Assembly: GCA_964036195.1 (NCBI GenBank)
Contig: OZ038458.1
Location: 9,065,832 to 9,129,831, forward strand
Source of the DNA: Sphaerolaimus hirsutus
Taxonomy: Eukaryota; Nematoda; Chromadorea; Monhysterida; Sphaerolaimidae
Reading direction: 5' to 3'
Length of the DNA stretch: 64,000 nucleotides
How positions within the stretch are numbered: position 1 is the first letter of the stretch; each line of letters opens with the position of its first letter. The notes under the pieces are model-generated. The model searched no databases. It was not told where the DNA came from and was given only the letters and a program-made list of their open reading frames with translations. Made by a program: the position numbers and the translations under genes. Below are positions 1 through 64,000 of the stretch, in pieces.

Positions 1-49
1 CTATCAAAGCTTGAAAGAATCAACACTGTTCACTAAACCGGCCGCGCAG

Positions 50-3000
50 ACCGAGACCACCTATGCATCCAGTCGCTGGACGGGCAGCTGTCCGTGTTCG
101 AACGGGAGACGCACACGTTCTCCAGGTTCGTGCCCGGCGCGCTGCTGCCCGGCCCCGTCGCCTACGTGGGCGGGAGCGACGCGTTCGTGATCGGCACCGC
201 CGCCGGCTTCATCGAGGCGTACGGGTACCAGACGTTGGCCTCTGCTAGTGAGGATAATCAGCAGGTTGGTGCATTTTTGGACAGTTATCTGATTGCTCAC
301 ACATTGATCAGAGGACTTCACCAAAATTGCCGCTGTCTGAAGCCACACACACTATGCCAGTGCCGCACCGTTAAAAATATGTAAAATCAGACAAATTTGA
401 CAAATGCCATGTGACGCCTCACAAACGGTGTTTAGCGTCAGGACGCTACACCGTTTGTGAGGCGTCACATTTAAAAAATCTTGTAGGCATTTTCAATGAC
501 ATTCACAAATGTAACCATCTGACACTTTACATGTCCACTTACTACGTGCGGGCGTGGCTCCTACACCCCATTGCACTTTCACTTCCACTCAACTCAACTT
601 CTGCCACTCAACTTCCCCCCACACAGACATCGCCTCTGACACCCGAAGACCCCACCCTGGTGTCGAGCACGAGCAGCAGCGGCAAGCGGGTGACCACCGA
701 CTGGACGTTCGAGCTGGGCATGCCTTCCCTCGCCATCGCAGTGGTGGAAATGTCGCCCGCGCAGCCATCCATCGTAGTGCTGGCTGAGAGGGCGCTCTTC
801 TGTCTTACTGAGGGGGGTACTCTGAGGTTCGCAAAGAGGCTCGATTATAGGCCCATGGCTATGTTGGCCTATTCAGCTAGTTGGTTGGGTTGTCGAAGTT
901 TTTTTTGTGTTATGTATGATACTGCTAAGGCGATATATTTAGTCACTGTAAAATTTCGCAGCCAGCGATGGTTTCATCCAGTACATGGTGGCTAGCGAGA
1001 GCGGCACCTTGTTGCTGTACGCCGACACCACGCTGCGGTGGACTGTGCGCCTGCCCTTTGCACCGATCCACTTGCTCAGACTGACCTTTGGGTGTGTGAT
1101 GTTGATTGGCAGTTTTTTTGCCCTTTGTGTTTCAATTGAATATTTTTAAAAGAACGTGGTAATACAAATGTTCGCTATATCCACAATTTTTGGATGTAGG
1201 TAATGTCAGTTAAATTTCAGTCATTGGCAATCCTAACGCCACATGCATTTGCACCACTTTCGCAGCACATAGTAACTGCTTCTTCATAGATATGCACAGA
1301 AGCCATTCACAGGTCCCTGTACCGCGGTCTTCTAGCCGCAGTGGCGCCATCGGGCACGCTCACCATCGGCTACCTCGGCACCGAGCCGGCGCTCTACGCC
1401 CTGCCGCACACCGACACCAGACACATCGACTACGACGCCCGGCTGAAGGAGCTCAGACAGCTGCAGCACGCCATCAGAGCCAATTCGAATCAACACGGTG
1501 AGCGCGAGTGATTTTGATTGGAGTGTACCGTATTTCCTCGAATAAGTCCCCCTCGAACAACTCCCAACTGCTGTGAGCGTGAAGAAAAAATAACTCCCCC
1601 TCAAAAATTTCTGACGAAAACATAACGCTCCCGGTGACTTATTCGAGGACATACTGAATAAATAATCAATATCATTGGAGATTGAATATCGATAAACCTA
1701 ACCAGAGTTCACGCCGACTACGAGGGTGGAAATCGTGACGCTGGAGTGCGACGTGCCGCGTGAACTTGACGCCCAATCTGTTGGCTTATATACATTCAAA
1801 TCGTGTAGTTTCCCGCACTAGTTTCCCACACTTGACCATGTCGCGCACCCAGAACGCGTACGACACGCGCATCGCCGACGGCAGAGCGCCGTCCATCACG
1901 GTCACCGTCCGCATCGCGTGCAAACAGCCGGTCGCCGACGCGCAGCTGTACGTTCGCGCGCCGCCGCCGCTGCACGCGCACCAGCAGGCGTTTTACTGGG
2001 CGCAGATTGGTGAGCGGGTGAGAGGAAAAAGATGGGAATCGGTAAAAATGGTGTAATGTTCCGACATTAGTGTTGGAAAAGTGTCAGAAAAATGCGCCAT
2101 TTGGCGACCTCAAATGGCACCAGCGCCAGGGCGCTATTCCATCCCTATTAGTGATGTGTATAGCGATCTCTGTCAACATTCCTTCTGGTGTTTGTTCGGA
2201 CGCAACATGATGCGTCTGTTCTACCCAACACGATTGCATTAAATCACTGTTCAACGTTCGATTTTTTTTGCGATACCTAGCCTGAATTTGCGCAGGCACC
2301 GAGGGCACCGAGCTGCCGGTGACCGTGTTCGCGCAGGACACAACAGCAGCCACTGGCTGGACGGCGCTGGTCACTCTGGTCTTCAAAAATGCAGCTGGTA
2401 AGTCCACCACAACTGCAACTGCCATGCCGCAGTTGAAAACCCGGAAATTACCCGCAGGTGTGCTACATTCGACGCACGCGCGCTTCACGCTGCCGTTGAA
2501 CCTCCTCTACACCGTGGTGACCACCAGCGGCAGTCGCGCCGCCGCCCACAAAGTCACGCTGGAGACCGGCTGCCAGCCCATGGGTTTGGAGCAGGTACCA
2601 CTCCCAGACCCTGTAAAAAGCCCTGTAAAATGTCATGCAAAGTGTCAAAAGTCATGGAAAATGCCCTGCAAAATGGCCGCACATTTTACATGACTTTTGA
2701 CACTTTGCATAACATTTGACATTTTACAGGGCTTTTTACAGGGTCTGGGAGTGCCCCCAGTTATTCGCTGAAATGCTGCCGTCCGACTCCGGATTGGATG
2801 GTCCATGTTTGACGCTGACTGTGCAACAAATTGGGGCGGAGTTGCCGCCCGTCACTTTGATGGCGTCGAAAAATACGCGTGAGCTTTTTGCCGCGTCCTT
2901 TTTTGGTGTGTGATTTTTCGAGTCTCAGTTGATAGCAATTTCATTTTCAGAGCGATACAGAGTGCAGTCGGATGCGATCGAATGCATCGGACCGGTTTTA

Positions 3001-6000
3001 TCTGCGTTGGTAACGAAGCTGCAAAGTGGATCGGCAACGTTGGAAAATGGCCAGAAAATGAAGCTGAGCTTCAACGAAGAGCTGCCGCTGCCCGCTTATT
3101 TCTCCATCGTCGACAGTCACTTTGAAGTAAATTGGCATATCGTATTCGCTTGAATAATTCCCCCGGGGAATTATTTCTTTGTCAGACTTTTTCGATGGGG
3201 ATCCAATCGAGGGGAAATTTTTCAAGGGGGTAATTATTATTTCGTCAATATTTTCACGCATGTTTCTATCAACTAAATCTACGAAATATGCTTTATTCAC
3301 GCAACAACACGCCATTTTTGTTCAAATGGACACAACAAATTGATCATTTGCCTTAAGGTGGAATTATTCCGGCGGGGGAAGTATTCAATGGGGGAGTTAT
3401 TCAAACGGGGAATTATTCTAAGGGGAATTATTCAAAAAAATACGGTAATTATACACACCTAATGCACATCCAATAAAAAAACCCAAACCTTTCGCTCAGC
3501 TGCAAAAGCGCCAGTTCAAACTGGCCGAGGTGTTGGAGCAGCGGTGCAGCCAGCTGACGGCCATCCAGCGCAGACTCATGATGCGCTTCAAAGACGCCGC
3601 CGCCGGCGACACGGCCAAGCAGAGCGACTCCATGGTGCACATGGACACGCTGTTCGAGTTGACCCAGAGACAGGTGCGTGATTTGGTTGGGTTTCGCTTG
3701 TTTTGTGTGAGAATGATTTGAAAGTGTGTGTTTCATTTTTTGATGTAATCAATCAGGCTGTCAGATGACATCGCACTATTTGTATTCTTACTAGTTCTGA
3801 ACCGCTGTATTGGGTGAAAAATAGTAGACCAAAAGCGGCACAAACGCACATCTAGCTTAACAGTTTCACTGATACTGTTCATCAGTTAAATTTCAATTGT
3901 GTGCAATTGTGAATGTGAATATTTACAAATGCCAATGGTGTCAGTCAATGGTTTACAAGACAAAACACACGAGTGATCACAAAACAAGTGTTTATAAAGA
4001 AATTGGCACAAACATCCACGTATCCACATGTCATCAGCTTGAACTGTGATGAGGTGCCACTCCCAGACAGTGTAAAATGTCCTGTAAAGGTCAAATGTCA
4101 TACAAAGTGTCAAACGTCATGTAAAATTACTCGTAAAATGGCAAACAAAGTTTCCCTTTTCAGGTCATTTTACACGACCTTTGACACTTTGCATGACATT
4201 TTACATTTTACAGGGTGTGGTTTTGCCCCCATGTTTCTGATTATGGTGCTTCAGGTGCAACAGTAGTTTTACGACAAGAAAACCGTCTTGAAACTGCGAT
4301 CCTTAATTCCCTACTTATCATCAAATAAATAAACGCATTGAAACAGTATGCACTAATGTGAGCAATGACGACAACATAGTATTCACGCAAGACACGGTAA
4401 ATGAATTCAATATACCTAGTATACTTTGGTAAATATTAGGTTGTAAACTAATGAAGTGTCTTTTTTCGCCATCTCATACAAATATACATTTGTGCTTTTC
4501 ATTGTGTTGTACGTTGACCGATTTTGATGCCATTTGAGTATGTTGTGGTTTGGGGTCTGGGCTATGATGATATGTTTTTGTTTGCTCAAATAGTCCCCCA
4601 GTCCCGAGATAAGGGGGGGTCTATAAAAAGGTGGTCATTTTACGTGGCCAATATGCACATTGACTTTGAAGCTTAATAACTCAGCCATTTCTGGGCCGAT
4701 TCGGATCGTTCAACACTTAAAATAACCAGGACAATCCGCATATTCAATTTTTGTGGTCGAGTTAGTGATGTCTTAATCCCGTATGCCGATTTGACCCGGT
4801 TTTTGAACATGAAAAATAATCGTAATTATAATTTTTTAAGACGATTTTTTTGAAGTTGCTATCATATACTATAGACAAAAAGAATAAATCTGGCCCAAAA
4901 AGTATTTCAATATCTCTCTCCAGTCAAAAGTTATATCACTTTAAACATTCGCCTCCCAACAATAAATAGAAAAATCTGCATGACGAGCAAATGCATGTGA
5001 CTTCAGAAATCCATATCTCGGCCATTTCTCAGCCAATTTCCACCAATGAACACTTAAAATGATCAGAAAAACCTGTAAGTTTCATTTTTATGCTCAGATT
5101 ATCTGTATTCATCGTTCTTGATTAGTTATTTACATGTATGGAAGGCGGAAGTTTAAAGGTCTATTACTTTTGATTGGAAAGAGATATTGAAATAATTTGT
5201 TTGGTATATGAATCCCCATTGTCTAAAGTATATGATAGCATGTTTAGAAAAATTTATTTTTTGTGTTTAAAAACTGGGTCAAATCGGCATACGTAATTTA
5301 GACATCACTAATCCGACCACAAAAATGGAATCTACTGGTTGTGCTGATCATTTTAAGTGTCGAACGATCCAAATTGGCCCAGAAATGGCTGAGTGAGTAA
5401 AGTTCAAAGTGAATGTGTAGATCGGCCATGCAAAATCACCACCTTTTTATAGACCCCCCTTATCTCGGGACTGGGGGATTATTCAAGGAAACAAAAACGT
5501 TTCTTCATAGCGCAGACCCCAAACCCCAACATACTCAAATGGCATCAAAATCGGTCAACGTACAAAAGAATGTGGGATGCACAAATGTATATTTGTATGA
5601 AATCAAAAAAAGACACTTCATTAGTTTACAACCTAATACTACAGCCACTAAGTGGACCAGCATCGATGCGGAAAGGGTCACAGCCTGCGTCAACATAAGT
5701 TGATTAAGAAGGTTGGAACTTAAACGGTCCCTATTCCTGTTATTTTTTGCCCTCGTTTTGTACAGTACCAACAGTGCAACGGTAGCCACGAACAATATAG
5801 AAACCAATACAAAACGCAGAAACTCCCTGAAAAGGATCACTTCCTTAATTTTTTCCCTGTTCGGAATTTCGACGTAGTACTTTTCTTCACACAATAGTAT
5901 CGTCAAAGTAGCAATTTCCGGCAAATGTAGAGACATTGCTATAGTGGCTGCCGCAAGTGCGGCTACGATTGCAAAAGTTTTGTGGTTCATGGACTGGAGT

Positions 6001-9000
6001 TTCAACATGCACTTCATAGCAGCAACCTTATGTAATAATGAAAGGATTATTAAGACTAGGTAAGAGTACGTGAAAATGTGTTTGACGGTTGACAACAGCG
6101 GACGCAGCAACATCAAGAGATAACTTGTACGAAACCACTTCGCTGTACCCTTCGCATCGCCATTGATCGAAATCATCAGTAAAAATGAACAGGTTATGCT
6201 TGAGATTATGCCATCCCAAACAAAAATAACTGCCTGAAGCCAGAACGCTGGGGGCAGTCCCAGACCCTGTAAAATGTCAAATTTCATGAAAAGTGTCTAA
6301 AGTCACGGAAAATGCCTGCAAAATGGCAACTCGGTTGCCATTTTGCAGGGCATTTTCCATGACACTTTGCATGATATTTGACATTTGACAGGGTCTGGGA
6401 CTGGCACCTGGCTTTCCTGCGTTTGCCATTTTCACCACCTCAATCAGGCACAGTGCGTTGATTGACACGCTTAGTACTGATAAACATGGTGCATAAACTG
6501 CGTACACAGCGTAGAATGTTGCGTCCGGGTGGAAATCATGATGCATAGATTTCCCTGAACCATTGCACGCTACTTCCATTGACACATCAATCTTTTTTAA
6601 CGTTTTTGACAAGCAAAGATTGTATTCAAATATTACGGAAAGGTCTTCATTCGTGTTTCGACAATCCAGAAGTTATATTCCCGCCCCTCACTGCAGTTAA
6701 TTTGAAAATGTGAACATGTTTCAGATTTGATATGTGTGCTTTATCATAGTGATGAAAAGGCGCCAGTTAAGAACACGGCTGGCGTTTGTCGCAGTCTGAA
6801 ACAAACCATAGGAGCAGTGCGCTGCACCATTAAAAAACCCAGACGCCTTCTTTCCAGAACAAGTAGGTATTTACGATCCGTACACGCCCCAATCTAGAAA
6901 ATGTGACTTTTTACAAACATTCATGCCTCATCGACATTATTAAAAGTAAACACTTTGAAATAGGATATTTGAAACGATGAAATGCATCGTTGAAATGCTA
7001 CTTGACCATTCTATAATGAACCAGGGGCCAGTTCCGCAAGTGGACAAGTTAAGAGTTAAAAGTTAAGAGTTGAGTTAAATGACAAATGGCGAGTTAAGAG
7101 TAAAGTTAAAGTTTAAGAGAAAAGTTAAAGTTTAAGAGTTGAGTTAAAATTTAAGAGTTGGGTAAAAAGTTGAGTTAAATGTTAAGAGTTAAAGGTTAAA
7201 AGTTGAGTTAAGAGTTAAGAGTTGAGTTAAGAGTTAAGAGACAAGTGGAAAATGATGATAAAAAAATATAAAAAATAAAAATGTAAAATTGGTCCCGAAC
7301 AACGCTCCCAAAATCCGAATTCATTTTTTTAATTTTTTTATTACATTTTTCCCCCATTTGTCTTTTAAATCAACTTTTAACTCACCTTTTAAGCGGGAAT
7401 TAGAGCTCAGCGTCGATTCGACGTGAAATGATGACGTGAAATGTTGTTGTGAAATTAATTACACGAGTGTGGATCATGCTACGGGTCTACAATTTTCTAA
7501 GGATAATATATGAATCAATACCTTAATCGTGTCCAATACTGAGTGTTATCAGCCACAACTAGAGCGAATTGAAAAATTCAATTTTTATCATTTCACGTCA
7601 TCATCATTTCACGTCACAGTGTCAGGGAACAACTTGACATTTCACGTCAGACTGCTGCTTGCAATAGTCTGACGTGAAACGTCAAGTTGTTCCCTGACAC
7701 TGTGACGTGAAATGATGATGACGTGAAATGATAAAAATGGAATTTTTCAATTCGCTCTAGTTGTGGCTGATAACACTCAGTATTGGACACGATTAAGGTA
7801 TTGATTCATATATTATCCTTAGAAAATTGTAGATCCGTAGCATGATCCACACTCGTGTAATAAATTTCACGAAGTCATTTCACGTCATCATTTCACGTCG
7901 AATCGACGCTGAGCTCTAATTCCGGCCTTAACCTTTAACTCAACACTTAACTCAACTTTTAACCTTTAACTTAACTCTTAACATTTAACTCAACCTTTAA
8001 CTCAACTCTTAACATTTAACTCAACTTTTAACTCAACTCTTAAATTTTAACTTTTCTCTTAAACTTTAACTTTTCTCTTAAACTTTAACTTTACTCTTAA
8101 CTCGCCATTTGTCATTTTACTCAACTCTTAACTTTTAACGCTTAACTTGTCCACTTGCGGAACCGGCACCAGGATCTAAGGTTATCTGTTAACATAAAAT
8201 ACCTACAAAAAACACAACAACGACCAAAAAATCCGTCAAAACTTTCCATCCATCGCACATTCACACTGAAAACTCAACTCCACACTGAAAACTCCCCCCC
8301 CCCAACACACCAATAACCCCCCCCCCCACCCAGGTTCTAAGTGTGGCGAGCGCCCAACACGAGCTAATGAGCCACGTGCAGTCGCGCTCAGCTGCAGTCG
8401 AATCGACCACGCGCCTCCTGCTGCAGTTGGTCGCGCTCAAGCACGACCTCAGCGAGCTGGACCAGGACTTGCTCGAGGCTACTTTGTGCCCCATTGTGGA
8501 TGAGTATCCGGAGCAGGTTAGAGTTGTGGCGACTGTTTTTCGTGGGAGGCGGGGATTTTATTTGAGATTTGAGAGGGTCTCCCCCGTCAATGCAGCATTT
8601 CTTTGCTGTTTCAATGGCATTGTTGATTTTGGTCAATTTTTTATACGTTTGTTGAGCAACAAAGTGAAGCGTTATCGGAAATTCAACAAGTTACGAGTGT
8701 AAAATGAGGCCGCTTTTTCCGAAATTTGTCACTTGACAAGGTGCAGGACAGGCCTCATTCAGGTTGGAATGAGGACTTTCCATTTTCCAAAATAATTTAT
8801 TTAATGTATGGGGTTCTGGCGAAAATTGTATATTGTCGATATTTCATCTCGGTCACACGCAGTGTAAAATTTCGAGATGGCTCTAAAAAATATACCGTAT
8901 TACCTCGAAATACCCCCATGGGGATTTATTATTTCGCCAGCAAAATTTGAGGGGGGTTTATTCGAGGGTTTTTTTATTATTTCGTCAGAAATTTTTGTAA

Positions 9001-11045
9001 GAATCGTAGTAAATAGTAGGCATTTACATACCCAAAACAGGTAATAAATGTGTCCAAACAGGATATATTTGGACATAAAAACGTAGATAGCTACACAAAC
9101 TAGTCGATGTGTAGCTGCAATGCAAATTAACAGTAATATACATAATGTACATTGCATACATGATGTATTTATTATGTACATGACGTACATCATTCCGAAG
9201 GGGGGGGGGTATTTCGAGGGGGGGGGGGTTTATTATTTCCCCAGCCCATTTTGAGGGGGGTTAATTCAAGGGGGGATAATTCGAGGTAATACGGTATGCA
9301 ATTTACAGACGTGGCAGCAGCGAGTGGATGCTGGCGCTTCATACCTGTCTACAACACTATCAAAGGGCCACTCCTCTGTGGCACCGACAATTGGCCAACT
9401 GCCAAAAGTACAGGACACTACCAGATTCAAGAAGCATGTGGCCTTACTGTTTGAAAAGTATGTGCTTTTGGAGGGCGGGGTTATTTCATTCATCTCTTGA
9501 TCAGGGTTCACATATTTGGAAGAAAAAACATTAATATATGAATGAAATATGGTATAACACTTAAAATAAAACATGTCGGACAACTTTCTTGTAAATTGAC
9601 TTTGAAAATACCCAAACTAAAGTAAAATGCAATGAGGTCTGATTAAAATAAAAATACAGTTAATACAATCTTTTTTTTACGAATAAAATTATTAACAAAT
9701 CAGTTACCGCCATAACCCATCTCTTGATACAAAAATGAATTCGACCCCACTTTATATCCAGGGTGGCCAAATTCGGCGGCCTCGGCAGTCTTGCCGCGCC
9801 AACGACCGAAAAACCGAAGACCAAAGATAAGCCCGTGGCGCAACCAATCAAGCAGCCAGCCAGGACGCAGCCCATCGCCTTCCGTACGTTTCAATTTTAC
9901 AATCATTCAAAATGATGCATTATTCCCAACTAGTGGCGCAAAAACTATACAAATGTGAACGATATAATTCACATGCAAATATGGAGCTTAATTTCAATTG
10001 ACGGCAGTTACTGCGCCATACTCTGACAAAGTTAAATAAAAGTCGCGGAATAAAAACAGATAGGGCTGCAGATTTATGTAGCTGTGTAACATTTATGTAG
10101 CTTTGGCTGGCTATGATTATCGTTGCTTATGTGCGAATAAACATGGAATACAGTGATGTAACAGTATTTCTTGCTGGGATTGATTAAATGGGATTGACCA
10201 CAGAACACAAAATCACGCGTGGTCGGGACGATAGAAGTACGATATAGTCTACTGACGGCACACCCAACAATGAAATCTACCATATCCCATCCGAACAAAC
10301 GAACACAGGTAAAAAAATTTCTCATCAGAGAATATTGCTTCCACTTTTTTCACGTAACCTTATTCATCAAAATATGGTAACATTCATTGTATAGCGTTCT
10401 GTTCGTGCAGTCCAGTAAACCACCTTCGATATCGAATTCAAGTTTGATTTTTTCCAGGCGCCCCCCTGGAGCCGATCGCAGAGGACAGTGCAGCCGGGGA
10501 CGAGGCCACCGAGCCGGCAGGTAAATACAGCACAACGCTGCACAAATTGCACATTGACAAGTTAATGACAACAATTTTGTCATCAAATTACAGTTTCATC
10601 GTTCGCCGCGATCCTGCCAGTGGCGGGCGGCGCTTTCGCACAGCAAAGTGTGGACACTGAAATCCGAGAAGGTGACACTGTGGATGAAAACACTCATCCA
10701 GCTGATGAAACTACTGAAAATAATCAAAATGAGTATCACGAGCCGAAACCAGTAGAGCAGCAAAATGGCACCAATGATTTACACGAGTCGATGCTGACTT
10801 ATGAGCAGCCAAATCTGGATGAACAGAGTTTATCTGGCAATCAGCCAGAAAAACAACAGCGAGTGAAGACTATGGAATCGTTGAGAGAACAGGGCCCAGA
10901 AATGAATGACCACGAAAATCATGAACATGATGATGACACAACTTCTAATCACCAAGAGAACGTGCAAAATGATGTTATACAGGGTTTGGAGCGGCCAATG
11001 TCAACTGCACATGATAGAAGCAGTGATAGTGATGAAGGATTCTAG
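50..11045 (+). CDS. BBS9: Bardet-Biedl syndrome 9 protein (PTHB1), 5'-incomplete
   Basis: Sixteen exons: 50-264, 627-879, 962-1091, 1313-1497, 1706-1779, 1853-2009, 2296-2397, 2458-2594, 2761-2878, 2951-3126, 3500-3673, 8334-8516, 9309-9457, 9762-9883, 10458-10520 and 10594-11045 (TAG stop). Every junction is GT-AG and phase-consistent, giving about 895 residues; vertebrate PTHB1 is close to 890. Diagnostic stretches follow the family in order: QSLDGQLSVFE and LLPGPVAY (N-terminal beta-propeller), SGKRVTTDWT, GTLTIGYLGTEPAL, the APPPL region, FTLPLNLLY with AHKVTLE, LMASKNTQRYRVQSD, AIQRRLMMRFKD, and TTRFKKHVALL near the C terminus. BBS9 is a core subunit of the BBSome, the coat complex for ciliary membrane-protein traffic. 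The last exon is an acidic, Asn/Gln-rich tail that I do not recognise from vertebrates. The first exon in the window lacks an initiator, so earlier exons lie upstream. Assignment is firm; the 50 start and the tiny 10458 exon are inferred. Confidence 0.93.
409..470. repeat. Short near-perfect palindrome in a BBS9 intron
   Basis: The arms TGTGACGCCTCACAAACGGTG and its reverse complement flank a centre that is itself nearly palindromic (TAGCGTCAGGACGCTA). It lies inside the 265-626 intron. It could be a tiny foldback element; no target duplication is clear. Confidence 0.6.
1528..1655. mobile_element. CCGTATTTCCTCGAA-family miniature element (short copy)
   Basis: Lies in the BBS9 intron 1498-1705. 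The left end TACCGTATTTCCTCGAATAAG is mirrored by CTTATTCGAGGACATACTGA at the right, so the right terminus is partly decayed. The internal arms read CCCCCTCGAACAAC. This is the shortest copy of the family in the window. Confidence 0.7.
2595..2760 (+). mobile_element. Introner-type foldback element forming a complete BBS9 intron
   Basis: The 166-bp BBS9 intron between GAG CAG and TTA TTC is a single hairpin. It starts GTACCACTCCCAGACCCTG and ends CAGGGTCTGGGAGTGCCCC followed by CAG. CAG occurs on both sides as a 3-bp duplication. GT comes from the element and the acceptor AG from the second CAG, so splicing leaves the uninterrupted E-Q-L-F reading. The arms pair over most of their length (TGTAAAATGTCA against TGACATTTTACA). 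Confidence 0.88.
3138..3449. mobile_element. CCGTATTTCCTCGAA-family element, AATTATTC variant
   Basis: Lies in BBS9 intron 3127-3499. The left end reads TATCGTATTCGCTTGAATAATTCCCC. The right end carries repeated GGGGAATTATTC words and closes with AAAAATACGGTAATT. The sub-terminal word is GAATAATTCCCC rather than GAAATACCCC, so this is a distinct subfamily. Confidence 0.7.
4054..4229. mobile_element. Introner-family foldback element, decayed terminus
   Basis: Begins GAG|GTGCCACTCCCAGAC and ends GTTTTGCCCC|CAT. The arms share TGTAAAATGTCCTG and TTTGACACTTTGCATGACA with the other copies. The flanking CWG duplication has decayed (GAG/CAT). It lies in the large BBS9 intron, immediately beyond the stop codon of the antisense receptor gene, so it may be part of that gene's 3' UTR. 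Confidence 0.75.
4241..6579 (-). CDS. Class A-like seven-transmembrane receptor nested antisense in a BBS9 intron
   Basis: Three exons on the minus strand: 6579-6408, 6247-5640 and 4423-4241 (TAA), about 320 residues. Exon 1 ends in phase 1 and exon 2 restores the codon (AAGP to K-P-A-F). Seven hydrophobic spans are visible, at roughly residues 22-46, 58-82, 100-125, 143-165, 187-210, 237-258 and 270-292. TM7 has AYCFNAFIYLM followed by SRELR; NAFIY sits where class A receptors have NPxxY. The TM3 end reads LLHKVAAMK where DRY/ERY is expected, so the canonical G-protein ionic-lock motif is missing. The short basic tail fits a receptor C terminus. It resembles invertebrate peptide-receptor-like GPCRs but I cannot name a ligand. 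Both introns are mobile elements, and the whole gene lies within BBS9 intron 3674-8333 on the other strand. The last exon is inferred from its TM7 and in-frame stop. Confidence 0.72.
4436..5636. mobile_element. Mariner-like 1.2-kb foldback element occupying receptor intron 2
   Basis: Inverted ends TTAGGTTGTAAACTAATGAAG are flanked by TA at 4434-4435 and 5637-5638, typical of Tc1/mariner-type insertion. The long arms are complementary and include CCCCAGTCCCGAGATAAGG and repeats about a cell of NNCAGCCATTTCTGGGCC type. No transposase frame is present. The intron it fills (5639-4424, minus) contains only about 15 bases beyond the element. The TA duplication contributes the T of the GT donor. Confidence 0.8.
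6248..6407 (-). mobile_element. Introner-type foldback element forming receptor intron 1
   Basis: Read on the minus strand, CAG|GTGCCAGTCCCAGACCCTG opens the intron and GGGTCTGGGACTGCCCC|CAG closes it, 160 bp in all. The arms fold over nearly their entire length. The flanking CAG is duplicated. Removing the element joins CCA-G to CG-TTC, giving an uninterrupted receptor frame. Confidence 0.88.
7025..8169. mobile_element. GAGTTAAGA-rich foldback element with introner-type ends
   Basis: Ends GGGCCAGTTCCGC and GCGGAACCGGCAC are flanked by CAG at 7022-7024 and 8170-8172. On the minus strand this reads CTG|GTGCCGGTTCCGC...GGCCC|CTG. The left arm repeats GAGTTAA/AAGAGTTAAG many times, and the right arm carries the complement CTTAACTCAAC. 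A second inverted element occupies the centre (7390-7925). Confidence 0.8.
7390..7925. mobile_element. ACGTGAAATGATGAC foldback element nested in the GAGTTAAGA element
   Basis: The left end GGAATTAGAGCTCAGCGTCG is mirrored by the right end CGACGCTGAGCTCTAATTCC. The arms repeat ATTTCACGTCATCA and include a near-perfect inner palindrome around 7590-7720 (GGAACAACTTGACATTTCACG and its complement). Related copies are at about 26850-27240 and 33615-34756. Confidence 0.75.
8892..9297. mobile_element. CCGTATTACCTCGAA-family element in the BBS9 intron
   Basis: TACCGTATTACCTCGAAATAC at the left is mirrored by ATTCGAGGTAATACGGTA at the right, flanked by TA. G-runs of 9-10 bases sit near the right arm. 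The right end stops about 10 bp before the 9309 exon acceptor, so it abuts the BBS9 splice site. Confidence 0.8.
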
Positions 11046-11107
11046 TGTTGTTTAGAGCATATTGTTACCAGGGGTCAGCAGTATTCGGAAATGGAAGGCC
11101 GTTCATA

Positions 11108-11262
11108 TTTCTTAGGGTTCAAACGTGATCCAGAATCCCGATCCCGAAAATTTCACGGATTTAGCGACCCCGATCGTGATACCGTGACCTCAAATCCTGA
11201 TCCCGAAAATTCAAAATGCTGATCCCGATCCCGAAAGGTCAATCCTGTTTGAACCCTAGTTC
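11108..11262. mobile_element. hAT-like CCCGAT element, short copy
   Basis: TAGGGTTCAAACG at the left and GTTTGAACCCTA at the right bracket copies of CCGATCCCGAAA. It lies just after the BBS9 stop. GTTCATAT occurs at both flanks, but the left copy is displaced by about 4 bases. Confidence 0.6.
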
Positions 11263-11507
11263 ATATATATATTTATTTGAATGTAATAGTACTGATATAG
11301 TATTCCAGAAATATTAGATAATTGGGGTTCAATCAAGCCTGTTTTTGGGACAGAGGTATTTTGCCAGACCCGGGTCCCATGAAATTGTTGGGTATTTCAA
11401 ATAATTACACGCAATATTTAGCTGTAACTGTGTGATTGGTGTATAAAGGATCTAGTTTTCGTTGTGGCGGTACAGTAGTGTGAAATTACAAGTTTGCCAT
11501 GGGCTTT

Positions 11508-12056
11508 TAGGGTTCAAACGGGATCCCGATCCCGGATCCCGTGAAATTCCGGGATTTACCAGTCCCGATCCCGATCCCGAAACCCCAATCCCGAAATCCA
11601 AAAATACCAATCCCGATCCCGATCCCGAAAATTTTCAAATCCCGATCCCGATCCCGAGAAACTCCCAAGTCCGGGATCCCGATCCCGGAAAAATTAGTGG
11701 AAATTATAAAAAGTGAAATAATGACGTTTTATCATGCAAAAAAAGTGGATGCAAACCCCCAGTGTCAATTTTATGCCACTTTTCTGGCATCCAACAGTGT
11801 TTTGAGACCTTTATGAACAACTGTGAATGCCAGAAAAATGGCCAAAATCTCTATCCCTAGAACCCAATCCCGATCCCGGACAAATCCCAATCCCAATCCC
11901 GATCCCGATACCGTGACCCCAATCCCGGCCAATCTCGATCCCGAAATCTCAAAAAACCAATCCCGATCCCGATCCCGAAACCCCAATCCCGATCCCGAAA
12001 TCTCAAAAAGTGAATCCCGATCCCGATCCCGAAAAGTCAATCCCGTTTGAACCCTA
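11508..12056. mobile_element. hAT-like element filled with CCCGAT repeats
   Basis: TAGGGTTCAAACGGGAT and ATCCCGTTTGAACCCTA form the ends. TGGGCTTT is duplicated perfectly at 11500-11507 and 12057-12064. Most of the interior is (ATCCCG)n with interspersed AAACCCCA and AAATCTCAAAA. A unique centre (about 11700-11830) contains GACCTTTATGAACAACTGTGAATGCCAG. Confidence 0.85.
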
Positions 12057-12190
12057 TGGGCTTTATTTAAGAATTTTGCCGTTGAAGTTCTCGCTGAGAA
12101 AAATCAATATTGAAAAATGTTGATCCATAGGAATTTGACCTTCGATGATAAAGTCGAAAAACTTGTGAAATAAAACGACATTCTAACGAG

Positions 12191-12643
12191 CCCCCCCAAA
12201 TCGGCCAGCTATCTCGGAGGCCGCTCAGCTATCTATCTATCCCGAGGCATAATTTTTGGCTACTACCCCCAAAGACCCCCCCCCCCCCAAATCGCTCAGC
12301 TATCCATCTATCTGGAGTGGTTTTTGAGAAATTTTGCCCCAATTTTCGCTCAAAATCACTAATTTTCGCACCTTTTTATAGTTTTTCCCCTTCAAAATCG
12401 TGCTTTCCGGCTATATACATGGTTATATACCTATTATTAGCCATTTTAAAGATACTTTTGGCTACTTTTAACTGAATATTAGAGATTTTTTCCCCTCTCT
12501 GCCTTCTTAACTTTGAAAATCCTATATATTGTGCCCCCGCCAGCCCCCCCCCCCCCAGAAAAGTTTTCGGCTATCTATCCCTCCGGAGGAGCGATTTGCA
12601 ATCTATCCAGCGCCCGCTAGGGCCAAAATCTTGGAGACCCCTG
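12191..12643. mobile_element. hAT-like GATAGATAGCTGAG element, left end deleted
   Basis: The right end GGAGACCCCTG and the 8-bp duplication CTAACGAG (12183-12190 and 12644-12651) are intact, but the left end now starts inside the C-run. The body carries CTATCTATC words and C-runs. The same family occurs intact at 14782-15300. Confidence 0.7.
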
Positions 12644-12651
12644 CTAACGAG

Positions 12652-14097
12652 TGTTCCCCGACAATAACGGATAGGTTTCTGAAATATAAATCGACCAAAA
12701 CAATATTGTCCGGGGGTGAACAAATACAGCCCCACTCCCACAAATGCCAACACATTTACATGTTCAACAGATGCCAAACGGCAGCTAAACTGTTCGCAAT
12801 TTTATATTACAGCAATTTCCATCTTCAAACCAAATTTATGTAAATATTCTGAAAGGCGCCAAGGTAAATCTCGCCACAGCAACAAAATTAGCCGACCCCC
12901 CGACGGCATGAAAATGGCATAAGCCAATCCGCCGCTCAGCGCTAGCGGTGTCGAAATACACAGACGGGGCACTTATGGCGAGCAGTTGTACATACACACG
13001 GCACAAATGAATCCACCCCCATTGCGTAGCTAATATGTACTCAACAATATAGGTATTTACATTTACATAACTCTGGGTATATATAAATTGACTATGTTAC
13101 TTGTCATCTTAGAAGGAAAAAGGCTATACAGCGGGTGATGTGCTTATATACGCGCGCCCGGGGTTTCAGTGCGGCAACGCAAATGTAGCCAAAAGCTATA
13201 CTCGCTATTGTTGACAGCTGTTTCGGGAACACTGCATTTTGCGATCACTATTGACAATGTTCCCGCATCATCACAGAGTTATTTATAATTTCTGTAAGGT
13301 AATCAAACTAATTCGCACTTTTGTCGACCGATAAAATATGACCGGTTCAGTTTGAACTTTGAAAGAGCAAATGTTTACCAGGAAATAAAAACTTACAGAA
13401 TGCTAAAGTGTATGCATTCAATCATACTTATGCATCAGCTGACGGCAAGCCCTCCCGCCCCGAACCCGGAAAATATCCCAGTGCGGCCTGGATGCTTTTG
13501 GGTGCCTCAACACACTAGTTTTCAACCAAAATTTTGAATGTTTAGCAGAATGAATTGGCTGACAACTACAGTTGATGGGGATTTAAAAAAGCTTATTTCA
13601 GTCAACTCAAATGCGTTCAAAGCTGATTTGAGTTTCCAAAATTTCGCTTGAAAACTTGTGTCCACGTATACGCCACACCCCAGCTCATGCGACAACCGCG
13701 CGGTAATGACAAACTTTTTTCGACAATATCCATCGAACACTTGCTCCATATGCCTCGATGCTTCTACAGCAGCGCCCCCAGGAAATTGAAAAAGCCCGCG
13801 AAGTGCGCCGTGCGGATGTGAAACGGGAGCGGGCGTGCAGAAAAGAACTTAAGTAACTTATTTCTGTGGTTGGCCGATCAATAAAGTGCCGGGTTCACCT
13901 AAAACTAGGCTGTAGGGAAGAATGCACAAAATCCAGCGGAGAACTTCGGCAATATAGCGCAGCATTCTTGGACAACAATCGTGCAGACTACCCCAAAAGA
14001 TAACGCAGTACCTTTTGATGATAAATAACGCAGAGAAGGATAGAACGTAAACCACACTACACGGGGGGGGGGATTTTGACGGTGACATTGTCAACTG
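12652..14097. other. Unassigned sequence between elements
   Basis: No recognisable gene. Only short open frames and scattered microsatellite-like tracts are visible. A minus-strand frame at 14092-13858 is described separately. Confidence 0.5.
13858..14092 (-). CDS. Unassigned hydrophobic open frame downstream of an introner copy
   Basis: An open minus-strand frame of about 77 residues begins at an ATG a few bases after the CAG that closes the 14098-14253 element and ends at a TAA. It contains a hydrophobic span (VVYVLSFSALFII) and a second near the C terminus (WILCILPYSLVL). On this strand the element is in intron orientation (CAG|GTGGCAG ... CCCG|CAG), so it could be a 5'-UTR intron. The three frames upstream of the element are all closed close by, so no preceding coding exon exists there. 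It may be a receptor fragment or chance. Confidence 0.2.
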
Positions 14098-14253
14098 CGG
14101 GCAGTCCCAAGCCCTGTAAAGTGTAAAGTAAAGAGTCAAATGTAAAGTCAAATGCTAAGTAATCTGTCAATCAAAACAAAAAAGAAAAGATTTTATTACT
14201 GAACATTGCATGACAATTGACACTTTACACTTTACAGGGCTTGGGACTGCCAC
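14098..14253. mobile_element. Introner-family foldback element outside a known gene
   Basis: CTG|CGGGCAGTCCCAAGCCCTGT at the left and ACAGGGCTTGGGACTGCCAC|CTG at the right. The CTG duplication is perfect. Arms pair as TGTAAAGTGTAAAGT with ACTTTACACTTTACA. Confidence 0.8.
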
Positions 14254-14781
14254 CTGGTCTCTATTCAAGCATCAGTTGATGGGTCGATGTTCAAATGCAC
14301 ATAGCAATATTAATTAATCATTTTCGACATGGCCGCATGCGCACGTGAAAATTGCCCTGCGACCGGTCAACTAAAAATAGCAATTTACTTAAAACCTCAT
14401 TCAACAGTCGTCCCCCGCTATGCTTATGATCATTGTTTGTAGACTCTCGAAGCTATATGTCAGCAAATATTTTTTCCAACGATTTTATTGCCCGCAAAAA
14501 CAGAATGTACTAACAAACACAAAGGAATAATTCTCTAACAGTTCCCTCACGGTCGGGAAGCCCACCATGAGCTACGAAAATACGAAATATTTATGGCGGC
14601 TGCTTTAGCACCTGTGGTGTCACAGTGAAATAAAAAAAATTCGAACATTAAAATCAGGTAGATTCACCACAAGCACCTAGTGCCTTGTAATCAGGGAATG
14701 AAGACACCCTGAATACCTTAAAATCTACACCGGTTTACATAATTCTTATTTGACTATTGATTTATTTATGTGACCTATAAT

Positions 14782-15300
14782 CAGGGGTCTCCAGGATTTT
14801 GGCCCTCGCGGGGGCTGGATAGATAGCAAATCGCTCCTCCGGAGGGATAGATAGCTGAAAAATTTTTCTGGGGGGGGCTGGGGGGGGGGGGCTTGGGGGG
14901 GGGCTGGCGGGGGCACAATATATAGGCTTTTTCAAGGTTAAGAAGGCAGAAAGGACAAAAAATCGCTAAGAATCAGTTAAAAGTAGCCAAAAGTAGGTAT
15001 AAAATGGCTAAAAATAGGTATATAACCATGTATATAGCCGGAAAGCACGATTTTGAAGGTGAAAAACTATAAAAAGGTGCGAAAATTGGTGATTTTGAGC
15101 GAAAATTGGGGCAAAATTTCTCAAAAACCACTCCAGATAGATAGATAGCTGAGCGATTTGGGGGGGGTCTTTGGGGGTAGTAGCCAAAAATTTTGCCTCG
15201 GGATAGATAGATAGCTGAGCGGCCTCCGGGATAGATAGATAGCTGGCCGATTTGGGGGGGGGCAGCCCCCCCCCCCAGCCCCCCCCCTAGGAGACCCCTG
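14782..15300. mobile_element. hAT-like GATAGATAGCTGAG element, intact copy
   Basis: CAGGGGTCTCC...GGAGACCCCTG inverted ends with a perfect CCTATAAT duplication at 14774-14781 and 15301-15308. Inside are repeated GATAGATAGCTGAGC words, long G-runs, and a poly-C block near the right end. No coding potential is seen. Confidence 0.85.
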
Positions 15301-15635
15301 CCTATAATAGTTTTATATAGCGCACGTATCCTACGTATGGACTATGAAACGTCAAACCTGCACTTTGAAAATTGATCTGTCAATCGCAGATACACTTTTG
15401 CTGTGCACCTTCAAAGTATACAAACTAAAGTAGCCGGAATTTTACACGAAATAACAACGAAAAGCTGCACGCAGTATTTAAAAATAAAACAACCGTAAAA
15501 AAGTTTGTTCGTAATTATGACCACAAGACTCTGGGCTGGTAATGTTTTGGTGCCGTCATCATTAAAACTAACGAACTCAGGCTTACAAAATAGGACAGAG
15601 CGAGGCAAAAATTGATGGGATGGGATGGGCGCGGC

Positions 15636-18600
15636 TCACTCGAACTTGGAGGCGGTGTGCGACACGGCGTCGCCCGCCGCCGACATGCCTGAGAATGTGT
15701 AGATGACTTTATTGAGATTTTATTTGACAATATTTTGACAACGATGTGAACATTCAGCGTACTGCACACAGGACATTCTTTTCCCGCGTGTTTCTACGAG
15801 TTTGTTTCAAAAGTATAAGCTCAGGAGTTAGGAACCAGAATCGCTAAAAAGCGACCGGTGCAGTAGAAGGATTATTAGATGTAGTAGAAGAATATTTACA
15901 TATTCACCAGAGATTTGGCATAAAGCTTGTCAAAAATTGCAAAAACGGAGTGCTTGCAAAAATTTAAACCTTTGATTTAAGAAGAAAAAAAGAAAGGAAA
16001 AAAGGTTTAAAAATCAAGAACAAAATCAAGTGCCGCTGAACACTATTTTTAACCCTCACAAAATTTCGCACGCAAACAATATTGCCAGGCCTCAAGTGCC
16101 CTCATTTCTATCCACCTATCTCACGATCTGACATTTCCAAACCCCCCAGCTAATTCAAAGCGAGAAAGAAAAAAACACGCGGGCCCTTTCAGCCGCGCGG
16201 CCACCGACTGCAGCGGCAGCGCGGCGCGTCAGCCGCGCGTCAATACGGCCGCCATTTCATGACACACGCAGACTGTATGTATGTACAGCAGGTCCAGCTA
16301 AGTCCAGATTCCGATGGATCCAAGTGCGGCGTATATGGAAATGTGCGCACTATTTTACTCTTGATGTGATCCATGAGACGCATGGGACATTCTGCCAGCG
16401 CTCTTTTTCAGTAGCAACGTGGCGTGCGTGCGCATGCATGCCACACGTTTTGTCGCTGAACGTGACCATTGAAGCTGAGAAATGGCCATGAATTACACTT
16501 TCTGAGTGTGGGGTGCACTGGAAAGATGCTGCGAGGTGATTTATCAAACGCAGAGTTTTCCGACTGCATTTCTCCCATGACCGTGAACAGGTCATGAAAT
16601 AGTGGCCTAAAAAAACTTTTCAGCAACCCCCACACATGGGCCACCACGCTACAAACGTGTCTCCTTATTTCGACAAAAATCAAATGGCTGACTAATCAAC
16701 AAGGTGACACATCCGAAACGAGACAGTCATGTTTTCGCCGACAAAAGTGCAATTAAAAATAACATTTTATTGCCCCCAAAACTAGCACTATGCCCCCTTG
16801 TTTGCATTGCGGGCCCTGGCCGAAAAGTGTTGACAACGTGTGCAGTCGCATTTCAATCTGGCATATGTCATATGATTTTTCCAAAGTTATCACCGCAGTT
16901 GCAGCAGTAATTACGGGACAGTTCAATAAAAACATGCAGTTTATATGTACACTACATGAATTTCATGTTTTGTTCATCTGGGCGCCGCTGCGCAAAAATA
17001 ACCGACACAGCTTATCTACTGTGCACCCAGGTGAATTCAGACGCGACACAAACACACTGCCGTGTCCGGGCTTACGGCGTACACAAGTCGCCACTGCAAT
17101 GAATAGTTTCACTGCCGACGTTGGCTGTAGGCATGATAGAACTCAACAATGAACGTTCAGCACGCGAGTAGTCTGGTTTGAGCTATAAAGCGTCGGTTAT
17201 GGCGTCATGTCCACACGCTAAGTATAACACAACAGTATCGCTGCAATACCGCAAGCCCGATCCCGGAAAGCACAAAGTAGACAGACAGACCTTCTCCAAT
17301 CTTTGCGCCGGCGGCACCGATCTTGGAGTCGGCGTGCTTCTGGGCGAAGGGCTTGATGAAGCGCGTGTAGATCTGGGCGGCGCCGCGCGTCGCCGGAAGT
17401 TGCAGCCACAGGGCGAAAACGCACTGCGTATGTTATGGTGTGTGAGATGGGCGCAGCGGATATGGACACCCCCTGGACATCGCAGCTATTCGGGTACTGC
17501 TTAACCCATGTAACATCTTGAAAAAAAATATTGTGATTAGGGTTGGAAAAAAACGTTTTTTTAACTCGATGTTTTAAAAAAAAAAAGAAGTTTAAAAAAA
17601 ACAAAACGTTTTTTAAAAAAAACACGTTTTTTTTAAAAGCTCCCAGATATGACCTAGTGTCAACATATATAGGTATATCAGACACTGGCAATACTCTGTG
17701 ATGTTAAATATGACCATATAATGGCTGTGGAGCCATGGGATAGCATTATAAGTGGTGATTTGTGTCAAAAATATCCATTTTTTGTCGACATATCGTTCGT
17801 ATATCGCCTTATAGTCGAATGTTCGTCAAGGACGTATCCAGGGGGGGGGGCGGGGGGGGCTGCAGCCCCCCCCCTTCCCGGGGTGAGACCTAAAAAGTCC
17901 CGGAAAGTGCAACTTTTCATGTATATTTTTCTATGTTTCTCAAAAATTTTGCGCGCGAGCGCGCAATGTCTTCCCGATGCATTGTATTTTCAGCGGATCG
18001 GTCCCTGTAAACAAAGATCCTCGGAAATAAGCATATTTTTGCGACTTTCGCTGTATATGTATGCATATTTACATACATATAAAGCGGTTCCTGGCGCTGG
18101 CGCCAACGCCAATAACGCCATGGTGTGGCGCCTTTGTATGGCGCTAGCGCCAAAACGCCTTTCCGTCCCTATATAGGGAAAAATTTTAGGGGGGGGGGGG
18201 CTGAGCCCCCCCCGTTCGCCGGGCTCCGTAAACAAGCAGCCCCCCCCGCTCAAAAATCCTGGATGTTCGTGACATCAGGTAAAGTTTGGCACGGAATGGT
18301 GATCAAACAAGGTTATAAAAGGAGGTTGTTACTTTGGGAGTGAAGTTACACACTGTGGAGGTACATGGAAGCACATTACCTCAATATTATATATTACAGC
18401 AACATATGTCGGCTTATTCACCCATGGTAGCACATAGAAATGGATGTTTTGATACTAAAAATGCAACAAAACCAATGAAAACAACCACCAATGTCAATTT
18501 GTGTGTGAAATTGCGCGCTTGCGCGCAAAAATTTTGCAAAATACCTAGTGCTTAGTACTAAAAATTTCGGCCGATGTTTTTTTTTTTAAAAAAAACATTT

Positions 18601-19923
18601 CGGACGTCATGTTTTTTAAAAAAAAAAAACGTTTTTTTTTTAAACGTTTTAAAAAAAACATCGGCCAACCCTAATTGTGATGAATTTAAATTGTAATTGG
18701 GTTTTCAATTGAGGTAAAAATTCTAGTTTGTTTGTTCCCAACTACGCGGCGGTAGTGCCAGTTTTAGGCATCGCCAAGAAGTCAAAATGTGCCATTCACT
18801 AGTGAAAATAGTACGGATATCCGAAGGGATATTGATGAACATAAGAGACGAAATTCACATAAATCCACACAAAAAACCCAAAGGGCCAACCTTGATCAGC
18901 CAGTAAACGGGGCACCAGGACTCGATCTCGTCGCCAGCAAACTCGAAAACGTTCAGAATGCCAATGACCACCCAGTAAGTGAGCCACTGGACATCATCCT
19001 CCTTACTGTGCGTCTCGATGGCTTTGATGCTGTGGGTTTGGGCGGATTTTTTTAAATATTGAGATCGATAAATTGATGTGGATTGGAGAAATAAGATGTG
19101 CCAATGAACATAGCTCATATTTCCTTTGGTTTTGATGACAATGAGGAAACAAGGTAAAATTAATGTAGCGAGATTCATCGTGTTGGCTATTTGCCAGGGT
19201 ACCGCTGATGGTCAATAAAGCAGTTAGCATGTGACCAATCAGAACCTCACTAAATCGGACAATCCATGTAAATCCAGTAATCCCTGATTCAAAAATAGGA
19301 CCACAACCACAAAGAAGCTCATGAAAGCGAAATTTTGACCAAAAAAGTGAAAAATCAAACACACGACAGGTAGGCAGGAAGTGCGAATGCGATCGCGTTG
19401 CACAGAAGCTCGGCAAAGTGACCGAAAACCATGTACAGCCCCAGAATTCCAGCAACTCCTGTGTGTTGGAGGGAATATGAAACGTGACACACGAATGAGA
19501 CTTTAGTTGTTGCTGCGTTAAACTGCAACAGGACCACCACCAGCGGGGAAAATCAGTAAGGTGCCCTGTGATGTGGCACTTTCCGGGCGATAAATTTTCA
19601 TTGTGTTTAGTACAGGTTTAAAACGCCATACTAATCAAGTGACAAATAAAGTTTCAGAAAACCAGGGTCTCATAGTTCACCGGGGAATCAAGACACCGCC
19701 AAAACATTTTCACCCAAAACACCACTTCACAGTGAACTCGACAACCCCCCCCCCACAAAAAAACAACGAACAAACAACCGACAAACGAACCGCAAAACAG
19801 GAAGAACCTGTCCACGCCGGTCTTGGCCTCGATCTGGCCCATGACGTTGGTCACGGCGTTGGGCTCGTGCAGCTTCTTGGTGATGTCCTGCCGCACCTTC
19901 TGCAGTTGCTCGTTGGCGGCCAT
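15636..19923 (-). CDS. REEP5: REEP5/DP1/Yop1-type endoplasmic reticulum shaping protein
   Basis: Five minus-strand exons: 19923-19791, 19458-19365, 19029-18891, 17423-17291 and 15688-15636 (TGA). All are GT-AG and phase-consistent, giving 183 residues; human REEP5 has 189. The N terminus holds the conserved IEAKTGVDR. Next comes LYMVFGHFAELLCN (first hairpin), then the family hallmark SIKAIETHSKEDDVQWLTYWV, and FALWLQLPATRGAAQIYTRF with IKPF. REEP5/DP1/Yop1 proteins insert wedge-like hairpins in the outer leaflet of ER tubules and stabilise curvature. Assignment to the REEP5/6 clade rests on the short length and the KEDD-QWLTYW motif; the exact paralogue is inferred. The ATG at 19923 fits the family N terminus. 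The fourth and fifth exons are separated from the rest by element-rich introns (17538-18673). Confidence 0.93.
17538..18673. mobile_element. hAT-like T/A-run element in a REEP5 intron, with a nested element
   Basis: TAGGGTTGG...CCAACCCTA ends with a perfect ATTGTGAT duplication at 17530-17537 and 18674-18681. The sub-terminal regions are runs of ACGTTTTTTTAA and its complement. Element 17827-18262 is inserted inside. A second copy of this family is in the GST gene (28998-31121). Confidence 0.85.
17827..18262. mobile_element. hAT-like CAAGGACGTATCCAGG element nested in 17538-18673
   Basis: ATGTTCGT is duplicated at 17819-17826 and 18263-18270. The left end is CAAGGACGTATCCAGG; the right end has lost its outer ACGTCCCTG. 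Sub-terminal poly-G/C, and GCGCGCGAGCGCGC and GGCGCTGGCGCC words occur inside. The intact relative is 49186-49631. Confidence 0.8.
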
Positions 19924-20004
19924 AGTTTCCGGGTTTTGGATTGGATTGGATAAATGGACAGAGAAATAGACGGGCTTGTGCAGGTCGACCGAGATGTACC
20001 CTTT

Positions 20005-20870
20005 AAGGGGAGATAAATCGCGAGTTGATGTTGTTATTACTGGTTATTTTTGCGAGTTGGGAAGAAGAAGTCATCAAAATGTTACGACTAAAAGTCGGAA
20101 ATATTTGCAAAGTGAATCAGTTTCAAAATGACGGGACTACTGTTTCCGAAAACATTTTACAGGGCTGGTGTTATTTCAAATTGCGGCGTATGATTTTGTC
20201 AAAACGGTTTCAAAATGGGCGGAGTCTTCTGATTTATGCAGCTATTATTTTATGTGACAAGTTGAAACTGTTAATTGTTGATCAATTATGTGACGCAAGC
20301 GAAAACATCAAAGTAACTTTCTGATATTTAAATCGGTTTTAACAGTGGTGGTCAATTCGCTGTTAGCCAGCTTTTTTTTCACAATGTATCCAAAAAAACT
20401 TTTGAAAAATAAGAAAAAAAGCTACAGTCGTACATAGATAAATGAAATTGACTTACAGTATCACGCTGTGAGATCTTAATCTTACCAGAAAAGCATCAAT
20501 TGACTAATCAACGGTAAATATCTGGACAATACGTTTTTCCCGCGCTCACGTTACACTGGTAAACTCAGATTTTACCCGGAAATAAACTATTTGGCGCAGT
20601 GCCAGTCGCCAAATGAAATATTTATGTACTAGTTCAATAGAAGTGTTTCTGTAAAGTGAGCCCTCGCTGACGGGCCGCAATGAATGTGACGTAAGTGGCC
20701 GCGGGCAGATATCGTTGTTCCGAGTCTTCGAAACCTATTGATCGCCCTTTCACAGAGCCCAGTTTTTCGGTGAGTTCAAGGCGGTTCATGGTTCGAACCG
20801 GCCGACATTTTGCGCAGACATAATTACCTCTGGCATAGTGCCAACCCCTCGCGCAGCGACCAGTTCCAGT
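20005..20870. other. Intergenic interval between divergent REEP5 and BLCAP genes
   Basis: The REEP5 ATG (19923, minus) and BLCAP ATG (20871, plus) face away from each other across 947 bases. I see no repeat family in it. A possible acceptor (CCCCTCGCGCAG, ending at 20856) just upstream of the BLCAP ATG suggests a non-coding 5' exon. The interval may hold both promoters. Confidence 0.4.
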
Positions 20871-21134
20871 ATGTACTGCCTGCAGTACCTGGTGCCGGTT
20901 CTGTTGGTGCCGCGGCCGACGTACGCGCCCACCGCTCTGCTGCAGCACGCGGTGTTCATGTGGCTGTACGTGGTGGGCTTCTTCATGGGCCGGCAGCCGT
21001 GCTACATCTGCAGTTTGATTTTCGCCGTCGCCGTGGCGCTGCTGTGCTACACGTCGCCGGACACGTGCGTCTTGTGGCCCGTGTGCAGGTTGGGCGAGGA
21101 CAGGATGCGCTGCTTGGAAGCCACCGGAGAGTGA
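20871..21134 (+). CDS. BLCAP: BLCAP (bladder cancer-associated protein / BC10 family)
   Basis: A single open frame of 87 codons and TGA, exactly the length of vertebrate BLCAP. It opens MYCLQYLVPVLLVPRP and continues with a hydrophobic helix containing FMWLYVVGFFMGRQPCYIC, then a second hydrophobic helix and VLWPVC. The Cys pair in RQPCYIC matches the family KPCTIC, and all of this aligns without gaps through residue 70. BLCAP is a small, highly conserved two-helix membrane protein whose role in growth control is not settled. The coding region lacks introns, as in vertebrates. The last 17 residues diverge. A potential poly(A) signal AATAAA lies near 21383. Codon 15 is Arg where vertebrate genomic sequence encodes Lys. 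Confidence 0.95.
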   Translation: MYCLQYLVPVLLVPRPTYAPTALLQHAVFMWLYVVGFFMGRQPCYICSLIFAVAVALLCYTSPDTCVLWPVCRLGEDRMRCLEATGE

Positions 21135-21706
21135 TTTGGTCGGTGAGCTTTTTTTGCCCACTGCGTAGAGGCTTGGCGATTTTTGAAGGAGCTTATGATG
21201 TCTAGGGGTTTTTTATCCTCGTGTGCAACTTGGGATATGATGTTGGGACGTGAGACAGCCTATGCAATCCCTAGCCGTGTATGCAGTGGGCATTTTTGTG
21301 TCTACTTAAACTGTAAAATAATGTCCCCATTGGTTTGTGTATCGTTTGAAACGATTTTTAAAAGAATTATTGTGATGAAGACAATAAAAATCATATGCAT
21401 CCAATGGGTTGCCATCCGTTTCATTTACGATATTTATTGGGTGTTGTTCTATGTTCATCGTAGTTACCAACTCCGTGATACCTTCAAAATGTCATGCTAC
21501 GTTGATGACCATTTTGCCGTGATATGTGCCCATTGTTGTGGTCATTTGAAGACACCATAACTTAGGTATGTACAGGTATGGCTTGTACGATTTTTTCATT
21601 ATTTACCTATCTATTTGTGTATGAATGAATTGTTATGTATTTACTGTGATGCTGTCTCCAAATGCAGTAAATTTGCCGCCTTCACATCTTTCAGATAGTA
21701 TTTACC

Positions 21707-22630
21707 GCATTTCCTCGAAATACCCCCGTATTTTCTCGAAATACCCCCCCCCCAAAAAAAAAAGAATGGGGACTATGAATTTATAATACCCCCCCCCAAT
21801 ATTGTGTATAAAGAACGTAAATGCCAAAAGCTGTGGTTTTTGATTCGGGAAACGCAGAACACACGTTCAAAACAATGACTGTTATGTTAGAACAGGGTTT
21901 ATACCATCTACGTACTTCAGGGGGTATCTTGAATTTCGGGGTTTATACCATCCACTTGTAGCAGAGGTATCTTGAATTTCGACCCTCTGTGTGGTTGGAC
22001 AGATAGCAAATCGCTCCTCCGGAGAGATAGATAGCTGAAAATTTTGGGTGGGGGGCATGTGGCATTTTTTGGGGCATAGAACAAAGAAAATGGAGAAAAA
22101 CCGCTAAAAGTAGGTGTAAAATAGCTCAAAAATGATATACAAGAGCATTTAGTACTAAAAATATCTGAAAATAGGCAAATAGGAACCAGAACTAAGATTT
22201 TGGAAGTGAAAATCTATAAAAAGGTATGAAAAATAGCGATTTTGAGCGAAAATTGGGGTATAGTTTCTCAAAAATCGATCCAGATACGTAGATAGCTGGG
22301 CGATTTGGGGGGGGGGGTTAGGGGGTAGTAGCCCAAAATTTTGCCAAAATGGGTATATAGATAGCTGAGCGGCCTCCGGGTTAGATAGATAGCTGGGTGG
22401 TTTGGGGGTTAACCCCCCCCCCCCCATTCGATACCCTACATGGCGGTTTTTGTTGCATTTTTCGACGTCTGTGTACATTACAAACAACAATTTATTACTG
22501 GGATTTCAAATAATTTCTGGTGAAATAATACCCCCCCCCGCCCCTCGGGATACCACCCTCATTTAACCCCCTCAAAATTTCCCCTATGAAAAAATAACCC
22601 CCTGGTGGGTAATTCGAGGAAATAAGTAGT
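21707..22630. mobile_element. CCGTATTTCCTCGAA-family element with an inserted GATAGATAGCTG element
   Basis: TACCGCATTTCCTCGAAATAC at the left and TTCGAGGAAATAAGTAG at the right. Arms carry C/G runs. Between about 21935 and 22440 lies a divergent copy of the GATAGATAGCTGAG element, with its terminal words partly replaced by GGTTTATACCATC. Confidence 0.65.
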
Positions 22631-22756
22631 TAAAGACGTTCAGATGAGCGATGAAAACGGTCACAATGTCATGTATCCACAATGGTCTCCTTTAGTCAGG
22701 AATCAGGAAAGTGCCATTACTCTGCAAAGCTCACAAAGGCGAGTGCCATTCGTAAA

Positions 22757-23333
22757 TACCGTATTACCTCGAATTACCCCCCCCCCCTTGAATTAACCCC
22801 CCCCTCGAATTAACCCCCCCCCCCTCAAAATGGGCTGGGGAAATAATAACCCCCCCTCGAAATACCCCCCCCTCGAAATACCCCCCCCCCTCGAAATACC
22901 CCCCCATCGAAATACCCCCCCCCCTCGAAATACCCCCCCCCCCCTCGAAATACCCCCCCCTCGAACCCCCCCCCCCCTTCGGAATGATGTACGCATGTAC
23001 ATAATAAATACGTCATGTACGCAATGTACATGATGTATATTACTTAATTAATATTACTGTTAATTTGCATTGCAGCTACACATAGAGTAGTTTGTGTAGC
23101 TATCTACGTTTTTATGTCCAAATATATCCTTTTTGGACACATTTATTACCTATTTTGGGTACGCGAATGCCTACTATTTACTACGATCCTTACGAAAATT
23201 TCTGACGAAATAATAAAACCCCCCCTCGAATAAACCCCCCTCGAATTAACCCCCCCTCGAATTAACCCCCCCCCCTCAAATTTTGCTGGCGAAATAATAA
23301 ACCCCCATGGGGGTATTTCGAGGTAATACGGTA
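22757..23333. mobile_element. CCGTATTACCTCGAA-family element with amplified sub-terminal word
   Basis: TACCGTATTACCTCGAATTAC...GGTATTTCGAGGTAATACGGTA, flanked by TA. The left arm contains about eight tandem CCTCGAAATACCCCC units (22853-22970). The centre (about 22980-23215) is related to the 8892 copy (GGATATATTTGGACA type). Confidence 0.85.
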
Positions 23334-23774
23334 GTTGAATTTGCTTATTGTTGTCGATTTGTATTATTTATGAAAAACTGTTTAAAAACATGCAAGCGTT
23401 TTTGTAGAAACCATTGTAATTGCTATCCTGATTGCCTCGAGTAGTGTGTTACTGATTTTGGTTCATGGATGTTGCCGACATGATTGTTTCTTCTTGATCT
23501 GCAGTGGTGTACTAGTATTTAAATGTCTAATTTAAATACTTTATCACCACAAGCTGGCGGATTTGGGGACTGTTTACGTTGTCGTGTGACGTGACCTGGC
23601 ACATTGAAACGAAGTTAAAATCAATTCAATGGTCACCCATGTTAACTTTAATTCAAGTTGCTAAAAGTTCGAGCTATTCAAAGAAGGCTTGCCTAAGCTA
23701 TTATAGGAAAGCACTTATCACAGCGGGTTGTCTCATTTACAAACGCATGTCAGGTAAACATGCGGAGATAAACA

Positions 23775-24340
23775 TAGGGTTCAAACGGGATCCCGATCCC
23801 GATCCCGGATCCCGTGAAATTCCGGGATTTAGCAGTCCCGATCCCGATCCCGAAACCCCAATCCCGATCCCGAAATCCAAAAATACCAATCCCGATCCCG
23901 ATCCCGAAAACTTTCAAATCCCGATCCCGAGAATCTCCCAAGTCCGGGATCCCGATCCCGGAAAAAATAGTGGAAATTATGAAAAGTGAAAAAATGACAT
24001 TTTTGCGTGCAAAAATGTGAACGCAGACCCCCAGCGTCCATTTTATGTCACTTTTCTGGCTTCCAACAGTGTTTTGAGACCTTTATAAACAACTGTGAAT
24101 GCCAGAACAGTGACGAAAATCGCTATCCCTAGACCCCAATCCCGATCCCGAAAAAATGCCAATCCCGATCCCGATCCCGTGACCCCAATCCCGGCCAATC
24201 CCGATCCCGATCCCGATCCCGAAATCTCAAAATACCAATCCCGATCCCGATCCCGAAACCCCAATCCCGATCCCGATCCCGAAATCTCAAAAAGTGAATC
24301 CCGATCCCAATCCCGAAAAGTCAATCCCGTTTGAACCCTA
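23775..24340. mobile_element. hAT-like element filled with CCCGAT repeats
   Basis: TAGGGTTCAAACGGGAT / ATCCCGTTTGAACCCTA ends with perfect GATAAACA duplication at 23767-23774 and 24341-24348. Structure matches 11508-12056, including the same unique centre. Confidence 0.88.
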
Positions 24341-24348
24341 GATAAACA

Positions 24349-25429
24349 TCCATATAGTGTAAGTGTTCACATAAAATTTCATCGGTAAAATTGAATCTTC
24401 TCAGGTTTCGAATCGAATCGATAAGCGAAGATGCCTTATAGATCCATAATATTTTTAGAAGCTCAAGGCAGCTTATCGCTCTTATACAACTTCGGTCCCT
24501 GTTTTCTTAGATGATAGAGTTCTAGCCTCCCCAAAACTCAGACATATTTATATCTTACCTAGTAAGGTTTGTCAAAACATAAATAAATATGTTTAAAATG
24601 GCAGATTTAAATAAAAAGTTGTTCTTTATAATTTAACTTTTTATTTTCAAAATTACCTTGCAGGGGTATACCTAGATAAGGTTCAAGCTACGTATTTCGT
24701 TAATAGAATGGTATACCTAGTATTTATAACCATGAGGTAGAATTGTTTTGGCTCTTTAAAAAAACAGAACTTGTTAAAAAGGGTGGTGCCCTTATATTAG
24801 ATGAAATACAGTGTACCCATTCATTAATTGATAGCCAGTTTACTGTCATGACTTGTGGCCAGTTGATCACTGTAAAGCAACATGGGGGTGGGCTATTTTC
24901 ACTTTGAATCCTGCCTCTGTCACTTGTTGAGTAGAGTGCAGATTTGTTAGAATTACTGAACTTTTTTAAAAGTATACGTAAATGTAAGTATTTTTTTACT
25001 GATACTCATGCGTAAATGTCAGTAAAATATTTTTTCCCTGGGAAAATGTAAAAGATACTACTTTTTACATGTCAGAGTGTCAGTTTCACAGTGTAAAGCA
25101 TAACAGGTATATATCGTTTTTTAGTGATTTTTTTAGTATTTTTTTAGAAAATGATATGATTTCTTTAAAAAAATAAATGGGAAAAAATGAAAATGACCAC
25201 CATGGCCTTTCTGCGTCCGAAACAACTGCATGTTTGAACTTTTTCTCTACCTAGAGGATCTATACTACATTTTTTTGCCAAAATGTGCTTAAAAATTAGT
25301 TATGAACCCAGTAAGCTTGGCAAATAAGCGGTGCCCAATGCGAAGACAGATTTGGACGGCGCCATTCTAATCTAAAACACTGAATTCGTTTAATTTTTTT
25401 CGGATTGACGTGAATACCGCATTAGAACC
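24349..25429. other. Intergenic sequence before the GST-like gene
   Basis: No gene seen. About 24955-25100 is a degraded (TACGTAAATG)n element related to 25632-26100. The last bases before the ATG at 25430 are presumed promoter/5' UTR, with no recognisable motif. Confidence 0.4.
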
Positions 25430-28400
25430 ATGTCGTTCAACATCCGCCAGTTGGCAGCGTTTTCCAGTGAGGCCATGCCTTACTACAAGGTGAGAAAAAT
25501 TTCTGTGGCTATGTCGTCCTTCGCAAGATTTTCAATGTTATGTGGGTGTTAACCCATTGCGCGCTTTTCTGTGAAGCCGGTTGAGATTTGCATTCTGGTG
25601 GAAGTCCCAGACCTAGCCACGTAAAATCAGTTGTTAAAAGTACTGAACTTTTTTCAAAGTAAACGTAAACGTAAAGGGTATTTTTTTTGTACTCACCCCT
25701 TGAGTACAGAAAACGTAAAGTAATTTTTTTTACTTTTACTGATGAGTGAACGTACTTTACCCCCGCAGAAAACGTAAACGTGAGTACTTTCGAGAAATGT
25801 CGCCAAATTTTCCAAGAAATGTCGCTTAAAATCAGTCATTTTGATAACTTTTTGCATATTTTACGCAATTTTTGACTATTTTTTTCTATACCCATTTTCG
25901 ACTAGTTTCCCGTATTTTTATCTCATTTTCTCCCTTTTTTCCCCTTCTATGTCTTTAAAAACCTTTATAAAAGATGATCTAAAATACGTTTTCTGTACTC
26001 AAGTTCTTTCAAAAAGTATACATAAAAGCGAGTACCAGAACTTTTTTTGGAGGAAACGTATACGTATTTTTCGAGTAAAAGTAAATACGTTTTAACAACT
26101 ATGCGTAAAATCTCATGCAAAGTGCGTTTGCCATTTTCCAAGGCATTTTACATGACTTTGGACACTGCTTGACATTTTACATGCCTTTTTACAGGGTCTG
26201 AGATTGACACCTGAAGTTACACACTGCTCGATCCGTTTTGGCAAATATCAATTCGTTTGGTGGCTGACTACTCTGTAGGGTTGGGAATTTCAAAATTTTC
26301 GGTTCCGGTTCTCGGTTCCAAAAAATTTCGGTCCGGGTATCGGTTCTCGGTTCCTGAAAATTTTCGGTTGCGGTTCTCGGTTCGGTTCTTAAACTCGGTT
26401 CCGGTTCGGTTCTTTCGGTTCTAAAATGATCAAAATTTCGGTTCCGGGTAATAAAATAACCGGGTATCGGGTTATTACATTGGTTGGATATTTCATACTA
26501 CAGGAGCATATCACAGCTTATTATTTCATGGTAGAATGCAGAAATCAGAGTTGTTATAATAATATTGGTATTTAAAAAAGTGTAAAAGCAAACATACGTT
26601 TTCTGTACTCGCGTACTTTCAAAAAGTACACGAGTAAATGAGTACTGGTAGGAAATGTAAATGTATTTATGTAGTACAAGAGTGAGTACGCGTATTTATT
26701 TTGAGTACAAACATAAATAACTTTTGCCAGCTACGGTTAAAACTGCCACAAAACCAATGAAAACTACTACCAGTGATAATGTGTATACTGCAGCAACATT
26801 ACACCTTACAATGAAATCTACCATATACCATCTGAATAAACGAACATGATGGCGTCGTAAAATTGATTACATCAAAATAGACATAGGTACAGCGTTGAAA
26901 TTTCAGAATTTGATAGTTATAGTAATTGTGTGTAATGTCCTAAAAGAAATTAAGAAAATAATTATTATTTAATAAGTTATTTATTTTATGTCAAAATTTA
27001 CACATTCTACATCAACATTTCACGTCAAACATTTTACGTCACCAAAAAATTTTGACGTTAAATGAATAACTACTTTAATAATGATTATTTGATAAATTTT
27101 TTTGGGACATTACACACAATTACTAGAACTATCTAATTCTGAAATTTCAATGCTGTACCTTTGTCTATTTTGATGTAATCAATTTTACGACGTCATCATT
27201 TCACGTCAAACGCTGCTGAGCTGTAATTCCGGCTTAATGTCGCTGTAGTATATGTGAAATTACACGCTCCCGCGCAATCATTTTGCAAACAGATGAATTT
27301 TGCAATTCTGTATACGCACCAATATGTTCAGCTGCTGTTTAAAGGCTAAGATGTAGGTGTTGAAAAAACGCTGTTTAAAAACTTTCCTAGAACTTTTAAA
27401 GATTCCTAGAAAATTTCGGTTCTTTCGGGTATTTACTTCGGTTCCGGGTATAAGTGCCAGTTCTCGGTTCCGGTTCGGTACTCAAGCTCGGTTCCGGTTC
27501 TCGGTTCTCGGTTCCAAAATAGTGCTGGGTTTTCGGTTCGGTTCGGTTCCCCAACCCTACTACTCTGTAGTATAAATACCACTCGCGCAGTTCTACGCAA
27601 ATTACCTACCTTTCTTCCCTCGTCCACCCCCCTCCCCCGCCAGCTGCACGTGTCGACCCTGTGCGAGATGGGCGGCGACGCGGACGCCATCCGCCTGATG
27701 TGCGCCGTGGCCCGTTTCCCCTTCGGCGAGTGCACCGTGTCCCCCGAGGAGTGGGTCACCATGCGCAGGGGGTTGCCCGCCGCCGCCCACGCCCTGCCCC
27801 TGGTCACCGTGGATGGGAAGCCCCTGGCTAGGGCGCTACCCATCTGCAGATACGTGTCCGGCATCATGGGACTTTGCGGTGACGGTTGGTTTCTGGTGTG
27901 GCGTATAGTTGTTCAAAAGTATTTACTTTTACTCGATAAATACATATACTCGAGTACAGAGTGAATACGTTTACGGTTTACTCATCAGTAAATGTAAAAA
28001 AAAATTACTTTACGTTTTCTGGACTGTGGCAGATTGGTGCTGTTGTCACAAAGGTCGGGTGCTGGAATGCTGTCACAGGGATGGATTGCGCCATGGCGCT
28101 GGCGGCACTTAAAGGTACCAAAGGGCGCTGCGCCATGGCGCCCTTTTCCTGTGGCCCTGGCACCCCGTTTCCGAATGGCGCCATCGAGTTCCTGGCTCTT
28201 GGCGCCCTCTTTTCTGGCACTTTTGTATCACTGGCGTCAATGACATCTGTAGTGGTGCAAAAGCCCTTGAAAAAGCGATAAGACATTGACGCTGTTTGAG
28301 CATACATACAGCATCCGATGACAATTGACGATATTGCAACACAAAAAGCATGCCAATTGCGTCAGATGTGTGACGCCAATTATTACCGTAAAATGGCGCC

Positions 28401-31400
28401 AGTACCTTCGGTGCAATTTGAAGAGAGATAGATTCCCGATAAAAAATGAATCTAGGAAAACGTTGTAAAGGGAAGTAAAGCTGGTCAAATCAGTTTTGCC
28501 GTGGCTTCCAGATGGGCTGGACATGGTCGCGTGCGACAGCATGGCGCGCCTGGCGCACACGGCCGACCAGCACTGGCAGCGCTACCAGGCCGAGCAGACT
28601 GATAAGGTCATTTTCTATCCGTTGCACCATCCAGTTGCAGCCACACGCGCACTCAGAGCAATTTACATGGCATTTGCAGACGCACCGCGCCGAACGCTGG
28701 CAAGAGTTGCAGCGGCTGCATCTGCTGCCCTTCCTGGCCATGTTGGAGACGGCGCTCGAGCGAAAACAGACGGGCTTCCTTATCACCGCCGCTGTTAGTG
28801 GGTGTTGAAATTGTGGAGATTGAATTGGTAGAATAGTGATAGGAAAGCATGCTTTACAGGATGCCTTTTTGACATGAATAGGTAGGTAAATTTTTGAAGA
28901 AAAAATTGAAAAATTATGCACCGAACTTAGCAATACCGAAAGCTATGTAATGAGACGAGAAAAATACAGAAAATTTGAATTTTTTCAATGTGTATTTTAG
29001 GGTTGGAAAAAAACACGTTTTTTTTTAACTCGATGTTTTTTAATAAAAAACGCTTTTTTTAAAAGCTCCCAGATATGACCTTGTGTCAACATTAGTGATG
29101 GAATGGCGCCATGGCGCTGGCGCCCTTTAATGGCGCCAAAGGGCGCCAGCGCCATGGCGCCATTGGCGCTTGGCGCCCTTTTCTCTGCCGCCATCTGGCG
29201 CCTGGCGCCATTATTTAGAATGGCGCCATGGCGCTCTTGGCGCTTGGCGCCATTTTCGCTGGCGCCAATTTGGCGCCTGGCGCCATTGTTTTGAATGGCG
29301 CCAGAAATGGCGCCAAAATTACGCTAATAAATGTGACCAAATAGGACATTTTTGGACATTTCATCGTAGATCGTTACACAAAGCAGACAATGTAGCGTAT
29401 TAAGGGTTGGAAAAAAACGTTTTTTTTAACTTGATGTTTTTTTTAATAAAAAACGCTTTTTTTTAAAAGCTCCCAGATATGACCTTGTGTCAACATTAGT
29501 GATGGAATGGCGCCATGGCGCTGGCGCCCTTTAATGGCGCCAAAGGGCGCCAGCGCCATGGCGCCATTGGCGCTTGGCGCCCTTTTCTCTGCCGCCATCT
29601 GGCGCCTGGCGCCATTATTTAGAATGGCGCCATGGCGCTCTTGGCGCTTGGCGCCATTTTCGCTGGCGCCAATTTGGCGCCTGGCGCCATTGTTTTGAAT
29701 GGCGCCAGAAATGGCGCCAAAATTACGCTAATAAATGTGACCAAATAGGACATTTTTGGACATTTCATCGTAGATCGTTACACAAAGCAGACAATGTAGC
29801 GTATTTTCTCGAAATACCCCCAGGTTTTTAGGAGTTGAGTAAAAAATAACCCCCCTCGAAATACCCCCGTTTGGAATAATGCACATCATGTACACAATGT
29901 AAATGATGTATCAATCGATGCCAATATACATCGAAGACACACATAAGACTAGTTTGTGTAGCCATTTACGTTGATGCATCTAAATATATACCCCATTTTG
30001 TCACTTTCATTACCAGTTTTGGGTATGTAAAGCCCCATCTTTACTACGATATGTCTCGAAAATTTCTGGGGAAATAATACAACCACACCTCGAATAAATC
30101 CCACCCCCTCGAACTGCGACATAACTTTGCACTCTGAAAAATAACCTCCCTATGGGTATTTCGAGGAAATACGGTATAGCTACGATGTAAAGTGGCAGCC
30201 ATTAAAACATCATGTTCATTGCAAACATGATGCATTTACCTTATTACAGATAGGGAAGGGGTGTCGAGTGGGGGTTATATTCCACAGTACGCTCAGACCT
30301 ATTTGTATTTCGAAGGGGGGTCAATTCAAGGAGTATTTGGAGGAAATACGGTAGCATATTGCTTCTCTAAAAACTCTTCTGTTATGATATACGTGCTCAA
30401 ATAGTGACTTTTATCGTTGGCGCCCGGCGCCATTTTTTCAGATGGCGCCGTGGCGCCATTGGCGCTTGGCGCCATTTTCTCTGGCGCCCTTTGGCGCCCG
30501 GTGCCATTATTTTGAATGGCGCCATTGGCGCCTGGCGCCATTTTTCCTGGCGCTTTTCCATCACTAGTCAACATATATAGGTATATCAGACAGTGGCAAT
30601 ACTCTGTGATGTTATATATGACCATAAAATGTCTGTGGAGCCATGGGATAGCATTATAAGTGGTGATTTGTGTCAAAAATATCCATTTTTCGTCGACAAA
30701 TAGTTTGTATATCGCCTTATAGTCAAATGTTGAGTGACTTCACGTAAAGTTTGGCATGGAATAGTGATCAAACAAGGTTATAAAAGGAGGTTGTTACTTT
30801 GGGAGTTGAGTTACACACTGTGGAGGTACATGGAAGCACATTACCTCAATATTATATAAATACTACAGCAACATATTACGGCTTAATAACCCATGGTAGC
30901 AGATAGAAATGGATACTTTGATACTAAAAATGCCACAAAACCAATGAAAACAACCACCAATGTCAATTTGTGTGAGAAATTGCGCGCTTGCGCGCGAAAT
31001 TTTTGCAAAATACCTAGTGCTTAGTACTAAAAATTTCGGCTGATTTTTTTTTAAAAACAAACATTTCGGACGTCATGTTTTAAAAAAACAATGTTTTAAA
31101 AAAATACATCGGCCAACCCTAGTGTATTTTAGATTCCACTGCAAGGTGTTGCTATACTCTGCGGACAGCACACTTAGTATGGAAACCAACCATAATTTAA
31201 TGAATAAAATGTTGTGTTTAATTTTTTACATTAATTATTCCATAGTATAAACGAAATACCGTATTTCCTCGAAATACCCCCCCCCTCGTTTGAACCCCCC
31301 CCCCCCTCTCGAGACCACTATGAAACAGTCACCCCCCTTGAAATACCCCCCCCCCAGATTGAGTGTAAAGAGAACGTACATGACAAATACTGCAGTATGC

Positions 31401-34400
31401 AGTTTGTGTTCTGCGTAGTGCAGAACACAGGTTAAAACAATGTGCCTACACACACTAGTTTTCACCGTGACTTCGTGTGAAAACTGAAATTTTTTCAAAT
31501 GCAAATTAAAAATCACGGTTGAATGATTTGATTTGATTTAAATTTGAGTTTAAATAAATGATAGTTAAACTTTGAAAATTTGAAAACTAAAACACATATA
31601 GCATACAAAAAGAGTAGGCTGGATCTCGCCATGTCGCCATTTCAGTTTTCACATTTGTCACGGTGAAAACTAGTGTGTGTAGGGCCAATGTCGTAATCAC
31701 GTTAGAACAGTGTTTATACCATCTACGTACTACTATTAGTCTACAGGAGTCTATACATGTCAGTTATTGATGCATTTTTCTACCCCAGTGTACATGACAA
31801 ACGACGATTTTGTACTAGGATTTGAAAAAATTTCTGGCGAAAAAATACCCCCCCTCGTTTAACCCCCCACCCCCCTCGGGACCACTATGAAACAATCACC
31901 CCCGGGGGGTATTTCGAGGAAATACGGTAGGTGGGTATTATGATGGAAAAAACTGTATAATTTTGGTCCATTATTCAGATGGGTTATGGTAGGTTTTCAT
32001 ACTAAGTGTGATGTCCGCCGAGTATATCAGTAGTAGTGATGGAATGGCGCCATGGCGCTGGCGCCCTTTAATGGCGCCAAATGGCGCCAGCGCCATGGCG
32101 CCATTGGCGCTTGGCGCCCTTTTCTGTGGCGCCATCTGGCGCCTGGCGCCATTATTTTGAATGGCGCCATGGCGGCCTTGGCGCTTGGCGCCATTTTCGC
32201 TAGCGCCAATTTGGCGCCCGGCGCCATTGTTTTGTATGGCGCCAGAAATGGCGCCAGGATGTCATGATGAGAGATTATTTTTTTACATATTAAGTGCTGA
32301 ATGATCTCATTTAGGTGGTATTTAACACATATACATTCTATTTTTTTGCTAGCATTGCAAGTTTGGGTTCATTTTTATTGTTTTATACCACAAAATGCAA
32401 ATTTTTATACCACAAAATGCAAATCTTACCTAAATATCATAAATGACTTCCCGTATTTTCTCAAAATACCCTCAGTGTATTTACTATGTCACCACCAATA
32501 TTTTAGGCGGTAAATTTCATGGGGAGTGTTTAATATTTCACCAGAAATTTTGTGAAACACCACACAATTTACTCAAGACAGAAAATACAACAAAGCGTAG
32601 ATGTCGGGTCTACCTACTTTGTTACGGGGTTATTATTTCCCTAGTTCGTTCAGACCATGGGGTAATTCGAGCAAATACGGTAGTTCCATTACGATGGGAC
32701 GGGTCGGTCTACATTAACGATGGCAAACCCTCCGAAAAAAGTATTAAAATTTTTTAAGTGTTTTTTCCAGAGGTGAAATAAAAGTTCGAAAATTCTGAAA
32801 AAATTCGAAAATGTTTTCGACTTTCGAATCTTTCTTGGCATCGTTAGTCTACATAGGTTACTTTAAAAGTGTTCTTTACGCACTTATGCATCTCTGTTAT
32901 GTTGAATTGTACTACGTCTGAAATGACCCCCTCGAATTCATAAGCCCATTGAATTCACTCCCATCAAAATTTGCTAACGAAAAAATTATGCTCCTGGGAG
33001 TATTTCCAGGAAATCCATGATAAGATGAGTTTTTGTGACTGTTCACCATCATAAATATAAACGATGTAACACTTGTTCTTCTATAAATGCTTCTGCGATG
33101 GTATTAATGCTGAAATAGCGAATTTTATCGTTGGCGCCATTTTGGCGTCTGGCGCCATTGTTTCTGGCGCCCTTTGGCGCCCGGCGCCAATTTTTTGAAT
33201 GGCGCCATGGCGCCATTGGCGCTTGGCGCCATTTTTCCTGGCGCTTTTCCATCACTAATCAGTAGGTAAAATAACGTATTTATCTCTTATATTTTCCCGC
33301 CACCTCAGCTCACGTGGGCGGACGTGTTCGCGTGCGCCGTGCTGCGCGCCTGGCTGAGCGACTTCCCCACGCTGTTCAGCTCCAGGCCCATGCTCATGTC
33401 GTACCTGGTGCCAAATTTGATTAGCCCGACATTTAGTTCTTTCTGGCGACCGGACTCGTTGTGTTTGAAATTACGATGCCCGATTCAACGGCACCATGTA
33501 AAACCCTCCAGTTTACGGTCGTCATTTCGAAAACTGATAGATCAGCTTTGAACGCATTTGAGCTAGGTTCTGCAGATTGGCTCACAGTACCGGGTATCGT
33601 AAAATGTCAGTTATTCTAAAGCGGAGATTACAGCTCAGCGTGATTTTGCCATAAAATGATGTCGTAAAATAAATTACATGTGTGGATCATGACAGGTCTA
33701 CAATTTTTTATGGAAGATACCTATATGAATCAATACCTTCATCGGGTTCAATACTGAGTGTTATCAGCGAATCAGTTAGAGCGAATTGAAAAATTCAATT
33801 TTTATCATTTTATGTCATCATTTTACGTCAGGGAACTAATTTTACATTTTATGTCAATGGACGCATGCAATCATTGACGTGAAATATATCATTAGTTCCC
33901 TGAAGTAAAATGATGACATAAAATGAAAATTTTTCTAATTTTTCAATTCGTTCTAGCTGTGGCTGACAACACTCAGTATTGGACACAATAAGGTATTGAT
34001 TCATATACCGTATTTCTTCTAATAGAACGGCATACCTCCAATAGAATGGCACCTCCAATAGAAAGGCAGGTTTTAGCACTTTTTTGCACTCACGAAATAA
34101 ATAGAATGGCAGCCTCCAATAGAACGGCAGGTAGAAACTACGTTTGAAGAGTGCCAGAACACACAAATATCAGAAAAATGGGTGGTGAGAACATCCAAAG
34201 TGTTCAGAACTATGATTTACGGTTATTTTCACATTTGGTTTTGTTTGAATTGATGCTCTGATAGTAAAATGTTGTTCATTTTTCATTAAAAACACTATGT
34301 TTAAATGAAAAAGTCTGAAAAATATTGGTGAAAAAAAATAGAATGGTAGCCTCCAATAGAACGGCACCTCTAATAGAACAGCAGGTAAAAAAGTTGACGA

Positions 34401-35198
34401 AAAAAATAGAACGGCGCTCTTCTATTAGAAGAAATACGGTATGTATTATCCATAAAAAATTGTAGACCTGGTGCCAGTTCCGCGAAATGAGAAGTGAAAT
34501 GGCAAAGGCGAAGTGAAATGGCAAGTGAATTGGCAAGTGAAATGGCGAAAGCGACGAGAAATAACTTTTTATTTTTTTCTTCGCCTTTGCCAATTCACTT
34601 GCCGTTTAACTTCGCCTTTGCCATTTCACTTCTCACGTCTCATTTTGCGGAACTGGCCCCAGTAGCATCATCCACACTCATGTAATTAATTTTACTACGT
34701 AATTTTACATCGTCATTTTACGTCAAATTCACGCTGAGCTGTAATCTCAGCTTAACAATGGATCCAGTCGCCCGAAAGAAACGGCTCCGGCTAACCAAAT
34801 TCCGCACCTGGCCAGGTAAAATTTCCAAGACATTGCAAAAAACATCACATAAAATCCGCGCCCAATTTCAAAGACTCGACGCGACTTCTGGCGCCATAAA
34901 GTCGTTCTACGAGACTCCGGAACGGCGCCGGCGGCTGCGGCCGCACACGGGCGCCAAATCGCTGCGAGCCGACGACGCCATCAGGTGCCACTCCCAGACC
35001 CCGTAAATATCAAGTGTCAAGTCATATGTAAAATGCCCTGTAAAATGGCAAACGTACGTTTGCCATTTTAAATGATTTTTGACAATTTGCATATTTGACA
35101 ATTGACATTTTACAGGGTCTGGGAGTGCTTCCAGCACGTTTAGTGATAGTGATAAGGAGGAGGAAGGCGAAGGGGACGAGGAAGAATTTTGGGCGTAA
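25430..35198 (+). CDS. Sigma/HPGDS-type glutathione S-transferase homologue, probably non-catalytic
   Basis: Seven exons: 25430-25489, 27644-27878, 28512-28606, 28680-28793, 33309-33407, 34830-34984 and 35135-35198 (TAA), phase-consistent, 273 residues; sigma GSTs are near 200. The thioredoxin-fold half has YYKLHV, AIRLMCAVAR, PLVTVDGKPLARALPICRYV; the helical half has TWADV (the N-cap of the GST hydrophobic core) and AIKSFYETPERRRR, matching the C-terminal helix of sigma GSTs. Two active-site positions are altered: the catalytic Tyr that follows K-L-x is Val, and the GSH-binding Gln-Ser after the VDG turn is Arg-Ala. There is also a three-residue insertion after the first strand. The family detoxifies or isomerises via glutathione; this member may be a structural or regulatory pseudo-enzyme. 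The last 20 residues are an acidic tail (SDSDKEEEGEGDEEEFWA). ATTAAA near 35303 could be the poly(A) signal. Confidence 0.82.
25598..26210. mobile_element. Introner-family element in GST-like intron 1, interrupted by another insertion
   Basis: CTG|GTGGAAGTCCCAGACC at the left, GGGTCTGAGATTGACAC|CTG at the right, with matching CTG duplications. The core is occupied by a (GTAAACGTAAA)-type element from about 25632 to 26100, which has TTGTTAAAAGTACTGAAC and its complement at its ends. Confidence 0.7.
26276..27559. mobile_element. hAT-like element filled with CGGTTC repeats, in GST-like intron 1
   Basis: TAGGGTTGGG...CCCAACCCTA ends with a perfect CTACTCTG duplication at 26268-26275 and 27560-27567. 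Both arms are built of TTCCGGTTCTCGG words. The middle (about 26580-27240) holds fragments of a GTAAA element and an ACGTCAAAC foldback. The right end lies 85 bp before the exon 2 acceptor. Confidence 0.88.
28066..28225. repeat. GGCGCC-rich repeat, degraded copy
   Basis: Clustered GCGCCATGGCGC and TGGCGCC words in the intron before GST-like exon 3. Complete relatives with AGTGATGGAA / TTCCATCACTA ends are near 29094, 30417, 32035 and 33130. Confidence 0.6.
29001..29805. repeat. Two-copy tandem duplication, 404-bp period
   Basis: The segment from GGTTGGAAAAAAAC to GACAATGTAGCGTATT occurs twice in a row (GAATGGCGCC at 29101 and 29505). The copies differ almost only in T-run length, so the duplication is recent. 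Each contains a complete GGCGCC element. Confidence 0.9.
29801..30356. mobile_element. CCGTATTTCCTCGAA-family element nested in the hAT-like element
   Basis: CGTATTTTCTCGAAATACCCCC at the left, GGAGGAAATACGGTAG at the right. The centre matches other copies (CATGATGTATT words). Confidence 0.7.
30414..30568. repeat. GGCGCC palindromic element
   Basis: Repeated TTGGCGCC/GGCGCCATT words end in GGCGCTTTTCCATCACTA. The opposite terminus is not clear; the same repeat is complete at 32035-32258. Confidence 0.65.
31259..31930. mobile_element. CCGTATTTCCTCGAA-family element with an inserted ACACACTAGTT foldback
   Basis: TACCGTATTTCCTCGAAATAC / GTATTTCGAGGAAATACGGTA. A separate inverted element, 31441-31688, begins TGCCTACACACACTAGTTTTC and ends with its complement, interrupting it. 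Confidence 0.8.
32035..32258. repeat. GGCGCC palindromic element
   Basis: AGTGATGGAATGGCGCC opens a 220-bp stretch in which GGCGCC occurs about every 10-20 bases, closing GGCGCCAGAAATGGCGCC. Near-identical in order to the copies at 29094 and 29498. Confidence 0.75.
32450..32685. mobile_element. CCGTATTTTCTCAAA-family element, diverged
   Basis: CCCGTATTTTCTCAAAATACCC and AATTCGAGCAAATACGGTAG are the ends; C/G runs have been lost. Confidence 0.65.
33130..33258. repeat. GGCGCC palindromic element
   Basis: TTGGCGCCATTTTGGCG... ending GGCGCTTTTCCATCACTAATC. It lies 50 bp upstream of GST-like exon 5. Confidence 0.65.
34012..34442. mobile_element. CCGTATTTCTTCTAATAGAA-family element
   Basis: TACCGTATTTCTTCTAATAGAA at the left is mirrored by TTCTATTAGAAGAAATACGGTA at the right, flanked by TA. 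The sub-terminal word AATAGAA(C/T)GGCA is repeated in both arms, replacing the GAAATACCCC of the main family. Confidence 0.85.
34471..34659. mobile_element. GTGAAATGGCAA foldback element with introner-type ends
   Basis: CTG|GTGCCAGTTCCGC ... GCGGAACTGGCCC|CAG. Arms repeat AAGTGAAATGGC and its complement. Comparing with the related unfilled element at 7390-7925 (GTAGACCCGTAGCAT) shows that the inserted unit runs from GTGCC to the CAG, confirming the boundary. Confidence 0.8.
34985..35134 (+). mobile_element. Introner-type foldback element forming the last GST-like intron
   Basis: ATCAG|GTGCCACTCCCAGACC opens and GGTCTGGGAGTGCTTC|CAG|CACG closes this 150-bp intron. The CAG is duplicated. Splicing gives A-I-S-T and runs into the acidic tail. 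Arms pair through TGTAAAATGGCAAACGTACG type sequence. Confidence 0.88.
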
Positions 35199-35477
35199 TC
35201 GGCCAGTTTTTGAAGCGATTTCTGGCTTGTCAAGACATAAATTCAAAAAGAAAGTGATTTGCAGGCGTGCGCAATTTCGTGAGCTTACTTTGTGTTGGAC
35301 TTATTAAATACGTTCCAGTGTGATTTAGACAGGTATTGTCCGTTCGAAATTTTGTTAGTCCATCATTTTGTTTAGCCAGATTGACTGCATCCTAAATTTT
35401 ACGCTGCCCGATAAAATTTGATTTTTTGAACTTGTCCGGAAGTGATTTAAAATTGGATCGCATCGCGTTACGTATTT

Positions 35478-36651
35478 ACCGTATTTCCTAGAATTACCCC
35501 GGGGGCTTATTTTTTCAGAGTGGAAAGTTTGAGGGGGGTTATTATTTCGCCAGAATTTTTTTTGAAATCCCAGTACTAAATTGTCGTCTGTAACGTACGC
35601 AGACGTAGAAAAGTCCACAAAAACTGCCAAAACAATGACTCGATAGACTTTTATATAAGCATGTATGTAGATTAGGGTTCAAACGATATGACTTTTCGAT
35701 ATCGATATTCGATATTTTTTCAAAATTTTCGATATCGCTATTCGATATTCGATATTTTTTTCTGAAACTCGATATTCGATATCGATACGATATGGAACCT
35801 CGATATCGATATTCGATATTGAAAAATGGTCGATATTCGATATTTCGATATTTTCGATATTCGATATTGCGATATGCTTTTGGTATAGCAAGCCATATTT
35901 CAAGTGGCATATTGTATTTTCATGTGGTTGCACACATGTTTAATCATATCTTTACTGAAATGTGAATGGTACAAGTGATTTTAACAAGCTTTACATCACT
36001 CAATGGTAGAAAATAGAAGAAAAACATGATGAATCAAAGTGTATCAGACAAATAACAATTGGTATATATTACAGTTCATCCTTATAACCTAATTGCTTAA
36101 GGGCATGTTGCAAAAAAAGTATATCAGCGTTTTCTGGCTTCAAATTTAGCACTCCAACAACAATGCCATTATAAATACTGTACTTTTACTCATCAAATAC
36201 AATACTATAAGCACATCAGATCAACCATCAACATCTCAAAATGAAAATGAAAAGTAAATTTGGGGACACAATACAGGTTCGATATATCGAAAAAATGGTC
36301 GATATTAGATATCGATATTCGATATTTTTTCAAAATTTTCGATATCGATATTCGATATTTTTTCAAAATTTTCGATATCGATATTCGATATTAAAAAATG
36401 GTCGATATCCGATATTCGATATTCAATACGATAAATCGTTTGAACCCTAATGTAGATGGTATATAAACCCTGTTCTAACATAACACAGTGATTGTTTTTA
36501 ACGTCTGTTCTGCACTGTCCAGATCACAAACCGTAGCTATTGTCATTTACGTTCTCTATACACCCAATTGGGGGGGGGGGGGGTATTTCGAGGGGGGTTA
36601 TAAATTCATAGTGCTCATTTTGAGGAGGGGGTATTTCGAGGAAATACGTAT
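35478..36651. mobile_element. CCGTATTTCCTAGAA-family element split by a hAT-like insertion
   Basis: TACCGTATTTCCTAGAATTAC and GGTATTTCGAGGAAATACG bracket element 35673-36449. Unlike other copies the right side ends GTATG rather than GGTA. Confidence 0.7.
35673..36449. mobile_element. hAT-like element filled with ATCGATATTCG repeats
   Basis: TAGGGTTCAAACGAT / ATCGTTTGAACCCTA ends and a perfect ATGTAGAT duplication (35665-35672, 36450-36457). The arms are almost entirely GATATCGATATTCGATATTTT; the repeat is self-complementary. Confidence 0.88.
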
Positions 36652-37147
36652 GCAAGCTTTTAATCATTCTGCAGTTTTAGGCGAGTCAAATTAGATAGAA
36701 AACTTCATTGAAAACGCACAAGAGAAAAACGGTGACACAACTCCGTCTCGTCTCACACAATACAGGGGGGAAAAGGTCGCATGTTTAGGAATGTCCAAGT
36801 CATTAAAAACTCTTCTACGAACTCCGATACAAGGGAAGCTGTGAAAGCATCCGAGAAGTGACCCAATTTCGCGTTTTGCGTATCGGGTCGTAAATAAAAA
36901 CTTTCCGCAAAATACGACAAAGGGTTGAAAAAGCCGGAAAACCTGCGACTCTGCTTTGTCAGTCACTACTGTAAGGGGGATTTTCGAGGTACCTAAATAG
37001 GTTAGGCAGTCAAAAGGAAGTGTTATTTGTTAATTACACACTTTATATTGAGTAGCTATCAAAGCAGGCGCTAAATTTAATCGACCCATCACGATTTTCT
37101 GGCAGCCGGTTGAATTTGTTATGTGGAATTTTACGCTGCCCGTCAAT

Positions 37148-37311
37148 GGGCCCCCACACGCTAGTTGACATCGACACCAAATGTCAACTGGTGCCGATCC
37201 CGATTCAGAGCTTGCAGACGAGTGGACGAACGACGTTCAAATGCAATCTTTGAATTGGGAATGAAACCAGTTGACATTTGGTGTCGATGTCAACTAGCGT
37301 GTGTGGGGCCA
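37148..37311. mobile_element. ACACGCTAGTTGACATC foldback element
   Basis: GGGCCCCCACACGCTAGTTG and CAACTAGCGTGTGTGGGGCC ends; arms include CATCGACACCAAATGTCAACTGG. A near-identical copy is at 40453-40619. Confidence 0.8.
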
Positions 37312-40300
37312 ATGCGGATATGATTTGTACCCTGGAAATTCCAGACAAACGAATCACGCCGTTCGAAAAACGTCGCGGGCCGACTTAAATTTGGTCCCAG
37401 GTAATGTTAATAAGTAGCAGTAGAAATGGCAAGACGAAAACATCAAATTTATGCCATTCAAAAGAAGATAGTTTTACTCAAATCAGCGCTCAAAACAATA
37501 ACCCAGACATCTAAATTCAAACTCTTACAACGTCTAAGCAAACACAATCATATATTTATATTTGCACAACTCTCACGGACACTTTGGTCATTGCAACTTC
37601 ATCTACCATCCAAACATCTTTCAATGAATTCACGAAATACATTTTTTGTGACCAAGATTTTTATACATAAAATAAAAAGATAAAATAAGACATAAAACAA
37701 CAAACGCACAAAGATATCAGAAAAAAAGCCTAGGGGAAAACTAACAGATTTACTCATATGGTAAGCAATGGAAACTGGGCACAATTCCTCAATTTATTTA
37801 GTGACACGAAAAGTGTCAAGAATTGGGGAGTCTGGATGACACAATAAAATTCGACACGCGAATTCTTGACACTTGACACGCCGCGAAATTAGAACCAGGT
37901 CATAGTAAAGTTTCTGCTCGCCGACAAAAATCACCGTTGTAAATAACTGATGACTAAATAAACTTGAACAGGAAAGTAGTTGGAAAAACATGATTTTCAT
38001 AAAGCTTTCTTATACAAAAACAAAATTCCAAAAATCGAAAATGAAAAAAATATGTACTGACGCCCAGTTTGGTCACTCATGATTGCTAGAACTGATATAA
38101 ATGAGTTGAAACCTCTGCGACTCGCCGATAAAAGTTCGCATAATACGGCTGGACGGAATTTATCACAATGCTTCAAAAGTGATGTGACTCGATAAATTGT
38201 CTCTATGAGGAAAATAGAAATATGGGTATATCCAAATATTTACACCTTTCTAATCTTAAGACATCTCGGCCGAAAAATCGTCAAATCCTGTACAAAACAA
38301 ACCGATTTGGGCTCGCAAAATAGTTGGTCCTAAGTAGAGTGCTTCAGGCATTTCGAAAGAATGAGCAATGTGAGAAAACTGCTTCGTTGATAAAAAAGGA
38401 TGTCATGGCAAAAAATAACAATTGGAAATATGCCAAATTTTGACTAAATAGCCAGATTAAAGCTTGTCGTGGGTTTTGTGTGGAGTGCAATTTTGTGCCA
38501 CGTGGTGCGCATGATTTTGCAAGCGGTAATATGCACGAAAAAACTTTTGAGATGAACAGAAAATTCTCAGCCCATAACACTGAGGCATTCATAGCTTTGT
38601 CGCTATCTCCGTGAGCAAGTCATAATGCTTTAGTGCATGACATAGATAGACCCTCATGCAAGTGTCCTCAAACACACCCAGAGTAAAAGAAGTGCCAATC
38701 AACATGAGCGCATTTTGTGCTAAAAACGGTCGTTCATGCAGAAAAAAGGGGCCAGAGAAGGTAAGTAGCCTACCCCTTTTCAGTGAATTTTTGAACCTGG
38801 GTAAATATTTATGTGCACATATTTAGCTAATTCTTTTAGTTCAAAAATAAAATTCGAGGGAGAGCGTAAACAAAAAAAATTCCTACGCCACGAGAGGGGA
38901 AATAAATTGCAGTTTTTTTAGTCAGAAAGAATAAGGCAAATAAATCTATCTTGTTTGAGATTTGGTCGACCGAACGAAAATGCCGTGACGGGTGGTGCGC
39001 AAGTGCGTTGGCTCAGTTCCAAAAAAGTGAGTGTGAACAGTCTGGGCGTCCAGTTGCAAAACGTTTGCCCCTGCTTGAGTGCCCGGCCGCGTTCCGACAT
39101 TCCGTGTCCAATTTACATCCATAGCTGCCTTTGGGGGTGGCATTTTCAAGGGTTTCGACTTTCGGCCCCCTTAAAAGCCATTTAGTCACACTAATGGCTG
39201 AACGCGGCCGGGCCGCGGCGACACAGGAATTGCAGGTGCGACAGAAAAATAAAACATAGTCACGAGTAAGCTGATGTCGGGGAAAAACAGCACAAAGACG
39301 GTGTGATATATAACATAATGGTACGGGAAAATGATCATTTCGGTGCTGTACAAAACTGATTCGCCGACTGGCGGACGATCATGGTTTAAACCTGCAATAA
39401 TTATGCTTCAAAATCAACCGTGGTTTCACGATGACAAGGCAGGTGTTTCTGAATAACTGTTGCCGATCATAATCAACCAAAAAATATAAGTATGCCTCGA
39501 TGATGCAATGCTTATTATCCAAGCGACACGTTACGGTACATTGTGAGAAGGCCTACATTATCATGCAAAATACTGTGTATACAAAGATGTCCGAATGAAA
39601 ACAATTGAACACAAGTTCACAACAAACTCCCCGCATATTTTACGCGGGGTAAATAAATATGTAAAATACGTGCTCAGTGGAGTATATAACCTAAAGAATG
39701 CAATAGAGCGGCGGTGTTAACGAACGTAAACTGTCTAATTGTTTGGTAAGTGTGTGCGGGAGGGGTTCATGTACAGGTTTGGTGCGGTGCGGGTGCCGTG
39801 CGCGCCCAGCGCTCGCTCGCCGCTACACAAGGCGGTGCACACGAAAATATAGAGAATTGTTCGCAGCCAAGTTTACGCTCGGTTAATAGTGGTAGGGTTC
39901 GGGCTTTTAAGCTTTTCGAGGGTGATATTCGATATCGGATAGTGCTCAATATCAGGAGCTTTTCTTCGATATCCGACATGCTTTGAATTTTTGATATGAG
40001 AATTAGCTCGCTACTTATCATATCAAAACATAAAAACTCGCTATATAAAAATGGTCAACAGGATATAAATATATAGCTCGAACCCTGAATAACAAAACGC
40101 AATCTCCAAAAAAACGTCACCCAGAAACTCGTAAACTTGGCTCCGCTGCTCGCCAAACGATACTATGTAGATAATAATTGCACTGAAATGCCGCAACAAA
40201 ACAAAGTTCGTACTGGCCTGCCGCCTAGGAAATATATGCATTATGTGTGCTAAAAACTGTCATCAAAACGAAACTCACAACAATGACGAAAATAAACTTT

Positions 40301-40452
40301 TGGTGATATGCGAGTGGTATTGGTGACTGGCCGCCGCGCCGATTGGCCCTGTGCGATCGCGCGTTTATTGCAAGCCTGGGTCATCCTTTTTCTGAAAAGC
40401 GATTGCAACGTCACATGTAATTTGAAAGCTTGCAGAATATACCGAGGGTAAG
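37312..40452. other. Mostly unique sequence without a recognised gene
   Basis: Only short open frames occur. A possible first coding exon (ATGGCTGAACGCGGCC, 39194-39235, followed by a GTGCGAC donor) stands out by GC content but I find no second exon. A GC-rich patch at 39775-39840 and an ATTCGATATCGG element with TAGGGTTCG/CGAACCCTG ends at about 39894-40087 are the other visible features. Confidence 0.4.
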
Positions 40453-40619
40453 TTGGCCCCACACGCGCTAGTTGACATCGACACCAAATGTCGACTGGTT
40501 CCGTTCCTAATTCAAACATTTTGCGTTTGAACGTCGTTCGTCCACTCGCCAGCAAGCTTCGAATCGGGATCGGCACCAGTTGACATTTGGTGTCGATGTC
40601 AACTAGCGTGTGTGGGCCC
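40453..40619. mobile_element. ACACGCGCTAGTTGACATC foldback element
   Basis: GGCCCCACACGCGCTAGTTG ... CAACTAGCGTGTGTGGGCCC. Arms and centre match 37148-37311, including GTGGACGAACGACGTTC in inverted orientation, so the two insertions are in opposite directions. Confidence 0.8.
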
Positions 40620-40993
40620 GTAGGAGGAGTGTTGAATTCACATTCGGCAGGCGTGTGACACGACATAATGACCAAAAATCGCGATAATCCGTTGTGTAAT
40701 CTACATCTAGTAATCTAGTGTTACCGTGTGAATGATTGAATATGAAATAAATGTTTACGTACATACTTAGGCTACTATTTATGAACCCAAATAATAATCC
40801 GATGGGCTATTTGAAGCGAAAAACAAAATTCTGACGTTACCCGGTACGCAAAACGATATTCTACGATACAAAAATTTCGGAAAGCGGTAATACATATTAA
40901 AAAGCATGCCCCGCAATTAATTCTGAAATTTAAATGAAATACACTCATAACCCATAACATTATCCTCAACTCTTCTATTTACAAAGAGCAGTG

Positions 40994-43900
40994 TCAAACC
41001 AGCAAACAAGCACCCACATCGGCCATCTTGTTCTTGGCGAACTCGATGCGGATGCCGCCGCGGTCGGACGACAGCAGCGAGAAGCCCTGCAGCGACATCA
41101 TGGCCGCCGCCGCTTGGCCCAGGTCCTGTGGCGTGATTTTTCAAATCAAGAAATGAATTCAATATTCTGCACTAAAAAGTCTACTAAAAATCAACTACCG
41201 TATATCCTAGAGTAAGACCGCAGGGGAGTTATCCAAGGGCGATGTTATTCAAGCGGGGTGTTATTTTTTCCTCAGAACTTGCACATCATTCATTGTATGA
41301 ATGCATTCCGTCAACTTATGTAATCGAGGTATTTAACAGTTCAACAAAAACAAAGTATTCATGCTAAAATTCACGTTCATCGGCATCGAAATCATTCAAA
41401 TCCACCTTGTGGATACACATATCAAATACCCAGATGGGGGAGTTATTCAAGGGAAGGTTATTATGACCTTACCTAGCCAACAGTGGGATTTATAAAATGG
41501 GGTTTTATTCGAGGGAGATCTTATACAAGGATACACGGTATTTTACATTTACCAAACCAAATCCAAAGTCATCAAACATGATCTGCACACCAACCGGCAA
41601 CAAAAAATCCACCAAAAATTCACCTGATACTCCACGAAGGCGACCGGGCTGCCATTCTTATTGTGCATGCGCAGGCGGCAGAAACCCGGAAACGAGCGGA
41701 ACACCTCGCGCAGCTCGTCCTCGCTGGTGGCGGCGCCCAAGTTGGCCACGAAGAGCGTGTTGCACGGCAGCGACGAGGCGCACCCGCCGCCCGGCGTGGC
41801 CGCGCCGCCGCCCATGCCGCAGTTGGCGCCGCCCAGGGCGAACGCGGCGCCCTTGGCTGAGGGTGGAATGGATGGGTTTTTCGGGGTTCACGCTTTTTGG
41901 TTGAGTATGGACCAGGGATGGCTTTGCACTTGATTTTTTTCAACTGATTTTGCGCTATTTCACTTGCGGATTGACAGTGAGGGTAGTTTTCATTGTCTTT
42001 TTACTGGCAAACCTTTCATTTCTACATGCTAACTAGTATGTAATGATAAACCGTATTATGTTACTTAGTCTAAAATACAAAATCCATCAAATGTGCTTCC
42101 ACACACTTCTGAAGTGGGAAACATCACACCTAACATACAGTTTTTTGCTCTATACCAGACTTCTGGACGATTTAAAAAAATCTGATTTTAATTGAAAAAA
42201 ACAACAATATTTTTAAATTGAATTTTTGTAAATCAAGGCGTATGAAAAAAAATGATTTTTCTTCAACCCCTAGTATTGCAACACACCGGCTGCAGCAGCT
42301 GCTGCGGCAGCGGCGGCGGCCTGCGCGGGGTTCGTCTGCTGCTGGCCGCTCAAGTTGTTCTGCTGCGAGTGCGGCGTGCCGCCCGACAGCGAGACAGACG
42401 GCGTCAACATGGCCGGTGCGCCGGACGCCAGTCCAGCCAGCATCGACGAGTTCAGTGACATTTGCTGTGAGAAGAAGGAAAAATTACCGTATTTGCTTGA
42501 ATAATCCCCCCTAGAATAATACCACCTGTTACGCAAGTGAGAACAAAATTATTCCATCCCCTGCAGGCATATTATAATTTTTTTTGTGTACAACTGAACA
42601 AAAATGGCATGTTATTTTGTTAATAATGCATTTGTCATGAAATGAGTATTTAGAAAAATGCTTGAAAATTTTGACGAAATAATCATTCCCCACTAATTAG
42701 AAAAATGCTCGAAAATTTTGACAAAATAATAATTCCCCAAGGGAATTATTCGAGCACGAACTGCCGCATGCACTCACATTGACGGATCCACTCTGCAGCA
42801 GACTGGTGAAGACATGCTGTTGCTGCGCGGCAGCCTGCTGCTGCTGTTGGTGCTGCAGCGCCTCCCAGGCGGCCACGTGCTGCTGCAGCGTCGCCGTGTG
42901 GGCCGCCAGCAGATTCATTTGACCGGCCGCCTGGCCGCACGACGAGCCCGCCTGATGAGAGTACACAAGTAAACGTGGGTCGACCGATTACTGAATCCGC
43001 TCAATATGTCGATATCAAAAAGTATCAAAAAATACCAAATATCGATATCAAAAAGTAAATAATATCGCCCTAACTCTAGTCGCAGTGCCGCCAGACATCT
43101 AACTCTCACCTGCGGCGTGGGCTGCCTGCGCGTCGCCGAGTTGAACATATCGAGCTGGTTGCCCGGCGCGCACGAGTTGGGCGAGGTGCCGAACGCCGCC
43201 TGCAGCAGCGCCGGCGACAGCAGGGCCGCATCAGCTGAGCGCAGTGAAACGTTCCATTGCCGAGATCCAACTATCAACATGTGTTTGTTATCACGATAGA
43301 ATGACTTTCCGGTTGTCAGAACTGAACTCGGAATGCCGTATCGACCGGACCGAATACCGTCATTTCCCCGAAATACCCCGGGGGTAATCATGTCAGAGTG
43401 CAAATTTTGAGGGGGTATTTCGAGACGGCTATTTCGAAGGGGAGTATTTCGTGGAAATACGGTAGTATCGACATCGACAACTATTTAGTATGCTACCCAA
43501 CCGCAACGCCAAACTATCACAAACACATCTCCAAACAGGGCACTCACGCGCCATGGCCGCCTGCAGCATGCCCATGGAGGGCATGCCGTGCGGGTTTGCG
43601 CCGGGCGCCGGCAGCGCCAGATGCCCCCCTCCGTTGTGCGGCCCGCCGGCGACCGGCGGCGACTGCTGCTTCGGCTTGGACACTTTCGTGTTCGATTTCG
43701 CAAACTCCAATCGGATCGTCTGCGCCATGTCCGGATCGAACTTGACGCCCTGTGAGATGTTTTTTTTGCATTTTTTTGGGTGTGGACAGGGAAGGCGGGG
43801 GCGTAGATATTGAGAAATGTGGATGCCCGTTGAATTTTGTTGGCTCCACTAGTTTACCTCCCTATTTTAGAAACGGATGAGTTTTGAAAGCATTTGACTA

Positions 43901-46900
43901 TACAGGAATAAGGACTCGGCAACTTCTGTTAGCGGAACACGAAAATAATGCATTCTGGTAAACTCAAATGTGTTTTAAAAAATCAGTTTTCAAAATATCG
44001 ACCAAAAAGTAATAAAAATAATGTCTTCAAATCGATGATCCATCGATTTTCAATAAACAGAGGGATTACCTAAATCAACATTTCTCAATATTTCCGCACG
44101 CCACCCTACAACAAATGCGTGGGGAGGCGCGTGAACGGTGTGTTTTGTGGGAATGTGTTGTGTAGGAGGTTCGGAATCGGTGTGGGAGGGTGGAAGGTTG
44201 CCAGCCGGCGTGGCGGTGGTGTGTGGCCGTTTTCAGGCTATTCATCGGTTAAAAAAACCGTAATTTGTGCCAGAAAAATTATATTTACGCATTCGGCAAT
44301 ACGTTGCTTCACTGATGGACTGAGTAATGTACAAAAAATTCGGCAATTCTTCAAATGAAGTTTTTTATGACAGGTAAAATGTGCAGGTGTCACTGTACTT
44401 TTTCATTATGCTACACTACAAGTGGAAACATTCTCGACGCGACAATAGATATACATAATTACATCTGAATTACTATTCTCTAGAAGCAGATTGGCATTAT
44501 CAAACTGAACTGAATTGTTGTGCCACAACGCGAAAAATATTTGACTGTGGTGCACCAATAGAACGTCATAAAAAATTAGTTGTATTCGTGATTGTGCTTC
44601 AGAAAAATTTCCCATTGTCAAAAGATGACATTTGAATTTTTTCAAATCAAAAGTTGAACTTTCAAAAACATATTGTTGAATGGATCAAATAAACTGGCAA
44701 TTGGAAAGAAGTTGCACCCAAACCAAGTTTACAAAATCCATGAACTGAATGAACTGTATTTGAGTAAATACATAAGTACCGTTTTTACTTAAAACCTTAC
44801 ATGTGTTGTGCAATACGGTCAATAATTAATGAAACGCTTCCACATTAATTGAAACCCTGAATTCACTTTTGTTATGACTCGACAAAGTTAACAACGAGCA
44901 AGAAATTCTGCAGGAAAAAAGTAGAGAACAGAACTGCTGTTGCTGTGTGGTGTGATTTTGCCTGGGACCAAATTGATAAACTCGTGAACGTTTCTCATCC
45001 AAAAAAAATCCTGGGCAATGTGATTCGTGACGTGGATTGTGATAATATTGCATGGATCAACAAGTTGCTAAATGCGACATCTGCCCTGTCAGCGTACCAC
45101 TTAACTTACCCCAAACATTCATTTCATGCCCTGGCACCCCGGCCGATTTGAACTGACCAAAAGAAAATAAGCACTGATTTTTCCACCCATTAATCCTGAA
45201 CAATAAGGAAAATGGCCGTAAAAAAACGAACCTGGAGATCTTTCTTAGCTTCTTCGGCCAAATGACGAGCGGTGAACGTGACAAAACCGACCGGCTGCGA
45301 AATGGGGACAGAAATTTCATTGGCAGATGCAAAAAAAAACATTGACGTAAACGTAAATATTCACCCCACGTCATTTTTAACGACGAAAATGTGATGCATT
45401 TCAAATATTTACTACGGAAATTACCTCCCCACAAGTCCCCCGCATGCTTAACCACCACCACATTTCCACAAACTAAATAATAGAGCACCCGGCTCCTTCC
45501 AGTGTCAATTCGAAATTCCATTAGCCCCACATGGAGGCGTTACGTGCGGCGCGGCGCACTTGATGCATAATGCATGTAAAGGTACCGGCGCGGTGCGATG
45601 CACATGCATACGTAGGTGATTCCGGGCCGAAACCAAACATCATTTATCAAGTGCGCCAGGGCTCTTTATTGTAACCAGAAGGTGTCTATATCTGTGGCTA
45701 CACTCCACAGTACGGATGAACATTCAGTAATGATGTTTTCATTTCATCACCATGGCTGTAATGCGTTTCTATGCAGCATGTGAAAATTGATCGGGGCAAA
45801 ACAGATAACATTCAAGTAAACAGCCATAATGTTGTGCAACAACATTAGCAAGCTCCACCCGTTTCACCTACATTATGAATACATGTAGACGTAAAAGCCC
45901 AGGTGCCATTAGTCGCATGACTAACAAGATTCAGTCAAGCGGCACCATGCGTTCCCCACCCCCTCTAGCATTCAGTGCATGTGCACATAAAGCATGATTA
46001 CAAAGGGCAAGTTAGGGCTCGCCTAGAAGCGGGCGCGTGTGCGCAAAGCACGGCACAAATCAACCCGGCCGCTAGTCTAAAGCATGCTTCATGAATAATG
46101 AGGTGGCCCACGCTGAAAGCTTGACACTGCCGCGATCAAGCGGCAGTGTCGCTGAAAGCTGTCGCGCTGCCGCGAGACGTTTCCATAGCTGCCCGCCCAA
46201 AGCGCAGGTGAAATGGATGATTAAAACGAGTGAAGCACCCGCCGACAAGCATCTAATCAATCTAATAGTCAGCCCCTCGTGTATACGCGAACGTAACATT
46301 GACAGCTTTCGTCAACTGCCCTATCACGCACGACGTAGCGGCCACAAGTTCCACGCGAGGCCGAAATCGTGCCGCCCGGCCGCGTGCAGCACGCAATCAC
46401 CGCACCGCCGCGCCGAATCGATAGCGCGTCCGGTGTGGGGGCCGGGGCGCCGAGCGACACTGTCCCTACTTGCCGCTTGTGCTCGTAAGTAACAAGCACA
46501 TGGAGAGGGTCGCCGCGACAAGCATGCAGGGTGGCCCAATATTTATGCCAACTTGAAAGTGGGATTCACCCGGTGGGAATGTATCCCGATCCCGAATCCC
46601 AATAATTTTCCGGGATTCGGCGTTCCCGATCCCGAAAGATGAAAATCCCTATCGCGACGAAAATTCAAAAAAACAACCCCGATCCCGAAAATTCAATCCC
46701 ATCACTATGATTTAACCCCATCACTATGCATTTAACTCTTCACGCAGCTTCACTTCGTGAAGCTCCATCCCGCATTACGAAACACCGTGTAGGCAAAGTG
46801 GGCGAGCACGTGCCCCCTGCGCGTGTCAGCTTGATACTGCTCTAAGCTATAACAAGTTATTAGCGCGGGGCGGGAATCACGCCTGCCGCGGCGCGCTTAT

Positions 46901-49900
46901 CGCATGAATTGCATGCATTAACGCGGGCGCCGCTGAAATGAAGCCGCCGACACGTTGAAAGCCGGCCCGGCTGCTTGACCAACATTCAATCAGGAACTAC
47001 ACTTTCAAGGGTGCGTCGAGACAACGACGTCATTGGTGCCACACACACTGGATGTCAACTGTTTCAGTGTCAACTCGGTTTTATGACACTGTAGCTTGCG
47101 GGACAGTTTTTAAGGGTACATGCGGCAATGTCGAAGAGGAATTTATTTTGCCATGTGCATTTGAACACGGTTTCGCAGCCCATAAACTAAAAATTTATGA
47201 AAAACTGTCGGCCCAGTTGACATCCGGATTGCCGCATGTGTCCTTCAAAATTGTCCTGCTACCTAAATTCAACCAAAATCGAGTTGACACCGAAACAGTT
47301 GACATCCAGTGTGTGTAGCGCCATTCATCGACTACGCACAGAAAAACGTCTCCCCTCAATTTACGAGCCCTCAAAGCAGAATGATAGTCGAATCATGAAA
47401 CGCGTCGCCCGGCCCCGAGATGCCGCATCTGACGCCAGTCAAGTTGAAAACTCAATTTCGAACTTGACCTTCAAGTATCTACGACGCAGACAACTTATTT
47501 TAACAAAGTCGTCGAGTAGGTAAAAAAGATTGATAGGGCCCAAAAACGTTGGGCCAAAAAATCAGCGCAAGATATAGCGGGAAAAAATAATGCCTCCACC
47601 GTTAATGTGCAACAAAAATTACACAAAGTGGCGCCGTATAAATTAAAAGGAGCCGCCCCCGGATAGAACGATGTACAAATAAATAGGTAGACTGTTCTCT
47701 CTTCTACATAAAAATGTGAAACCTAATGGTGTCTCAAATAAACATAAATTTCGGTGATCAAACGCTACTGGCCCGATAAAAATAAAAAATAAAAATAAAA
47801 TTTCGTCCGAGATATCAATTCTTTCCCCACTCACCGCCGATGTCTTGCCATTCTTGTTGGTGACCTTGAGTAGAGAGTTTTCATAACCCTGCAAAAATGA
47901 GAATGTACACAGACGAAAATCGTACACGAAATGTGACATTGGGCCCGGTTCACTTTCATTCTGATGCAATTTCGCGATCCAGTGAAGGCGATAAACATTT
48001 TCCCATGATCTCGCGCAATTTATCTTATATCAACACGGCCGAAATTCAATGTCGGGTCGGAAAATTGCAATGAACAAATTAGACTTTCACTGCCATGCGA
48101 AATAAAAAGGGCGCCATCAAATCACCGAATCCAAAAACTTTCAACATACCGGGTAGGCTCTGAACAGCAGATACAGCTCCCTGGGCTTGGCGTCGATGGG
48201 CAGGCCGCTGACGAACAACGTGCGCACCTGGGACAGAAAATATACGTTGATATTAATTTTTACGGGAGTATATTTATTCGGCGTTTTTGCGTTCCAGTGC
48301 CCTGTTTTTCATCCCAAAGTTATTCATGTCATCGATGTCAACAAACGTTTTTCGCGCAAAAAAAGTTGTGGTCGAAAATATTTGCTCGCGCTGACTGAAA
48401 ATTACGCTTTTGTATTTGCACATAACACACCAATGACCAATGAAGAGTAAATATTAATTCGCAACTAGATACGTCGATTCAAATCGACTCGCAGATGAAT
48501 TGCAGCGGCGGAAAACATGAAATCACGAAAACAAGTAAGCCATTTTCACACTCAACCCAATCACAATCAAACAATTCCATGTCTACCACGAATTTTCCAT
48601 CACTCGCACAAAATCAGACCCCCACGGAATCCCAACAACATTATTTGCCCAATCGTACAGTACACAAAAGCCAAGAGGCCCGTGTAAGCTTTATGCGCGT
48701 CGCACCCAAAATCTGCGCTACACTCCACAATTCGAGCAGCCAAGCGCAGCGCCGCTTACACCTGTGTAAAGCAACGGCGCAGTTATGCCGCGCAGCCCAA
48801 AAGTATTGTGCCGCGCGGCGGCAATGGTACTGCCGCTGCGACTGCAGCTGCACACAAGAAGTGGGCTAGGCAGGTTGATGGATGGAGAAACTGATCACCT
48901 GTGCCGCTTTGAGTGGTTTCTATGGTTATATAGTTTTTGGGTGTATAAAAACTGCGGCAACACTGTTTTGAAGCAGTGATTTATGATAAAAGTTGCAAAT
49001 TTCAAACGTGACTGGTGAAAAGTTTCACAGTTTAACAGAAATTTCAATGAAAGTGAAGTGCGGAGTATATACCAAATATTTCCACGTGCACCAGATATTT
49101 ATCGGTTATCGCCATCCACAGCGGAGATGTTATTTGTAGTTATCATGAAAAATAACTATACTTTGTTTACAAAAGTACCTTACTTCAGGGCCGTATCCAG
49201 GGGGGGGGCGGGGGGGGCTGCAGCCCCCCCCCCTCCCGGGGTGAGACCTAAAAAGTCCCGGAAAATGCCATTTTTCCAATACATTTTTCGATGTTTCTTA
49301 AAAATTTTGCGCGCAAGCGCGCAATTGCTTCCCCATACATTGTATTTTTAGCGAATCGGTCCCCGTAAACAAATATCATTGAAAATGAACACATTTTTGA
49401 GACTTTCGCTGCGTATGTATGCATAATTACATCTATATAAAGCGGTTCCTGGCGCTGGCGCCAACGCCAATAGCGCCATGGCGTGGCGCCTTGGTATGGC
49501 GCTAGCGCCAAAACACCTTTCCGTCCCTATATAAGGAAAAAATTTTGGGGGGGGGGGGCTGAGCCCCCCCCGCTCGCCGGCCCCCGTAAACAAGCAGCCC
49601 CCCCCGCTCGAAAATCCTGGATACGTCCCTGCCTTACTTTAAAAAAACTCGCTCGCATCCTAACGTCTTCGCTACTTCAACAGAAAATACGCATAAAAAT
49701 GAAAAATAAACAGGCCATTGAAATTGCTGCGTAGATGTCTGAATACCTTGCAGCAATGGGAACGTTTCTCACACCGATATGTACGTATTTTTCAATGCGT
49801 ATTTTTCAGAGAAGACCCCAGCAATAAAATACAGAGACTATTTCATAAGGCATTCAGCTTTTTTCATACAAAAGGCCACGTTCTCGCAGCCGCGCCAGAT

Positions 49901-52900
49901 GCACGGCGTGGCCCATTTAAGAAAGTGGTATATAAAAAAACACAGGTGCTATCATCTGCCGCGCGTTCAGGCTTGTGTATATTTACACTTGTCTTTAAAA
50001 ACATTGTTCACATTGTCCAGAATAGAGAGAGTCAATAACTTTTCACTAAGTGCCTTTTCACAGCTTCAAGGGCTAGCTCGCCTCTACATAATGGGTTTGA
50101 AAAAAACTTGTGAGAAAATAAATGAGACTTGGAATTTTATTGCGCCTTGCACAAATAATGGGTGGTCCCCAATTTGCTCAGATGAATGTTCACTGAAACT
50201 CGCATTGTCTTTTTTCTTCATTGACTTGAATACCGTTGAATACCTATGTATGGGTGTGTGCAGTGCATGTCAAAAAAACAGCACCTGTGGTAAATATGGT
50301 GGAAACTACCGATTCCTGATGGGAGCTAATAGCTATACTTATGCCGTCACATCACTTCATGAACATATACGTCACATTTGTTTCAGAAAAAAAAACTTTC
50401 AGACGAACATCACAATTTTGTTCTTTAGTGCCAACCCTAGGGATGGAAAGATGTTTTTTTAACCAGTTGAAAACCAGTTTACCTGACCCAGTTTCAACAA
50501 TTTTTTAAAACAATTTGGGTTTACATGCAGTGTTTTGGTCGACACTTCACCTCAAATCTTGTGAAGCGTCTTTGAAGAGGCCGCTAAATGCGCATCCAGC
50601 CTGCTTCCACACACTTCACAAACATATTTTCTGAGTAACATTGACTGGATATTTTATACTGCACTAACACACCATGGATTACTACAGGGGTCTCCAATGG
50701 GGGGAGGAGGGTTACCCCCCAAACCACCCAACTATCTATCAGAGGCTGCTTAGCAGAAGTATCTTGAATTTCGACCGTCCGGGGGGTTGGATAGATAGCA
50801 AATCACTCCTCCGGAGGGATAGATAGCTGAAAAATTTTCTGGGGGGGTTGGGGGGGTTGTGGTGGTTCGATATATAGGCTTTTTGGAGCATAGAAGGAAG
50901 AAAAAGGGAGAAAAATCGCTAAAAGTAGGTGTAAAATTGTTCAAAATGAGTATACAAGAGCATATAGTACTAAAAATAGCTGAAAATAGGCAATAGTGAA
51001 CATGAACTAACGATTTTGGAGGCGAAAATCTATAAAAAGGCATGAAAAGTAGCGATTTTGAGCAACAATTTGGGTACAATTTCTCAAAAATCACTCCGGT
51101 TAGGTAGATAGCTGGGCGATTGGGGGGGGGGGGTTTAGGGGGTAGTAGCCCAAAATTTTGCCTCTGGGATGGATAGATAGCTGAGCTGCCCCCTGGATAG
51201 ATATATAGCTGGGTGGTTTGGAAGGGTAACCCCCCCCCCATTCGAGACCCCTGCTGCTCAGCTATCTATCCCAGAGGCAAAATTTTGGGCTACTACCCCC
51301 TTACCCCCTCCTCCCCCAAATCACTCAGCTATCTACCTATCCGGAGCGATTTTTATGAAACGAGACCCCAATTTTTGCTCAAAATATTTATTTTTCATAC
51401 CATTTTATGGATTTTCACCTTTAAAATCACTAGTTCTTGTTCCTATTTTACACTTACTTTGAGCGATTTTTCTCGCTTTTCTTCCTTCTACACCCTGAAT
51501 AAGCCTATACACCGAACCCCCGCAACCCTGCCACCCCCCAATTTTTTTTCCAGCTGTCTATCTATCCCGGAGGCCCCTCAGCTATCTGTCCAACCCTCGG
51601 GAGGGTCAAAATCTGGGACCCCTGGATTAGGGTGGCAGACGGTACGGCCTTGCGGTAAACCGTACGGTACGGTAAATTTCCTATTTTGCGGTAAACGGTA
51701 CGGTACGGTAAATCTTCAATTTTGCGGTAAACGGTACGGTACGGTAAATCTGAAAAGTGTGGTACGCAGTACGGTACGGTAAATTTCCGAGTGTCAGAAA
51801 TATATCACTACCGGACTACAGGCAACTTTTACTTCAAAAATTGACATCAACTTCAATTACACACTTTGATAATGGACTTTAGAAAAAAATAACAGTGTGA
51901 TGACATAAAATTACATTACCCACAATGAAGGGGCTCAATATATAGGCTTTTTCAAGGTGTAGAAGGAAGAAAAGAGAGAAAATATGTAAAAGTGGGTGAA
52001 AAATTGCTAAGTAGTTGAAAAATAGGTACATAATGGCATATAGTAAATAAAATAGCTGAAAAAAGCCATACGACATGAACACAATTTGGGAAAAATATAG
52101 CATGTGGAAGGGCTGAAAATCTGTCAAAACAATGTTGTGAAAATTGCGCACTTGTGCGCAAAAAAATTGCAGAACACCACATAAATTGTCATCGATATTT
52201 TGAAAAATTTAAGGTAAATCTGAGTAAAATTTACCGCGTAAAATGCGGTAAATGAGTGCGGTACGCGGTACGGTACGGTAAATTTCGGAAAATGCGGTAC
52301 GCGGTACGGTACGGTAAATTTCTGAAATTGCGGTAAACGGTACGGTAAATTTCCCAAAAATGCGGTACGGTACGGTACGGTACGGTAAATTCTGCCACCC
52401 TACCCTGGATTACTATTACATGGTAGCAGAAATGGAAGGTTGTATTTAGGGTTCAAACGGGATCCTGATCCCGGATCCCGTGAAATTCCGGGATTTAGCA
52501 GTCCCAATCCCAATCCCGAAACCCCAATCCCAATCCGAAAATCCAAAAATACCAATCCCGATCCCGAAAACTTTCAAATCCCGATCCCGATCCCAAGAAT
52601 CTCCCAAGTCCGGGATCCCGATACTGGAAAAAATAGTGGAAATTATAAAAAGTGAAAAAAATGACATTTTTGCGTGCAAAAATGTGAACGCAACCCCCCA
52701 GCGTCCATTTTATGTCACTTTTCTGGCATCCAACAGTGTTTTGAGACCTTTATGAACAACTGTGAATGCCAGAACAGTGACGAAAATCTCTATCCCTAGA
52801 CCCCAATCCCGATCCCGTAAAAATGCCAATCCCGATCCTGATCCCGTGACCCCAATCCCGGCCAATCCCGATCCCGATCCCGAAATCTCAAAATACCAAT

Positions 52901-55900
52901 CCCGATCCCGAAATCTCAAAAAGTGAATCCCGATCCCGATCCCGAAAAGTCAATCCCGTTTGAACCCTAGTTGTATTGTTGTTTTTAAAAGCCGTGATTA
53001 AAAACGATTTCAACGCTTCTATTTTTGTTACAAAACCTTTTTGTATTTCCTTTTTAAAACGGTGAAAACTTTCCATCACTAGCCAACCCGTGAAATATTT
53101 TTTTGTTTTAAGCAAATATGGCAGTGCACACGCAGCGAAGACCAGCGAGAGACAAATTAATGAGAGGGCTGCACGCGCAAACACATAAAAGTATGTAACG
53201 TGCGTTGCGAGTGCGACCCGACAATTTTTTTGCAATCGAAACAAAAAAATGGCCTGATACGATGTACGTTATCTCGTTTATCTACGCCCATCAAATTCGC
53301 TAATTCGACAATGAATATCACCATATTTACATATGCACCGTGCAAATGATAAATTCATAATTGACCCACAGCATCACAACATCCACTATTGTTTCCATAA
53401 ATTATCAACCACCGGAAACACATTCCGACAATCAGCAGAATATTCTAGTGAATGTCAAATATCCATTCAATTGCCCCTCTGCCACACATTTTTGCAATGA
53501 TCAGGGCTGAATGGGGAAATGAATAGTATTGCCAACCTTGGCAACGCTGGTGCTGACGGCGGGGCGGCACAAAAACACGCAGCGCGGCCCACGTGATCAT
53601 GCATAAATTTGCTGCCGCCGCCGCCGCCGCCGCGGCGACACATCACACAACAATGCACCGGCACCGGGAGCACACGCAGGTCCGGCGCCGCGGTGCGGTG
53701 TGGGTCTGATTGCAGAGGTGTGGCGCGGATATCCAAAACCTCGATTGCAGTCAGCTGCCGCAACCACAAGGCTACATCTTCATTTATGTGGTTTCGCGAG
53801 TCATCTCTTGGCAAACATATGACCTATTTACATACGTTTATTGCCAACACACCAGCCTAGTACTTGAAAAAGTATATATTCGAAAGGCTGGCGCCAGTCC
53901 GTAATGTAGCAGGGTCAATTTGTTACCTTAGATACCGCTTGCCATTGTGCAGGTGTGGCTGGCGGATTTTGCGTGCACATTGATATGCAGAAAGTATCTT
54001 TCGCAAGCAAATATGTATACCTAGTGGAGCGCATACTTTGCGCAGTATACTACCATAATTTGATGAATGGAATGTTGTGATAAATTACGTAATTTATTTT
54101 CCAGAGAAAATACGAAATATTACGATGAAAAACTGTATAATTTCTGGTTCATTATTCAGATGGGTCATGGTAGGTTTCCATACTTAGTGTGATGTCTGCC
54201 CAGTATATGTACGATTAATACATACATTAGATATGTAAATACATATTACGTTTACCTGTGTACATTTTATAACTGCATGGCAATGCAAAGCCGGGGCAGT
54301 GATTGAGATGGCAAAAAGCAAGCTTGGCCTCAATTCAAGTGTCTGTGCAAACAAATGAAACTGCACTGCGGGCAACGGCCCCGCTGCAGGTAACTTTGTT
54401 GTCTTTGTTTGAGGAAACGTGTGCTTAGCAAGAAACAGCTTTTTACAAAATAACACTTTTAAGCGAAAGCGGTTTTTACTTTTGCCTTTTGTAAGTTACA
54501 CTCCGAGTACAAACATTATTTTCAGTGTATTTCAAGTGTCCCGAATGTGTGCACTTTCCCAAATTTATCCCCAAATTGAAATGTAAATTTTTACACTGTC
54601 GGAAACGGATTTTGCAAAAACAGTTGTCACAAACGTTCACAAGTTAATGAATTTTGTTGCCAAGTGGGACTAAATGATGTGACGCGATTACATACAACCC
54701 GAACCTCAGCGGGGTGCGGCGCGCAAAATTCACTCTTTTGTGATGTCTGGCTTTTAGCAATTTTACAGAACATACAAAATTAACTATTGACATAAACGCT
54801 TTTGTAAAGACTGTTCAAACAGGTTTTAGTCACACATTTCTGTGGCTTAGCTAAAGACCAAAACCGATAAGTGCTAAGGGCAAAACCTTCAAATTATCAT
54901 TCGGCATGCCCCTCCAATACAATTTAAGATCATAAAATGTCCCAGAGCAGAGACCCCTAAACACGTTTCAGGCATTTTTAGAAGGTCTGAAACCATCACA
55001 TGATGCACAACTTCACTCAAATATATCGGACTCAAATATTTGCTCAGCATAAATAAAAACCGAAAAGCTCTGCCCGGGCATCATTAAATGCCACCAAAGT
55101 TTGAATTTTACCCCAACAGTTCACAAAATGAAGTTGTCTGGTCAGTACTGATCAAACATGAAAACTCAAATACAATTAAAGGGAGGGGCACTAGGCATGA
55201 TTAGTTCATGTAATGCATGTTTGGTTTGCTGAAACGAATTTGATATGTAAAATTATTGCAGCAACCCAACACTTTTGTGTATTTATCTACATGACGCATT
55301 TACATGGCTGCCGCCGCAAACCCAGGTAGTTCCATGGTGCAACATTAAACATGTTTTCATGGAATTACATGCATATAACGCCGCAAAATAAATACAATCG
55401 TGTCGCTCCAACACCGTACTTATGTAAATACATCCGTGAACTATGGTTTGAATAAAGGGCACATAAGTGCGGAAATATCCGTGATAACCACCAGGCCAGA
55501 GAAAGCATATTAGCATGGCAACGCAAGAACATTAGGCAGCCGCACACCAAGCATGCGTCTGGTTGCGATGTTTTGCAGTACTGTGTCCATTGGACCCATT
55601 GTATTTTATTTATTTGTAACACGTGATTTGCGCTCGGGCGCTGGCTGCTAGTTTTCAGGCACTATGCGAATTACTGCCTAGTGCCCATGATAATAAACAC
55701 ATTCAATATGCATGACAATATGCATGCGAGCAGCGCACAATGTCAGCGACGAAATGCATGCGAAGGATGCGCACTGGACGCTCGCACATCTATCTATTGG
55801 AACAACCAACATCGCATTAGTCATGCATGTATTTAGTGTAGAGCGGCCGGCCCACCGCAACCCACACTTGAGCCGACGCCAAGCTGCGGCCACAACCGCC

Positions 55901-57260
55901 GTATCAAACATCTGACGCGTTGTCGCCGCGGCGACGACGTCGACCGCATCCGCACTCGCGTCGCCACGCGAGAAGTGCGGCGGCCGCCCGGCTGCCGCGT
56001 CAACTTGCAGTCGCGCGGCACGATGTACGCGCAGCACACGCGGATGCGTAGATGAGCGACAGAGTGCAGCACACGCGCCGGTGGTGATTAGGGTTGGGCC
56101 GACGTATTTATTTATCAATCATACCGCATCGAATTTTACGATGGATATCGATATCGAACATTACGAACAACGATTCAAAATCGAGCCCCCTTTCACGTGT
56201 TATGTTCAATGAAAGTTTCGTGAAAATATCGTACGAGTCCCGTCATCCGAACCCTAGTACATAAGTAGTGATATTGCCGCCGCCGCGGCGGCAAAGAGGC
56301 GCACAATGAATATGGCGGCCGGCGGCAGACTGGCCCGAATAAAAACAAGGCTGCTGCCGAGCGGCATAACCTTGCAGCGGCGAGCGTGATCGGCGATGCG
56401 TGCGCACGGCGGCGCGCATCCACCCACGCTGTAAACTGCCAATCGGTACCTGGCGCTCGACGCGCCGCAAGGGGATCACACAGCGACACCCGGCTGTGTT
56501 TACATCATTTTTCGATGCGGAATATGGCAAAAATTTCATATTCACGCCACTAATTTGGGCATCAACCAAAAAGCTTAATATATATTTACATAAATACATG
56601 CAAATTGATGATGCGCACATTGGGTTGCCATGCCGTGCGAGTCGCACGGTGCGACGCGATAATTGTGTGAATAGAGCGAAAAAATTTAGACAGCCGAGAT
56701 AACGTAGATGCCCTAAAACTAAACATGGCAATCGTGTTAAAAGTGTCGATTTGATATGTACACATTTTTGCGCGTCATCGGCAAGTTTTCTAACTCGACC
56801 AGCGAGTAATATAAAACAACAACTACGGTTTAACTTTACATGTACCCTAAAAATGAATCAATCCAAGCCCGAAACGCCGCAGACAAGAAAAACGCATATG
56901 CTCTGAGCGGCATTTCAACGTGCAAAATGTCAACTTTTGGACACTTAAAATGGCACTGCCTGGTGCATTTCACATGTAGCATTAAATGTAACTAAGCACG
57001 GACGCCGGTCTTAGCCCCCCCAAAAAAACTCCGCCACCAACCTGATCGTCTCCCTGTTCCTGTTTCACATCGGCCACGAGTCCATTGTGGCCCACCGAGT
57101 CGACGTTGCCGTTCTGCTGCTGCGCGGCCAACTGCAGCGGGCTGCCGGTGCCGTTGGCGCCGCCGCCGTTGTTGTTGATTTGCGCGTTGCCGCTCGGCGG
57201 CGACAGGCGCGCCCGCTTGTGCAGCAGCGCGGTCGCCGACGACGTGCACGCCACGGAGCC
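40994..57260 (-). CDS. mec-8: Two-RRM RNA-binding protein of the MEC-8/RBPMS/couch potato family, 5' end uncertain
   Basis: Ten minus-strand exons: 57260-57042, 48227-48150, 47888-47835, 45294-45232, 43749-43548, 43234-43110, 42951-42778, 42464-42287, 41856-41624, 41125-40994 (TGA), phase-consistent, 485 residues. RRM1 (about 74-160) has [42 protein letters not shown] and the family signature [18 protein letters not shown] Gln/Ala/Gly-rich linker follows. RRM2 (about 397-475) has NTLFVANL, the [15 protein letters not shown] core, and [16 protein letters not shown] at the end. Family RRM1 dimers bind tandem CAC motifs and regulate splicing; two RRMs in this order are typical of nematode MEC-8, while vertebrate RBPMS and fly couch potato have one. 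The first exon has no obvious ATG after its acceptor, so a further 5' exon is likely (possible ATG-containing start at 58082). The second intron, 48228-57041, is 8.8 kb. Confidence 0.9.
41208..41542. mobile_element. CCGTATATCCTAGAGTAAG-family element in a MEC-8-like intron
   Basis: TACCGTATATCCTAGAGTAAGA is mirrored by TCTTATACAAGGATACACGGTA, flanked by TA. Sub-terminal words GGGGAGTTATTCAAG recur. Confidence 0.75.
42487..42756. mobile_element. CCGTATTTGCTTGAATAA-family element, right end decayed
   Basis: TACCGTATTTGCTTGAATAATC at the left. The right arm GGGAATTATTCGAGCACGA lacks the terminal ATACGGTA. Two copies of GAAAAATGCTTGAAAATTTTGAC lie before it. It is 22 bp from exon 42951-42778. 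Confidence 0.65.
43356..43466. mobile_element. CCGTCATTTCCCCGAAATAC short element
   Basis: TACCGTCATTTCCCCGAAATAC and GTATTTCGTGGAAATACGGTA, only about 110 bp. It lies in the 43235-43547 intron. Confidence 0.7.
45295..47834. other. GC-rich MEC-8-like intron without recognised exon
   Basis: The intron contains a GC-rich block at about 46020-46520 with overlapping open frames on both strands but no family match, a fragment of the CCCGAT repeat at about 46575-46735 lacking terminal repeats, and element 47036-47323. The open frames look like by-products of base composition. Confidence 0.45.
47036..47323. mobile_element. ACACACTGGATGTCAACTG foldback element
   Basis: GGTGCCACACACACTGGATG and CATCCAGTGTGTGTAGCGCC ends; the arms carry GTTTCAGTGTCAACTCGG and complement. 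Same structural group as 37148 and 40453. Confidence 0.7.
49186..49631. mobile_element. hAT-like CAGGGCCGTATCCAGG element, intact copy
   Basis: CAGGGCCGTATCCAGG / CCTGGATACGTCCCTG ends with perfect CCTTACTT duplication (49178-49185, 49632-49639). Sub-terminal G and C blocks are longer than 8 bases. GCGCGCAAGCGCGC and GGCGCTGGCGCC words occur inside. About 85 percent alike to 17827-18262 by eye. Confidence 0.85.
49779..50462 (+). CDS. Unassigned 227-codon open frame
   Basis: This is one of the longest open frames in the window. It begins in sequence without clear splice sites and ends at TAA. The translation is rich in Ser, Phe and Cys ([20 protein letters not shown]) but no domain is recognisable. 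It lies in the 8.8-kb MEC-8-like intron. It may be a decayed element frame or chance; codon use does not resemble the GC-rich genuine exons nearby. Confidence 0.15.
   Translation: MYVFFNAYFSEKTPAIKYRDYFIRHSAFFIQKATFSQPRQMHGVAHLRKWYIKKHRCYHLPRVQACVYLHLSLKTLFTLSRIERVNNFSLSAFSQLQGLARLYIMGLKKTCEKINETWNFIAPCTNNGWSPICSDECSLKLALSFFFIDLNTVEYLCMGVCSACQKNSTCGKYGGNYRFLMGANSYTYAVTSLHEHIRHICFRKKNFQTNITILFFSANPRDGKMFF
50685..51624. mobile_element. hAT-like GATAGATAGCTGAG element, double-length copy
   Basis: Starts CAGGGGTCTCC after GATTACTA (50677-50684). An internal ATTCGAGACCCCTG near 51239-51254 and a second arm up to GGGACCCCTG at 51624 suggest two fused copies. The right duplication GAT-TACTA is split by hAT element 51628-52402, so that element inserted later. 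Confidence 0.75.
51628..52402. mobile_element. hAT-like element filled with ACGGTAAA repeats
   Basis: TAGGGTGGCAGA / TCTGCCACCCTA ends and perfect CCCTGGAT duplication (51620-51627, 52403-52410). Both arms consist of GCGGTAAACGGTACGGTAAAT words, with an unrelated AT-rich centre. Confidence 0.88.
52447..52969. mobile_element. hAT-like element filled with CCCGAT repeats
   Basis: TAGGGTTCAAACGGGAT / ATCCCGTTTGAACCCTA and perfect GTTGTATT duplication (52439-52446, 52970-52977). Same layout and unique centre as 11508 and 23775. Confidence 0.88.
52978..57041. other. MEC-8-like first large intron, distal part
   Basis: Holds a (GCC)n microsatellite at about 53611-53635, GC-rich patches at 53580-53710, 55840-56090 and 56270-56480, and an inverted TGTCNGC...AGTATA element at about 54040-54205. 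No coding exon could be supported. The GC-rich patches might be alternative promoters. Confidence 0.4.
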
Positions 57261-58869
57261 CTGCGAGTTTTGGCACAGTGCCAATGTGAGGCATGAAATG
57301 CGAGGTGGAAATAAGCAGGTGAAACGCACTGGGTGCTCCAATACGGTGGCCATTTTCACAGCGAAATTGCAGCACTCGGCGAACTGTCCGACCACGAAAG
57401 TAATAAAAACGACGTGTGTACAATCGATTCGGTTGTCCCTCTTTGAGCGCGTGGCGAGCCAGTGAAATTGTCAGCAACAGTGCAACATGGCCGCGCGGCT
57501 ATAGAAATTGGGGTGCTGCGAAAATCGTGAGTTGGCATTTGTATTCATTGTCATTTCATAGCACGTGCACTGAACGGTGTGTAAACGAATGGGGTTGTGC
57601 GAAAAGCGTGGAAAGTCCACTTGCACAAGGCCCGCATTGTCACACCGAGCGGGCGGCGGCTCCGTCGAAAATTCGCGATCGATCACTGTCGGAAGGCGAC
57701 AGATTTTCGAGGAAAATAAACACCCTGGCACGCGGGAAGCGAAAAAAAAAACGAAATAGAAAAATGACGACACGTCGCCGTAAACAGCGCCTAGGGCGGC
57801 CTCAAGAAAACAAGTCTAAACAAAACAACAGTTGCGACAGATTTTATGCGAGTTTGAATTGAAAGACAATTATTTCATTACAAATTGAAAAGCGTCTGCG
57901 GGAATTTTACCGGACGGCAGAGAGTGCACGACAAATCGAATGAGAAAAAACGCCACGAATCCATCTAAATTTGGATCGCAATAAAAATCTGCACAATTGC
58001 GCCCAAAGTGTGCAAACATAAAACGCACGTCCAAAACAAGCAACATTACTCACACAGATCGGCCCTTTTTCAGCATTATGGGAGCCGCGAAACAGCGCGC
58101 GCGGCAGTGTCGCCTAGGCAACAAGCGCATGCGCGCCGCGCCAAAACGCACGCCGATCACATGCATATGGAGCGCGCTAAAGCATGAGCACAGGTGTACC
58201 GCCTTACAGTACGAGGGCCGAATGTAAAGACAGTATTCGGGGTGAAGAGAAGGGGAGAAAACGAAGAAACAACGACTTGGATTTTATTTTATTTTTGAAT
58301 AATAAAATAATTACGAAATTCTTGGCATGCTTCCAAATGTACACGACTGATCCGGCCCGATATCAAATTTGATCAAATTCAGCTAAAATCGTCATTAAAA
58401 TGTACCTCAACGACGGTCAAAGTGCAAAAGCGAAGCAGCGCCGAGCAAAGGACAGGTGCACTGGCGCACGGCGCGCAGCGGATAAAGTGGGCTGTGCGGC
58501 GGCGGGAATCGAATAATACACAATGATGCGACGCAGACGCGCTGATTGGCTGCGCGGCACACGAGCGCTGCATCGCGGAATTTTGTGGCGACTGGCGATG
58601 AAAAGTTAGAGTGGTGTAAATATTATGGTTACATTTCTTTCCTTTGAGGGATTATTCTGACGATTCTTTCTCGATTTCATAAATCTCAGGTAGAATGTGA
58701 ACTGAGGCAATTTCCGACTGAAACACAGCGCTGCAACGACTCGGCAAAACTTCTGCAGTGAACCGGAAACGAGTAATCAAAATCGCGAATCACCGGCAAA
58801 ATTTCGCGCGCTGTTTTGTCCCACTTTCGGCGACAAAATTGGCCCTCTGGGGTATTGCCCGGTCCAATC
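57261..58869. promoter_or_regulatory. CpG-rich upstream region between two divergent genes
   Basis: High-GC, CpG-dense sequence between the first recognised MEC-8-like exon (minus) and the 58870 ATG (plus). A minus-strand ATG at 58082 is followed by AAAAAGGGCCGATCT and a GTGTGAGTAA donor-like site; it could be the missing first exon, though its phase is not proven. No TATA box is convincing. Confidence 0.35.
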
Positions 58870-61190
58870 ATGATGGCGGGCTATGATCCATGTGAATTGC
58901 CACAAAATGGGTACTTTGTATTCAGGTCGGAAGCTGCAAATCTTACCTACGTAAATACCTATAATTTATGCGATTGCGATGAGCGATTTATTTTTGATGA
59001 GAATGTAGTAGAACTGGGCCACGGTGCTGATGGCGCTGACAGTTTTCTGGTGCTAAAGGCGGTGCCAGCTGCAGCGCCGGGTGCCACTCCCGGATCCTGT
59101 AAAATGTTTTGTGAAATGTCAAATGTCAAGTTGCCATTTTACAGGTTCTGGGAGTGCCCCCAAGGTGGTGTCTCGAACCTTGCAAAGTGTAAAGTCAAGT
59201 GTCAAATGTCATGTAAAATGTCAACCAAAACGAAAGAGAAAACATTTGATAACTGAACTTTGTATGATAATTGACACTTTGTCTGACACTTAGCATGACA
59301 ATTGACACTTTGTCTGACCCTTTGCATGACAATTGACAAATTCGTTATGACATTTGACACTTGACTTTGCAGGGCTTGAGACTGGCACCAGGTCAGCAAG
59401 TTTTTGAGAGACAAGAGGAGTGATATGTAAAATACCGAAAACATCTGATAGTGTTAGCTCGGACGGCAGATGCATAAATAGAAACAAGTGACAACGACAA
59501 GTAGGTATAATATTATAAATACCTATTTTCATTATTTTTGGTTGTAATTTATCATCAGTTATACATTTTTCACACTTACCACGTTTCTACTGACTTGACA
59601 ACTAGCGGAAATTAATCCTACGGAGCTGAATACTATTTAGTTGTGCTTGATGCACTCTTTTACCTTTCTGTTGACACAGTATCCGGAAATTACACTGTTT
59701 GGCGCTGAGCCAAGCACTGAAAGTTCGGTGAATAGCCCAACTTTTGGTGCCAAACACCATGACTTTTTATGCGCCAGAGCCAGAAGTCCTGGCGCTTTTG
59801 TCTGTGACTATGGATATCACAATTCAAATCTTATCCCGAGGCCGCATTTCACACTCGCGGCCGGGCGGGTATTTCGTGGCGAGATGTCGTCAACCGGAAG
59901 ACTCGCTGACAGGTGCAAACGTCCTTTCGATTGATCCTTCGATTTTCGTTTATTCATTGTGCAATGGACGGTAATTTGTGGCGTTTTTCCACTCGGGAAA
60001 ATACACGCCTCATTACTTTCATTGCGATAGGTTCTCACACCGACGTTCAACGTATTGAGGGTTCGTTGACGTTTGATTCGTGGCACTTGGTATATCATTT
60101 AAGTTTAAATGTGGGCATATGTGATTAGATGTAAGGTGTACGGCCCACATCGTACACGGCCATCATGCACCCGCGGGCAAAAAAAATAGAAAACTATTTT
60201 ACCTTTTTTCACAGATCTAAATTATTCCGTGTCACAATAAGTTGTAACCTGAATTTAAAGTGTAAGTTTAATCGAAAAATGAATTCCCGTCTTTTAAACT
60301 CATTATTGGTGGTAAACGGATACCCATTTTTGAAAAAATGAAACGAAAAGGTGTTCAAAAAAACGTACGCCATTTGCATGCAGGTAATGATGCTATGAGG
60401 ACAATTGTCAGAAATGTGGGTGAAGCAAGTGAAATAGGCTGTTGCCCAAAATGTCAATATTCAAGCTGCTATACATATAAGGTTTCCACCTCTAAAAGTG
60501 GATTACAAAAATAAAAAAATTGAGTTGAGCTCTGAAACGAGCACTAGAATTGTAAACTTAGAAGTATCTGGTAAATTCTGTAAATCTGGTACACTGGTAA
60601 ACTCTGCCTGGTGCCTTCTACTTTGGCCGTGGTGCTAGCACCTTTGGGACTGGCTGAAAAAAGGCAGCGCACCGCACCGGCACTGGTGCTATTCTGGTAA
60701 AAATGGCACCGGCACCGGCAGGGCATCCCCGAAAAATGGCACCGCACTGCACCAGCACCGTTGCTGGTGCCCTTCGGTGCCCAGCACCGACTTGGGACTG
60801 CCACCTGGAGTAAAAATTGATAAAATTTCTGACTTTTACGTTTTATGTGAGAAAAATACTCACTTCACATTTTATGTGAGAAAAAATACGCATTTTTACC
60901 TTTTCTGTGAGAAAAATACTCAGTTTTACATTTTACCAAAAAAAGTATTTTAGTCGTGTTTTACGCAGTGTAAAAGTAAATTTACTTAACGTTTTCTGTA
61001 CTCAGTGGTAAGTAATAAATAAATATTTTATGTATACATTTACTGTGAAAAAAGTTCAGTACTTTTAACAACTCTGCCCTAAACTACAACAATTTGAGGC
61101 AACTGTTATTGTTTTCACTGGTGCCGCCACAGGTTACTGTTGGCGATGAAATGGAGAAAGACTGGACGGAAAACGAGTAGGTGAAGCCAA
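58870..61190 (+). CDS. Unrecognised four-exon gene
   Basis: The proposed exons are 58870-59061, 59680-59912, 60215-60308 and 61143-61190 (TAG). All junctions are GT-AG with compatible phases, for about 188 residues. It starts MMAGYDPCELPQNGYFVF, includes FIFDENVVELGHGADGADS, then PEITLFGAEPSTESS, YGYHNSNLIPRPHFTLAAGR and GEMSSTGRLAD, and ends VGDEMEKDWTENE. I recognise no family. No signal peptide or membrane span is evident. The acceptor before exon 2 (TTTCTGTTGACACAG) and before exon 3 (CCTTTTTTCACAG) are strong. An alternative model keeps reading to 59080, removes two abutting introner-like elements (59081-59391) and stops at 59423, giving 80 residues. The exon chain is an inference from open frames and splice sites. 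Confidence 0.4.
59081..59391. mobile_element. Two abutting introner-family foldback elements
   Basis: The first (59081-59160) is GTGCCACTCCCGGATCCTG...CAGGTTCTGGGAGTGCCCC. The second starts GTGGTGTCTCGAACC at 59165 and ends GAGACTGGCAC|CAG at 59391, with inner arms TTGACACTTTG. They stand side by side with only CAAG between, as if the second landed in the target copy of the first. Confidence 0.75.
60611..60804. mobile_element. GGCACCG-rich foldback element with introner-type ends
   Basis: CTG|GTGCCTTCTACTTTGG...TTGGGACTGCCAC|CTG, with a perfect CTG duplication. The interior is rich in GCACCGGCACC and its complement. It sits in the presumed last intron of the 58870 gene, next to a (TTTTACGTTTTATGTGAG)-type element (about 60815-61077). 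Confidence 0.7.
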
Positions 61191-61777
61191 AAAATGGCAA
61201 ATTGAAGGATAAAGGAGTGAAGGAACAAAATACATATTTGGCTACCGATTTTCCTGAAACGGAACCTAATCTCTGCACTCCCAAATAAACTCAAAGGTTA
61301 TTCCATGAAATTTGCGATATGCATGCAAAGTTTAATGTAGGGTTTGAAGGGCAAATTTTTTAAAGCTTTTAAACGTTCAAGCCTGAGCTCATCAAAAATA
61401 AATTACAACATGGCGGAAGAGATCGAAAACAAATGCATGGTATTGTCTATGAAACTTAGTGGCTGCAAAAATGTGTTTACATGGGGTCAAGCCTATTATA
61501 CTCGGATGAAATTACGCCGTACATTTTTCCGGAGGAAACACTCCATCATGACGTCATCACTTTCGTCGCCATCATCATCTCTCGCCATCACACGCGTAGT
61601 GCCACAGGCCCGTTTACATGTGCACAGTAAGACTTTATTCAATAGCTGTTGGCCCAACAGTGTTGGGTAATAGGGGAAAAGTGAAGTTCAATGATTTCAT
61701 GGCATCTGCTGCTATACACAAAACTGTTACATAAATAAAATAAATATCGTTTTCCACCATCGCTTGCAATCGGTGAC

Positions 61778-63680
61778 TCAGTTGGCTGCATTGTAATCTT
61801 TGACATATTGCCAGGCGGACTTCATGATCAAGACGAACCAAATGTAGAAGAACAGGCCGATCAGCGACAACAACACGGTCGTGATTGCTGAAAATTGGTG
61901 CATTTTACGTGCATTGCGCCTAGCATTGAAAAAATCTCTGGGAGATTTATATTTAAAAAATCTCAGAAAATCTCAGAAAATATAAGATTTTCTGAGATTT
62001 ATATTTTTTTCACGATTTTCCAGAGAGATTTGATTATATTTTCTTTTTGAGAGATTTTCTGAGATTTTTAAAAATATCAGAAAATCCCTCAAATCCTGAT
62101 ATTTATATTTATTTATATTTTTCCAGGTTTTTTGAGAGAGATTGAATTATATTTTTTTCTTGAGAGATTTTCTGAGATTATATTTAATTATATTTTCTAA
62201 AAATTGACGATTTTTTTCAGTGCTAATTGCGCCGTCTGCCATGCAGCGCATTTTAATAGGTATACTCTAGCGACAATACACCTTACAATGAAATCTACCG
62301 TATCGCATCTGAATAAAAGAACACACATAAAAAATATTTTCATTATATTTTTCGAAGCAATTTGATAAAAATGATGGAAATTTTTTTATATTTGTTCTTT
62401 TATTCACATGGGATATGGTAGATTTCGTTGTAAGGTGCAATGTCGCTGGAGTATACATAAATTGGTGCGTTGCAGTGTGTAACGAGGCTTACTTTACATT
62501 CTACTCGCTTTATATCCCTAGTATGGCAACCTTCACTATACGTAAATAGGAAAAAAATAACTGAAGTAAATTTACCGTATTTCCTCGAAATACCCCCCGG
62601 GGGGTGATTGTTTCATAGTGGTCCCGAGAGGGGGGGGGGGGTTAAACGAGGGGGGGGGGGTATTTCGAGGGGGGGTTATTGTTTCACAAGAAAAATTTTG
62701 AAAACCAAGTACGAAATTGTCGTCTGAAACGTACGCAGACGTCGAAAAATGCAACAAAAACCGCCATTTATAAGGTTCTGTAGACTAATATTAGTATGTA
62801 GATAATATGTACACTGTTCTAACGTGACACCGACATTGTTTTAACGTGTGTTCTGCAGTACACTGAACACAAACTACAGTTATTGTCATGTACGTTCCCT
62901 TTACACTCAATTTGGGGGGGGGTATTTCGAGGGGGGGGGTGATTGTTTCATAGTGGTCTCGAGAGGGGGGGGGGTCAAACGAGGGGGGGGGGGTATTTCA
63001 AGGGGGGGGGGTATTTCGAGGAAATACGGTATGAGTAAATATTCTTTCGGGTGGGCGGGCCTCGCTACCGTGGGCGGGTGGAGGCGACCCACCCATAAAT
63101 GTGGTCAGAGACACCAAAATGCGGAAATCGTTTTAAAACATAAACGCTGAAAAAATCTTCGGAATGCTTTGCGCTAGCGCAAAACCGATTGTACGATTGA
63201 AGAAAAGTACAACACTCCAATTTTTAGACCAAATACCGTATTTGCTTGAATAGTTCCCCCTTGAATAATTCCCCCTCGAATAATCCCCCCCTGTAATACG
63301 AGTGAGGAAAAAATAATTCCCCATTGAATAACCCCCCCTTAAGAGAGTTGATCAATTTGTTTTGCTAAATTGGAACAAAAGTGGCACATTATTGTGTTGA
63401 TAAAGCATAATTAGTGAAACTATTTAATACAAACATGCTTGAAAACGAAAGTCTGACGAAATTCCCCCTCAAGAAAGTCTGACGAAATAATAATCCCCCA
63501 GGGGGATTATTCAAGCAAATACGGTAGGTAGTTTAGTTAGTAGGATTGAATGGAATGCAACGGAAAATGCAAAGTACCTGCAGCGATGCCGGCGGATCGA
63601 TTGTTCTGCTCGTCGGATTCCACCAGAATGACAATGACCGTGAAGATCACATTGATCACGAACAGTACCAATGCGATTAT
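61778..63680 (-). CDS. Small multi-span membrane protein, C-terminal part
   Basis: Two minus-strand exons, 63680-63578 and 61887-61778 (TGA), join in phase to about 70 residues. The first is a transmembrane span (IIALVLFVINVIFTVIVILV) ending in ESDEQNNRSAG. The second holds TTVLLSLIGLFFYIWFVLIM and a short tail KSAWQYVKDYNAAN. It resembles four-span proteins of the LAPTM4/DUF4728 sort seen in arthropods, but I cannot assign a family. Upstream exons lie at the window edge or beyond. The 1.7-kb intron is filled with elements. Confidence 0.6.
61921..62225. mobile_element. hAT-like element filled with AGATTTTCTGAG repeats
   Basis: TAGCATTG...CAGTGCTA ends with perfect ATTGCGCC duplication (61913-61920, 62226-62233). 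Arms consist of AAATCTCAGAAAAT and complement. Confidence 0.82.
62258..62457. mobile_element. TGTCGCTGGAGTATAC foldback element
   Basis: GTATACTCTAGCGACA at the left is the complement of TGTCGCTGGAGTATAC at the right. Arms contain CCTTACAATGAAATCTACC. Fragments of the same element are near 10230-10300 and 26800-26850. Confidence 0.75.
62575..63033. mobile_element. CCGTATTTCCTCGAA-family element with long G-runs
   Basis: TACCGTATTTCCTCGAAATAC...GTATTTCGAGGAAATACGGTA, TA-flanked. Several tracts of 7-10 G on the plus strand. Closest to the 31259-31930 copy. Confidence 0.85.
63235..63528. mobile_element. CCGTATTTGCTTGAATA-family element
   Basis: TACCGTATTTGCTTGAATAG...GGATTATTCAAGCAAATACGGTA. 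Sub-terminal word GAATAATTCCCCC is repeated. Same subfamily as 42487. Confidence 0.82.
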
Positions 63681-63718
63681 CTGATTGGGTGCTCGTTTTC
63701 ACAATTGTTAAAATGTAT

Positions 63719-64000
63719 TTACCGTATTTCCTCGAAATACCCCCAGGGGGTTTATTTTCTCAGAGTGGAAGTGGAAATTTTGTGGGGCTGGGGGATATTT
63801 CGAGGGGGGGGGCTTATTTGAGGGGGGCGGGGGTTTATTATTTCGTCAGAAATTTTCATGAAATTCACAGTTAACAGCACGCTTTTTCATACCCAAAACC
63901 GGCAATAAACGTGGGAAAATAGGATATATCGGGACATATTTATGGGGTATATAGACGTACTAGTAGGGCTCGAACTCGACTCGACTCGACTCGACTCGAC
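63719..64000. mobile_element. CCGTATTTCCTCGAA-family element, cut by the window edge, with a TCGAC-repeat insertion
   Basis: The left end is TACCGTATTTCCTCGAAATAC. From 63965, TAGGGCTCGAACTCGAC runs into pure (TCGAC)n up to 64000. That is the left end of another TAGGG-type element, by analogy with the other hAT-like families; its right end lies outside. Confidence 0.6.

Follow-up and report, generated by a model that had tools for sequence, protein, structure and literature searches.

The window, that is the whole 64-kb stretch of DNA analysed here, begins within BBS9 (PTHB1), a conserved cilia gene of animals, which is read here from the plus strand. The joined exons (Table 1), whose least sure edge is 1759/1809, encode a protein that matches four PTHB1 Pfam models (the Pfam comparison covered 21 selected queries from the window) and aligns with solved BBS9 over residues 1-573 (E 5.2e-83). 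Further along the window, a BC10/BLCAP family gene lies at 20838-21131 on the plus strand (Pfam E 6e-16), and a MEC-8/RBPMS-like gene, which encodes Ala/Gln-rich linkers besides two RRM domains, occupies positions ~41000-48236 on the minus strand. In comparisons with the PDB, which cover few species and do not amount to a phylogenetic test, the second RRM, for which two segments were joined, matches a MEC-8 protein of solved structure (E 9.5e-31), MEC-8 being the C. elegans protein, and the first, also joined, has its best match in MEC-8 (7.6e-27) followed by RBPMS (1.9e-24). On the basis of these matches, the gene probably points to a nematode host. The window also contains repeats of other kinds: the longest foldback among those listed (7388-7931) has two 271-nt arms, 95% complementary and 2 nt apart, and palindromic GGCGCC-rich repeat units are found at 28999-29805 and 32044-32244, one of them present as a tandem duplication of 404 bp (98%).

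The predicted intron between BBS9 exons 2458-2594 and 2761-2878 consists of exactly one foldback element and one flanking CAG, as the preliminary description had proposed. The edges of the intron are those of the element, the CAG being the sole non-element sequence left, and the GT is brought by the element and the AG by the flanking CAG, which also bears out the earlier account. Folded as DNA, the segment 2585-2770 reaches -76 kcal/mol, whereas 200 dinucleotide shuffles of it give -21.5 ± 3.3 (z -16.7). Taking out the 166 nt yields ...PMGLEQ/LFAEML..., and the resulting protein aligns gap-free across the join with solved BBS9 (PMGLEQLFAEM versus PVSLLSLFPGF), in agreement with the earlier claim that residues E-Q-L-F are continuous. 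Since the PTHB1 platform-domain match covers residues 387-501 and the join falls after residue 420, this match spans the join. The restored frame is no evidence of splicing by itself, because removal of an insertion together with its duplication always restores the frame.

Table 1. Features of the BBS9 locus and of the foldback family in the window.
Feature	Position	Strand	Remarks
BBS9/PTHB1 gene, part	67-3673	+	11 exons joined, 576 residues
BBS9 exons 1-6	67-264, 627-879, 962-1091, 1313-1497, 1706-1759, 1809-2009	+	
BBS9 exons 7-11	2296-2397, 2458-2594, 2761-2878, 2951-3126, 3500-3673	+	
Left CAG	2592-2594	+	Upstream exon end, exon part of 5' splice site
Foldback element in BBS9, complete copy	2595-2757	+	163 bp; GT at start; flanks CAG/CAG
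Left arm	2599-2635	+	37 nt; 100% complementary to right arm
Right arm	2717-2753	+	Pairs with left arm
Right CAG	2758-2760	+	Second copy of the triplet; forms predicted 3' splice site
Predicted BBS9 intron	2595-2760	+	166 nt; phase 0; GT...AG; element and right CAG
Complete copy in long BBS9 intron starting at 3674	4054-4229	+	Flanks GAG/CAT, unmatched
Complete copy in minus-strand ORF	6251-6407; CAG 6248-6250	-	
Second case, predicted intron	6248-6407	-	Phase 1; sole break in 294-aa multi-helix ORF
Complete copy	14098-14253	-	Flanks CAG/CAG
Complete copy in short ORF	34985-35131; CAG 35132-35134	+	
Third case, predicted intron	34985-35134	+	Phase 2; in 96-aa ORF starting at 34758; weakest model
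Relative split by another insertion	25598-26210		Flanks CTG/CTG (+ strand); GTG starts both ends
Compound relative	59081-59388		Outer flanks CGG/CAG; GTG starts both outer ends
Sister foldback family	34471-34659	+	Same end pattern; flanks CTG/CAG
Diverged relative in BBS9 intron 265-626	355-560	-	nhmmer E 7e-6

Five complete copies of the family, 147-176 bp long and with inverted arms, are present in the window and share 59 to 89% pairwise identity. Similarity from copy to copy begins sharply at the junction of the left CAG with GT and ends at the right CAG. CAG stands on both sides of four of the five copies, and GAG and CAT flank the fifth (4054-4229); wherever the two triplets of a complete copy match, they are CAG. 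The left end is GT in all five (GTG or GTA), while the right end read inward is GT in none, the triplets being GGG in three copies, CGG in one and GAA in one. The BBS9 copy starts with GTACC, and the search motif suggested in the preliminary description, which begins with GTGCC, has to be corrected on this point.

Searched with a profile built from the five complete copies, the window also yields the relatives at 25598-26210, 59081-59388, 34471-34659 and 355-560, and the outer ends of the first three were read off the sequence. The flanks of the second and the third are unmatched. For the relative at 25598-26210, the flanking triplets were likewise read from the sequence and the orientation is ambiguous; about 470 bp within it (25634-26104) carry repeated GTAAA/TTTAC motifs and look like a second type of transposon. 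As this relative and that at 59081-59388 have GTG at both ends, the GT/GG asymmetry of the ends is not universal. A geometry scan of both strands, which required a foldback to open with NAG followed by GT and to be closed on its right by the same triplet, reports four foldbacks in the window, all of this family, against three hits over 20 order-1 Markov windows (mean 0.15). As its rules were set with the first copies already in view, this result serves as a consistency test and not as a blind discovery. A degenerate 20-letter pattern of the family has no match in public viral contigs and a single one in public genome contigs, in a Fibrobacter MAG and at about chance level, both being collections that may omit the genome of the window itself.

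Three of the complete copies are located in ORFs, all three in sense orientation and each exactly dividing two open stretches. Similar sequences are thus found as whole predicted introns in three ORFs of one window, one of the gene models being weak, and each copy would lead to an early stop if retained in the mRNA. The second case interrupts an ORF that runs on the minus strand from an ATG at 6579 to a stop at 5535-5537 and is obtained by joining 57 and 237 open codons. Its 294-aa product comprises several hydrophobic stretches, and the join falls in a less hydrophobic part between them; AlphaFold analysis of the second exon alone returns only helices, with a mean pLDDT of 54. The GC content by codon position (0.43, 0.35, 0.47) is gene-like. 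This ORF is likely a gene, though not a proven one, because Pfam analysis of the 294-aa product reports no match near the cut-off, because the ORF is absent from the segments found by a BBS9-trained codon score, which counts against it, and because 4 of 100 simulated windows contain 237 or more consecutive codons without a stop somewhere along their length. It lies on the strand opposite to BBS9, with the exon end at 3673 on one side and, on the other, a coding-like stretch (8316-8516) which may be the end of BBS9, and is possibly a gene nested within the latter.

In the third case, the segment 34872-35003 is coding-like (codon score 17.9) and extends 19 nt into the element, and the 20 codons past the element encode an acidic tail followed by a stop; the 96-aa product likewise has no Pfam match near the cut-off. 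The copy at 14098-14253 probably sits at a non-coding site, as the 30 bases upstream contain stops in all three frames. The open frame MMAGYDPCELPQ...AAAPG at 58868-59080 runs right up to the GT with which the compound relative starts. This frame may be a fourth exon using the donor of the element, but the relative is flanked by CGG and CAG, and a search for a downstream exon found none.

The outer donor of the BBS9 intron matches U1 at 6 of 9 positions, CAG and GTR providing six consecutive bases able to pair. The other ten BBS9 donors match at 5-8 of 9 positions (7/10 at 6 or less), and the GTs within the element at 5 at most. The outer acceptor reads CCCCCAG, formed by the C-rich right end and the second CAG. 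The inner TTTTACAG acceptors at 2729 and 2741 look stronger than CCCCCAG and are frame-shifting, and use of a third inner acceptor, GGGAG at 2751, would keep the frame and lengthen the product by three codons; these sites count against the intron as predicted. All three inner AGs are embedded in the stem, and the outer AG at 2760 lies beyond the main stem, which begins at 2599; three of the terminal four bases of the two ends (GTAC versus GGGG) are unmatched. Against a fully open foot, RNA folding predicts five weak base pairs there that include the outer splice sites, the opening G and the closing G of the intron both being paired, and DNA folding pairs the right CAG with the next exon. The stem would conceal the inner splice sites of the BBS9 element.

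The best explanation for this arrangement, and one that we consider highly probable, is the introner-like creation of an intron by a non-autonomous DNA transposon (a foldback MITE) in an exon of BBS9. The MITE would have landed in a CAG of the exon, and a transposase provided from elsewhere would have made a 3-bp staggered cut, leading to duplication of the CAG. The left CAG and the GT of the element would then form the donor, and the C-rich right end together with the second CAG the acceptor. The spliceosome would excise the element and the second CAG, and the mRNA would be letter for letter that of the pre-insertion gene, because one CAG departs with the intron. The paired arms would probably mask the inner AGs and GTs and keep the outer ends near each other, and the gain of the intron would be recent. 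The earlier statement that the element "splices itself out" is wrongly worded: removal would need the spliceosome, and nothing points to self-splicing. A self-splicing intron was considered and dropped, with no Rfam match at gathering score, and the Rfam and tRNA searches gave no match.

The earlier identification of the CAG as a target duplication stands in part, the triplets matching in four of five copies and always as CAG. Because of this constancy, a duplication and a fixed target preference can be told apart only in part from the window by itself. The inverted symmetry, however, starts within the two flanking CAGs, and the relative at 25598-26210, of uncertain orientation, has CTG on both sides; on these two sequence features, we favour a 3-bp duplication over a fixed CAG preference with an AG owned by the element.

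The introners of Micromonas and Aureococcus described by Huff in 2016 reportedly share the splicing work between transposon and target duplication, in other hosts and with other sequences. The introners surveyed by Gozashti in 2022, as far as the accessible text goes (PMC9860276), have in common with the BBS9 intron as proposed here a DNA element, a GT from the element, an AG from the duplication and, in most families, an unchanged mRNA length. The likeness to the introner mechanism drawn in the preliminary description holds for the division of the splice sites, which is the same in Chrysochromulina (Fig. 2C of that survey), but not for the ends, since the Chrysochromulina elements have 4-bp duplications and no inverted ends whereas a 3-bp CAG and long inverted arms are observed here. 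The introner elements of Amoebophrya, in the available portion of PMC7789003, share inverted repeats, direct repeats of 3-5 nt at the exon edges and a predicted hairpin joining the exon ends; their host, however, is a dinoflagellate and they were defined on non-canonical introns, unlike the predicted GT...AG intron of BBS9.

Ends and flanks recall the NuwaI group of PHIS (PIF/Harbinger-related) transposons, characterized in the excerpted text of PMC4482050 by CWG 3-bp duplications, usual GGG ends and animal hosts. Here, CAG/CAG flanks four of the five complete copies and CTG/CTG one relative, and GGG starts three of the five right ends; no transposase was seen, the Pfam comparison having covered 21 queries from the window. 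In contrast to the GGG starts usual for NuwaI, the left end is GTG or GTA in every complete copy. The same text reports NuwaI in 16 animal genomes, from fish, beetle, crustacean, mollusc and anthozoan, with no nematodes among them. On a further reading, possible though less likely than not, a NuwaI-like MITE would be filling a nematode genome with new introns: the CAG target would supply the exon half of the 5' site as well as the 3' site, a change of the left end from GGG to GTG would give the GT, and the foldback would hide the inner sites. The two relatives with GTG at both ends leave the direction of this change undecided and lower the odds.

At a single locus, an insertion that breaks one allele is indistinguishable from a new intron, and the element could be a fresh transposon insertion disrupting BBS9 in this haplotype and left unspliced. 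Consistent with this, the retained element would add 32 codons and then end translation, and its arms are perfect over 37 nt, as in a young copy. However, the three ORF-borne copies are all in sense and all GT...AG, and the 294-aa ORF is open on both sides of its copy although the arms of the latter are only 90% complementary over 48 nt, which suggests an old copy if arms start perfect; a mere disruption of BBS9 is therefore unlikely.

Two other histories are less probable still. An old intron at the BBS9 site, its sequence later replaced by a transposon, would fit with the presence of the family in existing introns of the gene (4054-4229, and the relative at 355-560), but those copies have intron sequence around them and none remains at 2595-2760, and the fit is equally exact in two other ORFs; we give this history very little weight. 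No more can be given to reverse splicing of an intron RNA into the gene, which would involve no DNA transposase. Since CAG before GT is also a usual exon end, CAG/CAG need not mean a duplication, but long terminal inverted arms are not in keeping with this route, nor are the complete copy at 14098-14253 in DNA without an open frame and the copies within introns. Intron creation by the foldback MITE is the reading retained here.

The origin of new introns is a long-standing question, for which introners account in various protists, algae and fungi, and new introns of such kind are seldom observed in animals. In the accessible text of the 2022 survey, only two groups with introners, both animal, are found among 835 animal and land-plant genomes (PMC9860276). 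A nematode-wide study, in the part available, could not trace the intron gains it detected in Caenorhabditis to any source sequence (PMC9169325), and the titles and abstract openings of the literature searched, PMC9169325 and PMC13326754 included, contain no report of nematode introners, which may be in print elsewhere. The interest of the BBS9 intron and of its family lies mainly in the animal host and in the simplicity of the CAG/GT rule: an animal genome with three insertions in 64 kb would make a tractable case, governed by the clear rule of a CAG target and a GT end. If the NuwaI-like reading is true, a single base change would have made of an ordinary transposon a nearly harmless intron maker.
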